Shown: positions 1 through 64,000 of the stretch, piece after piece | Numbering within the stretch: position 1 is the first letter of the stretch | Layout of the letters: each line of letters starts with the position of its first letter | NCBI GenBank assembly: GCA_902598655.1 | Contig: CACKCQ010000004.1 | Coordinates: forward strand, 1-64,000 | Reading direction: 5' to 3' | Source: an uncultured Pelagibacteraceae bacterium | GTDB lineage: Bacteria > Pseudomonadota > Alphaproteobacteria > Pelagibacterales > Pelagibacteraceae | DNA: 64,000 bases | The notes under the pieces: model-generated | The model's database searches: none | What the model was told of the DNA's origin: nothing | Seen by the model: only the letters and a program-made list of their open reading frames with translations | Translations under genes and position numbers: made by a program

Positions 1-283
1 TGATTGTAAAAAGCATTTAATTCTTGGAATGATGTCTAATAAAGATCACGAAGAATATTTAAGCAATTTTAATAATATATCTTCCATAACAACAATTGAT
101 ATTCCTAATCAACCAAATGCTATCAAAGGAGTAGATTTAAAAGAAAAATTAAATAAATATCCTAATGTAAGTTACAAAAAATCTATTGAAGAAGCTCTTT
201 TGTCACTAAATCCAGAAAAAGATGATTTGATAATGATAACTGGGTCTTTATATCTTGCTGGTGAGCTACTTAATTTAAACTAA
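1..283 (+). CDS. folC: Folylpolyglutamate synthase / dihydrofolate synthase, C-terminal end (partial)
   Basis: Only the last 90 or so codons lie in the window; the reading frame is open from base 2 and its 5' part is outside. The visible part has the C-terminal Mur-ligase-like fold ending of FolC: HLILGMMSNKDHEEYL near the edge, and near the end the motif LIMITGSLYLAGELL, which is diagnostic for FolC (the GSLYL(V/A)GE box). FolC joins dihydropteroate with glutamate and extends folate polyglutamates in the cytosol. Its TAA stop overlaps the stop of the convergent trxA by 4 bases (280-283), so no terminator fits between them. Recognition rests on the terminal motif alone. Confidence 0.85.
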   Translation, partial: DCKKHLILGMMSNKDHEEYLSNFNNISSITTIDIPNQPNAIKGVDLKEKLNKYPNVSYKKSIEEALLSLNPEKDDLIMITGSLYLAGELLNLN

Positions 284-600
284 ATATTTTCTTTTATAAA
301 AGCCACTATGTCACTCTTTGGAGTGGCTCCAACTTTGGTTGCTTTTAATTCACCACCTTTAAATAAAAGCATTGTAGGAATTCCACGAACACCGTACTTA
401 GTAGGCATGTTAGGCTCTGAGTCTATGTCATGTTTTGCAATGACAATATCATTTGCCATCTCCTCCGAGATTTCCTCTAAAATTGGTCCAACCATTTTAC
501 ATGGACCACACCATTCGGCCCAAAAATCTACTAAAACGGGTTTATCGTTTTTTAAAACTTGTTCTTCAAACATTTCGTCTGTAACTTTTAAAGTTGCCAT
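280..600 (-). CDS. trxA: Thioredoxin
   Basis: A 106-aa protein, normal length for thioredoxin-1. The active site WCGPC is at residues 30-34 (Cys31 and Cys34), preceded by VLVDFWAEW and followed by the cis-proline loop GIPTMLLFKGGE. It is a cytosolic disulfide reductase that keeps ribonucleotide reductase, peroxiredoxins and other thiol enzymes reduced. It is convergent with folC (4-base overlap); in alphaproteobacteria folC and trxA are common neighbours. The leader contains the AT-rich TATATATAAA about 10 bases before the start, but no clear Shine-Dalgarno site. Confidence 0.97.
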   Translation of the reverse strand: MATLKVTDEMFEEQVLKNDKPVLVDFWAEWCGPCKMVGPILEEISEEMANDIVIAKHDIDSEPNMPTKYGVRGIPTMLLFKGGELKATKVGATPKSDIVAFIKENI

Positions 601-667
601 TAGGTTTATATATAAATAAAAATTTTTTTAATCAATAGTTAAAAGAGAAATGTTAAAATTATCCACA

Positions 668-2101
668 TTAAAAATTTTCATACTTTTTCTGTATTGACAT
701 TGCATATTCATTAAACTCGTCTAGTAGTGATAGCTTTTCATTATCATTCTCATTAGTATATTTCTCTCTCAGAGTATCAATTTCTGTGTAGAGTGTTGGA
801 ATTGTCCACCATTTTTCTTTCTTGTCACTCAAAATTCGCTTTGCAATTTCTCGTTTTATTGTTCTAAGCATGCTCTCGGGTAGAACTTCGGGTGCCTCTT
901 GATATATGATTTTTTTTCCAAAACCTACTAATCGATCATCATCAAATTTATCTAATAATTTAAGTTTATCTTTCCATGATGCTGCATGCCAAGCAGGAAA
1001 TAAGGCAGTATCTTTGTTTGACGTAAATTTAGTATAAATACTTTCTTCAGCATATATATCTTCTTGTGTTTTAGACTGTTCTTTATCTTCAGCTACTTCT
1101 CTTAATGCATGAAGTATATTTTGAGAAAATTTCTCATTATTTTTAACAATATCTGCTCTTTTATTGATTAATGACTTATCCATAGCACTATAAGGTTCTA
1201 CTTGCATACCGTATTTTGCATCTACAATAATTGGAGCCTTGTTAGATCTAATAGTTCTTAAGAACTTAGGAGACTTTTTCATTTCAACTTTTAGTTCATT
1301 TATTGATAAATTTAATAAAGGCTCAATATCGATCCTCAAATCGAAAGCATAATACCAACCGGCATATATTGGATGCATACAATATTTTTGATGAAGAGGT
1401 GCAACTAGATGAAGTCTAGATTTACCATAATAATATTCATTTAAAGTAATAATTTCCCCTTTCTTAATTATGGTTTCAGTATCAGATTTATTTGCAGTTT
1501 TAAAAAAAGACTCCCAAGTGTCTGGTTGTTTTTTTTTAACTATATTTAAAACTTTAGCAGTCATTATACTATCACTTAATGCGCTATGAGCATCAGTTGA
1601 GTCAATACCTTGCATTCTAGCTAACGATTCTAATTTAAATACTGCATTGTTTTTTTCATTAAATTCTACTTCTAGAATTGAAGGGTCAATTGCATAAGCT
1701 GCACGAGCAATATTAATACCATCATGTCTTTTATTAGGAGCAGCATTTGTAAGATATGGATACCTAATCCCTTTAAAAAACTCTTTTCTTATCATTTCAT
1801 CATCGAATCCAATATTAGACCAACCAAGAAACACAGCTGGGCTCCATTTTTTAAATATTTTTTCAACTTCAGCTAACATTTGATAGTGAGAAAGATTAGT
1901 TTGAGTTAATTGTTTTATTGATGTTTTATTTACAATAAGTGCCATGGCCTGAAAGATTTCTCCTTCAGGTAAACTGCATCTTAGATTAAATCTGTCTTTC
2001 TCTTTAAAGTTCTCATCTACTAAAACTCCACCAATTTCAATTATGCTTCCAAAATCTGTGCTTGCGCTCGATGATTCTATGTCCCAAATTGCTAAATTCA
2101 T
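668..2101 (-). CDS. sbcB: Exodeoxyribonuclease I (single-strand 3'-5' exonuclease)
   Basis: A 477-aa protein, the usual ExoI length. The N-terminal DEDDh exonuclease domain carries the first acidic pair in WDIESSS (Asp7, Glu9), a second in GWSNIGFDDEMIRKEFF, and the late His/Asp in DAHSALSDSIMTAKVL. The SH3-like and helical C-terminal regions of ExoI follow, for example KSPKFLRTIRSNKAPIIVD. The enzyme digests single-stranded DNA 3' to 5' in mismatch repair and recombination control. It is on the same strand as a PD-(D/E)XK nuclease and rmuC, giving a group of three DNA-processing genes. A 124-base gap of featureless AT-rich DNA separates it from the upstream nuclease gene. Confidence 0.9.
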   Translation of the reverse strand: MNLAIWDIESSSASTDFGSIIEIGGVLVDENFKEKDRFNLRCSLPEGEIFQAMALIVNKTSIKQLTQTNLSHYQMLAEVEKIFKKWSPAVFLGWSNIGFDDEMIRKEFFKGIRYPYLTNAAPNKRHDGINIARAAYAIDPSILEVEFNEKNNAVFKLESLARMQGIDSTDAHSALSDSIMTAKVLNIVKKKQPDTWESFFKTANKSDTETIIKKGEIITLNEYYYGKSRLHLVAPLHQKYCMHPIYAGWYYAFDLRIDIEPLLNLSINELKVEMKKSPKFLRTIRSNKAPIIVDAKYGMQVEPYSAMDKSLINKRADIVKNNEKFSQNILHALREVAEDKEQSKTQEDIYAEESIYTKFTSNKDTALFPAWHAASWKDKLKLLDKFDDDRLVGFGKKIIYQEAPEVLPESMLRTIKREIAKRILSDKKEKWWTIPTLYTEIDTLREKYTNENDNEKLSLLDEFNEYAMSIQKKYENF

Positions 2102-2225
2102 AATTTTATCCTCAAATTAGCTAATATTTTATGGGTTTTTGGAAAGTTTTTTAAAGACTTTACCATTAGCATATAAACGATTAGCTCAGGTATTAATAAC
2201 TCTTTTATGGATAGGTTAAGTAAAG

Positions 2226-2912
2226 TCAAGATATATTATTCAATTCGTAAAACTTTTTAACCCTTCCTAAAAATAAATTTTGATACATTTCTAATTCAGC
2301 TCCTTCAATTTTAAATTCTTGGAACAAAATATCTTTAGTACATAATAATATTATTCCTGCTTTCATCTTGGTTCCATGAACAACATCATGAGCTAAAGTG
2401 TATGCTCCTAATTGTAGGAAGTAATCTTGTATATATTCACTTTTCTTAACTTTGTTCGCTTGTTTGAAATCTATCACGACAGGATTACCTTGGTAAACAC
2501 CAATAAGATCAGCGGTTCCAGCGTACTGCTCTGGATAATAAAGTGTTTCTTCCATTCCATATATTTTCTCTAATTTTCCATTAATTCCTTTTTCTATAAT
2601 TTCTTTAGCCATATTTTTATAAAGTTCATTACTTTCAAAAAAACTATCATTAATTCTACCTCGCAAGTAATTTTCAATGTATGAATGAAGATTATTTCCA
2701 CGAGTTGAAGCTTCGGTTTTTATTCTTGTAGCCTCTTTATGACCTACTCTCTCTTTCCAGTTTGCGAGTGCAGCTTTTTCCTCTTCAGATTTTGTTGCAC
2801 TTAAAATTGTTGTCACACTTGGTAGCTTATTATCTCCCAATAAGTACTTTCTGTAACCGTCTTCTAAAGATCTAGAAGATTTTGGATAATTAAATTTGTT
2901 GCTCCACTTCAT
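2226..2912 (-). CDS. PD-(D/E)XK superfamily nuclease (RecB/Cas4-like fold)
   Basis: A 228-aa protein with the signature of small PD-(D/E)XK exonucleases: LPSVTTILSAT near residues 30-40, a GTADLIG box carrying the first metal-binding Asp135, then VVIDFKQAN with Asp148-Phe-Lys150 as the D/E-x-K pair, and a QLGAYTLAH helix carrying the usual Q-x3-Y. It resembles phage-type and RecB-type exonucleases that act on DNA ends. It lies 7 bases downstream of rmuC and is probably co-transcribed with it. I cannot assign a specific function beyond DNA nuclease; host recombination, prophage remnant and defence are all possible. Confidence 0.75.
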   Translation of the reverse strand: MKWSNKFNYPKSSRSLEDGYRKYLLGDNKLPSVTTILSATKSEEEKAALANWKERVGHKEATRIKTEASTRGNNLHSYIENYLRGRINDSFFESNELYKNMAKEIIEKGINGKLEKIYGMEETLYYPEQYAGTADLIGVYQGNPVVIDFKQANKVKKSEYIQDYFLQLGAYTLAHDVVHGTKMKAGIILLCTKDILFQEFKIEGAELEMYQNLFLGRVKKFYELNNIS

Positions 2913-2919
2913 TCATTTT

Positions 2920-3999
2920 TTATGAAACTTTTCTTTTTTCAACTTGTCCGTAGCTGCTTATTGGTGATGGTGTGTCTGGATCTGGATCATCATCATCATT
3001 TGGATTTTTTATAGAGTCGATACTTCTATTAATTGCTCTTGCATCTTTACCAAAACTATCAACAACTGACATAGCTTCCTCTAATTTTTTTCTTAAAACT
3101 AAAACATTATTAAAATGCATATTAAATCTTGTACTTATTTTCTTTAGATGATCATATATTTCTGACGCATGTTTTTTAATTCTTAAACTTTGGAAACCCA
3201 TATGCAGAGATTGTAAATAGCCAGATAAATTATTAGGGCCCATAATAGTTACTTTATATTTCTTCATTAATTCTTGGGTTAATAATTCTTTTGTTGAAGG
3301 ATCTTGGTAGTTAGCTAACTCTAAAAATAAACTTTCAGTTGGAGCATAAACTATTGCAAAATCAACACTCTTTGGTGGAACTATATATTTTTCGTTAACA
3401 CTTTTTGCCTTTTCTTTAAAAGCTCTTGCAAGTTTAGTTCTAGCTTCAGCCATAGCTTTTTTATCATCTTGTTGATGTGCATCTTGGATGGCCTTATATC
3501 TCTCAACAGGAAAATGGCTATCTACTGGAACCAATACACCATCTTGAAGTTTGATTGCAAATTCAACATTTTCACTTGTATCTTCTTTCATCTTTACATT
3601 TGATGAATACTGTGATGCAGGTAATAGATCCTTTAATAATGACTCCAAGCTAAATTCAGCCATAGTCCCATATTTTTTCACGCCGGCAAGTATTTTATTT
3701 ATACTCTCTTGTGACTTGTTTAACTCTGAAACTTGAAAATTAAAGTTGTTAACTTTCTCATTGACGGAAGTTAAAGCTGACGACATATCTTTAGTAACAT
3801 TCTGAGATAGACTATTAAATGAATTGGCCATATTAGAAATAGAGCTATTCATAGTTGATTTTAATTCATCTAGTTGGATTTGAATTTTATTTTCCTTAAT
3901 TTTATCATTTTCGGATGTTTCCTTTTTTTTTAGTTGTAAAAAAATTAGAACAACTATCCCTGTGAAAATAAAGCTTAGTATAATAATTTCTAATGACAT
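2920..3999 (-). CDS. rmuC: DNA recombination protein RmuC homologue
   Basis: A 359-aa protein with an N-terminal membrane anchor (about residues 4-22, IIILSFIFTGIVVLIFLQL). A coiled-coil region to about residue 105 follows, then the RmuC nuclease-like domain: LEDSLL-type segment FSLESLLKDLLP, VDSHFPVERYKAIQDA, and FAIVYAPTESLFLEL. RmuC limits inversion of short repeats in Escherichia coli and has a predicted PD-(D/E)XK-type core. The C-terminus has an acidic DDDDPDPDTP stretch before a short basic tail. It is divergent from the ATPase gene at 4090 with a 90-base shared promoter region, and upstream of the PD-(D/E)XK nuclease. Confidence 0.88.
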   Translation of the reverse strand: MSLEIIILSFIFTGIVVLIFLQLKKKETSENDKIKENKIQIQLDELKSTMNSSISNMANSFNSLSQNVTKDMSSALTSVNEKVNNFNFQVSELNKSQESINKILAGVKKYGTMAEFSLESLLKDLLPASQYSSNVKMKEDTSENVEFAIKLQDGVLVPVDSHFPVERYKAIQDAHQQDDKKAMAEARTKLARAFKEKAKSVNEKYIVPPKSVDFAIVYAPTESLFLELANYQDPSTKELLTQELMKKYKVTIMGPNNLSGYLQSLHMGFQSLRIKKHASEIYDHLKKISTRFNMHFNNVLVLRKKLEEAMSVVDSFGKDARAINRSIDSIKNPNDDDDPDPDTPSPISSYGQVEKRKVS

Positions 4000-4002
4000 A
4001 TT

Positions 4003-4079
4003 TTTTTATATAGCCGCATTTACAATAAATTAAACATTAATAATTAATTTTAAAATAATTATAATGCGGATATTATAAT
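4003..4079. promoter_or_regulatory. Divergent promoter region with paired GCGG(A/C)TAT elements
   Basis: The gap between rmuC and the ATPase gene contains an inverted repeat, CCGCAT (4014-4019) and ATGCGG (4064-4069). Read toward rmuC it gives GCGGCTATATAAA; read toward the ATPase gene it gives GCGGATATTATAAT, with a perfect TATAAT -10 hexamer at 4074-4079. The same GCGGATAT directly before a -10-like TATAAA stands upstream of the sigma-like gene (7107-7119). No convincing -35 TTGACA is seen here. The repeat could bind a dimeric regulator or be an extended -10 element; this is inference. Confidence 0.4.
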
Positions 4080-4089
4080 ACTTAATTAT

Positions 4090-5892
4090 ATGCCAAAAAA
4101 TAGTTTAAACTCTTTGTTATTAAAAAATTTTCGTAGTTATTCCACAACTACAAAAATAAATTTTGGATCGCGAATCACTCTAATTTTTGGTAAGGGAAGT
4201 GTTGGAAAAAGTACAATCATAGACGCGCTTCAAACTCTACATGCATCAGATAGAAATAATACAGATTTATATGATAAGAATTACAAGTTTTTAGTTTCAA
4301 AAAGAATAAAAAATAAAAAAGAAAAAAAGTCTAAAAAAAGAAATATAAGTTTTCCTGTAAGCTTTTCAATCGGTTTGTCATGTAAAGAAAAAGAGGTTGA
4401 TGGTGAATTTAATATAAAATCTGTAGTTAAAGATTTTGCTTTTACTGAATTATACAATTTTCCAATATATGTAAATTTATTTTCAAATGAAGGATCTGAT
4501 CAAAAAGATGATCCTTTTAGTAATTCAAATAGATATCTTGGTATGATGAATATTCCTATAGAATTCAATAAAAACAGAAATCTTAAAGATTTCTATATAT
4601 CTTCAGTAGATTTTTTTGGCAATCAAAACTCTTGGCAGAAATTACATGAGAGTACAAATAAATACAAAAATGAGTTGATTACATATTTAGATAAAATTGA
4701 AAAATTTGAAAAAGATTATTTTCAAATTACTGACCAAATAAGTAAAGTGAAGAAAAAAAATGATAATATATCTCTAAAAAAATTAGAGTCTGATCGAGAT
4801 AAATTGTTTGATAAAGAACTTTACAGTGAAGGCTTTTCTGCTGTTTGGTTTCCGATGTATAAAGAGAGAGAAAATTATAAAAAATTTATAAAGAAAGGAT
4901 CAGACCTTAAAACGTTTATAAATTTTGTTGAAGAAAATATAAAAAAAAATAAACGTTATTTATACAAAAATAATGAACTGTTCACTAGAAGAACCATAAA
5001 AGAGAAGCTTTCTGATAAAGAATTTAATGAGCTTTTGGATAATATAAAAAAACAATTAAAAGGAAATTATTTAATCCAAGGAAATACAACTTTGTCTGAA
5101 TTTTTATGCTACACATTAACAGAAATAGTTTCATTGAAAGAATATAGAAAAGTTGGTGGTTTTCAATTTCCTATTGTGGCTAATAAAGATAGTTTTGTTT
5201 GGAATAAAGAGGGTGGTGAAATAGCCCTAAGCCCTGAAAAAATATTTGATATGTGTAAAAATAAGATAAGTCCTGTTCTAGGACAAATTAAAACAATTAG
5301 ACATCGAGAAAGTTTTAACGATTTAATTAAAAGTCTAAGTCAATACTCCTCTTCCGCTACTAGACAATCAGAGTTTAATGAAATTGTTGAGCAAAATATT
5401 AGAAGTATAAATAAATGGCTTAAAGAATTTGGGTTTGATTTTAAAATAATTATAGAGAAATTTGGTGTAAATGGAGAAAGTCAAATATTTCATCAAAAAA
5501 ATGGATATAAAATACCAGCAGATTTAGGTGGTTCAGGAGCTCAGTATTTACTAACATATTTAACAGAACTCTTAGAAGCTAATGAAAATATAATATTACT
5601 TGAGGAGCCAGAAAAAGCTTTGCATGCATCTTTACAAATAAAATTAGCTGAATTATTTACAGAAATCAGTAAGAACAATCAGTTAGTCATTGAGACTCAC
5701 AGTGAAAATTTACTTTTAGGTATTTTAAAAGAAATTAGAGATAAAAATTTAAATCATCAAGATGTAAAAGTTTTATATGTCTATATGGAAGATGGCGAAT
5801 CTAAAGTTGATGAAGTGATATTAAATGAAAAAGGTGGATTTCGCTCTAAGTGGAGAGATGGATTTTTTACTGAAAAATTAGATTTATTATAA
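4090..5892 (+). CDS. AAA/ABC-type ATPase with C-terminal DUF3696-like region (OLD/RecF-type)
   Basis: A 600-aa SMC/RecF/OLD-type ATPase. The start LLLKNFRSYS is typical of this class and the Walker A motif GKGSVGKST is at residues 34-42. A long Lys-rich helical insertion occupies about 180-330. An ABC-signature-like LGGSGAQYL lies near 480, Walker B IILLEEPEKALH near 501, and the H-loop IETHSENLL near 535. The end (VYMEDGESKVDEV...GGFRSKWRDGFF) matches the DUF3696 tail of predicted ATPases. No TOPRIM domain is visible. The next gene starts on the base after its stop codon, so the two are surely co-expressed. ATPases of this class are common in defence modules paired with a separate effector; that role is inferred here. 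Confidence 0.85.
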   Translation: MPKNSLNSLLLKNFRSYSTTTKINFGSRITLIFGKGSVGKSTIIDALQTLHASDRNNTDLYDKNYKFLVSKRIKNKKEKKSKKRNISFPVSFSIGLSCKEKEVDGEFNIKSVVKDFAFTELYNFPIYVNLFSNEGSDQKDDPFSNSNRYLGMMNIPIEFNKNRNLKDFYISSVDFFGNQNSWQKLHESTNKYKNELITYLDKIEKFEKDYFQITDQISKVKKKNDNISLKKLESDRDKLFDKELYSEGFSAVWFPMYKERENYKKFIKKGSDLKTFINFVEENIKKNKRYLYKNNELFTRRTIKEKLSDKEFNELLDNIKKQLKGNYLIQGNTTLSEFLCYTLTEIVSLKEYRKVGGFQFPIVANKDSFVWNKEGGEIALSPEKIFDMCKNKISPVLGQIKTIRHRESFNDLIKSLSQYSSSATRQSEFNEIVEQNIRSINKWLKEFGFDFKIIIEKFGVNGESQIFHQKNGYKIPADLGGSGAQYLLTYLTELLEANENIILLEEPEKALHASLQIKLAELFTEISKNNQLVIETHSENLLLGILKEIRDKNLNHQDVKVLYVYMEDGESKVDEVILNEKGGFRSKWRDGFFTEKLDLL

Positions 5893-7020
5893 ATGCTATA
5901 TCCATTAATCGTTAGTCCACAATTTATAATGAATATTCCAGATAACAGAGAAAATTATGAAAGATTTGTTGAGTTTTATAAAAAATATAAGGATGTTTGG
6001 ATAGATATATTTATCATTATAGATGATGACCATAATTCACTTATAGAAAATTATAAAAATATTTATGCATCAGACAAAGCTTTGGAACATCCAGAAATTA
6101 GAATTATATTAGAAATTCTCTTCAAATTAAAAAAATATAAATATTCTAATGTGAAGACAGAAGAGAAAATCAATATTAACAATATATCTAAATATCTAAA
6201 AGGTCGTGGAGTTAAAAAAATTGTCGAATTTCCTAATTATTTTAATGATGAATTCATAAATTTAAAAAAATTACAACCCAAGGTAAACTTATATAATTCT
6301 GATTATCATGAAGTTATAGACGAAATATGTTCTATAACAAGGTTTTCAAAAAAAGTTTTTTTAAATGATGCCATGATACCCTATTGTATTTCAAATTTAC
6401 AAAAAATAGAGGATATAAAAGATTTGTCGGATGATCCAGGTAAACTAAGTATAATCGATAAGAAAAATTTACATTATTACAAAATTGGCTTTAAACACCT
6501 AATAAAAAATATTTACGATACTAATTTTTTTCAAAATGAATTAGAAATTTATATTTACACTACATTACATAACTCAAAACTAAAAAAAATTTACAATTAT
6601 TGTAAAAAAAATAATGATGATATTCGCGTTGAGATGTGGGAAAATCTTTCTAAATATATTTCGAGCTCGGTAAAAAAATGTATATCATCCGAAATTGAAA
6701 AATCAAAAAATTGTGTAAAAGAAATTTTCATAAAACAACATTTTAAAGATGGTAAAAAATATAACGATAGCAACAAAATTAATTTTGAAGTTTATGATAG
6801 ATCAATCTTTGTGTTAGATTTAAATTGTGCGATTGAAATTAGAAAAGGAATAGATTTATTCGATGAAAAGTCTGATAATGGTCTTCGATCGGATAGTGGT
6901 TATTATATTAGAAATTATTTAGAGGAAAAAGAGCTAGAAAATGCAAGGCAAATAATCGAACACCCAGATTATGAACCTAGAAAAGTGTATAAATCCAGTA
7001 ATTTTCAACTAAGAGTTTAA
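5893..7020 (+). CDS. Unknown protein partner of the DUF3696 ATPase; possible C-terminal MIT_C/phospholipase-D-like domain
   Basis: A 375-aa protein starting on the base after the ATPase stop. The N-terminal 60 residues have a strand-rich pattern with an acidic tip (WIDIFIIIDDDHNSLIEN). The C-terminal third has FEVYDRSIFVLDLNCAIEI followed by KGIDLFDEK (about residues 299-325). This resembles the HDR-x-I ... GLD-x-F pattern of prokaryotic MIT_C (phospholipase D-like) domains, except that the expected His is Tyr301, so catalysis may be lost or altered. That assignment is from memory of the pattern and is tentative. It is probably the effector or sensor subunit of a two-gene module. No close relative is recognised with confidence. 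Confidence 0.7.
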   Translation: MLYPLIVSPQFIMNIPDNRENYERFVEFYKKYKDVWIDIFIIIDDDHNSLIENYKNIYASDKALEHPEIRIILEILFKLKKYKYSNVKTEEKININNISKYLKGRGVKKIVEFPNYFNDEFINLKKLQPKVNLYNSDYHEVIDEICSITRFSKKVFLNDAMIPYCISNLQKIEDIKDLSDDPGKLSIIDKKNLHYYKIGFKHLIKNIYDTNFFQNELEIYIYTTLHNSKLKKIYNYCKKNNDDIRVEMWENLSKYISSSVKKCISSEIEKSKNCVKEIFIKQHFKDGKKYNDSNKINFEVYDRSIFVLDLNCAIEIRKGIDLFDEKSDNGLRSDSGYYIRNYLEEKELENARQIIEHPDYEPRKVYKSSNFQLRV

Positions 7021-7089
7021 TTTTAATAAAATACTCAATAAATACCCTATTTATTTAAGATTATTGACTAAAAAATTTTTTATTAATCG

Positions 7090-7120
7090 TTGAAAAAATT
7101 TATTTCGCGGATATATAAAT
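7090..7120 (+). promoter_or_regulatory. Candidate promoter of the sigma-like/NurA-HerA unit
   Basis: TTGAAA at 7090-7095 and TATAAA at 7114-7119 stand 18 bases apart, with GCGGATAT (7107-7114) abutting the -10 element, as at the divergent rmuC/ATPase promoters. The start codon at 7141 is only about 15 bases past the expected transcription start and has no Shine-Dalgarno sequence, so the message may be nearly leaderless. The TTGAAA also resembles the -35 of RpoH-type promoters, but the -10 does not. Confidence 0.4.
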
Positions 7121-7140
7121 ATTAGGCAGCAAGCACATGA

Positions 7141-8160
7141 ATGCCAAATTTACAAAACAAGCTTGCTTCCAATTCTGTAATAAAATCAATTAGTGACTTC
7201 ACTAATTCGATTGATGTTAAAATATCCGATGAAATAAAGCTAGTAACAAAAAGAATAGACTTAAAATCAGGAATATATAAAAATTGTACAAACCTAGCAC
7301 TAGCATATTGTACGCTTAACACATATCAACAAAAACAATCTATTATCTACAAAGCTTTAAAAAAAGTTTTTAAACCTTCAAATTACAGATTGGAAAACGA
7401 CAAAGAGAATACTGAAGATATTATTTCTGAAGCACTTTACTTATTAAGAAAATCAGCAATAAAATTTCTAGAGAAAAATGGACAAAAACTAGATTATAAT
7501 TTTGATCAATTTGCAATAGTACAAATTAGAGAAGGAATAAAATCTTATAAAAGTAAATGGAATAACTTAAATGGATCCGACAGGAACGAATTAATACACT
7601 CAGCTATTAGAGCAATCAAAAAGAGAAATTGTATAAAGGGAGAACGATTAAATTATGAAGAAGCTAAACATTTAGCAAACCATTTTAACTTATGCAAAAA
7701 TACAGGTTATAAAGTTATTTGGGATTTAGAAGGTCTACATTTTGAAAAAAAGGCTGACTGGAAGAAAATAGATGACCGAAATGAAGAAGTTCATGTTTCA
7801 GAAAATTTTAAAAAAGGAAATTGTCTTCCCAATAACATTGCTTTATCAAGTAATTTGAAATCATATTTTAATACACCTGAATTAAGATCTGCAGGAGAAA
7901 AAGTTTTTATTGATGACGAAAAAAGAAATACAAAAAAAGTTATAAATCAGTTTATTAATCATGAGCTTAATTCCTTTAATGAACAAATAATTTTTAAAAA
8001 AAGATTATATTGCGAAAAAAATAACGAAATTAAATTAAAGCACTTATCTTCAGAATTAGGAATATCAATTCAAAGGATAAGTGTTATTGAAAAAAATCTA
8101 AAAAATAAATTTAAAATTTTCTACTCTGTTGAAAAACAAAAAAGTGAGGGAATTAATTAA
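7141..8160 (+). CDS. Divergent sigma-70 family protein, RpoH (sigma-32)-like layout
   Basis: A 339-aa protein aligning by eye with RpoH from end to end. Region 2: EDIISEALYLLRKSAIKF...YNFDQFAIVQIREGIKSY (92-136) matches the DLIQEG...F-YA--WIR--I-EY core. RpoH-specific segment: NELIHSAIRAIKKRN and LNYEEAKHLANHFNL (149-184). Region 4.1/4.2: FNEQIIFKKRL followed by the helix-turn-helix LKHLSSELGISIQRISVIEKNL (about 279-320). The tryptophan dyad used for promoter melting (WW before IR in RpoH) is VQ here, so it may be a weak, altered or non-initiating sigma. It heads the NurA-HerA transcription unit. A real housekeeping RpoH would be far better conserved, so this is probably an accessory paralogue. 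Confidence 0.65.
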   Translation: MPNLQNKLASNSVIKSISDFTNSIDVKISDEIKLVTKRIDLKSGIYKNCTNLALAYCTLNTYQQKQSIIYKALKKVFKPSNYRLENDKENTEDIISEALYLLRKSAIKFLEKNGQKLDYNFDQFAIVQIREGIKSYKSKWNNLNGSDRNELIHSAIRAIKKRNCIKGERLNYEEAKHLANHFNLCKNTGYKVIWDLEGLHFEKKADWKKIDDRNEEVHVSENFKKGNCLPNNIALSSNLKSYFNTPELRSAGEKVFIDDEKRNTKKVINQFINHELNSFNEQIIFKKRLYCEKNNEIKLKHLSSELGISIQRISVIEKNLKNKFKIFYSVEKQKSEGIN

Positions 8161-8162
8161 TT

Positions 8163-8498
8163 ATGTATTTTAATTTTAACAAAACTAAACAAAGGAGGTT
8201 ATCTTCACATAACTTTTCTAGCTTTGGTAAGAGTAGCTGTCGAGTAGCGGTAACGCCTCGATCACTTGGTTCTCCTTTCATTCCTTTCTATCATAACCAA
8301 GTGTCTTTCTGCAGCAACTCTTCCAAGGCCAGAAAGAGTATTAAAATTCATTTTAGAAGTTTTTCTAACAGAAAATCATGTTTCCTTTTCAAAAAAAAAT
8401 TAAAAGAAAAGTTTTATAATTTCTCAAACAAAAAATTAAAAATTAGAACCAATATTAGAGGAACTAAAATTCAATATTATTGTGGAGCAAATGCATGA
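8163..8498 (+). CDS. Doubtful 111-codon ORF filling the gap between sigma-like gene and nurA
   Basis: The ORF starts 2 bases after the sigma-like stop and ends in an ATGA overlap with the nurA start, which is the spacing of a real operon gene. Against this, the translation has no Asp and one Glu in 111 residues, is rich in Ser, Lys and Phe, and by my count only about one codon in ten begins with G, far below real genes. It also covers the strongly base-paired segment at 8191-8340. It is probably not a normal protein gene; it is listed because the fit to the gap is striking. Confidence 0.2.
   Translation: MYFNFNKTKQRRLSSHNFSSFGKSSCRVAVTPRSLGSPFIPFYHNQVSFCSNSSKARKSIKIHFRSFSNRKSCFLFKKKLKEKFYNFSNKKLKIRTNIRGTKIQYYCGANA
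8191..8340 (+). ncRNA. Candidate structured RNA (three-way junction with GNRA tetraloop and possible pseudoknot)
   Basis: A GC-rich segment (about 45% by hand count over 8221-8340) in very AT-rich surroundings folds compactly. P1: 8212-8239 pairs with 8312-8339, about 24 pairs with a few bulges and mismatches. P2: UCGAG/CUCGA (8240-8244 with 8257-8261) plus GCG/CGC closed by the tetraloop GUAA (8250-8253). P3: CACUUGGUU/AACCAAGUG (8263-8271 with 8295-8303), nine perfect pairs. The P3 loop contains CUCCUUU (8272-8278), complementary to AAAGGAG at 8191-8197, so a 7-bp pseudoknot is possible. A small hairpin GUUAU/AUAAC follows the AAAGGAGG. It could be a leader/riboregulator of nurA-herA or a free RNA. 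I match it to no known family. Confidence 0.55.
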
Positions 8499-9802
8499 CA
8501 TTAAAAGTGGATATTAAAGACAAAATTAAACAAAACTCGTCAATGTTTGTTAACTTTATAAAAAACGCAATAACTGCATCTCCAAAAGTACAAAATAATT
8601 TCTTAGAAGTAACAACTAAAGTTGCTGAAACAGCTTTAAAAATTATTAAAGATGCCGACCTGATTGTTGATCTAAATTATAAAGGTAAAGAATTTTGGTC
8701 AATAAATCGTTGCAAAACCTCATGTTTTATAGATGGAGGTGTTGATAGAACATCAATAATTAGCTCTGCCCCATTAAGCATAAGAGCTGGAAGCTATATA
8801 GTTAAACCAGACGCAACCAGTAAAAGAGAATTCTTTGAAGAAAGCATGGTTTTTCTAGGCGACTTATATGATCCAAAAAATGAACTATATGATTTTGTTG
8901 ACGATGATTTTGAAGAAGATCAAATGCTCAATAAAAAGAAAGATGGTGCAAGAATTATATTTGAAGCTGCTACAATTGTTAAACACATCTTATTAAATAA
9001 AAAATTTGATTACTGTTTTCTCCATGGCCCACTAGAAGCAACTGTAATGCCATTTACAGTTGCGGGCTTTCCAACCTTTACAAAATTTGCTGTTGAAAAT
9101 ATGTTTCCATTTATAAGTAAAAATTCAAGTGTAGAGGCTAGACATTTTATTAATGCTTATTTGGAAGCACTTAATTATATAAAGAAAAGTAAATTCCCAA
9201 TATATGGTATTGTTGAGACATCTAATTCAGCGCCATACATTAAAAATTTATTATTTAATTATAAAATCAAAGGTACAATTTCTGATAAAGATTATAATTC
9301 AGTAATTAAAACTATTAAAAAATATAAAATTACTGACTCTCATATTCTTGAGATCATTTTATCAAGTGGCCAGGCCTTAAAGCCTCTTGAAGTAAAAAAA
9401 CAGCTTGCAGGCTTTACGGTTACAAGTGGTTCAGCTTGGGAAGAAAAAATGGATAGCTTTCCTAAAGTATTTATTGGTTATATTAAAACATCAGACAATC
9501 AAGCGCCAGTAAGAATTGAATCACTAAATTATCCAAAACATTTGATCAAAGATTATGAATATATTTTAGGAACTTCAAGGTTATTACCTAATTATGGATT
9601 TCCAGTTGGTTTAAATGTTGTCGATAAATTTGCAAAAATTCCAAACTGGATGAGTAAAACTTCTAGGAAATATTACGCAACCCATTTGTTAAGACAAGCT
9701 ATAAAAAATAAAGACCAAAACACTGTTAGTCTTGCAGTAAAAATTTTATCAAAAAAATCAAGGTCTTGGAAAAATAGACCAATAGGAGGTATATCAAAAT
9801 GA
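8495..9802 (+). CDS. nurA: NurA-domain 5'-3' nuclease
   Basis: A 435-aa protein from the ATG at 8495, chosen because GGAG lies about 10 bases upstream; a TTG at 8480 in frame lacks this support. NurA hallmarks: the metal-binding FIDGGVDRTS near residues 78-87 (Asp80), the middle FLHGPLEATVMPF, and the C-terminal FPKVFIGYIKTSD...RIESLNYP with GFPVGLNVVDKFAKIP, matching the NurA pattern of a YIK-type strand, RVE and a late Asp. NurA is a ring-shaped 5'-3' exo/endonuclease that works inside a HerA hexamer to resect DNA ends. The next gene is HerA with an ATGA overlap, so the pair is complete. NurA-HerA is usual in archaea and patchy in bacteria; here it is out of place in an alphaproteobacterial core region. 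Confidence 0.85.
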   Translation: MTLKVDIKDKIKQNSSMFVNFIKNAITASPKVQNNFLEVTTKVAETALKIIKDADLIVDLNYKGKEFWSINRCKTSCFIDGGVDRTSIISSAPLSIRAGSYIVKPDATSKREFFEESMVFLGDLYDPKNELYDFVDDDFEEDQMLNKKKDGARIIFEAATIVKHILLNKKFDYCFLHGPLEATVMPFTVAGFPTFTKFAVENMFPFISKNSSVEARHFINAYLEALNYIKKSKFPIYGIVETSNSAPYIKNLLFNYKIKGTISDKDYNSVIKTIKKYKITDSHILEIILSSGQALKPLEVKKQLAGFTVTSGSAWEEKMDSFPKVFIGYIKTSDNQAPVRIESLNYPKHLIKDYEYILGTSRLLPNYGFPVGLNVVDKFAKIPNWMSKTSRKYYATHLLRQAIKNKDQNTVSLAVKILSKKSRSWKNRPIGGISK

Positions 9803-11493
9803 GTAAATTTAATAATTGGAAAGCAATAGGAACTGTATTAGGTGAAACTGATATCAATGAGTATCACTTTAGTTTAAAAAATTATAAGGCCAAAAAAGGA
9901 GACATAGTGACTACAGCTTCAAGGCTTCCGTCTACAGATGGCACAGTGATACCTGTTACAGTTTGGGGAAAAATTTCAAGTATTGAAAGATTTAATGCAT
10001 TCTTTCCGGCAGAGGCTGCTCAAGAACTGACAAACGAAGATATAGATATAAGAGATACTATACTTCCTACAACAAAAGATGAGTTAAGATGTAAAGTTAT
10101 CATCCTAGGCTACACAGAGGATGGAAAAGAAAAAATATCTAAACTTTTACCATTAAATTATCCAGTCATGCCTGCTGCAATAGTGAAATATCCCTCAAGT
10201 AAAGACGTAGAGGAGTTATTTATCTCTGATTTAGACAGTTCTCATCCAATCTCAATTGGTAATTTGCTTGCTAGAAAAGACGTGGAAATCAAGATCGATG
10301 GGGATAATTTAATATCTCGACATATCTCGGTATGGGGAATGTCTGGATCTGGTAAGACTGTTTTTGTTAGAAGAATACTTACTGAATTATTAAATTTAAA
10401 ATATCCAAGTTTTGTTTTAGATATACATGGAGATTACTTAGGGTTCGTTCAAAAACAAAAAAAATATTTCCCAGATAATAAAGTTAAATTATTTTACCCT
10501 AATTTAAGTGTTAGAGCTGAAGATAAAGAAATAGTTTATACTTTAATAGATAAACTAGGAAATACGCTAACAGATCCACAAAGAGATTTCTTAAACTCTC
10601 TTTTAGAAAAAATTAAATACGAAGGTGGAAGTCTTCTTCAATATATTAAATTATTAAATGTAAAAGCAAGAGAGTTTGCATCATCAGGTTCTACTTCATT
10701 CAAAAATGTTAAACCTGCTTCCATGTTTGTTGTGGCTAGAAGCTTAAGAATTGTATCTAAAAAACTTGAAAACATGGAACAAACAAATGCAAGACACAGA
10801 AGAAAGATGAGTCATCTTAAATTTGAAGAATTACCAGACTCAGCAACCGAACCAGAAAAAATTATTTCTAAAGGTCAGATGAGTATATTGTATTTAAGAG
10901 GTTATGAAAATTTACCAGCAAGCGCAATCGTTTCAATAGTATTGGAAAATCTATTCAGACACAGACAAGAAGCAAGCGAAGAAATTGCACCATTCTTTAC
11001 TGTAATTGAAGAAGCCCATAACTTCATTCCCTCAAGATCTGAAAACAAAGATGATATTCCATCTGTGGATACAATTAGAAAAGTAATCTCAGAGGGTAGA
11101 AAATTCGGGACTGGGGTTATGATAATCTCTCAAAGACCATCTAGAGTAGACGAAACGATTGCTTCACAATGTAATAGTCAGGTTGTATTTAGGATTGTCA
11201 ATCAAAGAGACCAAAGAGCAACAACAAGAGACTCTGAAACTTTAAGCAATGATGATGCAAAACAATTACCTAACTTAGCAAATGGCCAAGGTATAATCAG
11301 CGGACAAATCGTAAATTATTCTTTACCTGTTCAAATAAAATTTGATGAAAAATTAATCAATGACGATATTGGAAATGAAAACTTCATTGATACTGTTGAA
11401 AATTGGGATGATAAAGAATCTGTAAAACTGAGAAAAAAGTTTGCAAAAGATTTTGCAGATATAAATGAAATAGATAGTAGGAGGGCAAATTGA
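9799..11493 (+). CDS. herA: HerA-type DNA translocase ATPase
   Basis: A 564-aa protein. It has an N-terminal HAS-barrel-like domain, Walker A GMSGSGKT at residues 180-187 followed by the HerA motif VLDIHGDYLGF, and Walker B FFTVIEEAHNFIPSR (399-413). The conserved GRKFGTGVMIISQRPSRVDE, with a sensor glutamine/arginine region, and FRIVNQRDQRATTRD follow. These are the features of the HerA/FtsK superfamily, whose hexamers pump DNA and power NurA. Its start overlaps the nurA stop by 4 bases and has a strong AGGAGGT ribosome site 8 bases upstream. Expected role: DNA end resection, in repair or in defence. Confidence 0.9.
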   Translation: MSKFNNWKAIGTVLGETDINEYHFSLKNYKAKKGDIVTTASRLPSTDGTVIPVTVWGKISSIERFNAFFPAEAAQELTNEDIDIRDTILPTTKDELRCKVIILGYTEDGKEKISKLLPLNYPVMPAAIVKYPSSKDVEELFISDLDSSHPISIGNLLARKDVEIKIDGDNLISRHISVWGMSGSGKTVFVRRILTELLNLKYPSFVLDIHGDYLGFVQKQKKYFPDNKVKLFYPNLSVRAEDKEIVYTLIDKLGNTLTDPQRDFLNSLLEKIKYEGGSLLQYIKLLNVKAREFASSGSTSFKNVKPASMFVVARSLRIVSKKLENMEQTNARHRRKMSHLKFEELPDSATEPEKIISKGQMSILYLRGYENLPASAIVSIVLENLFRHRQEASEEIAPFFTVIEEAHNFIPSRSENKDDIPSVDTIRKVISEGRKFGTGVMIISQRPSRVDETIASQCNSQVVFRIVNQRDQRATTRDSETLSNDDAKQLPNLANGQGIISGQIVNYSLPVQIKFDEKLINDDIGNENFIDTVENWDDKESVKLRKKFAKDFADINEIDSRRAN

Positions 11494-11810
11494 TCGAAGT
11501 TTTAAACTTAACTGAAATAATGGAATTAGCCCTTAAAATAACTTTGATTTTTTATGGTGTTTTTGTCTTTTACTTATTTGGAAAATTTGAAAAAATACCT
11601 TACTCAGCAAGACAGACTATATTTGTAATAGGAAATGGTGGTTGTTTATTTTTGGCTGGAGGCCTTATAACTAGCAATTTTTTTCTCATAAAAGGTGGAA
11701 TTTTTATATTGATAATTCACGCACTTATCGATGCTCATTATTTAATTTCAAGATACGAAATGTTTAAAGAATTGGAGAAAGAAGAGAAGAAAAGTAATGA
11801 AAAAAAATAA
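11490..11810 (+). CDS. Small three-helix membrane protein, unknown
   Basis: A 106-aa protein starting with TTG that overlaps the herA stop; AGGAGGG sits about 6 bases upstream and decides the start. Three hydrophobic segments are visible: about 15-33 (LKITLIFYGVFVFYLFG), 43-63 (TIFVIGNGGCLFLAGGLITS) and 68-86 (GGIFILIIHALIDAHYLI). A charged tail rich in Glu and Lys ends it. It is unrecognised. Tight coupling to herA suggests it belongs to the same system, possibly as a membrane anchor or effector; this is inference. Confidence 0.7.
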   Translation: MIEVLNLTEIMELALKITLIFYGVFVFYLFGKFEKIPYSARQTIFVIGNGGCLFLAGGLITSNFFLIKGGIFILIIHALIDAHYLISRYEMFKELEKEEKKSNEKK

Positions 11811-11985
11811 AAATTTTAATTGTCCAGCATGTAATGGGATTGGGGAAATAAAAGTAATTAAAAATATAGCTCAAATAGGTCCATTTCATCTAGGAAAGGA
11901 AGTAATGGAAAAATGTAATTTCTGCAAAACATACAGAAATGAAAAAAATTTATTAGATGAAGAATTTAGAGGAACTGTACACTAA
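11797..11985 (+). CDS. Small zinc-ribbon-like protein, unknown
   Basis: A 62-aa protein with two cysteine pairs: CPACNGIG at residues 9-16, resembling one repeat of the DnaJ zinc finger, and CNFC at about 40-43. They are set far enough apart to bind one zinc ion. It overlaps the preceding gene by 14 bases and the next by 1 base. No family can be named. Possible roles are RNA, DNA or protein binding within the locus. Confidence 0.6.
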   Translation: MKKNKNFNCPACNGIGEIKVIKNIAQIGPFHLGKEVMEKCNFCKTYRNEKNLLDEEFRGTVH

Positions 11986-12311
11986 TGGGTAAATTACTAG
12001 CTGTTGATGACTTAGAAATAATTTTCGAAAAGCAAAATGACAATCATGATTGCAGATGGTGTGTATATGTTAGGGCTAGAAAAGGACAAAAGGAAAAAAA
12101 TGTTTTGATGATTAAATTGAATAATAAACCTTACACAAGATTCTTAATGAATAACGGCACCATAGTTAAAAATTCCAAAGATGTTTTGAAAGACATAATG
12201 TCTAATATTGTTCAACTTATTTGGGAGATGCCTGTAAGCAAACTTGAGAAAAATATTATGAAAAAGTCAAATAAAAAGAAATTAAAGAAAAGTGGAAACT
12301 ATAGAAATTAA
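11985..12311 (+). CDS. Hypothetical protein, unknown
   Basis: A 108-aa protein with a compact, probably alpha/beta N-terminal 85 residues (DDLEIIFEKQ, CRWCVYVRARKG, NVLMIKLNNKPYTRFL) and a Lys-rich tail. It has one CRWC cysteine pair. Its ATG overlaps the TAA of the zinc-ribbon gene (TAATG), so translation is coupled. I do not recognise it. Confidence 0.6.
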   Translation: MGKLLAVDDLEIIFEKQNDNHDCRWCVYVRARKGQKEKNVLMIKLNNKPYTRFLMNNGTIVKNSKDVLKDIMSNIVQLIWEMPVSKLEKNIMKKSNKKKLKKSGNYRN

Positions 12312-12588
12312 AGAAGAAAAAGCTATTAAAGTTTTAATAAGTCCAAGTAAAAATGGATTTAATTGTGTAATTGATATTAAAAATAAAGATAATTTAAATT
12401 CTGCTGAAGAAGAACTGTGCACAACCATTGCAAGGGGCCTAGTTCAACAAGCGACTTCAAGACCAAGCCAAACTTTTAAAATGGGATTAAAAGCTATAAA
12501 GAAAGATAAAAAAATTATTAGTGATAAGCTAAGTAAAGAACAAAATAATGTAATAGATTTTTATAAATATATATCAAGACCAAGATGA
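12292..12588 (+). CDS. Hypothetical protein, unknown
   Basis: A 98-aa protein that starts with GTG inside the end of the previous gene (20-base overlap). The middle segment CTTIARGLVQQATSRPSQTF looks like a conserved amphipathic helix pair and ends KMGLKAIKKDKK. There are no signal or membrane segments. I do not recognise it; similar ARG-x5-ATS-P helices occur in small proteins of phage and alphaproteobacteria, as far as I recall. Confidence 0.55.
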   Translation: METIEIKEEKAIKVLISPSKNGFNCVIDIKNKDNLNSAEEELCTTIARGLVQQATSRPSQTFKMGLKAIKKDKKIISDKLSKEQNNVIDFYKYISRPR

Positions 12589-12616
12589 TAAAATTTAAAT
12601 CAACAAAGTTTTAAAT

Positions 12617-12805
12617 ATGAAAAATAAAGAAATATCTCTTCCAAGAATAATTAAACTATATAAAAAAAAAGGGATGCCCTCAAAAGAAGCAAAAAAAAAT
12701 GCTAAAAATTATATTGCTGGGTACACAACAGCTAAAAAAGGAAGTATTAATAAAAAAACATCAAAAAAATGGTCGAAAAAGAAAAGATATGGAAAAAATA
12801 AATAA
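12617..12805 (+). CDS. Small very basic protein, unknown
   Basis: A 62-aa protein, about 40% Lys/Arg, with a short ordered part (LPRIIKLYKKKGMPSKEA, NYIAGYTTAKKG) and a Lys-rich tail. It is likely a nucleic-acid binder if real. It starts 28 bases after the previous gene and ends 9 bases before the next, in the same direction. A Lys-rich ORF can arise by chance in such AT-rich DNA, so confidence is moderate. Confidence 0.45.
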   Translation: MKNKEISLPRIIKLYKKKGMPSKEAKKNAKNYIAGYTTAKKGSINKKTSKKWSKKKRYGKNK

Positions 12806-12814
12806 TAATAATTT

Positions 12815-13402
12815 ATGGATTTAAGGGAATTTTTACAGAATCAAATAAAAAAGGGAAATATAAACTGGAGGAGTAAAAGTGAGTTAGTACGTGCATCAGG
12901 CAATAATATAAGTGGAAATAACGCAAAAATTATAAAAGAATACGAGAATAAATTTCAATTTGGCTCAGAAATAGAAATTAAAAATAAAGAAATACTTAAA
13001 TATTTTAATGCCCAACCAAAGAATAGTTTTATAAGTGTGGAAGGTGCTGCAAAAAAGATACAAGCAAAACTACCAGACAAAATAATTATCTCTGAAACAA
13101 TAATTTATAATAGATTAAAAGACCCAAAATTTAATAAAAACAATTTAAAACCACAAACATTAGATAACCAAGTATCTAAAACCGCTCCTTATAAAGTTAA
13201 AATCACAGATGAATTAAAAAACAAAATGAAACAATTAAGAGAGCCAGGAATTTATCTTTATTTAGAAGTTACACAAAGTGGTAATAATACTTTAAGACTA
13301 AAACTAAATGGCGAATTGTTTGAAAATTCAGATACATCGTATCCACCAAATTTAAATAGTTTAAAGCTTATTGAGCAAAAAATAAAAGACTCGAGAAAGT
13401 AA
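12815..13402 (+). CDS. Hypothetical protein at the end of the NurA-HerA locus
   Basis: A 195-aa soluble protein, last plus-strand gene before the convergent hisG (20 bases away). The N-terminal part has short helices that could form a DNA-binding fold (KSELVRASGNNISGNNAKII, about 21-40, and VEGAAKKIQAKL, about 75-86). The C-terminal part is strand-rich (GIYLYLEVTQSG, TLRLKLNGELF). No known family is recognised. Its position makes it a candidate accessory factor of the locus. Confidence 0.6.
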   Translation: MDLREFLQNQIKKGNINWRSKSELVRASGNNISGNNAKIIKEYENKFQFGSEIEIKNKEILKYFNAQPKNSFISVEGAAKKIQAKLPDKIIISETIIYNRLKDPKFNKNNLKPQTLDNQVSKTAPYKVKITDELKNKMKQLREPGIYLYLEVTQSGNNTLRLKLNGELFENSDTSYPPNLNSLKLIEQKIKDSRK

Positions 13403-13422
13403 ATTTTCATAAATTAATGTTA

Positions 13423-14112
13423 TTAATTAGAGAGAGTTTTAATTAAACTCTTTGAGCCAGATATAGCAATTTTTGTCTTTGATAATAATAAGCATGCCTG
13501 AGAATTAAGTATTATTCCGTCTTTTAATATCCTTAAATTGTTAGCCTTTAAAGTTGCTCCTGTTGAAGTTATATCGGTTATAATTTCTGATGATCCAGTA
13601 AATGGGTATATCTCTGTTGCGCCGAGACTCTTTACCAATTTAAATTGTGTAACTCCTCTTGAGAACATGAATTCTCTGGTTAGATTAGGATATTTTGTAG
13701 CTATACGTAATCTATTTTTTTTTTTATCTTTAAATTCAAAAGCTATTTCTTCAAGATCAGGCATTGTCTGTACATCTATCCAATCATCTGGAATTGCAAC
13801 TACCAATGTAGCCTCTCCAAAATTGTACCTTTTTTTTACAATCACCTTTTTTTGAATATTAATTTCGCTTTCCATTAATAAATCATATCCAGAAAAACCA
13901 ATATCTAAAGATCCATCTGCAAGACGTTCTACTATCTCTCTAGCATGAAGATAATAAATAACTATATTTTTTTTTCCTTTGATAAATCCAAATAAGTCTC
14001 TCTCACCTCTTTCAGATAAAATTTTTAATTTCTTTTTTTTAAAAATATTTAATACTCCAGACCGTAAACGACCTTTACTAGGAATTCCAATTTTAATAAT
14101 GTTGTTACTCAT
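13423..14112 (-). CDS. hisG: ATP phosphoribosyltransferase, short catalytic form
   Basis: A 229-aa short-form HisG. It has IGIPSKGRLRSGV at the start, LDIGFSGYDLL, the PRPP-binding stretch EIITDITSTGATLKANNLRIL and the ending NSQACLL. It catalyses ATP + PRPP to phosphoribosyl-ATP, the first step of histidine synthesis. Short forms lack the regulatory domain and need HisZ, which is encoded two genes upstream. Its start overlaps the sulfotransferase stop by 8 bases. It converges on the island without overlapping it, unlike the other convergent pairs in the window. Confidence 0.95.
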   Translation of the reverse strand: MSNNIIKIGIPSKGRLRSGVLNIFKKKKLKILSERGERDLFGFIKGKKNIVIYYLHAREIVERLADGSLDIGFSGYDLLMESEINIQKKVIVKKRYNFGEATLVVAIPDDWIDVQTMPDLEEIAFEFKDKKKNRLRIATKYPNLTREFMFSRGVTQFKLVKSLGATEIYPFTGSSEIITDITSTGATLKANNLRILKDGIILNSQACLLLSKTKIAISGSKSLIKTLSN

Positions 14113-14950
14113 ATTTATATTTTACTAATTCTTCTTGAAATAAATTGTTCATTTTGTTTATTAGATTCTCATTAAGTAATTTCCTATAATCATTATCTTT
14201 TCCTAAATTAAAAAATTTAATTTTTTCGTCAGAACCTTTTCTTGTAATTGCTTCTGCAAAACCTTTTTCATCCTCTAGTTTTTTCAAATTATTAAAATTG
14301 CAATTTCTTATACATTTTAATGCTTTTTCTTTATTAAATTTTTCATCTGATTTAGAAACTTTATGAATGAAGTTAATAACTTGTTTAAAAGTATTTAGTG
14401 CATCACTTTGTAAATCTTCATACCTTACAGTTAAAACTGGATATAATTTATTATCTACCCATGATTTCTGATTTAACTTCCATGAAAAAAGTGCTTGAAA
14501 TCCTAAAAATCTCTCTTTTTCTTTGGAGACAATTCCTCTTTTTTCATCTGTCATAAATTGAAAGGCTTCATCGACAGAAATTTGATAATGGTTTGATAAT
14601 GAAGAGATTACATTCCTTGGATCTCTAACTATATAAATAACACCTACTGTATTTTCTTTATTAGTAAATTGATTACCATCTATTTTACAAAGTGCATTAT
14701 GGGTTTTAAAAAATTTTAAACCTTTGGATTGATTAATTTTTTCTTGCTCCTTTATCCAATACTTTGAAGTATCATGAGGCTGGTTAAATTTATCTAAATA
14801 CTTTCTAAAATATTTGTTGCTTGGAAAAGAGTCTATTTTTTCTAAGAGTTCAAAATTAAAATCACCTGTTTCTGAAAAATAGTAATTTGCTATTAAAGAT
14901 CTCAACCAAGTATTTCCACTTTTAGGATATGAGGCTAACCAAATTATCAT
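14105..14950 (-). CDS. Sulfotransferase family protein
   Basis: A 281-aa protein with the two PAPS-binding motifs of sulfotransferases: WLASYPKSGNTWLRSLI at the N-terminus (5'-phosphosulfate loop, residues 4-20) and IYIVRDPRNVISSLSNHY at about 105-122 (3'-phosphate-binding). FFKTHNALC lies between them and RKGSDEKIKFFNLG resembles the late RKG motif of eukaryotic-type sulfotransferases. It would move a sulfo group from PAPS to an unknown acceptor. It lies between hisZ and hisG with short overlaps on both sides, an odd place for such a gene; perhaps a simple insertion into a growth-linked operon. Confidence 0.88.
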   Translation of the reverse strand: MIIWLASYPKSGNTWLRSLIANYYFSETGDFNFELLEKIDSFPSNKYFRKYLDKFNQPHDTSKYWIKEQEKINQSKGLKFFKTHNALCKIDGNQFTNKENTVGVIYIVRDPRNVISSLSNHYQISVDEAFQFMTDEKRGIVSKEKERFLGFQALFSWKLNQKSWVDNKLYPVLTVRYEDLQSDALNTFKQVINFIHKVSKSDEKFNKEKALKCIRNCNFNNLKKLEDEKGFAEAITRKGSDEKIKFFNLGKDNDYRKLLNENLINKMNNLFQEELVKYKYE

Positions 14951-16002
14951 ATTTTTTCTAAGTTAATAGCAGCTCCAACAGCTGGTATATTTTTTTTAAA
15001 GCCAAGATCTTTAATTAAAGAATCGTATCTACCACCTCTAATATTTAATTTCTGAGACTTCGATTTAATATCAATCTTAAATACCAAACCAGTGTAATAT
15101 TCGAGATGTCTTCCAAAAGAAGAATTAAATCTAACATTTAATTTATTAATTTTTTTTTTAGTTATTGGAAAATAATCATCCTGAACTCTAAGATTAATTT
15201 TATTTTTTTTAAAAAATAAATTTAACTTTTTAGATGCTTGATTAATAGGACATTCAATTTTTAAGTACTCTTTTAAAATTTTTACAACATTACTACCTTT
15301 TTTTGTTCTTCTTGGATCTTTAATTTTAGTGTCAAATCTTAATAATATTTCTTCTATTGATCTTCCAGCAACTTCTTTTTTTTGATTTCCATTAATCATT
15401 TTAGAATATTTTTTTTTATCTATTTCTACAATTGTTGGATCGATATCAGAATTCGTTTCCAATCTTTTTAATAAATCATTAAAATATTTTTCTCTCCAAA
15501 AATGACGTTGCAATCTTAATTTCCATCTTGCTGGACAATCCAATTTATCTAACAAAAGCCGAAAAATTTCTATGTTACCTATTACTAAATTTCCGCTTTT
15601 ATATTTAATTTTTGATAATGCTTTAAGTGAAGTTTCTATTATTTTTTTATCATCTTTTTTTTCAGTAAAAGATCCCAATATTTCAAAACCAATTTGACTC
15701 CTGATAACAGAATCTTTTTTATTTAATCCTTTTCTAAATGCTTGACCACTATAGAAAATTTTTTCACTAGTTTTCTTATTATTATTTAAATATCTAACAC
15801 AAGATGCAATTGTTAAATCTGGTCTTAAACAAAGTTCATTTCCTAATTGATCATTAAAAGAAAATATGAACCTTTTGAAATTTTCTCCTGACCTTTCCAA
15901 TATTAAATTGGTGTCAATAACTGTATCAAGATCAATATATTTATATCCATTCGACTTAATTACTTTTAAAATATTTTCAGATAAGTTTTTTGATTTCATC
16001 AA
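14947..16002 (-). CDS. hisZ: ATP phosphoribosyltransferase regulatory subunit
   Basis: A 351-aa class-II-synthetase-like protein: motif-2-like LGNELCLRPDLTIASCVRYL, SGQAFRKG, and the late RGGRYDSLIKDLG. The signature and placement fit HisZ, the HisS paralogue that forms a complex with short HisG and confers histidine feedback. It lacks the HisRS anticodon-binding domain, being about 150 residues shorter than the neighbouring hisS. It overlaps hisS by 26 bases and the sulfotransferase by 4. Confidence 0.9.
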   Translation of the reverse strand: MMKSKNLSENILKVIKSNGYKYIDLDTVIDTNLILERSGENFKRFIFSFNDQLGNELCLRPDLTIASCVRYLNNNKKTSEKIFYSGQAFRKGLNKKDSVIRSQIGFEILGSFTEKKDDKKIIETSLKALSKIKYKSGNLVIGNIEIFRLLLDKLDCPARWKLRLQRHFWREKYFNDLLKRLETNSDIDPTIVEIDKKKYSKMINGNQKKEVAGRSIEEILLRFDTKIKDPRRTKKGSNVVKILKEYLKIECPINQASKKLNLFFKKNKINLRVQDDYFPITKKKINKLNVRFNSSFGRHLEYYTGLVFKIDIKSKSQKLNIRGGRYDSLIKDLGFKKNIPAVGAAINLEKI

Positions 16003-17407
16003 TCAGGTTCTCCTTATCAAATGTAATTTGAGTATTTTCAGATTTTTTCCATTCTTCTCTAGATAAATTTCTTGATGTTTCATCTGAATTTGGGACTAAT
16101 TTTTTTATAGTAATTTTATTAGTTTTAAATTCATCATCTCCACAAAGAATTACAGCTGGCGAACTTCTTTTATCAGCATATTTTAATTGAGATTTCAAAC
16201 CTGAGTCTCCCAGATAAACTTCAGATCTTATATTTTGATTTCTAAGTTGTGATAACAATTCATAATAATTAGAGAGATATTTTTTATCTAAAACACATAT
16301 AATTATTGGTGAATAATTTTTAACCTCGATTTTGTTTAACTGAACTAATGCGTATAGCAAACGATCAAGGCCTATGGAAACACCTGTTGCAGATAAGTCT
16401 ACTTTTTTAAATCTTGAAACTAAAGTATTATATCTTCCACCTCCACCAACTGAGCCAAACTCCACTTCTTGGTTTTTTTGATTTTTAACTTTAAATGTTA
16501 AATTTGCCTCAAATATTGGGCCATCATAATATTCAAGTCCTCTAATAACTTCAGGAGAAAAAATTATTTGATCTGAATTAGACGAATAACTTATTCCATC
16601 TAATACTTTATTTAATTCATTAACACCATCTTCAACTAATTTGTTTGGTATAGCTGACTTAATTTCATCTAAAGATTTCATATTTATAAAACTGACTATT
16701 TCTTCAGCTTGATTATCAGAGAGGTTTGCTCCAATAGTTTTATCACCAGATTTGTCTTCACGTCCTGTTGTAAGCAATTGTTTAACACCATTAGTTCCAA
16801 CTCTATCAAGTTTATCAATAGCTCTCAAAACAGTAAGTTGTTGTTTGCTTTCTGAAATTTTTAAGCTTTCTATAAGTCCTTGAATTAATTTTCTATTACT
16901 TAGTTTGATTTGATATTGATTTTTTTCTAAGCCACAGAAATATAATGTGTCAGCTAAAAGATTGCACATCTCAGCATCTGCTAAAGGATTACTAGATCCA
17001 ACAATATCACAATCAGCTTGTGTAAACTCTCTAAATCTACCAGGACCGGGTTTCTCATTTCGCCATACATTACCAATCTGATATCTTTTAAAAGGATTTG
17101 AGATATTTAAATAATTTTGAGATACGTATCTTGCTAATGGCGCAGTTAAATCATAACGTAATGATATCCAGCTATTATTTTCCTCTTGAAAACCGAATAC
17201 ACCAGAGCTTGGCCTATCTTCATCTGGTAAAAATTTTCCTATATTTTCTGATATTTCAAAACTTGGGGTTTCTAGCTTAGAAAAACCAAATTTTAAAAAA
17301 TTTTCCTCAATCTTAGCAATTAAATTTTCTTTTAACGCTAATTCTTTTCCATATCTATCAACAAAACCCGAAGGGGTATTTGCAGACAATTTTTTTTCTT
17401 TATTCAT
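15977..17407 (-). CDS. hisS: Histidyl-tRNA synthetase
   Basis: A 476-aa class II synthetase from the ATG at 17407. The same frame opens another 22 codons upstream, but that stretch is the tRNA-His gene, so the longer start is wrong. Visible: SGFVDRYGKELALKEN, motif 2 ISLRYDLTAPLARYV, NVWRNEKPGPGRFREFTQAD, the histidine A box RGLEYYDGPIFEA, and motif 3 GVSIGLDRLLYAL, then an anticodon-binding domain. It charges tRNA-His, whose gene is directly upstream. This is probably the alphaproteobacterial HisRS type adapted to tRNA-His without G-1. Confidence 0.95.
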   Translation of the reverse strand: MNKEKKLSANTPSGFVDRYGKELALKENLIAKIEENFLKFGFSKLETPSFEISENIGKFLPDEDRPSSGVFGFQEENNSWISLRYDLTAPLARYVSQNYLNISNPFKRYQIGNVWRNEKPGPGRFREFTQADCDIVGSSNPLADAEMCNLLADTLYFCGLEKNQYQIKLSNRKLIQGLIESLKISESKQQLTVLRAIDKLDRVGTNGVKQLLTTGREDKSGDKTIGANLSDNQAEEIVSFINMKSLDEIKSAIPNKLVEDGVNELNKVLDGISYSSNSDQIIFSPEVIRGLEYYDGPIFEANLTFKVKNQKNQEVEFGSVGGGGRYNTLVSRFKKVDLSATGVSIGLDRLLYALVQLNKIEVKNYSPIIICVLDKKYLSNYYELLSQLRNQNIRSEVYLGDSGLKSQLKYADKRSSPAVILCGDDEFKTNKITIKKLVPNSDETSRNLSREEWKKSENTQITFDKENLIDEIKKLI

Positions 17408-17411
17408 TTTT

Positions 17412-17488
17412 TGGTACACGGGGACAGATTCGAACTGTCGACCTTCGGTTCCACAAACCGCTGCTCTAACCAACTGAGCTACCCGTGC
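17412..17488 (-). tRNA. tRNA-His (GTG)
   Basis: Full cloverleaf on the minus strand. The acceptor pairs GCACGGG with CCCGTGT (first pair G1-U72), the D-arm reads AGCTCAGTTGGTTAGAGC, the anticodon loop holds GTG, and the T-arm is GACAG-TTCGAAT-CTGTC. The discriminator is A73 and CCA is encoded. The base before position 1 is A, so the universal G-1 is not templated. This is the known alphaproteobacterial departure in histidine identity. It sits 4 bases upstream of hisS. Confidence 0.95.
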
Positions 17489-17667
17489 TCCTTCTACTGT
17501 TTTATACTAAATGTGGATAAAATTAAATTTATAAATAATTAATTAGCTAGCTTGCAGCCAGCATGAAAATGATGTCTGTGAGTTTCTCTGTTAATAATAA
17601 CTAATTTATTCATTGATGTGTAATTAGCATTTTTTTTTTTAAATGCAAGCAAGAAAAGTTTTTGCAC

Positions 17668-17701
17668 AGGAATAGCTATGTTTTTAACATATCCTATTCC
17701 T
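17668..17701. terminator. Hairpin downstream of cspA, possible transcript end
   Basis: AGGAATAG (17668-17675) pairs perfectly with CTATTCCT (17694-17701), and an inner ATGTT/AACAT stem closes a TTT loop. It lies 30 bases past the cspA stop. Read on the minus strand, it is followed by GUGCAAAAACUUUUC rather than a clean U-tract, so it may stabilise the 3' end rather than terminate. The rest of the 243-base gap (17489-17731) holds a small GCTAGC-type hairpin near 17546-17563 and nothing else I can name. Confidence 0.35.
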
Positions 17702-17731
17702 ATACAAATATTTTTGATGAATTAAATTTTA

Positions 17732-17944
17732 TTAACCTAATTTTTTCAAATTTACAGCGCTTGGACCTTTTTCGCCATCTTGAATTTCGAATTCTATAGC
17801 ATCGTTTTCATTCAGAAATCTTAAACCTGCTTCTCTAACTGCAGATGCATGAACAAAACAATCCTTTTCACCATCTTCTCTTTCAATAAACCCGTAGCCC
17901 TTCTTTCCGTTGAACCACTTGACCTTACCTTTTAGTGTACTCAT
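17732..17944 (-). CDS. cspA: Cold-shock-domain protein
   Basis: A 70-aa CSD protein: [15 protein letters not shown] with RNP1 KGYGFI, then DCFVHASAV (RNP2-like VFVH position, here CFVH), and [19 protein letters not shown]. It binds single-stranded RNA and DNA and melts mRNA structure. It is monocistronic, with long flanks by the standards of this window. An 18-base palindrome lies about 35 bases upstream and a hairpin downstream, as for an mRNA under its own control. Which csp paralogue it is cannot be told. Confidence 0.93.
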
Positions 17945-17977
17945 ACTTATTTATACTCTTTCTTTATTATATTAGTT

Positions 17978-17995
17978 CTTATCATAATTGATAAG
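17978..17995. promoter_or_regulatory. Palindrome upstream of cspA
   Basis: CTTATCATAATTGATAAG is an inverted repeat with seven-base arms around TAAT, centred about 43 bases before the cspA start. It could be an operator or a hairpin in the 5' untranslated region of the cold-shock mRNA. It is visible directly; its role is inferred. Confidence 0.35.
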
Positions 17996-18056
17996 CGCGA
18001 TAGGTATTAGATTTTAAATTCGATTGCAAGTTAAAATGATGTCTCTATTTTTAAGG

Positions 18057-18129
18057 TGGAACCCCCTGAAATCGAATCAGGTCCCAATGCTTTTCAGGCA
18101 TTTGTGCGCACCAGCTACACCAGGGTTCC
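18057..18129 (-). tRNA. tRNA-Phe (GAA)
   Basis: Minus-strand cloverleaf. The acceptor pairs GGAACCC with GGGTTCC, the anticodon stem AATGC/GCATT encloses the loop CTGAAAA (anticodon GAA), and the T-arm is CCTGA-TTCGATT-TCAGG with discriminator A. The variable loop is short (4 bases). The 3' end reads ACCT, so unlike the other tRNAs here CCA is not fully encoded. It lies 5 bases upstream of infA. Confidence 0.88.
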
Positions 18130-18134
18130 AGTAA

Positions 18135-18350
18135 TTAAGATCTAAAAATTATACGACCCTTTGATAAATCGTATGGAGATACTTCTAATTTCACTCTATC
18201 ACCTTGTAAAACACGAATACGATTTTTTCTAAGTTTTCCTGCCGTGTGAGCCGTAACATTATGACCATTGTCTAGTTTAACTCTAAACATAGCATTTGGA
18301 AGAAGATCTGTTACCACACCTTCAAACTCCAACGTATCCTGTTTACTCAA
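18135..18350 (-). CDS. infA: Translation initiation factor IF-1
   Basis: A 71-aa S1/OB-fold protein of standard IF-1 length. It begins [19 protein letters not shown], has [22 protein letters not shown] and ends [14 protein letters not shown]-1 blocks the ribosomal A site during initiation. Coded between hisD and tRNA-Phe; the hisD-infA gap is only 4 bases, so it is probably at the 3' end of the murA-hisD operon, an arrangement seen in other alphaproteobacteria. Confidence 0.97.
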
Positions 18351-18354
18351 ATTA

Positions 18355-19617
18355 TTATCTCCTCATTCTAGATTTAATACTTTGAGCATGATTGTCTAGT
18401 TCTTCATACTCAGCGAGATGTGTAGCGGATTCTCCTAATTTCTCAATACCTTTTTTTGTAAGAGTTATAAGGCTAATTTTTTTATAAAATTCACTAAGAT
18501 TTAGTCCAGATGAAAATTTTGCAGATCCTAAAGTTGGTAATACATGGTTTGAACCAACATTATAATCTGAGACAGCCATTGGAGAATACTTTCCAATCAT
18601 AATACTTCCCGCATTATGAATTTGACTCAAATACTTTTTATAATTAGACACATTAATTTCTAAATGCTCTGGAGCAACTTCATTAATTACTTCAATTATT
18701 TGCTTATCACTTCGGGCTAACACAATTAATCCATTATTTTTTAAACTTTTTAAAACAACTCTTTTACTTTGAACTTTTTTGACTCTTTCTTTTATTTTTA
18801 TATTAAATTTATTTGCTAATTTTTTATCTTTCGTAATTAAAATACACTGAGAATTTACATCATGTTCAGCTTGCCCAATCATAGATGTTATGACTTGATT
18901 TAGATCAGTTTTACCATCTGCTAAAACGCAGATTTCACTAGGCCCAGCGACCATTCCTTCTGTCCCAACATCACCAAAGACTTCACGTTTGCTTCTTGCA
19001 ACATAAATATTTCCAGGCCCAACAATTTTATTCACTTTTTGAATATACGCTAAACTTGCTATAGCTTGTGCACCGCCCATTGAGTAAATTTCCTTAATTC
19101 CAACTTTTTTAGCTGCATAAAGAACAGCAGGATTTAGTTTTCCGTTAAGTTTTGGATTGGCCAAAACAATTCTTTTTACGCCAGAAATTTTTGCAGGCAC
19201 TGCATTCATTAATAATGTGGATGGTAAATTAGCTGGTACATAAATACCTACAGACTGTAGTGGCACATGCTTATATTCAAGTTTATTTTTAAAATTATCT
19301 AAATACTTAATATTTTTTGGTTTTTGCAGTGAATGAAACTTAAAAATTCTATTATAGGCTAAATCGATACTTTTTTTAATCTTAAGTTCTAATGTATTAA
19401 TTGCTTTGTTTACTTTATTTTTTGAAGGAACTATCTCTGTATTTTTACTAAATTTTTTCTCATACTTTAAAAGTGCTTTTCTTCCATTAATTTTGATGTC
19501 TTTTAAAATTTTTGGAACTATCGAAGTGTCTACTGCTTTTCCAGATCTCCTTTTATCCAAAAAAGATACTAATTCTCTTTTATAATTTTTTTTCTTACAA
19601 TTAATTACTTTTATCAT
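18355..19617 (-). CDS. hisD: Histidinol dehydrogenase
   Basis: A 420-aa protein: [61 protein letters not shown], the zinc/substrate region [15 protein letters not shown], and [13 protein letters not shown]...AGSIMIG. It oxidises L-histidinol to histidine with two NAD+ in the last two steps of the pathway. It overlaps the DUF2948 gene by 17 bases and lies in the murA-DUF2948-hisD order typical of alphaproteobacteria. Confidence 0.95.
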
Positions 19618-20002
19618 TTTTAATTTTTTGGTCTTCTAACGTTACATCAATAACTTCTGTGGACAGTGTTATAATTCCATTTTTTGAAAATAACAGAACT
19701 ATTTCAAAATTTTCTTTTTTTTTAAAAATATCAATTGCGAATAACTCTAAAGTTAAATCTGCATTGGACTGGTTTATGTTTTTAGACTTAGAACTTTCAA
19801 TAAATTCAAATTTTACAACACTATTAATAAGTTCGCCATTATCTGTTTCCTTATCTTTTCTTAAAATAGAAAGTAAAAAAATTTTTGTAGATGGCAAATA
19901 TTTTATGTCAGAAATTTTTACTTTAGATTCTGCGCATATTGCCGATATAATTTGCAAGTCGTCTGGAGATTGAGCAATTACTTTCTTTAAAAAATTATTC
20001 AC
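19601..20002 (-). CDS. DUF2948 family protein
   Basis: A 133-aa protein of the alphaproteobacterial DUF2948 type, recognised by its opening (SPDDLQIISAICAESKVKISD), the strand-rich body and its fixed place between murA and hisD. Function is not known. It overlaps murA by 4 bases and hisD by 17, so it is translated from the same mRNA. Confidence 0.8.
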   Translation of the reverse strand: MNNFLKKVIAQSPDDLQIISAICAESKVKISDIKYLPSTKIFLLSILRKDKETDNGELINSVVKFEFIESSKSKNINQSNADLTLELFAIDIFKKKENFEIVLLFSKNGIITLSTEVIDVTLEDQKIKNDKSN

Positions 20003-21264
20003 TTAGATATTCTTTTGATATTTACTCCAATTTTTTTTAATTTATTTTCAATTTTTTCATAGCCTCTATCTAAATGATATACTCTATTTATAATAGATGT
20101 TCCTCTTGAAATAAAAGCTGCTAAAACCAAAGCTACTGATGCTCTTAAGTCACTAGACATTAACTCGGCTCCCTCTAAATTATCAGTCCCCTCAATAATT
20201 GCCTTGTTACCTTTAATATTTATTTTTGCACCTAATCTTTTTAATTCTGGGACATGCATAAATCTGTTTTCAAATATATTTTCTTCAATAATACTTTTCC
20301 CATTTGCTTTAGTTAATAATACCATAATTTGAGCTTGTAAATCAGTTGGGAAGTTAGGATATTCTCCAGTTTTTAAAAAATCCAAACTTCTAATTTTTTT
20401 TGGTCCATTAATTTGAATTGTATTTTTTGTGGTTTTTATCTTTGCGCCAATTTTCTTAAGTAAATTTATCTCTGTATTGATAATTTTTGGCTCAAAATTT
20501 TTAATTTTTAAATTTCCGCCATTCAAACATGCAGCAACACAAAAAGTGCCTGCTTCAATTCTATCATTCATGATTGAGTAAGTTATATTTTTTAATGTTT
20601 TAACTCCCTCTATTTTTAAAGTTCTTTTACCAATCCATTTGATCTTGGCACCAGCTGCTTTGAGAAAATTTGTCAGATCCTTGATCTCAGGCTCTATCGC
20701 ACAATTCTTTATTGTTGTTGTCCCATTAGCAAGACAAGCAGCAAGAATTAAATTTTCGGTAGCTCCAACTGATATTTTTGAAAATCTTATTTCTGAACCA
20801 ACTAATCCCTCTTGAGCTATTGCATTAACATATCCTTTTTTAATTTGTATTTTAACACCCAACTTTGATATCGCTTTTAAATGTATATCTATTGGTCTTA
20901 CTCCTATACTACAACCGCCTGGGCTACTTACTTTTGCTTTTTTATTTTTTGCCAGTAAAGGACCGAGAACTAAAATTCCTGCTCTCATTGTTTTAACTAG
21001 AGAATAAGGTGCAAAAAAATTATTTTTTTTTCCTTTTGAGATTGTCGCGATTTTTTTATTATTTTTAAAGGTAATTTTTCTTCCTAGTGATTTTAGCAAA
21101 TTAAGCATTGTGTCAATATCTTTAACTCTTGGCAGATTTTTAATTGTTACATTTTTATCAAAGAGTAAAGTTGCAGCGAGTATTGGTAGAGCAGCATTTT
21201 TACTTCCAGAAATTGATACCTCTCCTCTGATCTTAGAGGGACCATTAATTTTAAATTTATCCAT
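19999..21264 (-). CDS. murA: UDP-N-acetylglucosamine 1-carboxyvinyltransferase
   Basis: A 421-aa MurA: INGPSKIRGEVSISGSKNAALPILAA at the start (Lys22/Asn23-type site), the catalytic loop SSPGGCSIGVRPIDIHLKA with the essential Cys of the GGCSIG motif, and EYPNFPTDLQAQ. It transfers enolpyruvate to UDP-GlcNAc, the first committed step of peptidoglycan synthesis, and is the fosfomycin target (the Cys is present). It follows dcd by 1 base. Confidence 0.96.
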   Translation of the reverse strand: MDKFKINGPSKIRGEVSISGSKNAALPILAATLLFDKNVTIKNLPRVKDIDTMLNLLKSLGRKITFKNNKKIATISKGKKNNFFAPYSLVKTMRAGILVLGPLLAKNKKAKVSSPGGCSIGVRPIDIHLKAISKLGVKIQIKKGYVNAIAQEGLVGSEIRFSKISVGATENLILAACLANGTTTIKNCAIEPEIKDLTNFLKAAGAKIKWIGKRTLKIEGVKTLKNITYSIMNDRIEAGTFCVAACLNGGNLKIKNFEPKIINTEINLLKKIGAKIKTTKNTIQINGPKKIRSLDFLKTGEYPNFPTDLQAQIMVLLTKANGKSIIEENIFENRFMHVPELKRLGAKINIKGNKAIIEGTDNLEGAELMSSDLRASVALVLAAFISRGTSIINRVYHLDRGYEKIENKLKKIGVNIKRISK

Positions 21265-21265
21265 T

Positions 21266-21820
21266 TTAAATTTTTGGAAGCGTTACCCCTTTTTGGCCCA
21301 TATATTTTCCATTTCTATCGGCATATGAAACATCAGGTTTCTCATTCCCTTTTAAAAATATAAATTGTGCCACACCCTCATTTGCATATATTTTGGCTGG
21401 TAATGGGGTTGTGTTAGAAAATTCAAGAGTCACATGGCCTTCCCATCCTGGTTCCAAAGGTGTTACGTTAACAATTATTCCACATCTGGCATAAGTGGAC
21501 TTACCTAAACAAATAACTAAGACATCACTAGGAATTTTAAAATATTCGACTGTTCTTGCTAAAACAAAAGAATTTGGCGGAATAATACATTCATCAGACT
21601 CTTTTGTTACAAAATTTGTTGGTTTAAAATTTTTTGGATCTACAATTTCGGAGTTAACATTGGTAAATATTTTAAACTCATTAGATACTCTTGCATCGTA
21701 CCCGTATGAAGAAACACCAAATGAAATTTTTCCTTCTCTGATTTGTTTATCTTCAAATGGAGAAATCATTGCATGATCTTTTGCCATTTTGATTATCCAC
21801 TTATCTGATTGCACTGACAT
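21266..21820 (-). CDS. dcd: dCTP deaminase
   Basis: A 184-aa trimeric dUTPase-fold enzyme: [50 protein letters not shown] and [22 protein letters not shown] with the catalytic Glu in LEFSN, ending VAQFIFLKG. It deaminates dCTP to dUTP for dTTP synthesis. It lies between murA and a pair of very small basic-protein genes on the same strand. Confidence 0.95.
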
Positions 21821-21922
21821 TTATTTATTTTTTTTGTTTTTTCTTTGAAAAATTTTTCTTTTTCTTAAGTTTTTACGCAAAGCTTCTTCGAGTTTAGCTT
21901 TTTTATCCTTCTTCCTGTCCAT
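21821..21922 (-). CDS. Very small basic protein (33 aa), putative
   Basis: An ORF of 33 codons from ATG at 21922 (MDRKKDKKAKLEEALRKNLR..., then a Lys/Arg/Asn tail) ending with TAA on the base just before the dcd start codon. It is one predicted amphipathic helix. The exact fit between the 65-aa gene and dcd supports a real gene, but composition alone would allow chance. Small basic proteins near this position are, as I recall, usual in SAR11-type genomes. Confidence 0.4.
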   Translation of the reverse strand: MDRKKDKKAKLEEALRKNLRKRKIFQRKNKKNK

Positions 21923-21927
21923 CTTGA

Positions 21928-22125
21928 TTACTTTTTGTCTGGATTGGTAAGGTGATCCAAAGTTATTATTTGATCGATTGGTATTGTTTTATCTTCTGGA
22001 GTTTTAGGGTCACCTTGTTTAGCTATTTTCTTTGCTCTTTTCTCAGCAAGCTTTTTTTCTCTTTTAGCCTGCTTCTCCATAGCTTTGGCTCCTCTTGTCG
22101 ATTTATAATCGTAGTGAATTCCCAT
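21928..22125 (-). CDS. Small hypothetical protein
   Basis: A 65-aa protein, MGIHYDYKSTRGAKAMEKQA, then a Lys/Ala/Arg-rich helix and a more acidic tail (PIDQIITLDHLTNPDKK). It is probably a single charged helix with a disordered end. Function unknown. It lies 5 bases from the 33-aa ORF and has the same orientation as dcd and murA. Confidence 0.6.
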   Translation of the reverse strand: MGIHYDYKSTRGAKAMEKQAKREKKLAEKRAKKIAKQGDPKTPEDKTIPIDQIITLDHLTNPDKK

Positions 22126-22220
22126 ATCATTTACCTAATTTAGATATATCCGATTTTCGTAAAAAATTAAGGCATTTATTTGAAAAAAACAATTTTATAC
22201 ACTAATTATAATTAAAAAAT

Positions 22221-22294
22221 GCCCTCATAGTTAAATGGTATAACACATCCATGGTAAGGATGAGTTTCCAGTTCAATTCTGGGTGAGGGCACCA
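22221..22294 (+). tRNA. tRNA-Thr (GGT)
   Basis: Cloverleaf with acceptor GCCCTCA/TGAGGGC, anticodon stem CATCC/GGATG around ATGGTAA (anticodon GGT) and T-arm CCAGTTCAATTCTGG. The discriminator is A and CCA is encoded. It is the only plus-strand RNA gene in the window and lies 1 base from the stop of the convergent membrane-protein gene. Confidence 0.92.
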
Positions 22295-22295
22295 G

Positions 22296-23012
22296 TTATT
22301 TGTAGAATTTTTTTCTGATTATAAATCCAATTAAAACCAGGATTATCATAGCAATTATTGGCAAATAAATATCAGGAGTTAAAATTATATCAAATATACT
22401 TGGAAGTTCTTGATTGTTTTCAATTACTTTATTTAGCCCTGCACCAAGTGAAGCTCCAACGAATAACTGTGGTGTCATTCCAATGACAGACCCAAAGAAG
22501 AAATTTCTGATCTTAACATTAAATAATGTTGGCAAAATGTTTGATATAAAAAAAGGTATCCCGCCGACAAATCTATATATCAAAAAAAAAGTAAATTCAT
22601 TTTTTTTAAATTTTTCGGTAAGATTAGAAAACTTTGATGAAAATTTTTTTTCAATTAGATCTTTAAAAAAATAATTTGCACAAATATACAAAAGTGTTGC
22701 ACCAATAGATAAACCAAATACAATAAGAATTGTCCCTATCCATTTCCCAAATACAAATCCTCCAACTAAAAAAACCGGTGAACCAAATCCTAAGAGCATA
22801 ACCCAAATAATCACTCCAATAAAAAATAATATGCTAGCAATTAAAAGATTGGAATTTTTGATATTATTAAGTTTATCTCTATTATTTTTTATAAGTTCAA
22901 AACTTGAAAAGTCATCGAACGAGAAATAGCTAAAAAAAAGCAACAAAAAGCCAGTAACTATGGAAAGATATATTATACCGAGAATAATTTTTAATTTATT
23001 TTCATTTTCCAT
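22296..23012 (-). CDS. TVP38/TMEM64 (VTT/DedA-like) family membrane protein
   Basis: A 238-aa integral membrane protein with about five to six hydrophobic segments. The VTT-domain marks are SPVFLVGGFVFGKWIGTIL, the helix ATLLYICANYFF, and FLIYRFVGGIPFFISNILP with the Arg-F-x-GG-x-PF pattern, then GMTPQLFVGASLG. Such proteins sit in the inner membrane and some members scramble or flip lipids; the substrate is unknown here. It is transcribed toward tRNA-Thr. Confidence 0.82.
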   Translation of the reverse strand: MENENKLKIILGIIYLSIVTGFLLLFFSYFSFDDFSSFELIKNNRDKLNNIKNSNLLIASILFFIGVIIWVMLLGFGSPVFLVGGFVFGKWIGTILIVFGLSIGATLLYICANYFFKDLIEKKFSSKFSNLTEKFKKNEFTFFLIYRFVGGIPFFISNILPTLFNVKIRNFFFGSVIGMTPQLFVGASLGAGLNKVIENNQELPSIFDIILTPDIYLPIIAMIILVLIGFIIRKKFYK

Positions 23013-23096
23013 TTTGTTCTAATTTATTAAAAATCGCTGTACTTATATACATTTAATTGTATAACTACCGAAATTTAACAAAAAAGAAGCCTTAAT

Positions 23097-23231
23097 ATGA
23101 AACGAACATATCAACCTAGTAAAAAAGTGAGAAAAAGAAGGCATGGTTTTAGGTCTAAAATGAAGACTAAGGGTGGAAGAAAACTAATTAGAAGAAGAAG
23201 AAGTAAGGGTAGAAAAAAACTCACTGTTTAA
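23097..23231 (+). CDS. rpmH: Ribosomal protein L34
   Basis: A 44-aa very basic protein, [20 protein letters not shown], then [20 protein letters not shown]: the L34 consensus. It is part of the 50S subunit. Its stop codon shares one base with the rnpA start (TAATG), the classical rpmH-rnpA arrangement. Confidence 0.97.
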
Positions 23232-23572
23232 TGCAGGTTAAATTAAAAAGTTTATCCAAAAATGAAGATTTTAAATTTATTTTAAATGGTAAAAAAATTT
23301 CAAATAAATACTCAACTATTTTTTACAGGAGATTAGAAAACAAAAGTAATAGATATTTTAATATAAGTTTTATTACAAAAAAAAAGATTGGTACAGCTGT
23401 TATAAGAAATAAAATTAAAAGAAGATTAAGAAATATGATGAATGAGGCTCTAAAAAAAATTAAAATTAATCTTAACTATAGTTATTTATTAATTGCTAGA
23501 AAATCTGTTTTAGAAGATGAGTACAATTTTATCAAAATAAAACTTTTTAGTGAGTTAAAAAAAATTAGATAG
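23231..23572 (+). CDS. rnpA: Ribonuclease P protein component
   Basis: A 113-aa basic protein. The RNR motif is in IGTAVIRNKIKRRLRNMMNEA, and FKFILNGKKISNKYSTIFYR is the usual N-terminal segment. It binds RNase P RNA and aids 5' maturation of tRNA. It is coupled to rpmH and followed after 2 bases by yidD. Confidence 0.93.
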   Translation: MQVKLKSLSKNEDFKFILNGKKISNKYSTIFYRRLENKSNRYFNISFITKKKIGTAVIRNKIKRRLRNMMNEALKKIKINLNYSYLLIARKSVLEDEYNFIKIKLFSELKKIR

Positions 23573-23574
23573 TT

Positions 23575-23814
23575 ATGATTAAAAAAGGATTAATATATTT
23601 AATAAAATTTTATAAATATTTCATTTCTCCAGTTTTGGGTAATAATTGCAGATATCTTCCAACATGTTCAGAGTATTTTATTGATAGTTTAAATGAACAT
23701 GGTGTTTTGAAAGGTTGTTATAAAGGCATCAAAAGAATTTTATCTTGTCATCCTATAAAATTATTGGGAGGAGGACATGGGTATGATCCGGTAAAGAAAA
23801 AAAATATTAAATAA
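23575..23814 (+). CDS. yidD: Membrane protein insertion efficiency factor YidD
   Basis: A 79-aa protein of the YidD type: KFYKYFISPVLGNNCRYLPTC then SEYFIDSLNEHGVLKG and RILSCHPI...GGHGYDPV. The conserved cysteines and the GG-G-DPV ending are present. It helps membrane insertion of proteins near YidC. It overlaps yidC by one base. Confidence 0.93.
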   Translation: MIKKGLIYLIKFYKYFISPVLGNNCRYLPTCSEYFIDSLNEHGVLKGCYKGIKRILSCHPIKLLGGGHGYDPVKKKNIK

Positions 23815-25496
23815 TGGACACAAGAAACGTAATAGCAGCAATTTCATTAAGTGCAGCAGTAATAATTCTTTATGGATTATTTTTTGCTCCACCAAATCCT
23901 GATCCAAAGCAGGTAACTAATAATGATCAAAATAAGAACAAACTTCAACTAAGCGAGGCACCAAAAATAGAGCAAAATATTGAGAATAATAAAATTTCTA
24001 GATCAGAGGCAATTAATAAAGTTGAAAGGATACTTTTTGAAAATGAGAATATTAAAGGTTCTATTTCTCTAGAGGGATCTTTAATCGATGACCTAATTTT
24101 TAAGAAATACACTGAAACTTTAGACTCTGATGAAAATGTAGTCTTGCTTAATCCTAAAGAATCTGAAAATGGTTATTATATAGAAACAGGTTGGGCTATA
24201 AATAATAAAGATATTGAAGTTCCCAATTCAAATACAAAATGGGAGGTTGTCGGCAATAGATTACTAACACCTAACAGTCCAATTAAATTAGTATGGAATA
24301 ATGAACAGAATATAACTTTTGAAAAAGAAATTAGTATAGATGATAAATTTTTATTTACTGTTAATCAAAAAATTACTAATAATACTCAAAATACTTATAA
24401 CTTTTATCCCTACGGACAGATTATTAGAAACTTAGCTCCTGATGTAACTGATTTTTATATATTACATGAAGGTTTATTAGGTGTTTTTGATGATAATCTT
24501 GTTGAAGAAGATTACGACGACATTAAAGACAAGAAGTACTCTGTAAATGCTAACAAAGGATGGATGGGTATTACAGATAAATATTGGATAACAAGCTTAA
24601 TCCCAGAAAGTAATAAAAGTTTTAGATCAGATTTCGATTATAAAAATAAATTTAAAGCTAACTTCATTGAGACTGCTGCAACAGAAGTTAGAGCTAATGA
24701 AAGTAAAACTAATCAGGTAAAAGTAATTATTGCGGCGAAAGAAGTGGATGTTGTTGATGGTTATGCAGAAAAATTAAATATTAATAAATTTGATTTAGCA
24801 ATTGATTGGGGTTTTTTATATTTTTTAACAAAACCCATATTTTTGATATCCGATTATTTTTTTAAATTAACTGGAAACTATGGAATTGCAATTATACTAA
24901 TTACCGCTTGTATAAGAATATTGTTTTTTCCTCTCGCTAACTACTCGTTTAGATCAATGGCAAAAATGAAAGTTCTTCAACCTGAAATGGTAAGGCTTAA
25001 AGAACTTCATAAGGAAGACAAAATGAAGTTACAGCAAGAAATGATGGCTCTTTACAAAAGAGAGAAGGTGAATCCTGTAAGTGGATGTTTGCCTATTTTA
25101 ATTCAAATACCATTCTTTTTTGCAATTTATAAAATGTTATTTGTTACAATTGAAATGAGACATCAGCCTTTTTTTGGTTGGATACATGATCTAAGTGAAA
25201 GAGATCCAACGAGTTTATTTAATCTATTTGGTTTGTTACCATATGACGTGCCGTCATTTTTAATTATCGGAGCTTGGCCGGTAGCAATGGGTGTAACAAT
25301 GTGGATGCAACAAAAACTTAATCCAACACCACCAGATCCAATTCAGCAAAAAATATTTATGTTTTTTCCTGTATTCTTAACAGTGATACTAGCACCTTTT
25401 CCATCAGGATTAGTTATATATTGGACAATTAATAATGTGCTTACAATGGCACAACAATATGTAATTATGAAGAGAACTTCAGTTAAAACAGTTTAA
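23814..25496 (+). CDS. yidC: Membrane protein insertase YidC
   Basis: A 560-aa insertase with the N-terminal transmembrane segment (about 5-26), a large periplasmic beta-supersandwich domain (about 60-330) and the conserved C-terminal core: NYGIAIILITACIRILFFPL, the charged cytosolic coil KMKVLQPEMVRLKELHKEDK and VSGCLPILIQIPFFFAIYKM. It has the long Gram-negative form. The GTPase gene engB (yihA), usual between yidC and argB in alphaproteobacteria, is absent here. Confidence 0.95.
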   Translation: MDTRNVIAAISLSAAVIILYGLFFAPPNPDPKQVTNNDQNKNKLQLSEAPKIEQNIENNKISRSEAINKVERILFENENIKGSISLEGSLIDDLIFKKYTETLDSDENVVLLNPKESENGYYIETGWAINNKDIEVPNSNTKWEVVGNRLLTPNSPIKLVWNNEQNITFEKEISIDDKFLFTVNQKITNNTQNTYNFYPYGQIIRNLAPDVTDFYILHEGLLGVFDDNLVEEDYDDIKDKKYSVNANKGWMGITDKYWITSLIPESNKSFRSDFDYKNKFKANFIETAATEVRANESKTNQVKVIIAAKEVDVVDGYAEKLNINKFDLAIDWGFLYFLTKPIFLISDYFFKLTGNYGIAIILITACIRILFFPLANYSFRSMAKMKVLQPEMVRLKELHKEDKMKLQQEMMALYKREKVNPVSGCLPILIQIPFFFAIYKMLFVTIEMRHQPFFGWIHDLSERDPTSLFNLFGLLPYDVPSFLIIGAWPVAMGVTMWMQQKLNPTPPDPIQQKIFMFFPVFLTVILAPFPSGLVIYWTINNVLTMAQQYVIMKRTSVKTV

Positions 25497-25499
25497 TTA

Positions 25500-26348
25500 A
25501 TGGAATTAGATAAGATTATTCCAGCAGATGGACCGAATATCAATGAGGTTGAAAAATATATAAACAAATATCAGTCTGAGGTAATAGTAATTAAATGTGG
25601 TGGATCTGTTTTATTAGATAAAAAACTATTTAATCAATTCATAGAAGATATTTCAGTAATAAACAAAATCGGTTTATCAGCAATAGTCGTTCATGGTGGA
25701 GGTAAAAATATTAAAAAAAAATTAGATGAAAATAATATTGAAACAAGATTTATCAAAGGACTTAGGGTTTCAGACGAAAAAACAATAAGATATATAGAAG
25801 AGGCTTTACTAGAGCTTAATTTAGAGATTTTAAATGAATTAAAATCCAAAAACACTAATGTTTGTTCAATATCACCTAAAGAAAATAATGTAATTAATAT
25901 TACTCCTGAAAGTAAAGAATTGGGGTATGTCGGGACACCAAAAAAAATTAACAAAGAGAAAATATTAAATTTTATTAATAATAAACAAATTCCAATTGTT
26001 GTCCCTTTAGGATTGGGTGATGATGGCAGAATTTATAATATTAATGCAGATGTTGCCGCAGGTTCAATTGCAAAAGAGATCAATGCTAGAAGACTTCTTT
26101 TGATGACAGATGTTGAGGGGGTTCTTGATGAAAATCAAAAACTTATATCTGAAATTAATCTCAGTAAAGCCAATGAAATGTTAAAAAATAATATTATTTC
26201 TGGAGGAATGATACCAAAAATAAACACTTGTTTAGATGCAATATCTAATGGTGTTAGAGGTGTTGTTATTGTTGATGGAAGAAAACCGCATTCAATACTA
26301 TTTGAGTTATTTTCTGATAAGGGCGCAGGAACATTAATAAGAAAATGA
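25500..26348 (+). CDS. argB: Acetylglutamate kinase
   Basis: A 282-aa amino acid kinase: VIVIKCGGSVLLDK (phosphate loop), AIVVHGGGKNIKKKL, GLRVSD, VPLGLGDDGRIYNINADVAAG, LLMTDVEGVLDE and SGGMIPKINTCLDAI. It phosphorylates N-acetylglutamate in arginine synthesis; the Lys/Gly-rich motifs are complete. Arginine-feedback forms have an N-terminal helix, and one is present (ADGPNINEVEKYINKY). It overlaps the HAD gene by 4 bases. Confidence 0.95.
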   Translation: MELDKIIPADGPNINEVEKYINKYQSEVIVIKCGGSVLLDKKLFNQFIEDISVINKIGLSAIVVHGGGKNIKKKLDENNIETRFIKGLRVSDEKTIRYIEEALLELNLEILNELKSKNTNVCSISPKENNVINITPESKELGYVGTPKKINKEKILNFINNKQIPIVVPLGLGDDGRIYNINADVAAGSIAKEINARRLLLMTDVEGVLDENQKLISEINLSKANEMLKNNIISGGMIPKINTCLDAISNGVRGVVIVDGRKPHSILFELFSDKGAGTLIRK

Positions 26349-27016
26349 ATAATCTAAAAAATATAAAGAATATTTTGTTCGACTGTGATGGTGTTTTATA
26401 TAATGATTTAGAAGCAGTTTTTGGTCAAGTTAGTAAGAGAATGACAAAATATATTTCGAATAAACTTAACTTAGACCTTACAAAAGCCAAAGAATTACAA
26501 AGAGATTATTTTCATAAATACAACACAAGTTTAAATGGATTGATGATACATCATAATATACCGCCAGAAGAATTCTTGGAGTATGTTCATGATATTGATC
26601 TTTCATTTATGGAAAAAGATCTTGTTTTAAGAAATGAGCTTGAAAAGATAAATTTAAATAAATTCGTATTCACAAACGGAAGTAGAGCACACGTAAAAAA
26701 TATAGTTAAAACCCTTGGTATAGAAGACCAATTTAAAGATATATTTGATATCGTAGACGCAAAATATCACCCAAAGCCTGAAGCCAAAGCTTTTGATCTT
26801 ATGATTGATAAATTTAAGATTAATCCAAAAGAGACTCTCTATATTGAGGATATAGCTAAAAATTTATCAATAGGTAAAGAGCGGGGGACTATAACAGCTT
26901 GGCTTATCAATAATGAATACTGGGGTAAAAAAGAGTCTGATAAGGATTACATCGACTATAAAATCGAAAATCTCTCTTTATTTTTAAAAGAAATAAGGTT
27001 ATTAAAAAACTCATAA
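26345..27016 (+). CDS. HAD-superfamily hydrolase, pyrimidine 5'-nucleotidase-like
   Basis: A 223-aa HAD phosphatase. Motif I is NILFDCDGVLYN (DxD nucleophile, residues 13-15), motif II FTNGS, motif III around HPKPEAKAFDLMI, motif IV LYIEDIAKNL with its acidic residue. The order argB-HAD-dapD is common in alphaproteobacteria, where the HAD is annotated as a pyrimidine 5'-nucleotidase. The substrate is not proven here. Confidence 0.85.
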   Translation: MNNLKNIKNILFDCDGVLYNDLEAVFGQVSKRMTKYISNKLNLDLTKAKELQRDYFHKYNTSLNGLMIHHNIPPEEFLEYVHDIDLSFMEKDLVLRNELEKINLNKFVFTNGSRAHVKNIVKTLGIEDQFKDIFDIVDAKYHPKPEAKAFDLMIDKFKINPKETLYIEDIAKNLSIGKERGTITAWLINNEYWGKKESDKDYIDYKIENLSLFLKEIRLLKNS

Positions 27017-27019
27017 ATT

Positions 27020-27847
27020 ATGAGTATTGAAAAAATTATAAATGAAGCTTGGGAAAATAAAGACCAAGTAAACCAAAATTCAGATAAATCTTTAAAGGAT
27101 GCTGTTAATCAAATTATTAATGATCTAGACAGTGGAAAAGCAAGAGTAGCTGAAAAGATCAATGGTGAATGGGTTACTCATCAACATCTAAAAAAAGCTA
27201 TCATGTTAAGTTTTCGAATGCATGGAATGGATATCATGGCGGGACCATATTCAACATGGAGAGATAAGAGTCACTTATTAAAAGGTAAAACTGCTGGCTG
27301 GACGAATGAAGATTTTGAAAAAGCTGGGTTCAGAATGGTCCCCAACACAGCAGCAAGACGTGGTTCCTTTGTTGCAAAAAATGCTGTTCTTATGCCATGT
27401 TATGTAAATATTGGAGCGTACATAGACGAAGGTACTATGATGGATACATTCAGTCGTGCAGGAAGTTGTTGTCAGATTGGAAAAAATTGTCATATCTCGG
27501 CTGGAACTGGAGTTGGTGGAGTATTAGAACCAGCCCAAGCATTACCAACAATTATTGAAGATAATGTTTTCTTAGGTGCAATGTCAGAAGTAGTAGAAGG
27601 TGTAATAGTTGGAGAAGGCTCTGTTTTAAGTATGGGAATGTATATTGGGCAATCAACAAAAATTGTTAATAGAAAAACTGGTGAAATAACTTATGGAAAA
27701 ATTCCACCTTACTCAGTAGTAGTTCCAGGATCTTTGCCGGATAAAAACAATCCACAAGCACCATCTTTATATTGTGCAGTAATAATTAAACAAGTTGATG
27801 AAAAAACTAGATCAAAGACATCTGTTAATGATCTTTTAAGAGAATAA
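27020..27847 (+). CDS. dapD: Tetrahydrodipicolinate N-succinyltransferase
   Basis: A 275-aa enzyme with the left-handed beta-helix repeat region (VLMPCYVNIGAYIDEGTMMD, ISAGTGVGGVLEPAQALPTI, VLSMGMYIGQSTKI) and the trimer end PPYSVVVPGSLPDKN. It succinylates tetrahydrodipicolinate on the lysine and meso-diaminopimelate path. It precedes dapE, two steps later in the pathway. Confidence 0.96.
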   Translation: MSIEKIINEAWENKDQVNQNSDKSLKDAVNQIINDLDSGKARVAEKINGEWVTHQHLKKAIMLSFRMHGMDIMAGPYSTWRDKSHLLKGKTAGWTNEDFEKAGFRMVPNTAARRGSFVAKNAVLMPCYVNIGAYIDEGTMMDTFSRAGSCCQIGKNCHISAGTGVGGVLEPAQALPTIIEDNVFLGAMSEVVEGVIVGEGSVLSMGMYIGQSTKIVNRKTGEITYGKIPPYSVVVPGSLPDKNNPQAPSLYCAVIIKQVDEKTRSKTSVNDLLRE

Positions 27848-27851
27848 ACTA

Positions 27852-28994
27852 ATGAAAACTTATAATGAACTAAAGTTAGCTCAAGAGCTAATAAAATTTC
27901 AAACTATTAAAACTGAAGATAAAGGGATTATGAAGTTTCTTTCAAAGAAACTTTCCTCATTAGGTTTTAAATGTCAGATAATAAAATCAAAAGGCACAGG
28001 TGCTAAACCTGCATTAAATTTATATGCAAAATTTGGTAAATCAAAACCTAACATTAATTATTTGGGTCACACAGATGTTGTTGCTAACCTTAATAATTGG
28101 GAGTTTCCGCCATTTAAAGCATTAGTAAAAAAAGGATATTTATATGGCAGAGGATCTCAAGACATGAAGGGTAGTGTAGCGTGTTGGATAAGTGCTGTAA
28201 GTGATTTTATTAAAAATAAAAAATTTAAAGGTTCTATATCAATAATAATTACAGCTGATGAAGAAACTACAGGCCATGGTTGTCCAGCAGTTATGAAATA
28301 TTTAAAGAAAAAAAAAGAAAAAATTGACTTTTCAATAGTAGGCGAACCGTCTTCAAATAAATCAGTTGGGGATGAAATCAGGATTGGAAGAAGAGGTTCT
28401 ATGAATGCAACAGTAACAGTGTACGGAAAAAGTGGACACTCTGCATTTTATGGGACATATATAAATCCATGTACTGCTCTTGCTAAAATAATATCTAAAC
28501 TGAAAAGTGTTCCGCTAGACAAAGGAACAAAGTATATGCCACCATCTAATTTGGAATTTACAAAAATGAATGTGGATAATATATCTGAAAATGTAGTCCC
28601 GCAGTCTGCAAGTGCTAAATTTAATGTTAGATTTAATTCAACTTATAAATCGTCATCATTGAAAAAAAAACTTAATAAAATTATTAATTCAATTGCAAAA
28701 AAAGAAAATTGTAAAACCAAAATAGATTATAAAGTAAGTGGGGAAGCATTTTACACAGAGCCAAATAAAGAAATTTATATGGTAAAAAAAGTTGTAAAAA
28801 AAGTTACAGGGAACAATGCAAAATTAAATTGTAGAGGTGGCACAAGTGACAGCAGATTTTTAGGTTCAATACCACGTCTTGAGCTTGGGTTAAGAAATAA
28901 TACTATTCATATGGTTAATGAAAGAACATTGATCTCAGATTTAAAAAAGTTAACTAAGATTTATAAGAACATTTTACATAATTATTTCGCTTGA
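27852..28994 (+). CDS. dapE: Succinyl-diaminopimelate desuccinylase
   Basis: A 380-aa M20 metallopeptidase: YLGHTDVVANL, YGRGSQDMKGSVACW (bridging Asp), ITADEETTGHGCPA (catalytic Glu), FSIVGEPSSNK and LNCRGGTSDSRFLG, which carry the two zinc sites. It releases succinate from N-succinyl-LL-diaminopimelate. It overlaps the next gene by 4 bases through a TTG start. Confidence 0.95.
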   Translation: MKTYNELKLAQELIKFQTIKTEDKGIMKFLSKKLSSLGFKCQIIKSKGTGAKPALNLYAKFGKSKPNINYLGHTDVVANLNNWEFPPFKALVKKGYLYGRGSQDMKGSVACWISAVSDFIKNKKFKGSISIIITADEETTGHGCPAVMKYLKKKKEKIDFSIVGEPSSNKSVGDEIRIGRRGSMNATVTVYGKSGHSAFYGTYINPCTALAKIISKLKSVPLDKGTKYMPPSNLEFTKMNVDNISENVVPQSASAKFNVRFNSTYKSSSLKKKLNKIINSIAKKENCKTKIDYKVSGEAFYTEPNKEIYMVKKVVKKVTGNNAKLNCRGGTSDSRFLGSIPRLELGLRNNTIHMVNERTLISDLKKLTKIYKNILHNYFA

Positions 28995-29920
28995 AAACTG
29001 CAATTATAACATCTGAAACTTCAGAAAAACATATAACAGGCGATGGTCATCCAGAGCAACCGAAGAGAGTAGTTTCAATAATTGATACTTTAAAAAAAAA
29101 TAAAGAATTGCTTTGGGATAAGCCAGATGTTGTTCCTAATGATATTCTTAATATGACACATTCTGAAGATTATATTAATAATTTAAAAGACTCATTTCCT
29201 AAAAGTGGCTTAAATTTTTTAGATGGTGATACTGTTGTATCTCCTGGAAGTAAGGATGCAGTATTTCAAGCTGCAGGATCAGCTATAAGTGCAATAGATG
29301 GAATTGAGAATAAAAAATATAAAAATGCATTTTGTGTAGTACGACCACCAGGACACCATGCTGAAAAAAACAAATCAATGGGCTTTTGCTGTATTTCTAA
29401 TGCAGGTGTTGCAGTTAATTATTTAATAAAAAAATATAATTATAAAAGAATTGCATGTGTAGATTTTGATGTTCATTGGGGAAATGGAAATTATGATGTA
29501 ATGTATGACAACAAAAATTCACTTTATATATCAACACATCAATATCCATTTTATCCAGGTGGTGGCTCAGAAAAATACAAGGGAAAGTATAATAATTCTC
29601 TTAATATACCTCTTCCCGCTGGCACAAATTCTGAAGAGTATTTTAATGCTTATGATAGAGTTTTAGATAGGTTAATTGCATATAAGCCTGATTACCTAAT
29701 CTTTTCTGCTGGCTTTGATGCTCACATGAACGATCCATTAGCTCAATTTGAACTTTCATCCAAAGATTTTTATGAAATAACAAGAAGAACACTAAAAGCC
29801 ACTAATAAGTTTACAAATGGAAAAGTGGTATCTTTATTAGAAGGTGGATACGACCTGAAAGCACTTGCTGAAAGCGCTAATTATCATGTAAATGCATTAA
29901 TCGAGTCGAAAAATAAATAA
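28991..29920 (+). CDS. Histone-deacetylase-family (class II-like) amidohydrolase
   Basis: A 309-aa HDAC-fold protein starting at TTG (28991) that overlaps the dapE stop. The zinc site and charge relay are complete: FCVVRPPGHHAEKNKSMGFC with the HH pair, CVDFDVHWGNGNYDVMYD with Asp and His, LIFSAGFDAHMNDPLAQ with the third zinc Asp, and LLEGGYDLKALAES. Bacterial members act on acetylpolyamines, acetoin-type substrates or acetyl-lysine; the substrate is open. The adjacent SET-domain gene makes a protein-modifying role attractive. Confidence 0.92.
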   Translation: MKTAIITSETSEKHITGDGHPEQPKRVVSIIDTLKKNKELLWDKPDVVPNDILNMTHSEDYINNLKDSFPKSGLNFLDGDTVVSPGSKDAVFQAAGSAISAIDGIENKKYKNAFCVVRPPGHHAEKNKSMGFCCISNAGVAVNYLIKKYNYKRIACVDFDVHWGNGNYDVMYDNKNSLYISTHQYPFYPGGGSEKYKGKYNNSLNIPLPAGTNSEEYFNAYDRVLDRLIAYKPDYLIFSAGFDAHMNDPLAQFELSSKDFYEITRRTLKATNKFTNGKVVSLLEGGYDLKALAESANYHVNALIESKNK

Positions 29921-30384
29921 TGATGAAACTATATAAACAAAAATCATCAAATATCGATAACAGGGGACTGTTTGCATCTAAAAATATAAAAAAAGGAACT
30001 AAGATTATTTACTACACAGGCAAAATAATTACAAAAAAACAAACCGAAAATAATCCAAAATTTGATAATGATAAAGCGATTTATCTTTTTAACTTAAATA
30101 ATAGATATGATTTAGACGGTGATTTTGCTTACAATACTGCAAGACTTATTAATCACTCTTGTGATCCAAACTGCGAAGTTGAAGGCAAAGGTTTAAAATT
30201 ATGGATTAGTTCTATTAAAGATATAAATAAAAATGAGGAACTAACTTATGATTATGGGTTTAGTTTTGATGAAAACTATAAGGATTTTCCTTGTAAGTGT
30301 GGCTCCAAAAATTGTTGCGGTTATATAGTCAGAGAAGGATCAAGATGGAGAATAAAAAAGAAAAAAAAGAAATCTAATAAATAA
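29920..30384 (+). CDS. SET-domain protein lysine methyltransferase with post-SET motif
   Basis: A 154-aa SET protein. SSNIDNRGLFASKNIKKGT at the start, RLINHSCDPNCEVEGKGLKL (AdoMet and catalytic site), EELTYDYGFSFDE, and the post-SET CKCGSKNCCGYI that binds zinc with a further cysteine. It ends in a Lys-rich tail. Such domains methylate protein lysines in eukaryotes; in free-living bacteria the target is usually unknown, with ribosomal or nucleoid proteins as candidates. It overlaps the HDAC gene by one base and converges on truA (11-base overlap). Confidence 0.92.
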   Translation: MMKLYKQKSSNIDNRGLFASKNIKKGTKIIYYTGKIITKKQTENNPKFDNDKAIYLFNLNNRYDLDGDFAYNTARLINHSCDPNCEVEGKGLKLWISSIKDINKNEELTYDYGFSFDENYKDFPCKCGSKNCCGYIVREGSRWRIKKKKKKSNK

Positions 30385-31114
30385 TTTTCTCAAGATATAA
30401 GCCATGTGCTGGAGCAATAGGAGCACAATTTTTTCTAGATTTTGATTTAAATACACTGGTAAATTTTTTTAAGTTCCATTTATTTTCACCAAGGTATTTG
30501 AGTGAACCAACCATGGATCTAACTTGACTCTTAAGAAATGATTTTGACACAAATTTAATTTTTATAACATTTTTAACTTTGGTTATTTTTACCTTCTTCA
30601 TGGTTTTTACTGGACTTTTTGCTGCACAATTAGATGCTCTAAACGTTGAAAAATCATGAGTTCCAATTAATTTTTTTGCTCCCTTTTTCATCAATTCAAC
30701 ATCAATTTTTTTTTTAATATGCCACTCTCTGTTAAAATTAATAACAGAAGGAGAGGCATCATTTCTTATTAAATATATATACATTCTTTCTTTTGCAGAA
30801 TATCTTGAATGAAAAAGTTTATTTTTTTTCTTTATTTTCAAAATAGATATTTTTTTTTTATTTAAAAAGAAGTTTAGTGAATTTATTAGTTTATCTTTTT
30901 GAACAATTTTATTTTTAGTATCAAAGTGTGCTGATTGCTCTTTGGCATGAACTCCTGTATCTGTTCGTCCAGACCCATAAATTTTTATTTTTTCTTTTAA
31001 TAGTTTGGATAAGATAATCTCAATATTTTCCTGGATTGACTTACCTTTTTTTTGAATTTGCCAACCATTGTATAAAGTGCCTTCGTATTCTATTAGAATC
31101 TGATATCTATTCAC
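30374..31114 (-). CDS. truA: tRNA pseudouridine(38-40) synthase
   Basis: A 246-aa TruA: YEGTLYNGWQIQKKGKSIQ, the catalytic Asp in IYGSGRTDTGVHAKEQ, FHSRYSAKERMYIYLI and FLKSQVRSMVGSLKYLG. It converts uridines at 38-40 of several tRNAs. It overlaps fmt by 8 bases and belongs to the def-fmt-truA unit, the usual alphaproteobacterial order. Confidence 0.95.
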   Translation of the reverse strand: MNRYQILIEYEGTLYNGWQIQKKGKSIQENIEIILSKLLKEKIKIYGSGRTDTGVHAKEQSAHFDTKNKIVQKDKLINSLNFFLNKKKISILKIKKKNKLFHSRYSAKERMYIYLIRNDASPSVINFNREWHIKKKIDVELMKKGAKKLIGTHDFSTFRASNCAAKSPVKTMKKVKITKVKNVIKIKFVSKSFLKSQVRSMVGSLKYLGENKWNLKKFTSVFKSKSRKNCAPIAPAHGLYLEKIIY

Positions 31115-32021
31115 TTGTAATTATTGTTCCTTTTCTAACCTTATTCCCTAATAAAAATTCGTTAATTAATTGAGGATTCTTGCCCTCTTTTTGTATCTCA
31201 ATAATATTTATTGAATTTTCACCACATGCTATTGTCATTTGTTCGTTGATTACTTCACCGATTGTTGCTGACTGTTTGTTTATTTTGGCTTTTAATATTT
31301 TATATCTTTTGTTGTTAAGTTCAAACCATGCACCAGGTTTTGGATATAATCCATTTATTTGAGCAATTATTTTACGAGCACTATTATTCCAATCTATCTT
31401 TCCCTCTATTTTTTGAATTTTCTTTGCGTATGTAGCTTTTGCATGATCTTGATCTTTAAATATTGCCTCACCGTCTAAAACTTTTTGCATATTTTCTAAA
31501 ATTTTTTCTGTACTCAAATAAGATAATTTTTCTGATAAAATTTCTGCGTTATCTTGTTCAAGAATATCTATTGAATATTTATTACATACTGGTCCAGCAT
31601 CTAATTTTTCATCAATTTTCATAAATGATATACCAGTTTTTTTTTCATTGTTTAAAATCGATCTTTGGATTGGCGCTGCCCCTCTCCATTTTGGTAATAA
31701 TGAAGCATGAATATTCAAAAAACCTTTTTTGCTTAAATCAAGAATTTTTTTTGAAATTAATTGTCCGTATGCAACAACAATTACAAGATCTAATTTTAAT
31801 TCTTTAAGATATTCAAATTCCTCATCAATTTTTTTTGGAGTTTTAACTTCTAGATTAAGTTCCTCTGCACATATATGAATTGATGATTTCGTAAACTTTT
31901 GGCCTCTATTTGATTTACTTGGAGGCTGAGTAAATACACAGTTAATTTTATATTTTTGGTTAATTTTTTTTAGTATAGGCACAGCAAACTGTGGTGTGCC
32001 CATGAATACAATATTTGACAT
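31107..32021 (-). CDS. fmt: Methionyl-tRNA formyltransferase
   Basis: A 304-aa protein: IVFMGTPQFAVPIL, FLNIHASLLPKWRGAAPIQR, SFMKIDEKLDAGPV and the C-terminal tRNA-binding domain (GEVINEQMTIAC). It formylates Met-tRNA-fMet. It directly follows def, which removes the formyl group. Confidence 0.96.
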   Translation of the reverse strand: MSNIVFMGTPQFAVPILKKINQKYKINCVFTQPPSKSNRGQKFTKSSIHICAEELNLEVKTPKKIDEEFEYLKELKLDLVIVVAYGQLISKKILDLSKKGFLNIHASLLPKWRGAAPIQRSILNNEKKTGISFMKIDEKLDAGPVCNKYSIDILEQDNAEILSEKLSYLSTEKILENMQKVLDGEAIFKDQDHAKATYAKKIQKIEGKIDWNNSARKIIAQINGLYPKPGAWFELNNKRYKILKAKINKQSATIGEVINEQMTIACGENSINIIEIQKEGKNPQLINEFLLGNKVRKGTIITSE

Positions 32022-32543
32022 TTAAACAATAACTCTATTAGAAGTTTTTTGTTTAGACAATTTTTTTATTATTAAATCTTTTTTTATTTTAGATAAATAA
32101 TCAATTATTAGTTTTCCATCTAGATGATTTATTTCATGTTGTAAACATGTCGAGAGTAATCCATCGCATTCCATTTCTTTCTTATTACCATTTTCATCTA
32201 TATAAGACACGGTACAAATTTCTGGTCTCTCTATCTCAATAAAGGTATTAGGTATTGATAAACAACCTTCCTCATACGTAGACATTTTTTCACTTAAAGT
32301 TTTTATTTGTGGATTAATGAAACATAAAGGTTTTTTTTCATTTTCATTTTTTGACACATCTAAAACAACTACTCTTTTAAGTATTCCAACTTGAACAGCT
32401 GCTAAACCTATACCATTGTGATAGTACATAGTTTCAAATAAATCTTTTATGAGTTTTTTTTCATTAACATCAACTTTATTTAAAGGCTCAGATTTTTTTC
32501 TAAGAATATCATCAGGTACTGTGATTAGTTCTTTTACTGACAT
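32022..32543 (-). CDS. def: Peptide deformylase
   Basis: A 173-aa metalloprotease-like deformylase with all three motifs: GIGLAAVQVG, EGCLSIP and QHEINHLDGKL (HExxH with the motif-2 Cys binding iron). It removes the N-terminal formyl group from new proteins. It is 14 bases downstream of the 579-aa periplasmic protein gene. Confidence 0.97.
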   Translation of the reverse strand: MSVKELITVPDDILRKKSEPLNKVDVNEKKLIKDLFETMYYHNGIGLAAVQVGILKRVVVLDVSKNENEKKPLCFINPQIKTLSEKMSTYEEGCLSIPNTFIEIERPEICTVSYIDENGNKKEMECDGLLSTCLQHEINHLDGKLIIDYLSKIKKDLIIKKLSKQKTSNRVIV

Positions 32544-32557
32544 AGTTTATTTATTGT

Positions 32558-34297
32558 TTAGACTTTTAAAGGCAAGACTTCTATTAGAATTTCGTTCCTT
32601 AAATCTACATTTTTAAGCTCATTCATAGTTGAAACTAATAAATTCACAGTGTTTATATCTAGATCTTCAAGGTTACTTTCACCAACAATATCTACTATTT
32701 TAATTAATAATAAGCCTAACTCTCCATTCGATAGCATTTGTTTTATATCAGAGGAAAATTGATAGTTGTATTCATAGAGGTTTGCGTATTTTTTATCTAT
32801 TTTTACGCCATCTGATTTAAGCGATTCAATAAGAATCATATCTTTTGTTGAAAAGACATATTTTTTGTTTCTTTTAATTTTTTTTAAAATATCGTTTGTT
32901 TCCTTTTCAGCTTTAGGCAAACTAGTTTTATTTAAAAAGTAATTTAATAATTTTGACTGATGAATTTTTTTATTATTAAATTTTATCTTTCTCTCCTTTT
33001 TTAACTTGTTGTCGGTATAATTTTCATAAAAGGTAGTAAAGTTTGAGGGAACATCATCTTTTTTTATTTTTTTTAATATTACTTTAATTTCATTATCAAA
33101 CGCATTATCTAATTTTTTTTTTTGGAAAGATTTATATAGTTCAGACGTCATACTTAATCTTTGCTCGACATCAACAGATAAAAGTAATCTTTGATATAAT
33201 AAAGCTCTGCCCTCATAATCTGGAAGTAGCTTATAAGCATCTTTGGCATTTAATAGTTGTGTTATGTTAAATTGAAATTTTTTATATGTATCTAGTAGTT
33301 CTCTCTCCTCAAATACATTTTCGTGAGTTGCTCTTTCTAATAATCTTAAATCTTCTGGATTTTCAATATCAAAGGAATTTGCATTTTTAAGAATATTTGA
33401 TGATGACAAATAACTCCAGATATATCTAGGTGAGTCCATTTTTGGCTCATAATTAAAATCATTATTTGTTTTATGAGATAAGTGAAAATATAAAATATTT
33501 TCGTCTGAAATTATTTCATCTTTGCTAGCGTAACCCATTAATATATTAAATTTATTTTCAAAAAAAGTGTCTATCTCATCCAACTCTTTTGACAAATCGA
33601 AAAGTAGTTGAGCTTGTTCTTTTTTATCTTCTAGAATTAAACAATAAATTTTAAAATTATTTAGATACTTATCAGTAATAGCACCACTAATATTAAATAT
33701 TTCACATGCTTTTTTTACTTCAGAGTTTGAAAGAAAATATTCTGAATAAAATTTAATCAATTTATTTTTATTTGAAACTTCAGAGTTATTAATTAAAAAT
33801 TCTTTAATTAATTCAAAATCTTTTTTGTTTATTAAATGATTAAATTTAAACTCTAAAAATTCCTCTTCAGTAATATTATTTGTAGGAATATATGAATTTG
33901 TTAGTAAAGCTATATCTAATATTTTTTTTGAAAATTCAGATAAATTTCTATTTAAATTTTTATTTAATATACTTTTAATTAACTCACCATCACTATTCGA
34001 CCACATGTCAATTTTTAGGCCATTCTGCGCAGGATCATATAATCCAGCTAATTTTATAGCGGATGACTCGATTTCTTTATTTATCACTATCTCGGAACTA
34101 GATTGAACTGATAATGTTGTATTAGTATTTAGATTATTACTTACGTTTATGTTTGAGGTTGAATTTTCTTTGTTAATAACGTCTTTTTTTTCAATTTTCC
34201 AGATATCGATTGGTTCATTTGCAAAAGAACAATTATAAAAAAATAAAATTAAGGTTATTTTGAAAATTATTTTACTTAATTGTTTTAAAATTTTCAT
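32558..34297 (-). CDS. Large exported alpha-helical protein, unknown
   Basis: A 579-aa protein with a signal peptide (MKILKQLSKIIFKITLILFF, cleavage likely near NCSFA-NE) and a Ser/Asn-rich linker with IESSAIKLAGLYDPAQNGLK. A long helical body follows, suggesting TPR-like repeats: KKDFELIKEFLINN, KIYCLILEDKKEQAQLLF, RLLERATHENVFEERELL. No enzyme motif is seen. It is probably a periplasmic scaffold. As I recall, long alphaproteobacterial hypotheticals of this kind sit beside def. It is preceded by a small membrane-peptide gene with which it overlaps by 26 bases. Confidence 0.7.
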   Translation of the reverse strand: MKILKQLSKIIFKITLILFFYNCSFANEPIDIWKIEKKDVINKENSTSNINVSNNLNTNTTLSVQSSSEIVINKEIESSAIKLAGLYDPAQNGLKIDMWSNSDGELIKSILNKNLNRNLSEFSKKILDIALLTNSYIPTNNITEEEFLEFKFNHLINKKDFELIKEFLINNSEVSNKNKLIKFYSEYFLSNSEVKKACEIFNISGAITDKYLNNFKIYCLILEDKKEQAQLLFDLSKELDEIDTFFENKFNILMGYASKDEIISDENILYFHLSHKTNNDFNYEPKMDSPRYIWSYLSSSNILKNANSFDIENPEDLRLLERATHENVFEERELLDTYKKFQFNITQLLNAKDAYKLLPDYEGRALLYQRLLLSVDVEQRLSMTSELYKSFQKKKLDNAFDNEIKVILKKIKKDDVPSNFTTFYENYTDNKLKKERKIKFNNKKIHQSKLLNYFLNKTSLPKAEKETNDILKKIKRNKKYVFSTKDMILIESLKSDGVKIDKKYANLYEYNYQFSSDIKQMLSNGELGLLLIKIVDIVGESNLEDLDINTVNLLVSTMNELKNVDLRNEILIEVLPLKV

Positions 34298-34412
34298 TAG
34301 GCAAAATCACTTCAATTTTTTTGTTGGGGGATGGGAAATCAATCTGACTCAAAACAACAATAGACAAAATCAATATAAAAAAAATAATTCCAGCTTTAAT
34401 TGCAAATTTCAT
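34272..34412 (-). CDS. 46-aa single-pass membrane peptide, putative
   Basis: An ORF from ATG at 34412: MKFAIKAGIIFFILILSIVV, LSQIDFPSPNKKIEVILPNE and a short tail. It has one transmembrane helix (about 5-22) and a polar periplasmic tail. It ends inside the start of the 579-aa gene, an overlap typical of coupled translation. Overlap, a clear hydrophobic core and a lack of stops argue that it is real; the function may be to support the larger exported protein. Confidence 0.55.
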   Translation of the reverse strand: MKFAIKAGIIFFILILSIVVLSQIDFPSPNKKIEVILPNENFKTIK

Positions 34413-34508
34413 ATTATGTTATATTCCTTTGTAGTATAATGTTTTAAAAGCATATAATTTTGTAAAATCAAAATAAGACATATTTGTGTTTTTTCAACTT
34501 AGAAATAT

Positions 34509-35033
34509 ATGGAATCAAATAAAAATCTAGTTTTAGTAGGTATGATGGGCTCGGGCAAGACATTAATAGGAAAATTGATTTCTAAACAAACCAAACTTAA
34601 ATTTATTGATATAGATAATAAAATTGAAGAAAAAGAAAAAATGAAAATTGCAGAAATTTTCAAAAAAAAGGGAGAAAAATACTTCCGTGAATGTGAAGAA
34701 GAAATAACATTATCATGTTTAAAAGGTGAGAAACAAATTTTATCACTAGGTGGAGGCGCATATATTAACACTAATATTAGGAAAGAATGTAAGAAAAGTT
34801 CTTTTAGTTTTTGGTTGAATTGGAAAAAAGATATAATAATTAAAAGAATAAATGGTAGCAAAAAAAGACCTCTGGCTATGACATTAAGTGAAACAGATCT
34901 AGAGAGACTAATAAATGATAGAGCTAAAATATATAGTTTGGCAGACTTCACAATTAATTGTGATCAGCTAAATAAAAATGAAATAGCAAATAAAATTATA
35001 AAAAAATATGAAACAAAAAATAATAAAGGTTAA
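34509..35033 (+). CDS. aroK: Shikimate kinase
   Basis: A 174-aa P-loop kinase: NLVLVGMMGSGKT with Walker A GMMGSGKT (11-18), FIDIDNKIEE, the shikimate-binding EYFREC-type KYFRECEEEIT, and LSLGGGAYIN with the GGG triplet; RPLAM is the adenine loop. It phosphorylates shikimate in the aromatic path. It overlaps aroB by 26 bases in a coupled pair. Confidence 0.95.
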   Translation: MESNKNLVLVGMMGSGKTLIGKLISKQTKLKFIDIDNKIEEKEKMKIAEIFKKKGEKYFRECEEEITLSCLKGEKQILSLGGGAYINTNIRKECKKSSFSFWLNWKKDIIIKRINGSKKRPLAMTLSETDLERLINDRAKIYSLADFTINCDQLNKNEIANKIIKKYETKNNKG

Positions 35034-36123
35034 AACTAAAAGTAAAAATTACGAAGTTCATATTGGTACCAATCTAATTCCAAAACTGAAAAATATTTTA
35101 AAAAAAAATAAAGTATTATTTTCTAAATGTTTGATTGTAATTGACAGTAAGATACCAAAAAAATTTAGAACATTACTCTTAAGAAATTTAAAAAAACAAA
35201 AAATTTATACTTTAAATTTTCATGCAAATGAAAAAAATAAAAGTTACTTGAGTATTGACAAAATACATAATGTTTTATTTAAAAATAATTTTTATAGAGA
35301 GGACTGTATAATTTCATTTGGTGGAGGAATTACAGGAGATGTAGTTGGATATGCAGCCAGCACATATAAAAGAGGGATAAAATTTATTAACGTACCTTCC
35401 ACTTTATTAGCTCAAGTCGACTCTTCTATAGGCGGAAAAACAGGTATTAACAATAAATTTGGAAAAAATCTTGTAGGAAGTTTTTATCAGCCAGATTTAG
35501 TAATTTCAGATATTAATTTACTACATACTCTCCCCAAAAGAGAAATTATATGTGGATATGCTGAAATATTAAAAAGTAGTTTAATTGATAGCAAAAAAAA
35601 TTTTGTTTTTTTAGATAAAAATTTTAATAATATTTTAAACCTAAAAAGAAATTTTATAATTAACGCTATTTTAAATAGCTGTTTATTAAAAAAAAAAATT
35701 ATCGAAAAGGATGAAAAAGAAAAAAATTTAAGAAAATCTTTAAATCTTGGTCATACTTTTGCTCACGCATATGAGGCAACTCTTGGTTATTCAAAAAAAT
35801 TAAATCACGGAGAAGCTGTTATATTTGGTTTGATGAACGCTGTAAATTTTAGTAAAGAAAAAAAAATTATTTCAGATCCAAATTCAGAATTAATAAATAA
35901 TCATATTAAAAAGATAGAAATTAAAAATAAATATAAAGATCTTTTTAATAAAAGGAAAATTACATCAATTCTAAATTTTATGAAAAGTGATAAAAAAAAT
36001 AAATCAGATAGCATAAACTTAATATTAATAAGGAATTTTGGTAAATTAAACTTAAATTATCAGGCCAAATCTGGTGAATTGAATAAGTTTTTATTAAAAG
36101 AATTAAATAAAGCTTATTTGTAA
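35008..36123 (+). CDS. aroB: 3-dehydroquinate synthase
   Basis: A 371-aa enzyme: IISFGGGITGDVVGYAAS, the NAD/phosphate loop FINVPSTLLAQVDSSIGGKT, GINNKFGKNLVGSFYQP, AEILKSSLI and the zinc His in NLGHTFAHAYE and LNHGEAVIFG. It makes dehydroquinate from DAHP. It converges on the bolA-like gene with a 21-base overlap, the longest of its kind in the window. Confidence 0.95.
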   Translation: MKQKIIKVKTKSKNYEVHIGTNLIPKLKNILKKNKVLFSKCLIVIDSKIPKKFRTLLLRNLKKQKIYTLNFHANEKNKSYLSIDKIHNVLFKNNFYREDCIISFGGGITGDVVGYAASTYKRGIKFINVPSTLLAQVDSSIGGKTGINNKFGKNLVGSFYQPDLVISDINLLHTLPKREIICGYAEILKSSLIDSKKNFVFLDKNFNNILNLKRNFIINAILNSCLLKKKIIEKDEKEKNLRKSLNLGHTFAHAYEATLGYSKKLNHGEAVIFGLMNAVNFSKEKKIISDPNSELINNHIKKIEIKNKYKDLFNKRKITSILNFMKSDKKNKSDSINLILIRNFGKLNLNYQAKSGELNKFLLKELNKAYL

Positions 36124-36363
36124 AGAATGAATATCAGTTTTCAGTTCTTCGCTTAAAATTTTGTAAATTACTTTATTAGACTGAATTCTATTCATTTTTT
36201 TTAATATATCAGAATTTATTTCTAATTTAATATGAAATTTGCCTTTCTGATGTGAATTATGTTTTAAATGCTTATAAGTGTTGTCAATTATCTTTACGTT
36301 TTTTATAGAAGCATCTTTCAAAAGTTTATTTTCAATTTTTTTTGAAAGTTGATTAATATCCAT
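36103..36363 (-). CDS. BolA family protein
   Basis: An 86-aa protein. IENKLLKDASIKNVKIIDNTYKH, HNSHQKGKFHIKLEI and IQSNKVIYKILSEELKTDIHSLQI give the BolA fold: the alpha-beta arrangement with the conserved His in GKFH and the RH-x2-VY pattern in a divergent form (SNKVIYKIL). BolA proteins bind monothiol glutaredoxins and Fe-S clusters. The place next to a J-domain gene and cobST is conserved in alphaproteobacteria. Confidence 0.85.
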   Translation of the reverse strand: MDINQLSKKIENKLLKDASIKNVKIIDNTYKHLKHNSHQKGKFHIKLEINSDILKKMNRIQSNKVIYKILSEELKTDIHSLQISFI

Positions 36364-36383
36364 TAAACTTGATATTATATAAT

Positions 36384-36917
36384 ATGAAAAATATTTGTGA
36401 ATGGAATAATTGTAACGAAGAGGGGCTTTACAAAGCTCCGAAAGAAAAGGATAACAGCAAAGAATATAGGCTTCTCTGTCTTGAGCATGTAAGAGAGTTT
36501 AATAAAAGCTGGAATTATTTTTCAGGTATGAGCGACGAACAAGTAATCAACTTTTTAAAGTCTGACATGACATGGCATAAGCCAACTCAGAGTTTCAGCT
36601 CTTCAGACAATTTTTTCAAAATATTGTGGAATAATACTTTAAAAAATGAAAATGGAAAATTTAAAGATTTTAGTAATTTGAATCATATGAATAAGTTTAA
36701 GTTTAATAGTAATGATCTTAAAGCCTTTGAAATTTTGGGTGTTGGAGTTGGTTTAAAATGGGCCAAAATACAAGAAAAATTCAAAAGACTTGTGAAAAAA
36801 TTTCACCCTGATATGAATGCTGGCAATAAAAAATTTGAAGATAAGCTTAAAGTGATAACTTTAGCTTATACCCAATTAAAAAATACTTATAAGGATAAAA
36901 TTGACAACAAATATTGA
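36384..36917 (+). CDS. J-domain protein with N-terminal zinc-type cysteines
   Basis: A 177-aa protein from the ATG at 36384; a TTG 15 bases upstream is in frame but adds only five hydrophobic residues. The N-terminal CEWNNC and CLEHVREFN form a possible CxxxxC...CxxH zinc site. The C-terminal J-domain (about 116-177) reads [40 protein letters not shown] with the HPD triplet, then [11 protein letters not shown]. It should act as a co-chaperone of DnaK. It is the usual first gene of the alphaproteobacterial J-protein-cobS-cobT group. Confidence 0.88.
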
Positions 36918-37875
36918 ACAGACCCCAGATATTAAATTATCGATTAAACAAACATTTGGTATAGATTCTGATATGGAAGTGGACGCATTTTCAAAAAAAA
37001 CTGATTATGTGCCAGATATAGATAAAACTTATAAATTTGATAAAGATACAACTTTAGCAATCCTTTCTGGATTTTCATTTAATAAAAGAGTCTTAGTGCA
37101 AGGTTATCATGGAACAGGTAAATCAACACACATAGAACAAATTGCAGCCAGATTGAATTGGCCATGTATCAGAATTAATTTAGATAGTCATGTTAGTAGA
37201 ATAGATTTAATTGGTAAAGACTCAATTGTAATCAAAGATGGAAAACAAGTCACAGAATTCAAAGAGGGAATTCTTCCTTGGTCGATACAAAATCCAGTAG
37301 CTTTAGTATTTGATGAATATGATGCTGGTAGACCAGATGTGATGTTTGTAATTCAAAGAGTTTTGGAAGCTGAAGGAAATTTTACTTTATTAGATAAGAA
37401 TAAGGTCATTAAGCAAAATAAATATTTCAGATTATTTGCAACCTCAAATACTGTTGGTTTAGGAGATACAACTGGACTCTATCATGGAACACAACAAATA
37501 AACCAGGGACAGATGGATAGATGGAATATCGTAACAACATTAAATTATTTAGCTTTGGAAAAAGAAATGGAAATTATTTTAGGAAAAAATAAATCTTTAG
37601 ATAATAATAAAGGTAAAGAGAGAGTTGCGAACATGATAAAAGTTGCGACACTTACTAGAAAAGGATTTATGGCTGGAGATATTTCAACTGTTATGAGTCC
37701 GAGGACAGTACTGCATTGGGCAGAAAATTCAGAAATATTTAAAGATGTGGGTTATGCATTCAGAGTAACTTTTTTAAATAAATGTGATGACGTAGAAAAG
37801 AATACAATCGCAGAATACTATCAAAGATGTTTTGGTGAAGAACTGCCAGAGTCGATGATAAATATTCAGGTTTAA
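36901..37875 (+). CDS. cobS: CobS-type AAA+ (MoxR-like) ATPase, cobaltochelatase subunit family
   Basis: A 324-aa protein starting at TTG inside the end of the J-protein gene. The family features are [20 protein letters not shown], Walker [10 protein letters not shown] (68-76), Walker [18 protein letters not shown] and [20 protein letters not shown]. CobS with CobT and CobN inserts cobalt into hydrogenobyrinate a,c-diamide. No cobN is visible here. In SAR11-type genomes this pair is, as far as I know, kept without cobalamin synthesis, so it may be a general MoxR-VWA chaperone. Confidence 0.9.
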
Positions 37876-39665
37876 TGAACAAAGATGATCTTATAAAAGA
37901 GCAATTTAAACAAGCTTTAAACTCAACAATTAAAGCCATTTCAAGTGAAACACATACATTAAAAGACAAAAAAAATTTAAAAGAATTTAATATTTCTAAA
38001 TTTGATAATTTAAAAGATAAAGAAAATTTTATAAAATTAAGAGCTGAGGCAGATTCGGAGGCATTAAAAAGAAAATTTTCTGATAATTCTACATTGGAAC
38101 AAAATATTCCAAAAACACCTACTTGCCATACACTGTATAAAATTTCTGAAAAAATAAGATACGAACTTTTAGGATCACAAATGATGAGAGGAATTTCTAA
38201 AAATTTAATGGCCAAATATAACAATAAGATTGGTATGGCAAAATCTGAAAATATAAAAAAGAAAGAGGAATCTAATGTTTCTGAAGCTTTTGAATATTAC
38301 ATGCTTAACAAAATAATGAACGTAAGTTTAACTGAAAGCGCTGAAAAAATTTTATCATACTGGAAAGATGATTTTGAAAAATCTTTAGATAAACACATAG
38401 ACTTTTTAAAAGAAAATGCAGAGAATCAAGACATATACAATTCTAAAATATCAGAAATTCTTCAAAACATGGAAATCTTCGAATCCGAAGAAGAAAATAA
38501 AAAGGAAGAACAGAAAGAAGATGAGCAAGATAACAATAATTCAAAAGATGATCAAAAAACAGATAGTGGAGAATCCCAGGAAAGAGAAGACGAAGAAAGT
38601 ATCAATGAAGGAGTTGATAGTTCTGACGAAATGAATGAATTTAGACTTGATGAACAACTAGGAAATGACGATGCTGAAAATAATGAAATAGAAAATATTG
38701 TTCAGAAAAAAAATTTAGGAATAAGTAATAAAGAATATAAAATATATACTTCAGAATTTGATGAGACAGCAAAAGCAGAAACATTGGAAAATTCTGAAGA
38801 AATTTCAAAATTAAGAAAAAATTTAGATCAACAGCTAACTAGTTTCCAAGACATAATTACCAAACTTGCAAATAAATTACAAAGACAGTTACTTGCAAAA
38901 CAAAATAGATCTTGGGAATTTGATCTTGAAGAAGGTTTATTAGATAGTTCAAAATTACCAAGAATAATAATTGATCCATACAATTCTCTTTCTTTTAAAA
39001 AAGAGAAAGATTTAGAATTTAAAGATACAGTTGTGACTTTACTCATAGATAATTCCGGATCTATGAGAGGGAGGCCAATTACTATTGCCGCTCTTTGTGC
39101 TGATATATTGTCTAGAACATTAGAAAGATGCTCGGTTAAAGTTGAAATTCTTGGTTTCACAACAAAAAATTGGAAGGGTGGTAAGAGTAGAGAAAAGTGG
39201 AATAAACTTGGAAAATTAAAAAATCCAGGACGTTTAAATGACTTAAGACATATAATTTATAAATCTGCTGATACTCACTGGAGACAATCAAAAAAAAATT
39301 TAGGCTTAATGCTAAAAGAGGGTTTGCTTAAAGAAAATATTGATGGTGAAGCTATTACTTGGGCGTTCAACAGACTTAAGAAAAGAAAAGAAGAAAGGAA
39401 AATTCTTATGGTTATTTCGGATGGAGCTCCAGTCGATGACTCAACATTATCTGTTAACTCGGGTGATTTTTTAGAAAAACATCTAAAGCAAACTGTAAAG
39501 TTAATAGAAAACAAAAGCGATATCGAAATTCTTGCAATAGGTATTGGTCACGATGTTTCGAGGTATTACAAAAAAGCGATAAAAATTGCTGATGTCCAAG
39601 AGTTAGGTGATGTAATGATTGGTCAGCTTAGTGGTTTGTTTGAAAATAATAAAAAATTACACTAA
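37875..39665 (+). CDS. cobT: CobT-type VWA-domain protein, cobaltochelatase subunit family
   Basis: A 596-aa protein with a CobT N-terminal domain, a long acidic linker (about 200-275, rich in Glu, Asp and Gln), and a C-terminal von Willebrand A domain with the MIDAS motif [11 protein letters not shown] (about 389-399), [16 protein letters not shown] and a late Asp. It starts at the last base of cobS. CobT and CobS form a large ring complex. It converges on the sensor kinase with a 9-base overlap. Confidence 0.92.
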
Positions 39666-40937
39666 TTTTTTTAAATTTTTATTTTCCCACTCTATTTTAA
39701 CTTCAGCTCCACCTCTAGTTTCTGAATTTCTAATTGTTATTTTTGCAGAATTTTTTTCTAACAAAGTTTTGCCTATAAAAATCCCTAAGCCTAATCCGGT
39801 TTTTTTATTGTCTTTAGGTTTAAGTGTCTTAATATAGGGTTCTCCAATCTTATTAATTATATCTTTTGGTATACCAGGGCCATCATCCTCTATTGTTATT
39901 TCGGTCTTTTGACTGTCGCTTTTGATAGCAATATAGATATTTTCATTTGAAAATTTGTTAGCATTTCCTATGAAATTCCTCAAACCATAAACAATTTCAA
40001 CAGATTTATATATTTCAAATGAGTTGGAATCTTGCTCTTTATCAATATTGAAATTCTTATTTGAAATTTCCTTAAATGAGTTAACTATCTCACTAATATA
40101 ATCATAAAGCGTTTTATTTTTGTCAATAAAATCATCTTCTATAGTTGGATTTAATGTTAGTTTTTTTAAAATATCATTACACCTATTAACCTGACTAATT
40201 AATAGTTCGAGATCTTTTTTTACATCATCATTGTCTTTAAATTGATCAAAGAGATCGTGAGAAATAATTTTAATTGTGGACAAAGGAGTTCCGAATGAAT
40301 GAGCTGCAGCTGCGGCTTGTCCCCCAAGTGAGACTAGTTCATGTTCTTTAGAAATTACTTCTTGGATTTTATCCAAAGCATCTTTTCTAAGGTTTGTTTC
40401 TTGTCCAAAAATAAATGCGAAATAATTCAAAAAAAATAATGCAATTATCAATGCTAAAGGAATTGCATAATAAAAAAACAAGCTAATACTGTATTCATCT
40501 AATGGTTTAGGTAGTTCATAATGATAGAAAGTTAAAAATATAATCGATGCTAGGGTAATTAAAATTAAAGCAATATTTGTTTTTATATTTAAATTAGATG
40601 CAGCAAATACACTTGGTATCAAAAGAAATATTGAAAATGGGTTTAAAATACCTCCAGATAAGTAAAGTAAAGCACTCAATTGAAGGATATCTAAAGATAA
40701 AAAATTAAAAGAGGTTATATTTGAAAGTATTGGTTTTTTATAAAAAAACATTAAGTAGAAGTTACTTAAAGCTCCAATAAAAATTATTAGATTAGATAAA
40801 ACAAAATTGAACTCAAAACCAAAAATAAATTTGACTGTGTTTATAGTTATAAATTGACCTAAAATCCCAATCCATCTTAAATTGATATAAGTCGACTTAT
40901 TTAATGATGCTGCTTTGACAGATTGTTTTAAATCCAT
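39657..40937 (-). CDS. regB: RegB/PrrB/ActS-family redox-sensing histidine kinase
   Basis: A 426-aa membrane kinase with about six transmembrane segments in residues 20-178. The quinone site is GGILNPF (95-101); the H box [16 protein letters not shown] carries the phospho-His213. Cys253 ([11 protein letters not shown]) stands 40 residues after it, the same spacing as His225 and redox-active Cys265 in Rhodobacter capsulatus RegB. The ATP domain has [11 protein letters not shown] and EDDGPGIP...[11 protein letters not shown]. It should sense quinone redox state or oxygen. The partner regA is not next to it. Confidence 0.9.
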
Positions 40938-43001
<2,064 letters not shown>

Positions 43002-43165
43002 TTAATATGGAGGAAATTTTTATAACATTTTTACAAAAAATTTAAAAATGGTAGAAGCGCAAATGCTTAAATAAGTGTTAAATACCAACGTTTTTTTGAT
43101 GCTTTTTAGATTTTTTTTCTATTTCTTTAAAACCTGTCAAAAAGATCATTTTTCTAATAAAAATA

Positions 43166-43255
43166 TGGCGGAGAGAATGGGATTCGAACCCATGATAGAG
43201 TTTCCCCTATACACGCTTTCCAAGCGTGCGCCTTCAACCGCTCGGCCACCTCTCC
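43166..43255 (-). tRNA. tRNA-Ser (GGA)
   Basis: Ninety bases with encoded CCA. The acceptor GGAGAGG/TCTCTCC closes, the anticodon loop CTTGGAAAG has GGA, a long variable arm (TATAGGGGAAACTCTATC) marks it as serine type, and the T-arm is GGGTTCGAATCCC. It lies between gyrB and lepA, 7 bases from the lepA stop. The plus-strand ORF seen across it is an artefact. Confidence 0.97.
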
Positions 43256-43262
43256 AAAATTC

Positions 43263-45071
43263 CTACTCTTTATTTATCCTTAAAACACCAATAAATGCTT
43301 CTTGAGGTATCTCAACTTTTCCAAATTGCTTAGCTCTAGCTTTACCTTTTTTCTGTTTTTCAAGCAGTTTTCTTTTTCTATCTGTTGCTCCTCCTCCATG
43401 AATTTTTGTTAGCACATCTTTTTTAAAACCTTTGATAGTTTCTCTAGCAATAATTTTACCACCAATAGCTGCTTGGATTGGTATCATAAAGTTGTGCCTT
43501 GGTATTAAATCTTTTAATTTTTCACATACTTCTCTACCCGTAGTTTGAGCAAAATCTTTATGTATCATCATTGCAAGAGCATCAACGGGTTCTGAGTTCA
43601 CAAGTATATTCATTTTTACTAGATCTCCTTCTTTGTGATCAATAATTTCATAATCAAAACTAGCATATCCGCTTGTCATAGATTTAAGACGATCATTAAA
43701 ATCAAATACTACCTCATTTAAAGGTATTTCATAATTAATTACTGCACGATTTCCAGAATAACTTAAATTAGTTTGTATACCTCTTTTATTTTGACATAAC
43801 TTAATAATTGATCCCAAGTACTGGTCTGGAGTGATAATTGTAGCTTTAATCCATGGTTCTTCAATAAATTTTATATAAGTAGGATCTGGTAAATTAGATG
43901 GATTTTGAAGTTCGACAATTTCACCATTATTTAAGTGAACTTTATAAACAACGCCAGGTGTTGTTGTTAATAAATTAATATCAAATTCTCTTTCAAGCCT
44001 TTCTGTGATAATTTCAAGGTGTAAAAGACCTAAAAAACCACATCTAAAACCAAGTCCTAAGGCAGATGAAGATTCCGCTTCATAAGAAAAACTTGCATCA
44101 TTTAATTGTAATTTAGCAAGTCCATCTTTTAGTTTTTGATATTCTGAACTATCTACAGGAAATAAACCACAAAAAACTACTGGTTTACTTGGTTTAAAAC
44201 CTGGTAATGCATCTTTGAGAGGATTCTCTGCATCACATATAGTATCTCCAACTTTAGTTTCTGATAAAATTTTAATACCAGTTGTAATAAAACCTATTTC
44301 TCCAGCATTAAGTTCACTCACATCTTTTGCCTTCGGGGTAAAAACACCAACTTTTTCTACGATATATTCTTGATTTGTAGACATCATTTTTATTTTCATA
44401 TTTTTTTTTAGAGTTCCGTCTATGATTCTCACTAATATAACTACTCCAAGATAAGTGTCATACCAGCTATCAACTAATAAACATTTTAATTTGCTATTTT
44501 TTTCACCCTTAGGTCCAGGCAGAGAGTTAATAATTTGCTCAAGAATTTCATCTATTCCTTGTCCAGTTTTTCCTGAGCAAGGAACAGAATTAGATGTATC
44601 TATACCTATAACATCTTCAATTTGATTATTTGTTCTATCAAGATCTGATGCTGGTAGATCAATTTTATTTAATACTGGAATAATCTCATGATTTATATCA
44701 AGTGCTTGATATACATTTGCAAGTGTTTGAGCTTCTACACCTTGTGTACTATCTACAATTAATATTGAGCCCTCGCACGCATAAAGGCTTCTGCTAACTT
44801 CATAGCTAAAATCGACATGTCCTGGGGTGTCTATAATATTTAAAATGTAATTTTTACCATTTTTTGCTTTATAATTTAATTTAACTGTTTGTGCTTTGAT
44901 TGTTATTCCTCTCTCTCTTTCTATATCCATTGAGTCTAGCACTTGAGATTTCATTTCTCTGTCACTTAAACCTCCACATTTATGAATTATTCTATCAGCT
45001 ATAGTTGATTTACCATGATCTATATGAGCTATAATTGCAAAATTCCTAATGTTGTCAATTGTATCGCCCAT
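43263..45071 (-). CDS. lepA: Elongation factor 4 (LepA)
   Basis: A 602-aa translational GTPase. G1 [15 protein letters not shown]2/G3 [17 protein letters not shown]4 NKIDLPASD and G5 SGKTGQGI are present. The LepA-specific C-terminal domain is present ([20 protein letters not shown] and [14 protein letters not shown]). It helps ribosomes in biogenesis or stalled translocation. It follows pheT after 2 bases. Confidence 0.97.
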
Positions 45072-45073
45072 TT

Positions 45074-47482
45074 TTAGGATCTAATTTTTGCACCAGACTT
45101 TGACTCAACTGAAGAGATGATTAGTTTATTAATGTTCTCCAAGTCATTTTCATTTAATGTTTTTTCCTCTGACTGAATAGTTACATTAACAGCTATAGAT
45201 TTTTTTCCCTCTGGTATATTTTCTCCCTCAAACACATCAAATACTCTTACTGACTTAATTAATTTATCATCAACAGATTTAATTATATTAACCAATTCTT
45301 GAGATTTAAAGTTTTTATTAATAATAAATGCAAAATCTCTCTCTGATTTTTGGAAATCAGAAAATTTATATTCAGATTTTGAATCTTTTATCTTTTGTTT
45401 TGAATCTTTTATATAATCAAGACAAATTTCAAATATTACCAAACCTTCAGTTTTTATATCTAATTTTTTTATTATGTTTGGATGAATCTCACCAAAATAT
45501 GCTAGAGCATTTTTTTCGTTTTTATTTTGGTACACTCCTCCAGATTTTCCTGGGTGATAATAAGAAGGAGTTTTATCATCTATAACAATATCATCTTTAT
45601 CAATCCCTGCTTCACAAAGACTTTGAATTACATCTTTTTTTACATCGAATGTGTCTACAATTCTTTCTTTATCATTCCAAGATAATCTTGAAACCTTTCC
45701 TGCCCTCACGGCGCCTATAACAGTCAGTTGATCTCCAGGATTTTTCCCTTTAAACGCTGGACCAATTTCAAATAAAGAAATATCTTTAAATCCTCTATCT
45801 AAATTTTTCTTCAAATAAAATAATAAATTTGGAAAAATAGAATTTCTTAAAACATTTAGATCTGAACTAATCGGATTTACAATTGGTATTTCTTCATCAT
45901 TTTCTTTAAATAATTGATTAATTTTAGAGTCAGTAAATGACCAAGTCACAGTTTCTAAATAACCCTTTGATGCCACGGATCTTTGTAAAAAATGAAATAA
46001 TTTCTGATAATAATTAAGTGTAGGCTTTAATCTTGTCTTAATTGGTTCTGATGTATTAATATGTTCGTAGCCTTTTATTCTTACTATTTCTTCAACAATA
46101 TCAATTGATTGAGTTATGTCTGGTCTCCAAGAAGGTACTACTAACTTTAAAATTTTTTTTTTTTTAGATACATCAAAACCTAACTTTTCAAGTATTTTAA
46201 TTAATTCTTTATTTTCAACATTAAATCCTGTCGTTTTTTCAAAAAGAAATGGGTCAAAATTAATTATTGTTTTTTTATAATTATCAATTTTTTTTACATC
46301 TAAGTTACTTATTTCACCTCCACAAATTTGTTTTATTAGCTCAGACGCTTTTATTAATCCATCTTCAATTGAAAGGGGATCTATGCCTCTTTCGAATCTG
46401 AATTTTGCATCTGTATCTATATTTAATTGTTTAGAGGTTTTTCTTATTGAACGTGGCAAAAAATAAGCAGATTCTAATAATATATTTTTGGTCGAATATT
46501 CTGTTCCAGATCTTGTCCCACCAATTATGCCGCCTAGACCAAGGACTCCAGTTCTGTCAGAAATAACGCACATATCATTTTCTAAAATGTATTTTTTATT
46601 ATCTAAGGCTTCGAAACTTTCTCCTTTAGAAGAACTTCTAACAATAACTTCATTATCTATTTTATCTGCATCATAAGCGTGTAATGGTCTATTTAAATCA
46701 AACATTACATAATTAGTAATATCGACTATCGCAGATATTGGTTTTTGGCCTAAAGACAGAATTTTATCTTTTAGCCATTTTGGACTCTCTTTATTTGTTA
46801 CACCTTTTATTAAACAACTTCCAAATATTGTGCATCCTTGAGCTTTTTCTTTTTTTATTGTTACGTTTATATTTTGATTACCTCTATATTTTAAATTGGA
46901 TTTTTTATTAATTTTTAATGTACCAGCACCAGCAGCAGATAAATCTCTAGCAATTCCTCTTACTCCTAAACAATCTGGTCTATTGGGCGTGATTGATAAA
47001 TCTATTACTTTTTCAGAAGTGTTTTTAAAATATTTTTCTCCAACTTTGTTTGCATATTTATTGTTTTTTAATTCTATAATTCCATCACTTTCATTGGATA
47101 ATAGTAATTCTGACTCAGAACAGAGCATTCCATATGATGTTACACCTCTTATTTTACTTACAGATAATTTCATCTGATTTTTAGGAATAATCGATCCTGG
47201 AGGTGCATAAACAGTCAAAAGACCATTTTTTGCATTCGGGGCTCCACATACTACTTCAATTGTTTTGTCGCTACCTATATCAACATCACATAACTTCAAT
47301 CTGTCAGCATTAGGATGAGTTTTGGCATTTATAATTTTTGCAACAATAAATGTATCTAATTCAGATGTAGAGCTCTCAAAACTTTCTACTTCTAGACCTA
47401 TATTGGTTAATTTATCTATTATTTGATTATTATTAAATTTTGTATCAAGATGGTTTTTTAACCAGTCAACGGTGAACTTCAT
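45074..47482 (-). CDS. pheT: Phenylalanyl-tRNA synthetase beta subunit
   Basis: An 802-aa protein with the N-terminal EMAP/tRNA-binding domain ([20 protein letters not shown]), B3/B4 ([17 protein letters not shown]-type [19 protein letters not shown]), B5 and the catalytic-like core, and a C-terminal FDX-ACB anticodon domain ([36 protein letters not shown]). It forms the alpha2-beta2 enzyme with PheS. It overlaps pheS by 4 bases. Confidence 0.96.
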
Positions 47483-48546
47483 CTACTCAGTCCTCTATAA
47501 TTTGATGGTACATCTAATGGATCAAAACCAAAGTGACTTAACCATCTATAATCAGTCTCAAAAAAAGCTCTTAAATCGTTAATTCCATATTTCAACATTC
47601 CCAGTCTGTCTATGCCAATTCCAAAGGCATATCCTTGATATTTACTTGGATTAACTTTTACATTTTTTAAAACATTTGGATGAACCATTCCACAACCTAA
47701 AATTTCTAGCCATTTATCACCTTCACCAATTACTATCTTTCCATTTTTAATTTCATATCCTATATCTACTTCTGCCGAAGGTTCAGTAAATGGAAAATGA
47801 CTTGGTCTAAATCTCATTTTAATTTTATCAACTTCAAAAAACTCCTTAATAAAATAATTTAAACATCCTTTTAGATGTCCCATGTTTATATTTTTATCTA
47901 TATGTAACCCTTCAACTTGATGAAACATCGGAGCATGAGTCTGATCACTATCTGATCTGTAAGTTCGTCCCGGAGCAATAATTTTAAAAGGAGGTTTGCC
48001 TTTTAGCATAGTTCTTACCTGAACTGGAGATGTGTGAGTTCTCAAAAGTAATTCCTTATTATTATCTAGATAAAAAGTATCATGCATATCTCTAGCTGGA
48101 TGATTATCTGGTGTATTTAATGCTGTAAAATTATTATATTCATTTTCTACATCTGGGCCTTCCTCAACACTAAATCCTATTTCAGAAAATATAGATGAAA
48201 TTTCATCTATTACCTGGGAGACTGGATGAATTTTACCAATTTTAATATCTCTTTCTGGAAGAGTTACATCAATTTTTTCTTTCTCAAGCTTTAAATTAAT
48301 TTCTTTAGTTTCTATTTCTTTAATTTTGATTGATATTTTATTTTGAAGTTCGTCTTTAACATTATTTAAATCTGAGGCTAATTTTTTTCTTTCTTCTACA
48401 GAAATCGAACCTAATTTTTTAAATTCGTTCGATATAATTCCGTTTTTTCCAAATAGTTCTGATTTAATGTTGTTTACCTTATCAACATTATTTTCCGTAT
48501 TAAGTTTATCGATATAATCATCTTTTATTTTTTTAATATCAGACAT
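47479..48546 (-). CDS. pheS: Phenylalanyl-tRNA synthetase alpha subunit
   Basis: A 355-aa class II subunit: an N-terminal coiled-coil (to about 90), [19 protein letters not shown], motif 2 [49 protein letters not shown] and motif 3 [14 protein letters not shown]-type [16 protein letters not shown]. It charges tRNA-Phe, which is encoded at 18057 in this window. It follows rplT after 43 bases in the thrS-infC-rpmI-rplT-pheS-pheT order known from E. coli. Confidence 0.96.
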
Positions 48547-48589
48547 TTTGATAGAATATTTGTTAAAGGAAGAAAAACAATAGTCTTGA

Positions 48590-48946
48590 TTAATTTAATG
48601 CTGCTTGAGCCCTTTTAACTATAGTTTTGAAAGCTTCAGGGTTATCGTAAGCAATTTCTGCAAGAATTTTTCTATCTAATTTAATTCCAGATTTGCTTAA
48701 ACCATTAATAAACTTTGAGTATGTTATACCTTCGGATCTAACACCAGCATTAATTCTTTGTATCCACAGTGATTTGAAATCTCTTTTTTTATTTCTTCTA
48801 TCTCTATAAGCATACTGCATGGCTTTCTCCATTGCTTGTCTTGCAACTCTTATAGTATTTTTTCTTCTTCCCCACTGACCTTTAACAGCTTTTAAAACTT
48901 TTTTATGTTTAGCTCTACTTGTAACTCCTCTTTTAACTCTTGCCAT
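48590..48946 (-). CDS. rplT: Ribosomal protein L20
   Basis: A 118-aa basic protein: [19 protein letters not shown], the motif [20 protein letters not shown] and [17 protein letters not shown]. It binds 23S rRNA and in many bacteria represses its own operon by binding the infC-rpmI leader. One base separates it from rpmI. Confidence 0.97.
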
Positions 48947-48947
48947 T

Positions 48948-49154
48948 TTATCCTCTTAAGCTGTAAGGCATATAAGATTTTACTATCTTACCATCTTGTT
49001 TGGATAAAACGGTTGTGCCTCTTTGTTTTCTAATTTGTGAATTTGTTCTTTTAATCATGCCGTGTCTTTTTCCAGCCTGTGGGGTAATAACCTTACCTTT
49101 TGCTGAGATTTTAAATCTTTTTTTAGCTGAACTTTTTGTTTTTAACTTGGGCAT
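48948..49154 (-). CDS. rpmI: Ribosomal protein L35
   Basis: A 68-aa basic protein: [40 protein letters not shown] and the ending SYMPYSLRG fit L35. It is part of the 50S subunit. The 52-base gap to infC has no clear leader structure. Confidence 0.96.
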
Positions 49155-49206
49155 AATTTTCGGGTTTATACAAATATTAAATTAAATTTACAACTAGAAA
49201 TATGGC

Positions 49207-49752
49207 TTATAAAGGCTGGATTACCATAATCATTTGCTTTCCATCAAATTTTGGCTGAAGCTCTACTCTTCCAATAGTCTCCATGTCTGCCTTAATTTTA
49301 TCCATTAATTCATTGCCAAGGTTTGAATGTTGTAATTCTCTGCCCTTAAACCTTATTGTAAATTTGACTTTATCGCCTTTTGCCAAAAATTTTTGAGCAT
49401 TTTTAATTTTGAAAGTGTAGTCATGAACTTCTGTAACTGGCCTTAATTTTATTTCTTTTAATTCAATTTTCTTTTGTTTTTTTTTTGCCTTGTTAGCTTT
49501 TTTTTGTGCATCGTATTTATATTTACCCATGTCCATAATTTTACAGACAGGCGGTTTTGCATTTGGAGCAATTTCAATTAAATCTAAACCTTCATTTTTT
49601 GCTTTATTGATAGCTTCATTTAAATTTAAAATTCCTAAATTTTCTCCATCACTTGCAATAACTTGAACTTCATTTGATGTAATCCTGTTGTTAGACCTTG
49701 GGCCTCTTGCTTTAGTTCTTTTTTGAAAATAATTTTGTTTAAAATCTGCCAC
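49207..49752 (-). CDS. infC: Translation initiation factor IF-3
   Basis: A 181-aa IF-3: RGPRSNNRITSNEVQVI, GLDLIEIAPNAKPPVCKIMD, YDAQKKANKAKKKQKK linker, EIKLRPVTEVHDYTFKIKNA and VKFTIRFKGRELQHSNLG. The start codon on the minus strand is GTG, directly abutting the thrS stop. IF-3 genes often use rare starts (AUU in E. coli) for self-control; a GTG is milder, so that type of control is not evident. Confidence 0.95.
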   Translation of the reverse strand: MADFKQNYFQKRTKARGPRSNNRITSNEVQVIASDGENLGILNLNEAINKAKNEGLDLIEIAPNAKPPVCKIMDMGKYKYDAQKKANKAKKKQKKIELKEIKLRPVTEVHDYTFKIKNAQKFLAKGDKVKFTIRFKGRELQHSNLGNELMDKIKADMETIGRVELQPKFDGKQMIMVIQPL

Positions 49753-51672
49753 TTAAATTGAAGGGGCTTTATTTAGATCGGAGTATTTTTTTATAAATTC
49801 TTTCAAAGCCATATTTTCTTGTTTATTAGAATCCAATCTTCTAATAGTTACACTGTTGGAGTCAACTTCTTTTTTTCCACAAATCAATAACATTGGTACT
49901 TTTGTTAAAGAATGATCTCTTATTTTATAATTTAAATTGTGATTTTTAAGATCCACCTCGACAATCAAACCAACCCGTTTTAATTCCTTAGCTACACTTT
50001 TAGCATATTCATCAAAATCACTAGAGATTGGAATAACTACTGCCTGTAAAGGTGATATCCAAAATGGTAGCTTGCCTGCATAATTCTCTATAAGGATACC
50101 TATGAACCTTTCTAAAGATCCAAATAATGCTCTGTGTAACATTACAGGTACTTTTTTAGTTCCATCTTTATCAACAAAAGAAGCTCCTAATCTACCTGGT
50201 AAATTTAAATCTACTTGTAAGGTTCCACACTGCCAATCTCTACCGATTGCATCTCTTAAAACAAATTCAATTTTTGGTCCATAAAATGCGCCCTCACCTT
50301 TATTAATTGAGTACTCTAGCTTTGTCGCTTTGATTGCCTCTAACAACGCAGCCTCTGATTTATCCCAAACTTTATCGTCACCAACTCTTAAATCTGGTCT
50401 ATCTGAATATTTTAAAATAACATCTTCAAAACCAAGATCTTTATAAATTTCTAAAATTAAATTTGTAACACTCAAACATTCTTCAGTAATTTGTTCTTCT
50501 GTACAAAAAATATGTGCATCATCTTGAGTAAAGGCTCTTACACGTAATAATCCATGCAATGCACCTGAAGGTTCATATCTATGAACTTTTCCAAATTCTG
50601 ACATCTTTAAAGGTAAGTCTCTATAACTTTTAAGTCCTTGATTAAATACTTGAACACACCCAGGACAATTCATGGGTTTAATTGCAAATACTTTTTCATC
50701 TGGTGTAGTTGAAGTATACATATTAGCTCCAAATTTTTCCCAGTGGCCAGATTTTTCCCATAAAGATCTATCAAGTATTTCTGGCGTATTTATCTCTTTG
50801 TAACCATCGTGATCTTGTTTCATTCTCATATATGAAACTAATTTTTGGAACAAATTCCATCCTTTCTGGTGCCAAAACACAGATCCAGGACTTTCTTCTC
50901 TAAAATGAAATAAATCCATCTCTTTTCCAATTTTTCTATGATCTCTTTTTTCTGCTTCCTCAATTCTCTGAAGATAAAGGTCTAATTCTTTTTGAGTTGC
51001 CCAACCAGTACCATATATTCTTTGAAGCATTTCATTTTTAGAGTCACCACGCCAATAAGCTCCAGATACTTTTGTCAGTTTAAAAGCTTTACCTATTTTA
51101 CCAGAAGATACTAAATGTGGACCTCTACATAAATCATGCCATGTTTCGCCATGATGATAAACAGTTAGTTCTTCGTTTTTAGGAATGCTCTCAATTATCT
51201 CAGCTTTGTATTTTTCTCCAATTTTTTTAAAATGACTTATAGCTTTATCTCTCTCCCAAACTTCTTTTCTTGTTTTTACATCTTTATCTATTATCTCTGA
51301 CATTTTTTTTTCAATCTTTTTTAGATCATCGCTAGTAAAAGGCTCTTTTCTTGCAAAATCATAATAAAATCCATTTTCTATAACTGGCCCAATTGTTACC
51401 TGTGTGCCTGGGTATAGTTCTTGAACGGCCATAGCCATTATATGTGCAGTGTCATGTCTAATGACTTCTAAACCCTCAGGATCTTTAGCTGTAAATATTT
51501 CAATAGAACAATCTTGATCAATAAGAGTATATAAATCTTTAAGTTCACCGTTTATGCTCATCACCAAAGCTTGCTTACCTAAAGACTTGCTAATTTTTTC
51601 AGCAACCTCTGTGCCTGTTATACTTTTTTCAAAGTTTAATTTTTTTCCATCAGGTAATGTAATATTTGGCAT
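49753..51672 (-). CDS. thrS: Threonyl-tRNA synthetase
   Basis: A 639-aa enzyme: TGS domain at the start (PNITLPDGKKLNFEKSITG), the editing domain (HDTAHIMAMAVQELYPGTQ; YHHGETWHDLCRGPHL), the catalytic core with MNCPGCVQVF zinc Cys, RVRAFTQDDAHIFC and PVMLHRALFGSLERFIGIL, and the anticodon-binding domain. It also probably autoregulates in E. coli; no operator is evident here. It charges the tRNA-Thr at 22221. It overlaps the glycosyltransferase gene by 1 base. Confidence 0.96.
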   Translation of the reverse strand: MPNITLPDGKKLNFEKSITGTEVAEKISKSLGKQALVMSINGELKDLYTLIDQDCSIEIFTAKDPEGLEVIRHDTAHIMAMAVQELYPGTQVTIGPVIENGFYYDFARKEPFTSDDLKKIEKKMSEIIDKDVKTRKEVWERDKAISHFKKIGEKYKAEIIESIPKNEELTVYHHGETWHDLCRGPHLVSSGKIGKAFKLTKVSGAYWRGDSKNEMLQRIYGTGWATQKELDLYLQRIEEAEKRDHRKIGKEMDLFHFREESPGSVFWHQKGWNLFQKLVSYMRMKQDHDGYKEINTPEILDRSLWEKSGHWEKFGANMYTSTTPDEKVFAIKPMNCPGCVQVFNQGLKSYRDLPLKMSEFGKVHRYEPSGALHGLLRVRAFTQDDAHIFCTEEQITEECLSVTNLILEIYKDLGFEDVILKYSDRPDLRVGDDKVWDKSEAALLEAIKATKLEYSINKGEGAFYGPKIEFVLRDAIGRDWQCGTLQVDLNLPGRLGASFVDKDGTKKVPVMLHRALFGSLERFIGILIENYAGKLPFWISPLQAVVIPISSDFDEYAKSVAKELKRVGLIVEVDLKNHNLNYKIRDHSLTKVPMLLICGKKEVDSNSVTIRRLDSNKQENMALKEFIKKYSDLNKAPSI

Positions 51673-52826
51673 TAGTTTATTAATTTTTTATACTCTGAAT
51701 AAGTAGAAAAACACATTTTTTCAACATTAAATTTTGAAACGACATTTTTTCTACCTTCTATGCCCATTTGATTGATAGTCTGTTCATCTAAATTCATAAT
51801 TTCTATTAACTTTTTTGAAAGATCGTCAGAGTTATTTGCTTCAAATAAAAATCCTGTTTTATTTTCATTTATAGTCTCTCTTGATCCCCCAATATTACTT
51901 GCAACAATTGGTTTTTTCATTGCCTGAGCCTCAACGGATATTCTTCCAAAAGCTTCTGGTTCTATTGATGAAGAAACTATGATGTCTGAAACTTTGTAAG
52001 CTAGAGGCATATTTTTACAATGATCTATAAATTTTACTTGGTTAGTTAATCTATACTGTTCAACTAACCTAATAAGTTTCTTTTTGTAAAGTTCTCTTCC
52101 TTGATCGCTCCCAAGAATAATTACATTAAATACCTCGTGTCCTAAATTAATATTTACTTTATTAATAGCATCTAAAAACATTTCTTGGCCTTTCCATTCT
52201 GTTAATCTTCCGGGTAATAGAACAGTTTTTCTCTCAATTTTAAGTCCCCATGATTTAAATAATTCATCTTCCTCTGTTTCTATAGTAGTTGATGGATCAA
52301 AATAGTCAGTATTAATGCCTCTAAATATCACCAAGAATTTTTTTTTATCATTAAGGTATTTAGAGTAGTTTTCTTTAATATGTGAAAATATAAAATTAGA
52401 CCCAGCAATAATTAAATCTGATCTCAACATTACAGAGTTATATAATTTTTTTAATTTACTTTTAAAATTATATGTTCCATGAAATGTAGTTACAAATTTA
52501 CGTCGTGTGATTTTGGTAGCTAGCAAACAAGACCATGCAGGTGCTCTACTTCTCGCGTGGACAATATTAATTCCATAAAATAAAATTATTAAAGAAATAA
52601 TTATTGAATTAAAAAAAACCAAAATGGGGTTTTTGGAGTTAACAGGCAATCTTATATATTTAACTTTTTTTTTATCTATAAACTTTGTTAATTCACCACC
52701 GTTGCAAATTAAAAAAGATTTACAATCATTTTCATGTAGATAGTGTGCGATATCATAACAACCTGTTTCTGCGCCACCGTATCCAAGTTTTGGTATAACT
52801 TGCAGAACTTTCAATTTTGGATGCAT
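51672..52826 (-). CDS. Glycosyltransferase family 4 protein (GT-B)
   Basis: A 384-aa GT-B fold enzyme: KVLQVIPKLGYGGAETGCYD at the start with the GGAE loop, the linker helix VHARSRAPAWS, the donor-binding GRLTEWKGQEMFLDAI and the EX7E motif EPEAFGRISVEAQAMKKPI. It probably transfers a sugar to a surface polysaccharide or lipid; donor and acceptor are unknown. It is coupled to thrS at its 3' end, an unusual partner. Confidence 0.88.
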   Translation of the reverse strand: MHPKLKVLQVIPKLGYGGAETGCYDIAHYLHENDCKSFLICNGGELTKFIDKKKVKYIRLPVNSKNPILVFFNSIIISLIILFYGINIVHARSRAPAWSCLLATKITRRKFVTTFHGTYNFKSKLKKLYNSVMLRSDLIIAGSNFIFSHIKENYSKYLNDKKKFLVIFRGINTDYFDPSTTIETEEDELFKSWGLKIERKTVLLPGRLTEWKGQEMFLDAINKVNINLGHEVFNVIILGSDQGRELYKKKLIRLVEQYRLTNQVKFIDHCKNMPLAYKVSDIIVSSSIEPEAFGRISVEAQAMKKPIVASNIGGSRETINENKTGFLFEANNSDDLSKKLIEIMNLDEQTINQMGIEGRKNVVSKFNVEKMCFSTYSEYKKLIN

Positions 52827-52868
52827 ATGGTAGAGTTATAATATTTCAAATCAATTTTAATACTTTAT

Positions 52869-53630
52869 ATGAAAAAATTTAAATTTCTAAAAATTTCTAA
52901 AACAAAAAAACTAAGATATATAAGCAATTATTATAAGAAAAATCTTTATATTATATTTTTACCAGGTTTTGCATCCGATATAGAAGGAAATAAACCTAAA
53001 AGATTTTTAAACTATGCTAAAAAAAATAAATTGGGTTTTTTGGCACTAGAATATTCTGGATACGGAAAATCTTCAGGTGAATTTACAAAAGGGAATATTT
53101 CCACTTGGGCAAATGATGCAAAACAGACTATTAAGAATATAGTTAAAAAAAATGATATAATTTTAATAGGTTCTAGTATGGGTGCTTGGATTTCTTTATT
53201 ATTATTTAAATCAATTAAGAAACAGATTAAAGGCTTTATGGGAATTGGCTCTGCTCCAGAATTTTTAACAAGAATAATGTGGAAAAAATTTTCAAAAAGG
53301 ACAAAGAGTGAAATTATCAAAAAAGGTATTAGCAAAATTAAAAATGGTGGATATGAGTATCTCATAACTAATCAATTAATTAAAGATGGAAGAAAAAAAC
53401 AAAATAAAGTTTTGAATGTTAAAATTCCGATGAAAATACCTGTTACTATGGTCCATGGTCAAAAAGATGAAGTGGTACCAATTAAATACTCAAGAGAAGT
53501 TTTAAAAATTTTCAGCAAAGCAAAAAAAAAATTAAATATAATTAAGAAGGGTGACCATAGTCTCTCATCAAAAAAAAATCTAAATATTATTTGTAAAGAG
53601 TTAGATAATATTATTGAAAATACTAACTAG
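52869..53630 (+). CDS. Alpha/beta hydrolase
   Basis: A 253-aa alpha/beta hydrolase: YIIFLPGFASDIEG with the oxyanion region, LALEYSGYGKSSGEF, the nucleophile elbow IGSSMGAWISLLL (G-x-S-x-G), acid in HGQKDEVVPI and base in KKGDHSLSSKKN. The triad is complete. The substrate is not deducible; relatives are annotated as esterases or prolyl oligopeptidase-like proteins. It converges on gltB with an 8-base overlap. Confidence 0.88.
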   Translation: MKKFKFLKISKTKKLRYISNYYKKNLYIIFLPGFASDIEGNKPKRFLNYAKKNKLGFLALEYSGYGKSSGEFTKGNISTWANDAKQTIKNIVKKNDIILIGSSMGAWISLLLFKSIKKQIKGFMGIGSAPEFLTRIMWKKFSKRTKSEIIKKGISKIKNGGYEYLITNQLIKDGRKKQNKVLNVKIPMKIPVTMVHGQKDEVVPIKYSREVLKIFSKAKKKLNIIKKGDHSLSSKKNLNIICKELDNIIENTN

Positions 53631-56600
53631 CTTGACCGACTAATTTTTTGTTTGAAATAGGATTTTCTAACTTATCTAACATTTCTTTTGGACAAACTTG
53701 TACAAAATTATTTATTTCATTTTCAAAATTCTCAACAATTTTTTTCGAGATTGTTGAATTTGTTTCTATCGCGTGCTCTTGAATTAATTTCCTTAGATGC
53801 TCAATCCAAAATTTAGTTTCTGGAGTTTGCCAAACTACACTTTCAGGATTTACTTTTTTATCAAATTGATTTTCAGGGTCATAAATAAATGCCATACCTC
53901 CTGTCATGCCAGCTCCAAAATTATCACCAATATCTCCTAATATAATAATGTTTCCACCTGTCATGTATTCACAACCATTTGAATCACAACCTTCAACTAC
54001 TGCCGTTGCACCTGAGTTTCTAACAGCAAATCTCTCTCCTGCTTGTCCTGCTGCTAATAGTTTTCCAGAAGTAGCTCCATACAAAACAGTATTTCCAATA
54101 ATAGTATTTTCATTTGAAACAAGGTTGCTTTCATCTTGTAATTTAATCACAATTGTTCCACCTGATAGTCCTTTAGCAACATAATCATTTGCATCCCCTT
54201 TTAAAATTAGTTTTAATCCTTTAATAGCAAAAGCACCAAATGATTGACCTGCTGAACCTTTAAAATTTAAATCGATCGAATTTTCATCAAGATTATTATT
54301 TCCAAATTTTTTGTACAAATGATAAGAAATTCTAGTACCAACTGCTCTATCAGTATTTTGAATCTCAAATTCTTGATTTATTTTTTCTTTTTTATCTATT
54401 TTGTTTTCTATCTCTGGCCATAATTTTTGATCTAGAGTATCTGGGACAGAATTAATTTCAGGTTTCTCACAATATCTTTTATTTTTTCCAGGATCTGCCT
54501 GAACAAAAAGAGGATTTAAATCTAGATCATCAAGGTTTGGTGATCCCTTACTTACTTGCCTTAGTAAGTCAGTTCTTCCAATTACTTCATTTAAAGATTT
54601 GAAACCAAGATCAGCAAGTATTTCTCTTACTTCCTCTGCTATAAATGTAAAAAGGTTTACTACTTTTTCAGGAGTTCCAGTAAATTTCTCTCTTAATTTA
54701 TCATCTTGTGTGCAAACACCAACTGGACATGTATTTGAATGACATTGTCTGACCATTATACAACCCATTGCAACTAAAGCAGTTGTTGCTACGCCAAATT
54801 CTTCTGCTCCCATCATGGCTGCAATTACAACATCTCTTCCTGTTTTTATTCCACCATCAGTTCTAAGCGTCACTTGATGTCTCAAGTTATTTAAAGTCAA
54901 TACCTGATTTGCCTCTGTTAATCCCATCTCCCAAGGAACTCCAACATATTTAACACTTGTCTGTGGAGTGGCTCCAGTACCTCCTGAGTGCCCTGAGATT
55001 AAAATTATATCTGCTTTAGCTTTTGCAACTCCAGCAGCTATTGTTCCAATTCCTGAGGAAGCAACTAATTTAACTCCAACCCTTGCCTTAGGATTTATTT
55101 GTTTTAAATCATAAATTAATTGAGCCAGATCTTCTATTGAGTAAATATCATGATGTGGTGGAGGTGATATTAAAGTAACTCCTGGCGTTGAGTGTCTTAA
55201 TCTCGCAATTTCATTTGTAACTTTAAAACCTGGTAATTGTCCACCTTCACCTGGTTTAGCGCCCTGTGCAATTTTGATTTCAATCTCATTACAATTATTT
55301 AAGTAATTAATGGTTACTCCAAATCTAGCTGATGCAATTTGTTTAACCCTTGAATTTGCACTATCTCCATTCTCCATAATCTTAAATCTTTTTTCATCTT
55401 CTCCACCTTCACCACTACAAGATGCGCCTTTAATTCTGTTCATACCAACAGCAAGAGTTTCATGTGCTTCTTTAGATAAAGCTCCATGAGACATACTTCC
55501 GCTTCCAAATCTTTTTAATATATTAGATGCAGGCTCAACATTAGATATTTCGATAGGATTTTTAGATTTAAAATCTACTAAATCTCTTAAACTTATTGGA
55601 TTTAGATTGTAAATACCTTTTGTGTATTTTTTATATATTTCGTAAGATCCTTGTCCAACCGCAGTTTGGAGTAAATGTATTAGTTTGCCTTGATATTGAT
55701 GTGTTTCACCATTTTTTCTATATCTATAAATACCTCCAATAGGTAAAATATTTGAATTATCGAAAAATGCTTCTTTGTGTATAGTTCTAATTTTCTTTTC
55801 TATTCCTTTTAAACCAATTCCAGAAATCTTTGATAACATCCCAGGAAAGTAATCTTTCACTATTGTTCTGCTTAGTCCCACAGTTTCAAAATTGCATCCA
55901 CCTCTGTAAGAACTTAAAACAGAAATTCCCATTTTAGACATTATTTTAAGAAGACCGAGATTGACTGATTTAATGTATCTTAAAACACATTCATCAAAAG
56001 TGAAATTTCCAAATAATTTCTTAGAATGTCTTTGATATAAGCTGTCAAAAGCTAAATAAGGGTTCACTGTAGTAGCACCAACACCAATTAATGTTGCAAA
56101 AGAGTGAGTATCTAAAGCATCTCCAGTTTGAACATTAATAGAAACATAACCTCTTAAACCTAATTTAACTAAGTGTGTGTTTATTGCCCCTATACATAAA
56201 AGCATCGGCATTGGCATTCTATTTTCTGAAATATTTTTATCAGATAATATTATTTGTTTAATTCCCTCTCTAACAGCTTGTTCAGATTTAACTTTGAGTA
56301 AATTTATTGATTTCTCTAAATCCTCATCTTTTCTGAATGTACAATCTAAAACTTTATTATTATTTCCAAAGAATTTTAAAAATTTTTCAAATTGTGCATT
56401 TGATAATATCGGACTATTTAAGACATAAATATTGTCTTTAGTTAATTTACTAAAATCTAAAATATTACCAAGATTTCCAAATCTTGTCTTTAAACTCATA
56501 ACTTTATTTTCTCTTAGAGAGTCAATTGGTGGATTTGTAACCTGACTAAAGTTTTGTCTAAAGTAATGATATAGTGGTCTATATTTGTCAGATAAAACTG

Positions 56601-58119
56601 CTAAAGGTGTGTCATCACCCATTGATCCTGTTGCTTCTTTAGCATCTTCTGCCATTGGATGAAGAATTAATTCTAAATCTTCTATGCTATATCCAAAACA
56701 ATGTTGAAAATTCCTCAAACTTTGGCCTTCTAGCTCTACTTTTTCATTTTCTGCCTCTAATTTTTTATCAAGATCAATAATCTGATTGTTATAATGCTTA
56801 TATTCTTTTGAAAGATAGTTTTTTATTTCATCGTTTGAATATACTTTGCCTTTTTCTATTCTTACTCCTAATATTTCTCCAGGTCCTAATCTTCCTTTAG
56901 ATACAATTTTTTTCTCGTTTAAATCTATCATCCCTGTTTCACTTCCTGCAAAAAGAAGTTTGTCTCTTGTCACTGTATATCTAAGTGGTCTTAATCCATT
57001 TCTGTCGGTTGCAACAATTACCCATTCATTATCTGTTGCAGCTATAGCAGCTGGCCCATCCCAAGGCTCCATGGTACTATTTAAAAAATTGAATAATTGT
57101 TGATGATCTTTTTTTAAAACCTTATTTTTTTTTGACCAAGCATCTGGTATTAACATTAATTTTGCTAGAGGGGCAGGCTGTCCAGAAATATTTAATAACT
57201 CAAAAACATTATCTAATGATGCAGAGTCAGAATTTCCAGCTGGTATTACAGGCTTAAGATTCTCTATATCTTCGAAAACTGGATTAAACATCTCTTCTTC
57301 GTGGACCTTCATCCAATTAACATTTCCTTTAAGAGTATTTATTTCACCATTATGCGCTATAGATCTAAATGGTTGAGCTAAGTCCCAACTTGGTGCAGTA
57401 TTAGTTGAAAATCTTTGGTGAAATATTGCATACCTAGATATAAATCTTTCATCTTTTAAGTCAGTATAAAAATCTGACAAAGCTTCTGCTAAAAACATTC
57501 CTTTGTAAATGATAGATTTAGAACTAAATGAACATATATAAAAATTATTTAATTGATTATTGAGAGCTTCTTTTTCGATTACTCTTCTAGTTTCATACAA
57601 TTTTTGTTCCAGAGATTTATTGACAACTTTTTTGTCATTATATGTGAACAATACTTGAGTAATTTCAGGTCTTGTTTGTTCAGCTTTTTCTCCTAAGACA
57701 GAGGGATCAACAGGAACTTGTCTCCAGCCATAGATACTAAAATTTCTCTTTGTTAGTTCGCTTTCAACAATAGTTCTGCATTGCTCTTGAGCGCTATAAT
57801 CATTTCTTGGTAAGAAAATCATACCCACACATAATTCAGAATTATCATGTTTATGACCAGTGACTTCAATTTTTTCTTCAAAGAAATCTTTAGGAATTTC
57901 AATATGGATTCCAGCACCATCTCCTGTTTTTCCATCTGCATCGATTGCACCCCTATGCCAAACAGCTTTTAATGCATCGATTCCATATTCTACGACTTTT
58001 CTTGATTTTAGACCTTCAGTAGATGCTACTAACCCTACGCCGCATGCATCATGTTCCATTTCTTCGGAGTAAACATGATTACTTTTTAAAATTTTTAAAT
58101 TTTTATTTCTTAACTTCAT
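53623..58119 (-). CDS. gltB: Glutamate synthase (NADPH) large subunit
   Basis: A 1498-aa protein. After a short propeptide the class II amidotransferase domain starts at Cys26 (EHDACGVGLVAS), which becomes the N-terminal nucleophile after cleavage. The central domain follows, then the FMN-binding synthase domain (GEGGEDEKRF, KPGEGGQLPGFKV, HHDIYSIEDLAQLIYDL, SGHSGGTGATPQTS) with the 3Fe-4S cysteines in CIMVRQCHSNTCPVGVC. The C-terminal GXGXG beta-helix has GGTIVIKL and GNTVLYGATSGKLLAAGQAG. It makes two glutamates from glutamine and 2-oxoglutarate. Its start adjoins the end of gltD. Confidence 0.97.
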   Translation of the reverse strand: MKLRNKNLKILKSNHVYSEEMEHDACGVGLVASTEGLKSRKVVEYGIDALKAVWHRGAIDADGKTGDGAGIHIEIPKDFFEEKIEVTGHKHDNSELCVGMIFLPRNDYSAQEQCRTIVESELTKRNFSIYGWRQVPVDPSVLGEKAEQTRPEITQVLFTYNDKKVVNKSLEQKLYETRRVIEKEALNNQLNNFYICSFSSKSIIYKGMFLAEALSDFYTDLKDERFISRYAIFHQRFSTNTAPSWDLAQPFRSIAHNGEINTLKGNVNWMKVHEEEMFNPVFEDIENLKPVIPAGNSDSASLDNVFELLNISGQPAPLAKLMLIPDAWSKKNKVLKKDHQQLFNFLNSTMEPWDGPAAIAATDNEWVIVATDRNGLRPLRYTVTRDKLLFAGSETGMIDLNEKKIVSKGRLGPGEILGVRIEKGKVYSNDEIKNYLSKEYKHYNNQIIDLDKKLEAENEKVELEGQSLRNFQHCFGYSIEDLELILHPMAEDAKEATGSMGDDTPLAVLSDKYRPLYHYFRQNFSQVTNPPIDSLRENKVMSLKTRFGNLGNILDFSKLTKDNIYVLNSPILSNAQFEKFLKFFGNNNKVLDCTFRKDEDLEKSINLLKVKSEQAVREGIKQIILSDKNISENRMPMPMLLCIGAINTHLVKLGLRGYVSINVQTGDALDTHSFATLIGVGATTVNPYLAFDSLYQRHSKKLFGNFTFDECVLRYIKSVNLGLLKIMSKMGISVLSSYRGGCNFETVGLSRTIVKDYFPGMLSKISGIGLKGIEKKIRTIHKEAFFDNSNILPIGGIYRYRKNGETHQYQGKLIHLLQTAVGQGSYEIYKKYTKGIYNLNPISLRDLVDFKSKNPIEISNVEPASNILKRFGSGSMSHGALSKEAHETLAVGMNRIKGASCSGEGGEDEKRFKIMENGDSANSRVKQIASARFGVTINYLNNCNEIEIKIAQGAKPGEGGQLPGFKVTNEIARLRHSTPGVTLISPPPHHDIYSIEDLAQLIYDLKQINPKARVGVKLVASSGIGTIAAGVAKAKADIILISGHSGGTGATPQTSVKYVGVPWEMGLTEANQVLTLNNLRHQVTLRTDGGIKTGRDVVIAAMMGAEEFGVATTALVAMGCIMVRQCHSNTCPVGVCTQDDKLREKFTGTPEKVVNLFTFIAEEVREILADLGFKSLNEVIGRTDLLRQVSKGSPNLDDLDLNPLFVQADPGKNKRYCEKPEINSVPDTLDQKLWPEIENKIDKKEKINQEFEIQNTDRAVGTRISYHLYKKFGNNNLDENSIDLNFKGSAGQSFGAFAIKGLKLILKGDANDYVAKGLSGGTIVIKLQDESNLVSNENTIIGNTVLYGATSGKLLAAGQAGERFAVRNSGATAVVEGCDSNGCEYMTGGNIIILGDIGDNFGAGMTGGMAFIYDPENQFDKKVNPESVVWQTPETKFWIEHLRKLIQEHAIETNSTISKKIVENFENEINNFVQVCPKEMLDKLENPISNKKLVGQAS

Positions 58120-59552
58120 TAAGCAACTCTAAGTTTTTGTTTACTTTGTAAATAATTATCAATTGATGTTGCCGCATCTCTTCCATCTTTAATGCCCCAA
58201 ACCACTAAAGATGCTCCTCGAACTATATCTCCAGCTGCAAAAACTCCTTCTATACTAGTTTCCATAGTATCAAAATCTGCTTTTATTGTTCCCCATCTTG
58301 ATACTTGTAATTTTTCTTCATTAAATAATTTTGGTAGATCTTCTGGATCAAATCCAAGAGCTTTAATCACAAGATCGGCTTTAATTTCAAAATCTGAATT
58401 TTCTTCCACAACTGGTTTTCTTCTACCGCTATCATCTGGCTCACCCAATTTCATTTTATTAACAACTACACTTTCAATTTTATTTGTTCCCCTAAACTCC
58501 TTAGGGCTTGTTAACCAAATAAATTCAACACCTTCTTCTTCTGCATTACCAACTTCTCTTGCTGATCCTGGCATATTTTCTCTATCTCTTCTATATAAAC
58601 ATTTTACAGATTTGGCATTCTGTCTCACCGAAGTCCTTAAGCAGTCCATCGCTGTATCGCCACCTCCAATTACTACAACATCTTTGCCTTCAGCATTTAA
58701 AGTTCCGTTATCAAACAACTCAACTTTATCACCTAGTCCTTTTTTATTTGATGCTGTCAAAAATTCCATTGCAGGGAAAATATTACTTAAATCGTTACCA
58801 GGCAGGTTAACTTCTCTGGCTTTATAAACTCCTGTGGCTATTAAAATTGCATCGTGTTTTTCTCTTAATTCCGTCAAGCTGGAATCTTTTCCAACTTCAA
58901 AGTTTAAGACAAATTTAATTCCACTTTCTTCCAAAAGTTTTATTCTTCTTTGAACAACATGCTTTTCTAATTTAAATCCTGGGATACCATATATTAGTAG
59001 CCCTCCAGCTCTGTCATAACGATCATATATAGTTACCTTGTATCCTTTTTTTCTGAGTTGTTCTCCACAAGCAAGTCCAGCAGGCCCAGAACCTATAATT
59101 CCTACACTCTCATTTTTTTCACTATTTATTTCAATTGGTTTAACCCAACCATTTTCCCAAGCTTTCTCTGTGATATATTTTTCTATTGATCCAATAGTTA
59201 CTGTTCCATGACCCGATTGCTCAATTACACAATTTCCTTCACACAGCCTATCCTGGGGGCAAATTCTTCCGCAAACTTCTGGCATGTTGTTTGTGCTTTG
59301 TGACAATTGATAAGCTTCCTCATATCTTCCCTCAGCAGTTAGTTTAAGCCAATCTGGTATGTTGTTACTTAATGGACAATGAACTTGGCAAAATGGTACT
59401 CCACATTGGGAACATCTGCTTGACTGCTGAACAGCTCTATCTTTTAGAAATTCTTGATATATTTCATTAAAATCGTCTTTTCGGTCTGATATATCTCTTT
59501 TAGGTGGATTTTGTTGACCTATATCAACAAACTTAAGCATTTTTTCTGACAT
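58119..59552 (-). CDS. gltD: Glutamate synthase (NADPH) small subunit
   Basis: A 477-aa flavoprotein. The N-terminal 4Fe-4S region has SRCSQCGVPFCQVHCPLSNN and CGRICPQDRLCEGNC. The FAD site is VGIIGSGPAGLACGEQLRKKG and the NADPH site is VVVIGGGDTAMDCLRTSVRQ. The end VFAAGDIVRGASLVVWGIKD is the second FAD motif. It feeds electrons from NADPH to gltB. It is the first gene of a gltD-gltB operon. Confidence 0.97.
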   Translation of the reverse strand: MSEKMLKFVDIGQQNPPKRDISDRKDDFNEIYQEFLKDRAVQQSSRCSQCGVPFCQVHCPLSNNIPDWLKLTAEGRYEEAYQLSQSTNNMPEVCGRICPQDRLCEGNCVIEQSGHGTVTIGSIEKYITEKAWENGWVKPIEINSEKNESVGIIGSGPAGLACGEQLRKKGYKVTIYDRYDRAGGLLIYGIPGFKLEKHVVQRRIKLLEESGIKFVLNFEVGKDSSLTELREKHDAILIATGVYKAREVNLPGNDLSNIFPAMEFLTASNKKGLGDKVELFDNGTLNAEGKDVVVIGGGDTAMDCLRTSVRQNAKSVKCLYRRDRENMPGSAREVGNAEEEGVEFIWLTSPKEFRGTNKIESVVVNKMKLGEPDDSGRRKPVVEENSDFEIKADLVIKALGFDPEDLPKLFNEEKLQVSRWGTIKADFDTMETSIEGVFAAGDIVRGASLVVWGIKDGRDAATSIDNYLQSKQKLRVA

Positions 59553-59563
59553 GGTGGACGCTG

Positions 59564-59593
59564 TATATACGATAAAAATTTAATAATAAACAA
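59564..59593 (-). promoter_or_regulatory. Candidate promoter of gltD-gltB
   Basis: On the minus strand TTGTTT (59588-59593) is followed after 18 bases by TATATA/TATACA (59564-59569), leaving a very short leader to the gltD ATG at 59552. It is a plausible housekeeping promoter but AT-rich DNA gives many such matches. The rest of the 178-base gap up to uppP holds no other signal I can name. Confidence 0.3.
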
Positions 59594-59730
59594 TTACAAG
59601 GTCATAAATATTGACTAATATTTCACAAAACTTAAGTAAATCAGCGGTTTTTTCTTATTATGCATAGATGATATGCAAATATGTAATTGCTTTAATTTGG
59701 TTACAATTTCATTATGAAGTATTGGATCTA

Positions 59731-60498
59731 ATGATTTCAAAATATGCAGAGACGCTAATTTTATCAATTATTCAAGGTATATCTGAGTTTATTCCAGTTA
59801 GCTCGTCTGCACATCTTTTAATTATATCAAGATTGAGTGACTTCAATGTTAGCAACCTACAATTAGATATTAGTCTGCATTTAGGTTCTTTGTTAGCAAT
59901 TATTTTATTTTTTAGAAAAGAGTTAATAAATATCATTAATAATAAAAATATATTTCTACTAATAATTCTTGGGTCTATACCATTAGTTATTGTTGGTTAT
60001 ATTTTTTACTCCACAAATTTAATTGATCAATTTAGAAACTTAAAAGTTATCGCTTGGACAACTTTGATTTTTGGAATTTTATTATACTTTTCAGATAAGT
60101 TTGAATTGAAAAATAAAATTTCTTCAGAATTAAATATTAAAAGTATTATTATAATAGGGTTATTTCAGATTTTAGCTATTATTCCAGGAGTCAGTAGATC
60201 AGGTATAGTAATTACAGCTTCAAGATTTTTAAAATTTGACAGAGTTGAATCATCAAAGATAGCTTTTTATTTGTCTATTCCAGCTTTAGCAGGTGCAAGT
60301 GTTTTGGGATTTAAAAACGTTATTGATGATCAAATAAATTTTGATACTATATTTATTTTTTCTACTTCAGCTTCATTTTTATTTTCTTATTTTACAATTA
60401 AATATTTTCTTATTTATGTTAAAATGTTTAGTTTGAGTTTTTTTGTTATTTATAGAATAGTTTTAAGTATTATTCTTTTTTTAATTATTTACTTATGA
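59731..60498 (+). CDS. uppP: Undecaprenyl-diphosphatase
   Basis: A 255-aa membrane enzyme from the ATG at 59731; an in-frame ATG 63 bases upstream would add a poorly fitting, non-homologous extension, so I choose the later start. The BacA/UppP motifs are both present: GISEFIPVSSSAHLL and PGVSRSGIVITASR. About eight hydrophobic segments are seen. It recycles undecaprenyl diphosphate, the cell-wall lipid carrier. It converges on an EamA transporter with a 6-base overlap. Confidence 0.94.
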   Translation: MISKYAETLILSIIQGISEFIPVSSSAHLLIISRLSDFNVSNLQLDISLHLGSLLAIILFFRKELINIINNKNIFLLIILGSIPLVIVGYIFYSTNLIDQFRNLKVIAWTTLIFGILLYFSDKFELKNKISSELNIKSIIIIGLFQILAIIPGVSRSGIVITASRFLKFDRVESSKIAFYLSIPALAGASVLGFKNVIDDQINFDTIFIFSTSASFLFSYFTIKYFLIYVKMFSLSFFVIYRIVLSIILFLIIYL

Positions 60499-61380
60499 TT
60501 TTTTTGACGTCGGAGCAATTTGAGAAAATATTACAGCAATAAGAATTAATACACATCCTATAATATTATTTATGTTAAGAACTTGACTTAAAATAATCCA
60601 TCCAGCAATTGTTGCAAAGACACCTTCAAGAGAGTAAATTATTGCTGCAGGAGCTTCTTCAATATTTTTTTGTGCAAACATTTGTAAAGTAAAAGCAATT
60701 CCTCCAGATAAGACACCTGCATATAATATTGAACTATACTCAGTTAAAATTTTTGTAATAACTACTTCCTCTAAAATAAAAGCAAATATAAGAGAAAAAC
60801 CAAAAACAAGAGCTGCTTGTAATGCTGCATAAAAAATCGGTATATTAAATTTCTCCATAAATTTTCCAGCGAAAATTATATGTAAAGCCCAAAATAGAGA
60901 GCATAGAATAACTAAAGCATCACCAATCATAATTTCTGAGTTTGAAAAATCACTTAATAGGTAAACACCTATTATACATAAACCTATTGAAGGCCAAAGA
61001 CTCCAATGGACTTTAATAGAATAAATAAAAAATAATAAAATTGGAACTAATGGAACATAAAAAACTGTAAAAAAAGCTGCATTAGCTATATTCGTGTATT
61101 GTAATGCGGCTTGCTGCAAGTAAGTGCCCAAAAATAATGATATACCCATTAAAAATAAATATTTTAAAAATAATTTTTTATTAGAATTGATTTCATAATT
61201 AATTTTTTTTCTCTCTAAAATTAAAGCAATTGGCAGGACTGTAAGAAAACCAACAAAAAATCTAGATGCATTGAATGTTAATGGACCAATATTGTCCATG
61301 CCTGTGTCTTGAGCAATGAAAGCAGTGCCCCAAATAAATGTTGTTATCAAAGCGCATATAAGCGATGTAGTTTTGGACAT
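60493..61380 (-). CDS. EamA/DMT family transporter
   Basis: A 295-aa protein with ten hydrophobic helices in two EamA repeats: ICALITTFIWGTAFIAQDTG at the start and LSGGIAFTLQMFAQKN...GVFATIAGWIILSQ in the second half. DMT proteins export or import small metabolites; the substrate cannot be read from the sequence. It precedes a 2-oxoglutarate oxygenase on the same strand (14 bases apart). Confidence 0.9.
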   Translation of the reverse strand: MSKTTSLICALITTFIWGTAFIAQDTGMDNIGPLTFNASRFFVGFLTVLPIALILERKKINYEINSNKKLFLKYLFLMGISLFLGTYLQQAALQYTNIANAAFFTVFYVPLVPILLFFIYSIKVHWSLWPSIGLCIIGVYLLSDFSNSEIMIGDALVILCSLFWALHIIFAGKFMEKFNIPIFYAALQAALVFGFSLIFAFILEEVVITKILTEYSSILYAGVLSGGIAFTLQMFAQKNIEEAPAAIIYSLEGVFATIAGWIILSQVLNINNIIGCVLILIAVIFSQIAPTSKKS

Positions 61381-61394
61381 TAATTTTATTAAAT

Positions 61395-62492
61395 TTAGAT
61401 GATATTATTCATTCTACAACAGCTATCAAAATCTTCTTTATTGATATAGCAACCAGCCATTTTTCTTATACCTGAAAATGCACCTCTACCATGCATTACT
61501 CTCCAATTATTAAAAATTAGTAGTTCACCAGGTTTTAAAATATGCCTCCACTGATATTGCTTTTGGTTTGCCATCGTATCAAATACTTTAATTGCTTTAT
61601 AAAAATTAATTGTTTTCTGATTAGTTTCTCTAAAAGGTGCTCTATCGTAATTGTTAAAACTAATTTGATCAAAATTATTTTTTTCATTTAATTTTATTAT
61701 TGGTCTTTTTGCTTCAAGGCGAACACCATCACCAATATAAGAACCTTTAACTTTTGTATTTGTTAAAGTTTTAAAATGTTTTTTATATTTTTGTTTGATT
61801 TCATTTGCCAATTTAAATCCATCTACCATTATAGAATCTCCACCTTTAGCATCATACTTACAACAAAGTAGTAATTGTAAACCAGGCGCATCATTACTAT
61901 ATGTAGAATCTGTATGTGGTCTCAGTTCTTGGTTTGAATATGCACTGTCTGCTTTTTTATTATTTGATTCAAAAGTCCACAATCCTCCAAAAATTGAATT
62001 TCTGACATAACCTATTTTTTTAGCTATATATTCAACAGAGTTTAAATTCTTTGAACAATTTCTTACGACTGCAAAACCATATATGTGGATTTTTTTTAAT
62101 AAATTTTTAAATCCAACTTTAGTTTTTAATTGTTTATAGTTAATGAAAATTTGATTTTTTATGTCTTTATCTTTCCAAAATTGAGTATCACTTTTAGTTT
62201 CTACTTTTTTTAAAGAATTTTTTTTTAAAAATTCATATGAATATTTGGTTGGTTTATTTTCATCAGGCCATAATATTTCAATGAATTTCCCTTTTTTTAA
62301 TAATTTTGCTTTTTTAACTTTAATATTAATGTCTAAATTTGCGGTATAAGTTATTCTTTGATTGGTTTTAAAATCCCAGTTTTCTTTATTTTTGATATGA
62401 TCTCTTAACCAAATATTAGGAAATGTTTCAAACTTATTGTCATTAAAGTAAAATATAGTTTTATCATTTAAAAGTTTAAAATTTTTAATCAT
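61395..62492 (-). CDS. TauD/gamma-butyrobetaine hydroxylase-like 2-oxoglutarate dioxygenase
   Basis: A 365-aa Fe(II)/2-oxoglutarate enzyme. An N-terminal domain with FPNIWLRDHIKN and ILWPDE matches the zinc-type domain seen in gamma-butyrobetaine and trimethyllysine hydroxylases. The catalytic domain has RPHTDSTYSNDAPGLQLL (His-x-Asp) and WRVMHGRGAFSG with the third His, then Arg for 2-oxoglutarate. It might act in carnitine-type or another betaine's metabolism; substrate is unproven. It overlaps aceF by 4 bases. Confidence 0.82.
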   Translation of the reverse strand: MIKNFKLLNDKTIFYFNDNKFETFPNIWLRDHIKNKENWDFKTNQRITYTANLDINIKVKKAKLLKKGKFIEILWPDENKPTKYSYEFLKKNSLKKVETKSDTQFWKDKDIKNQIFINYKQLKTKVGFKNLLKKIHIYGFAVVRNCSKNLNSVEYIAKKIGYVRNSIFGGLWTFESNNKKADSAYSNQELRPHTDSTYSNDAPGLQLLLCCKYDAKGGDSIMVDGFKLANEIKQKYKKHFKTLTNTKVKGSYIGDGVRLEAKRPIIKLNEKNNFDQISFNNYDRAPFRETNQKTINFYKAIKVFDTMANQKQYQWRHILKPGELLIFNNWRVMHGRGAFSGIRKMAGCYINKEDFDSCCRMNNII

Positions 62493-63775
62493 TGCTTAGC
62501 TAATTTGTAGGCAAAGTTTTTACCAAGGTTATTTTTTAATTCATTATTAAATCTTGAACCCTCGGCACCGTCAATAATTCTATGATCATAAGAGAGAGAT
62601 AAAGGCAACATTGTTCTAGGTTTAAATTGTCCATCAATATAAACAGGTTTAATATAAGTCCTTCCAATTCCTAAAATAGCAACCTCAGGATAATTTATTA
62701 TAGGAGTAAAATAAGTTCCTCCAATGCCACCTAGGCTTGTTATAGTTATGGATCCTCCATAAAACTCTTTTTTATCTATCTTCAAATTTCGGCAATCATC
62801 ACTAACTTTTTTTAGATCTTTGCTTATTTGATCTATATTCTTTTGATTAGCATTTCTTATTTTTGGCACCATTAAACCATTGGGAGTATCAACTGCAATT
62901 CCCACATGGAAGTATTTTTTTAATGTTATTTTTCCATTTTCAATATTGTCAATAGAACTATTAAATCTTGGAAAAACTTTCAAAGCTTCCACAACTGCCT
63001 TTATAATAAATGCCAATGGAGTAATTTTCTTTTTCCCTCCAGTAAAACTATCAGTCAAATTTTGTCTAAATTCTTCCAACTCAGTGATATCTGCTTCATC
63101 ACAACTAGTGACATGTGGTATTGTTTGCCAAGAATTTGATAAATGTGGTGCAGCAATTCTTTTAATTCTTGGTATATCTTGAATTTCCACATCTCCAAAA
63201 TCAGCGTGATCATATTCTGAGGGCTTTATAGATGGAGCCTTCTTTTCTTCTTGTGGTTTATTAAAATTAGAAGATACGAATTTTTTTATATCCTCTTCTA
63301 TAATTCTTCCTGATCTTTGTGATCCAATAACATTATTAATATCAACACCAAGTTCTCTTGCAAATTTTCTAGTTTTTGGGCTAGCAAGTGCTTTGCTTGA
63401 TTTGAATACACTAACTCTATTATTATTTTTTATTATTTCTTTTGGTTTTGAAATTACTTTTTCGGGTGGTTTTTGTATAATAGTTTCTTTTTTAACTTCT
63501 TTCATATCTTCTTCGATTTGAACATCCGTTTTTTGTTCTTCAGAACCAATTATTAATATTGAGGAACCCTCTGAAACCTTATCACCGACTTTTAAATTAA
63601 CTTTTTTAACACTACCTGAGTATGGGCTTGGAATTTCAACACTTGATTTATCGCTTTCTATGGTAATTATCGGGTCATCTTTATTAATATTTGATCCTTC
63701 TTCAATTAACACCTCAATAACCTCAACATCCTTAAAATCACCAATGTTAGGAACTAAAACTTCTTTCTCACTCAT
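62489..63775 (-). CDS. aceF: Pyruvate dehydrogenase E2 (dihydrolipoyllysine acetyltransferase)
   Basis: A 428-aa protein with one lipoyl domain (ITIESDKSSVEIPSPYSGSV, lipoyl-Lys in ESDKSS), an E3/E1-binding domain (ASPKTRKFARELGVDINNV) and the acyltransferase domain ending LSLSYDHRIIDGAEGSRF with the HxxxDG motif. It moves acetyl groups to CoA. The single lipoyl domain and adjacency to a homodimeric-type E1 gene suggest an AceE-AceF set. Confidence 0.93.
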   Translation of the reverse strand: MSEKEVLVPNIGDFKDVEVIEVLIEEGSNINKDDPIITIESDKSSVEIPSPYSGSVKKVNLKVGDKVSEGSSILIIGSEEQKTDVQIEEDMKEVKKETIIQKPPEKVISKPKEIIKNNNRVSVFKSSKALASPKTRKFARELGVDINNVIGSQRSGRIIEEDIKKFVSSNFNKPQEEKKAPSIKPSEYDHADFGDVEIQDIPRIKRIAAPHLSNSWQTIPHVTSCDEADITELEEFRQNLTDSFTGGKKKITPLAFIIKAVVEALKVFPRFNSSIDNIENGKITLKKYFHVGIAVDTPNGLMVPKIRNANQKNIDQISKDLKKVSDDCRNLKIDKKEFYGGSITITSLGGIGGTYFTPIINYPEVAILGIGRTYIKPVYIDGQFKPRTMLPLSLSYDHRIIDGAEGSRFNNELKNNLGKNFAYKLAKQ

Positions 63776-64000
63776 TATAACTTTGTAGGCATAGGCTTAT
63801 CTTTATCAATTTTATATTTTTTAATTGCATCTACCGCATGTTTAGAAGCAATTAATTGTTCATTAGATAAAATACTTAAGCCATATGCAACTATATGCTC
63901 TTTATCGACTTCAAAAAATTTTCTTAGATTTTTTCTTGTATCACTTCTACCAAATCCATCTGTACCCAATGAATAAAAACTTTTATTTATGTAAGGTCTA
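63775..64000 (-). CDS. aceE: Pyruvate dehydrogenase E1 component, C-terminal end (partial)
   Basis: The last 75 codons of a gene that runs off the right edge. LGTDGFGRSDTRKNLRKFFE and DKEHIVAYGLSIL match the C-terminal end of the homodimeric AceE type of pyruvate dehydrogenase, not the alpha2-beta2 form. It decarboxylates pyruvate with thiamine diphosphate and acetylates E2. Its stop overlaps the aceF start by one base. Confidence 0.85.
   Translation of the reverse strand, partial: RPYINKSFYSLGTDGFGRSDTRKNLRKFFEVDKEHIVAYGLSILSNEQLIASKHAVDAIKKYKIDKDKPMPTKL

What the first reader, a model, noticed from the sequence alone, without database searches (positions are those of the whole stretch)
7141..13402. 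NurA-HerA locus with its own sigma-like factor, structured RNA and small-protein train
HerA-NurA resects DNA ends in archaea and occurs in some bacterial defence loci. Here it is in an alphaproteobacterial chromosome and sits in one transcription unit with a divergent RpoH-like protein upstream, a GC-rich folded RNA just before nurA, and six coupled small genes after herA. I know of no described system with this set.
Basis: partly seen in the sequence, partly recalled or inferred. Interest (0 to 1): 0.75.

Follow-up and report, generated by a model that had tools for sequence, protein, structure and literature searches.

The report
Swappable sigma-factor cassette beside NurA-HerA
In some SAR11 ocean bacteria a fixed pair of DNA-cutting genes sits beside an interchangeable block of genes carrying its own gene-switch protein and matching on-switches, so close relatives appear to run the same DNA-processing machine, probably a virus defence, under different private controls.

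Summary
In detail: nurA-herA, an upstream sigma-like gene, a folded RNA and six small ORFs are present. The unit is larger than described and has two halves. Constant half: a structured RNA inside a 111-aa ORF, nurA, herA and three small genes. Variable half, upstream: an AAA_15 ATPase, a PLD-fold protein and a sigma-70 factor. In four near relatives nurA-herA is 98-100% identical while the trio is only 14-58% identical. The trio covaries internally but not with nurA; sigma classes are scattered over the nurA tree. The island sits at one site between rmuC and hisG and was not found in most relatives searched. Sigma classes A, B and C each go with their own promoter-like motif before the sigma gene, facing rmuC (nuclease, exonuclease I) and, in A and B, before the ATPase. 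The window holds exactly three class A sites (0.06 expected). The RNA shows strong covariation. Best reading: an exchangeable, self-transcribing regulator/sensor cassette controlling a DNA-end-processing regulon, probably antiphage. Swapping, sigma homology and motif-class matching rest on sequence; sigma activity, defence and mechanism are inferred. My literature searches found no such system. The small-gene train is only half conserved; two genes were found only in this window.

The parts
668..2101 (-). exonuclease I-like gene; third gene of the flanking rmuC operon
   Evidence: Pfam Exonuc_X-T_C E 1.4e-17; beside rmuC in occupied and empty sites
2226..2912 (-). PD-(D/E)XK-like nuclease gene, second gene of the rmuC operon
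   Evidence: Pfam PDDEXK_1 E 2.8e-4, 21.3 bits, just under the cut-off of 22
2920..3999 (-). rmuC; left neighbour of the insertion site
   Evidence: Pfam RmuC E 3.5e-48; next to hisG in 11 of 12 nurA-less genomes examined
4010..4034 (-). predicted cassette-sigma promoter facing rmuC
   Evidence: TTKAA-N12-RCGGNTAT; one of 3 exact matches in 64 kb, 0.06 expected; same motif at this place in 7 of 7 class A loci tabulated
4049..4073 (+). predicted cassette-sigma promoter of the AAA-PLD genes
   Evidence: same motif; its -10 half at this place in 6 of 7 class A loci, the full pattern in 3 of 7
4090..5892 (+). AAA_15-family ATPase, first cassette gene
   Evidence: Pfam AAA_15 E 1.8e-20; PADLOC NsnB 2e-27, AriA 3e-22; the three solved-structure hits are an SMC protein and two AriA entries, E about 1e-3
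5893..7020 (+). second cassette gene, PLD-fold protein resembling the MITD1 C-terminal domain
   Evidence: model mean pLDDT 64.6; Foldseek first hit MITD1 2ymb E 8.6e-4; Z 8.9 MITD1, 9.3 a PLD, over residues 124-366; no believable Pfam match
7090..7114 (+). predicted autoregulatory promoter of the sigma gene and the nurA-herA operon
   Evidence: TTGAA-N12-GCGGATAT; present with the same spacing in 7 of 7 class A loci
7141..8160 (+). cassette sigma-70 homologue (class A)
   Evidence: NCBIfam TIGR02937 E 4.1e-7, under cut-off; fold search best hit sigma-32, E 5.7e-4; profile of 15 position homologues hits SigA E 1.3e-20 and RpoH E 2.4e-17
8163..8498 (+). 111-aa ORF carrying the RNA; its stop overlaps the ATG of nurA (8495)
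   Evidence: open in the window and 20 loci; pN/pS 0.31 in residues 61-111 over the window and 9 loci; weak homologue in L038, E 6e-4
8186..8345 (+). structured RNA, three-way junction (about 8220-8330) behind an invariant AGGAGGT
   Evidence: 96.0% of cells paired, 11 pairs changed on both sides versus 4.9 in shuffles, 0/500; synonymous change lower there
8480..9802 (+). nurA (ATG at 8495 likely the true start)
   Evidence: Pfam NurA 19.6 bits, cut-off 21; alignment A4
9799..11493 (+). herA translocase ATPase
   Evidence: Pfam DUF87 E 9.5e-26, PADLOC HerA E 7.2e-50, NCBIfam HerA E 2.4e-50
11490..11810 (+). small conserved gene, hydrophobic by eye
   Evidence: 17 of 19 loci with downstream sequence
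11797..11985 (+). small conserved gene, zinc-ribbon-like CxxC pairs
   Evidence: 19 of 19 loci; weak DnaJ_CXXCXGXG E 0.013
11985..12311 (+). small conserved gene
   Evidence: 18 of 19 loci
12292..12588 (+). small gene, sporadic
   Evidence: 4 of 19 loci, also L036
12617..12805 (+). small gene found only in this window
   Evidence: 0 of 19 loci; lies in an 0.8 kb stretch absent from L005, L006 and L020
12815..13402 (+). 195-aa gene found only in this window
   Evidence: no relative at this position in 19 loci; same window-only stretch
13423..14112 (-). hisG, right neighbour of the insertion site
   Evidence: joined to rmuC in 11 of 12 empty sites, gaps 30-181 bp

Best explanation
The locus is a chromosomal island with an exchangeable regulator/sensor cassette and a constant nuclease module. 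Shown by sequence comparison: (1) the island sits between rmuC and hisG and is present or absent as a block; (2) an upstream cassette (AAA_15 ATPase, PLD-fold protein, sigma-70 homologue, and the region in front of rmuC) is replaced as a unit while the structured-RNA ORF, nurA and herA stay nearly identical; (3) sigma classes A, B and C each go with their own promoter-like motif before the sigma gene and facing rmuC, in A and B also before the ATPase. Inferred: the sigma binds host RNA polymerase and reads mainly these sites, so it transcribes itself, the ATPase-PLD pair, the downstream RNA-nurA-herA operon, and the rmuC-nuclease-exonuclease I operon. The ATPase and PLD protein would sense infection or damage and release, activate or stabilise the sigma. 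HerA-NurA with RmuC and exonuclease I would then degrade or resect DNA ends, most likely of phage DNA. Exchange of the cassette would change what is sensed, and a private promoter would keep the response independent of RpoD/RpoH and of phage factors aimed at them.
For: Cassette exchange: W, L005, L006 and L020 share nurA at 98-100% and herA at 99-100% but ATPase/PLD/sigma at only 14-58%; DNA identity resumes at window 8177 for L005 and 8169 for L020. Mantel correlations within the trio are 0.53-0.73 (p 0.001), against nurA/herA -0.10 to -0.01. Sigma classes need 11 changes on the tree of 21 NurA, shuffled mean 11.0. Sigma homology. Cognate motifs: 3 exact sites in the window versus 0.06 expected; 14 of 74 loci match, being class A loci or pieces of their genomes; class motifs fall only in their own class; an unsupervised similarity test over 20 loci reaches 0/2000 permutations on either strand. 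Island: 11 of 12 nurA-less genomes fetched have hisG beside rmuC. RNA. Defence-type parts: the ATPase resembles NsnB/AriA models, HerA resembles antiphage HerA models; the flanking operon holds rmuC, a PD-(D/E)XK-like gene and an exonuclease I-like gene.
Against: No expression, binding or phage data. The patterns were written by eye from these loci, and class B there lumps sigmas as low as 32% identical. In the blind leave-one-out test class A was recovered 7 of 7, class B 2 or 3 of 6 and class C 0 of 5; a wider motif did worse. In one search the effect is not seen in every locus (L016, L024 and L039 on the ATPase strand and L022 on the rmuC strand do not beat half of the other-class regions), and related loci are not independent. 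With one mismatch the window has 4 class A matches where 1.44 are expected. Single-member classes D and E show none of the motifs. Two of 11 empty sites (L072, L073) carry a class-B-like motif before rmuC although the class B profile finds no cassette sigma in those genomes: an old scar or a native RpoH-like promoter. The class A profile alone does not hit solved sigma factors significantly (best E 0.04), and both structure models are of middling confidence. L038 has nurA-herA with another, non-sigma module in the slot. Resection genes could serve repair.
Confidence: 0.6

Rival explanations
1. A DNA-repair or stress regulon, not defence: the cassette sigma is a lineage-specific stress sigma that switches on end-processing genes (rmuC, exonuclease I, nurA-herA) after DNA damage.
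For: All predicted target operons hold DNA-end-processing genes; class B sigmas are nearest to a sigma that by size is RpoH, a stress sigma; HerA scores best against the double-strand-break repair HerA model.
Against: A general repair response should not lack a NurA match in 288 of 297 order genomes (144 of the 150 that are at least 90% complete and at most 5% contaminated), nor be scattered at random over the nurA tree with 14-58% identity between near-identical hosts.
Confidence: 0.22
2. A selfish or addictive cassette: the ATPase-PLD-sigma trio is a toxin-antitoxin-like element that rides beside nurA-herA; the sigma is its antidote or guard, and control of nurA-herA and rmuC is a by-product.
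For: The trio covaries and moves as a unit; an ATPase plus a separate effector is the layout of toxin-type immune pairs such as PARIS (recalled); the motif lies within or at the edge of the cassette.
Against: The profile of the second gene was found in 5 of 297 order genomes, each also positive for nurA, so the cassette was not seen alone in that sample; a motif facing rmuC recurs in classes A, B and C.
Confidence: 0.12
3. The class motifs are operators of another DNA-binding protein or host RpoH promoters, and the sigma homologues regulate something else.
For: Two nurA-less genomes have a class-B-like motif before rmuC and no class B cassette sigma by the class B profile.
Against: The class A motif is confined to class A loci and pieces of their genomes among 74 loci; motif class and sigma class match in classes A, B and C and in the unsupervised test, 0/2000; two half-sites with constant spacing of 12 in all 7 class A sigma promoters.
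Confidence: 0.06

Closest known systems
DUF4297-HerA antiphage complex (PMC11291478, abstract and passages seen)
   Same: HerA ATPase paired with a nuclease in a bacterial locus; the complex degrades DNA and stops phage
   Different: The nuclease here is NurA-like, not DUF4297; here there is a sigma homologue, exchangeable cassette, structured RNA and flanking rmuC operon
HerA/FtsK anti-invader capture systems (PMC12839542, passages seen)
   Same: HerA with fast-evolving DNA-binding or sensory proteins and a nuclease
   Different: Those passages name ORC/Cdc6-like ATPases and wHTH proteins; no sigma-70 gene in the locus, private promoters or cassette exchange is described in them (a sigma-HTH-like domain in BrxL is)
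PARIS (AriA ATPase, AriB effector); titles and abstract starts in a search listing, otherwise recalled
   Same: AAA_15-type ATPase followed by a separate gene; AriA is among the three solved-structure hits
   Different: The partner has a PLD-like fold, not Toprim; sigma homologue and nurA-herA follow
Type III-E CRISPR with cleavage of a sigma inhibitor (one sentence in PMC11291478; rest recalled)
   Same: A defence system that acts through a sigma factor
   Different: No CRISPR or protease genes seen here; the sigma is coded in a hypervariable cassette with matched local motifs
ECF sigma groups with autoregulated group-specific promoters (recalled)
   Same: Sigma class and promoter motif change together; sigma drives its own operon
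   Different: RpoH-like rather than ECF length; alleles replaced at one site in front of a constant nuclease operon
Allelic exchange of specificity subunits in type I restriction systems (recalled)
   Same: Variable specificity part beside a constant enzymatic part
   Different: Here the exchanged part is a three-gene block with a sigma homologue and its promoter-like sites

Membership tests
sigma-70 family | sequence profile match of the window protein | tested here: met
   TIGR02937 E 4.1e-7, 29.8 bits but under its curated cut-off of 42.9; Pfam sigma models not matched by the window protein, Sigma70_r4 matched by 10 of 15 aligned position homologues at E up to 0.1; class A profile alone best E 0.04 against solved structures
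sigma-70 family | overall fold | tested here: met
   Foldseek best hit sigma-32 8hkc E 5.7e-4, 3 hits at E up to 0.001, and by title the 50 rows listed all come from sigma or RNA polymerase entries; global TM-scores low, about 0.2; VIA Z up to 9.3 with rmsd near 15, which for a helical model is not decisive; model pLDDT 66, pTM 0.39
sigma-70 family | binds RNA polymerase and directs promoter recognition | not testable with these tools
   only class-matched motifs shown
NurA | NurA domain and adjacency to herA | tested here: met
   19.6 bits versus cut-off 21 in the window; 22.2 bits in homologue L038; herA adjacent; no NurA hit in the solved-structure search
NurA | nuclease activity | not testable with these tools
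   none
HerA | HerA/DUF87 ATPase domain | tested here: met
   DUF87 91.7 bits, cut-off 23.2
PLD-like fold (MITD1 type) | PLD fold in the second cassette protein | tested here: met
   Foldseek MITD1 E 8.6e-4 and 3.0e-3; 19 chains at Z 8 or more, led by PLDs and MITD1; model only moderately confident
PLD-like fold (MITD1 type) | phosphodiesterase or lipid-binding activity | not testable with these tools
   none
PARIS | AriA-type ATPase | tested here: inconclusive
   AriA models match at E 3e-22 but NsnB scores better; solved AriA at E about 1e-3
PARIS | Toprim effector AriB | tested here: not met
   partner has no believable Pfam match and a PLD-like model
DUF4297-HerA | DUF4297 nuclease partner of HerA | tested here: not met
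   no DUF4297 match at E up to 1 among the 10 window proteins scanned
Rfam RNA families | match to a described family | tested here: not met
   no family at its gathering score in the window except three tRNAs; five sub-threshold matches, taken as chance, in 8100-8520

The most novel reading that the evidence does not exclude
A bacterial immune locus in which the control layer itself is the variable part: SAR11 cells exchange, by recombination at one chromosomal site, cassettes made of an infection sensor (ATPase-PLD), an orthogonal sigma factor and its promoters, so that the same HerA-NurA/RmuC/ExoI machinery is transcribed under ever-changing private control that phage takeover of RpoD or RpoH cannot silence.
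Probability: 0.35. Interest if true: 0.92.

Novelty: categorically new. Interest (0 to 1): 0.82.

Why it matters
SAR11 is described as having only two sigma factors (PMC13198564, passage seen); here a divergent third one occurs in a hypervariable cassette. If the reading is right, transcriptional specificity, not only target recognition, is under arms-race selection in an immune locus. It also supplies a natural set of candidate orthogonal sigma-promoter pairs, and a new structured RNA inside a coding sequence. Both make direct tests possible: which sigma reads which promoter, and whether swapping the cassette changes phage range.

Tried and rejected
Phage origin: no relatives of HerA or of the sigma in viral contigs (pattern-based, close relatives only); of 10 window proteins scanned against PHROGs (HerA and the ATPase not among them) only NurA gave a weak ATPase-family hit, E 0.0088. 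Known RNA family: none. RNA as a plain non-coding leader: rejected in part, since the ORF stays open in the window and 20 loci and its 3' half has pN/pS 0.31. AGGAGGT as ribosome site: by eye, in most loci no start codon follows at a suitable distance; in L038 and L021 one does. A pairing of AGGAGGT with the pyrimidine-rich loop was considered by eye and not tested.

A motif of width 26 fitted to the sigma promoters caught shared downstream sequence and separated classes poorly; width 11 with leave-one-out worked for class A only (9 or 10 of 18 right overall, by scoring rule). I therefore rely on the unsupervised permutation test and show the by-eye patterns as description. NurA profile against solved structures gave one hit, to a PPR protein at E 0.004, taken as spurious. 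Second cassette protein: no Pfam family at a believable score in 15 members, best E 0.029. Alphaproteobacteria beyond SAR11: the NurA profile found only the own genome among 289.

The class B sigma profile does not detect the class A sigma of the own genome, and Pfam Sigma70_r4 does not either, so further divergent sigmas in other genomes could be missed.

The paper library lacks most subscription papers and, by its own description, bioRxiv preprints (a few appear through PubMed Central); absence of a description rests only, seen as listings with the start of abstracts. I opened only PMC12839542, PMC13198564 and PMC11291478 (passages).
Full report
1. What is there. The window lies in a SAR11 genome: loci with nurA 98-100% identical come from records titled Pelagibacteraceae. 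NurA (8480-9802, probable ATG at 8495), HerA (9799-11493), a sigma-like protein (7141-8160), a folded RNA and six small ORFs are all present. Two genes upstream of the reported interval belong to the same unit: an AAA_15 ATPase (4090-5892) and a 375-aa protein (5893-7020). The left neighbour is an operon on the other strand: rmuC, a PD-(D/E)XK-like gene and an exonuclease I-like gene. The right neighbour is hisG.

2. Distribution and site. HerA relatives occur in 4 of 147 family genomes, NurA in 9 of 297 order genomes and in 1 of 289 class genomes; the own genome is counted in each, and it is the only one in the last. A pattern-based scan of the species genomes gave 21 distinct nurA loci. I fetched the hisG region from 12 of the 20 nurA-less genomes. 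In 11 of the 12, hisG is directly beside rmuC with gaps of 30-181 bp; the twelfth (L074) has other genes there. So this is an island of about 9 kb that is present or absent at one site. In the second genus with the locus (L039, L038, L095) the left neighbour is again rmuC but the right side differs.

3. Constant and variable halves. Of 23 nurA-herA loci with enough upstream sequence, 21 (the window among them) have three co-directional genes in the order ATPase, 317-436 aa protein, 288-339 aa sigma-like protein, directly before the RNA-bearing ORF. In L014, L017 and L022 I judged the second and third gene by place and size only. The two exceptions are L038 (a different HTH module on the other strand) and L037 (a divergent nurA-herA with other neighbours). 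Not counted: L001-L004, L026-L035, L040-L042 and L094 (pieces or copies of genomes already counted, or of G134 = L011) and L009, L011, L018 and L023, which lack full upstream sequence. Sixteen loci were compared. W, L005, L006 and L020 have nurA 98-100% and herA 99-100% identical, but the three upstream proteins only 14-58% identical. Identity matrices of the three upstream proteins correlate with each other (Spearman 0.57, 0.73, 0.53; p 0.001 each) and not with the RNA-ORF, nurA or herA (-0.10 to 0.00). RNA-ORF, nurA and herA correlate with each other (0.50-0.82; p 0.012 or less). On a tree of 21 NurA proteins the five sigma classes need 11 changes where 4 would be the minimum, the same as the shuffled mean of 11.0. 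DNA identity with L005 and L020 stops near the start of rmuC (3792, 3822) and resumes at 8177 and 8169, just before the invariant AGGAGGT; with L006, which is of the same sigma class, the DNA can be aligned further in (to 6061, and again from 7491).

4. The third cassette gene is a sigma homologue. A profile of 15 position homologues hits SigA at E 1.3e-20 and RpoH at E 2.4e-17; 10 of 15 members match Pfam Sigma70_r4 at E up to 0.1. For the window's own class the evidence is TIGR02937 at E 4.1e-7, under its cut-off, a profile-profile match to class B at probability 95.9, E 5e-9, and a model (pLDDT 66) whose best Foldseek hit is E. coli sigma-32 at E 5.7e-4. The class A profile alone is not significant against solved structures (best E 0.04). 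The class B profile gives two matches in each of 10 genomes searched, the better one a protein of about 300 aa and the other of about 610-640 aa, read here by size as RpoH and RpoD. It does not find the class A sigma of the own genome, and neither does Pfam Sigma70_r4: the classes are far apart.

5. The first two cassette genes. No Pfam family matches the second believably. Its model (pLDDT 64.6) has a PLD-like fold in residues 124-366: first Foldseek hit MITD1 (E 8.6e-4), VIA Z 8.9 for MITD1 and up to 9.3 for a phospholipase D. The resemblance to the MITD1 C-terminal domain was first noted from recall of its motif (note) and then tested. The ATPase is of the kind found in PARIS and related systems; the cassettes of classes B, C, D and E that I scanned (L005, L020, L008, L024) carry the same kind of ATPase.

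6. Private promoters. The intergenic region before class A sigma genes holds TTGAA-N12-RCGGNTAT in 7 of 7 loci. Widened to TTKAA after reading the rmuC-ATPase region, the pattern occurs exactly three times in the 64 kb window (0.06 expected, 0 of 100 shuffles with 3 or more): before the sigma gene, before the ATPase, and facing rmuC. With one mismatch there are 4 sites against 1.44 expected. The whole genome has 5 exact sites, the reversed control 1. Among 74 loci held, 14 match, all class A loci or pieces of their genomes. Class B loci carry [AC]GTRTATYH and class C loci TTKAC-N13/14-RGAATA. In the rmuC-ATPase regions the full class A pattern fills 10 of 14 strand slots and its -10 half 13 of 14, the class B motif 11 of 12 (shuffled mean 0.41, largest 3), and the class C pattern 5 of 10, all facing rmuC; none occurs in the other two classes, and D and E (one locus each) show none. 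These patterns were drawn by eye, and class B lumps sigmas as low as 32% identical. A blind leave-one-out search recovered class A in 7 of 7, B in 2 or 3 of 6, and C in 0 of 5. An unsupervised test, which compares sigma-upstream sequence with rmuC-ATPase sequence over 20 loci, gave a same-class excess of 1.84 bits (ATPase strand) and 3.67 bits (rmuC strand), with 0 of 2000 permutations reaching either; a few single loci go the other way. Against the reading: two of 11 empty sites (L072, L073) have a class-B-like motif before rmuC although the class B profile finds no cassette sigma in their genomes; it may be a scar of a lost cassette or a native RpoH-type promoter.

7. The RNA. RNAalifold on 21 sequences (the window and 20 loci) gives a three-way junction with 28 pairs. 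96.0% of cells pair; 11 pairs change on both sides against 4.9 in shuffles; no shuffle of 500 reaches any of the five measures; slid structures reach at most 5 such pairs. Searched over 20 sources, a covariance model hits the window, L036, L040-L042, L039 (58.8 bits) and weakly L038 (26.3 bits, E 0.007), not L037 and none of the 12 nurA-less loci; three weak matches (E 0.03-0.8) lie on the opposite strand of true hits. It hits 8 of 297 family genomes. The stretch is coding as well: the ORF stays open, residues 61-111 have pN/pS 0.31, while pS falls from about 0.60 in nurA/herA to 0.52 in the 3' half of the ORF, 0.30 in the junction and 0.14 around AGGAGGT, over the window and 9 loci. No Rfam family matches. 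A role in translation of the coupled nurA is the plainest guess and is untested.

8. How it most likely works. The comparisons show a swappable block that brings its own sigma homologue and class-matched promoter-like sites, placed between a constant nuclease operon and the rmuC operon. The inference is that the sigma, under control of the ATPase-PLD pair, switches on both flanks: RNA-nurA-herA on one side, rmuC-nuclease-exonuclease I on the other. Presence/absence, exchange and hypervariability suggest an arms race, and a HerA-nuclease pair is known to stop phage (PMC11291478, passages). Defence is thus the likeliest role, at about 0.6; DNA repair is the main rival.

9. Novelty. The components belong to or resemble known families. 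I know of no system in which sigma alleles with matched promoters are exchanged in front of a constant nuclease module, and the literature searches listed under Tried and rejected brought up none; that library is partial. I rate the arrangement as categorically new while the function stays unproven.

Noticed in passing
L037 (G231:C1:307500-327000), 8582-12529: A divergent nurA-herA pair (27% and 39% identity) preceded by a protein with DksA/TraR-type and topoisomerase-type zinc fingers, without cassette or RNA.
   Followed up: partly
L038 (G089), 6117-8403: The cassette slot before nurA is filled by a 656-aa protein with an HTH_26 domain and a 107-aa protein on the opposite strand instead of ATPase-PLD-sigma.
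   Followed up: partly
L072 and L073, rmuC upstream region: Class-B-like promoter motif directly before rmuC in genomes without the island at this site and without a class B cassette sigma by profile.
   Followed up: partly
L025 9326-9988, also L007 and L024: A 220-aa gene sits between nurA and herA in this clade; only a weak sub-threshold DUF7508 match in L025, the one scanned.
   Followed up: partly
window 14105-14950: A gene between hisG and the hisZ-like gene that has relatives in some loci (L005, L006, L009, L010, L020, L063, L064) and not in the others examined.
   Followed up: no
L013 and L014, herA: herA is split into two frames (breaks near 9980 and 10730); sequencing error or decay not distinguished.
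   Followed up: no
window 12599-13402: An 0.8 kb stretch with a 62-aa and a 195-aa ORF is absent from L005, L006 and L020, whose constant half is otherwise about 92-97% identical in DNA.
   Followed up: partly
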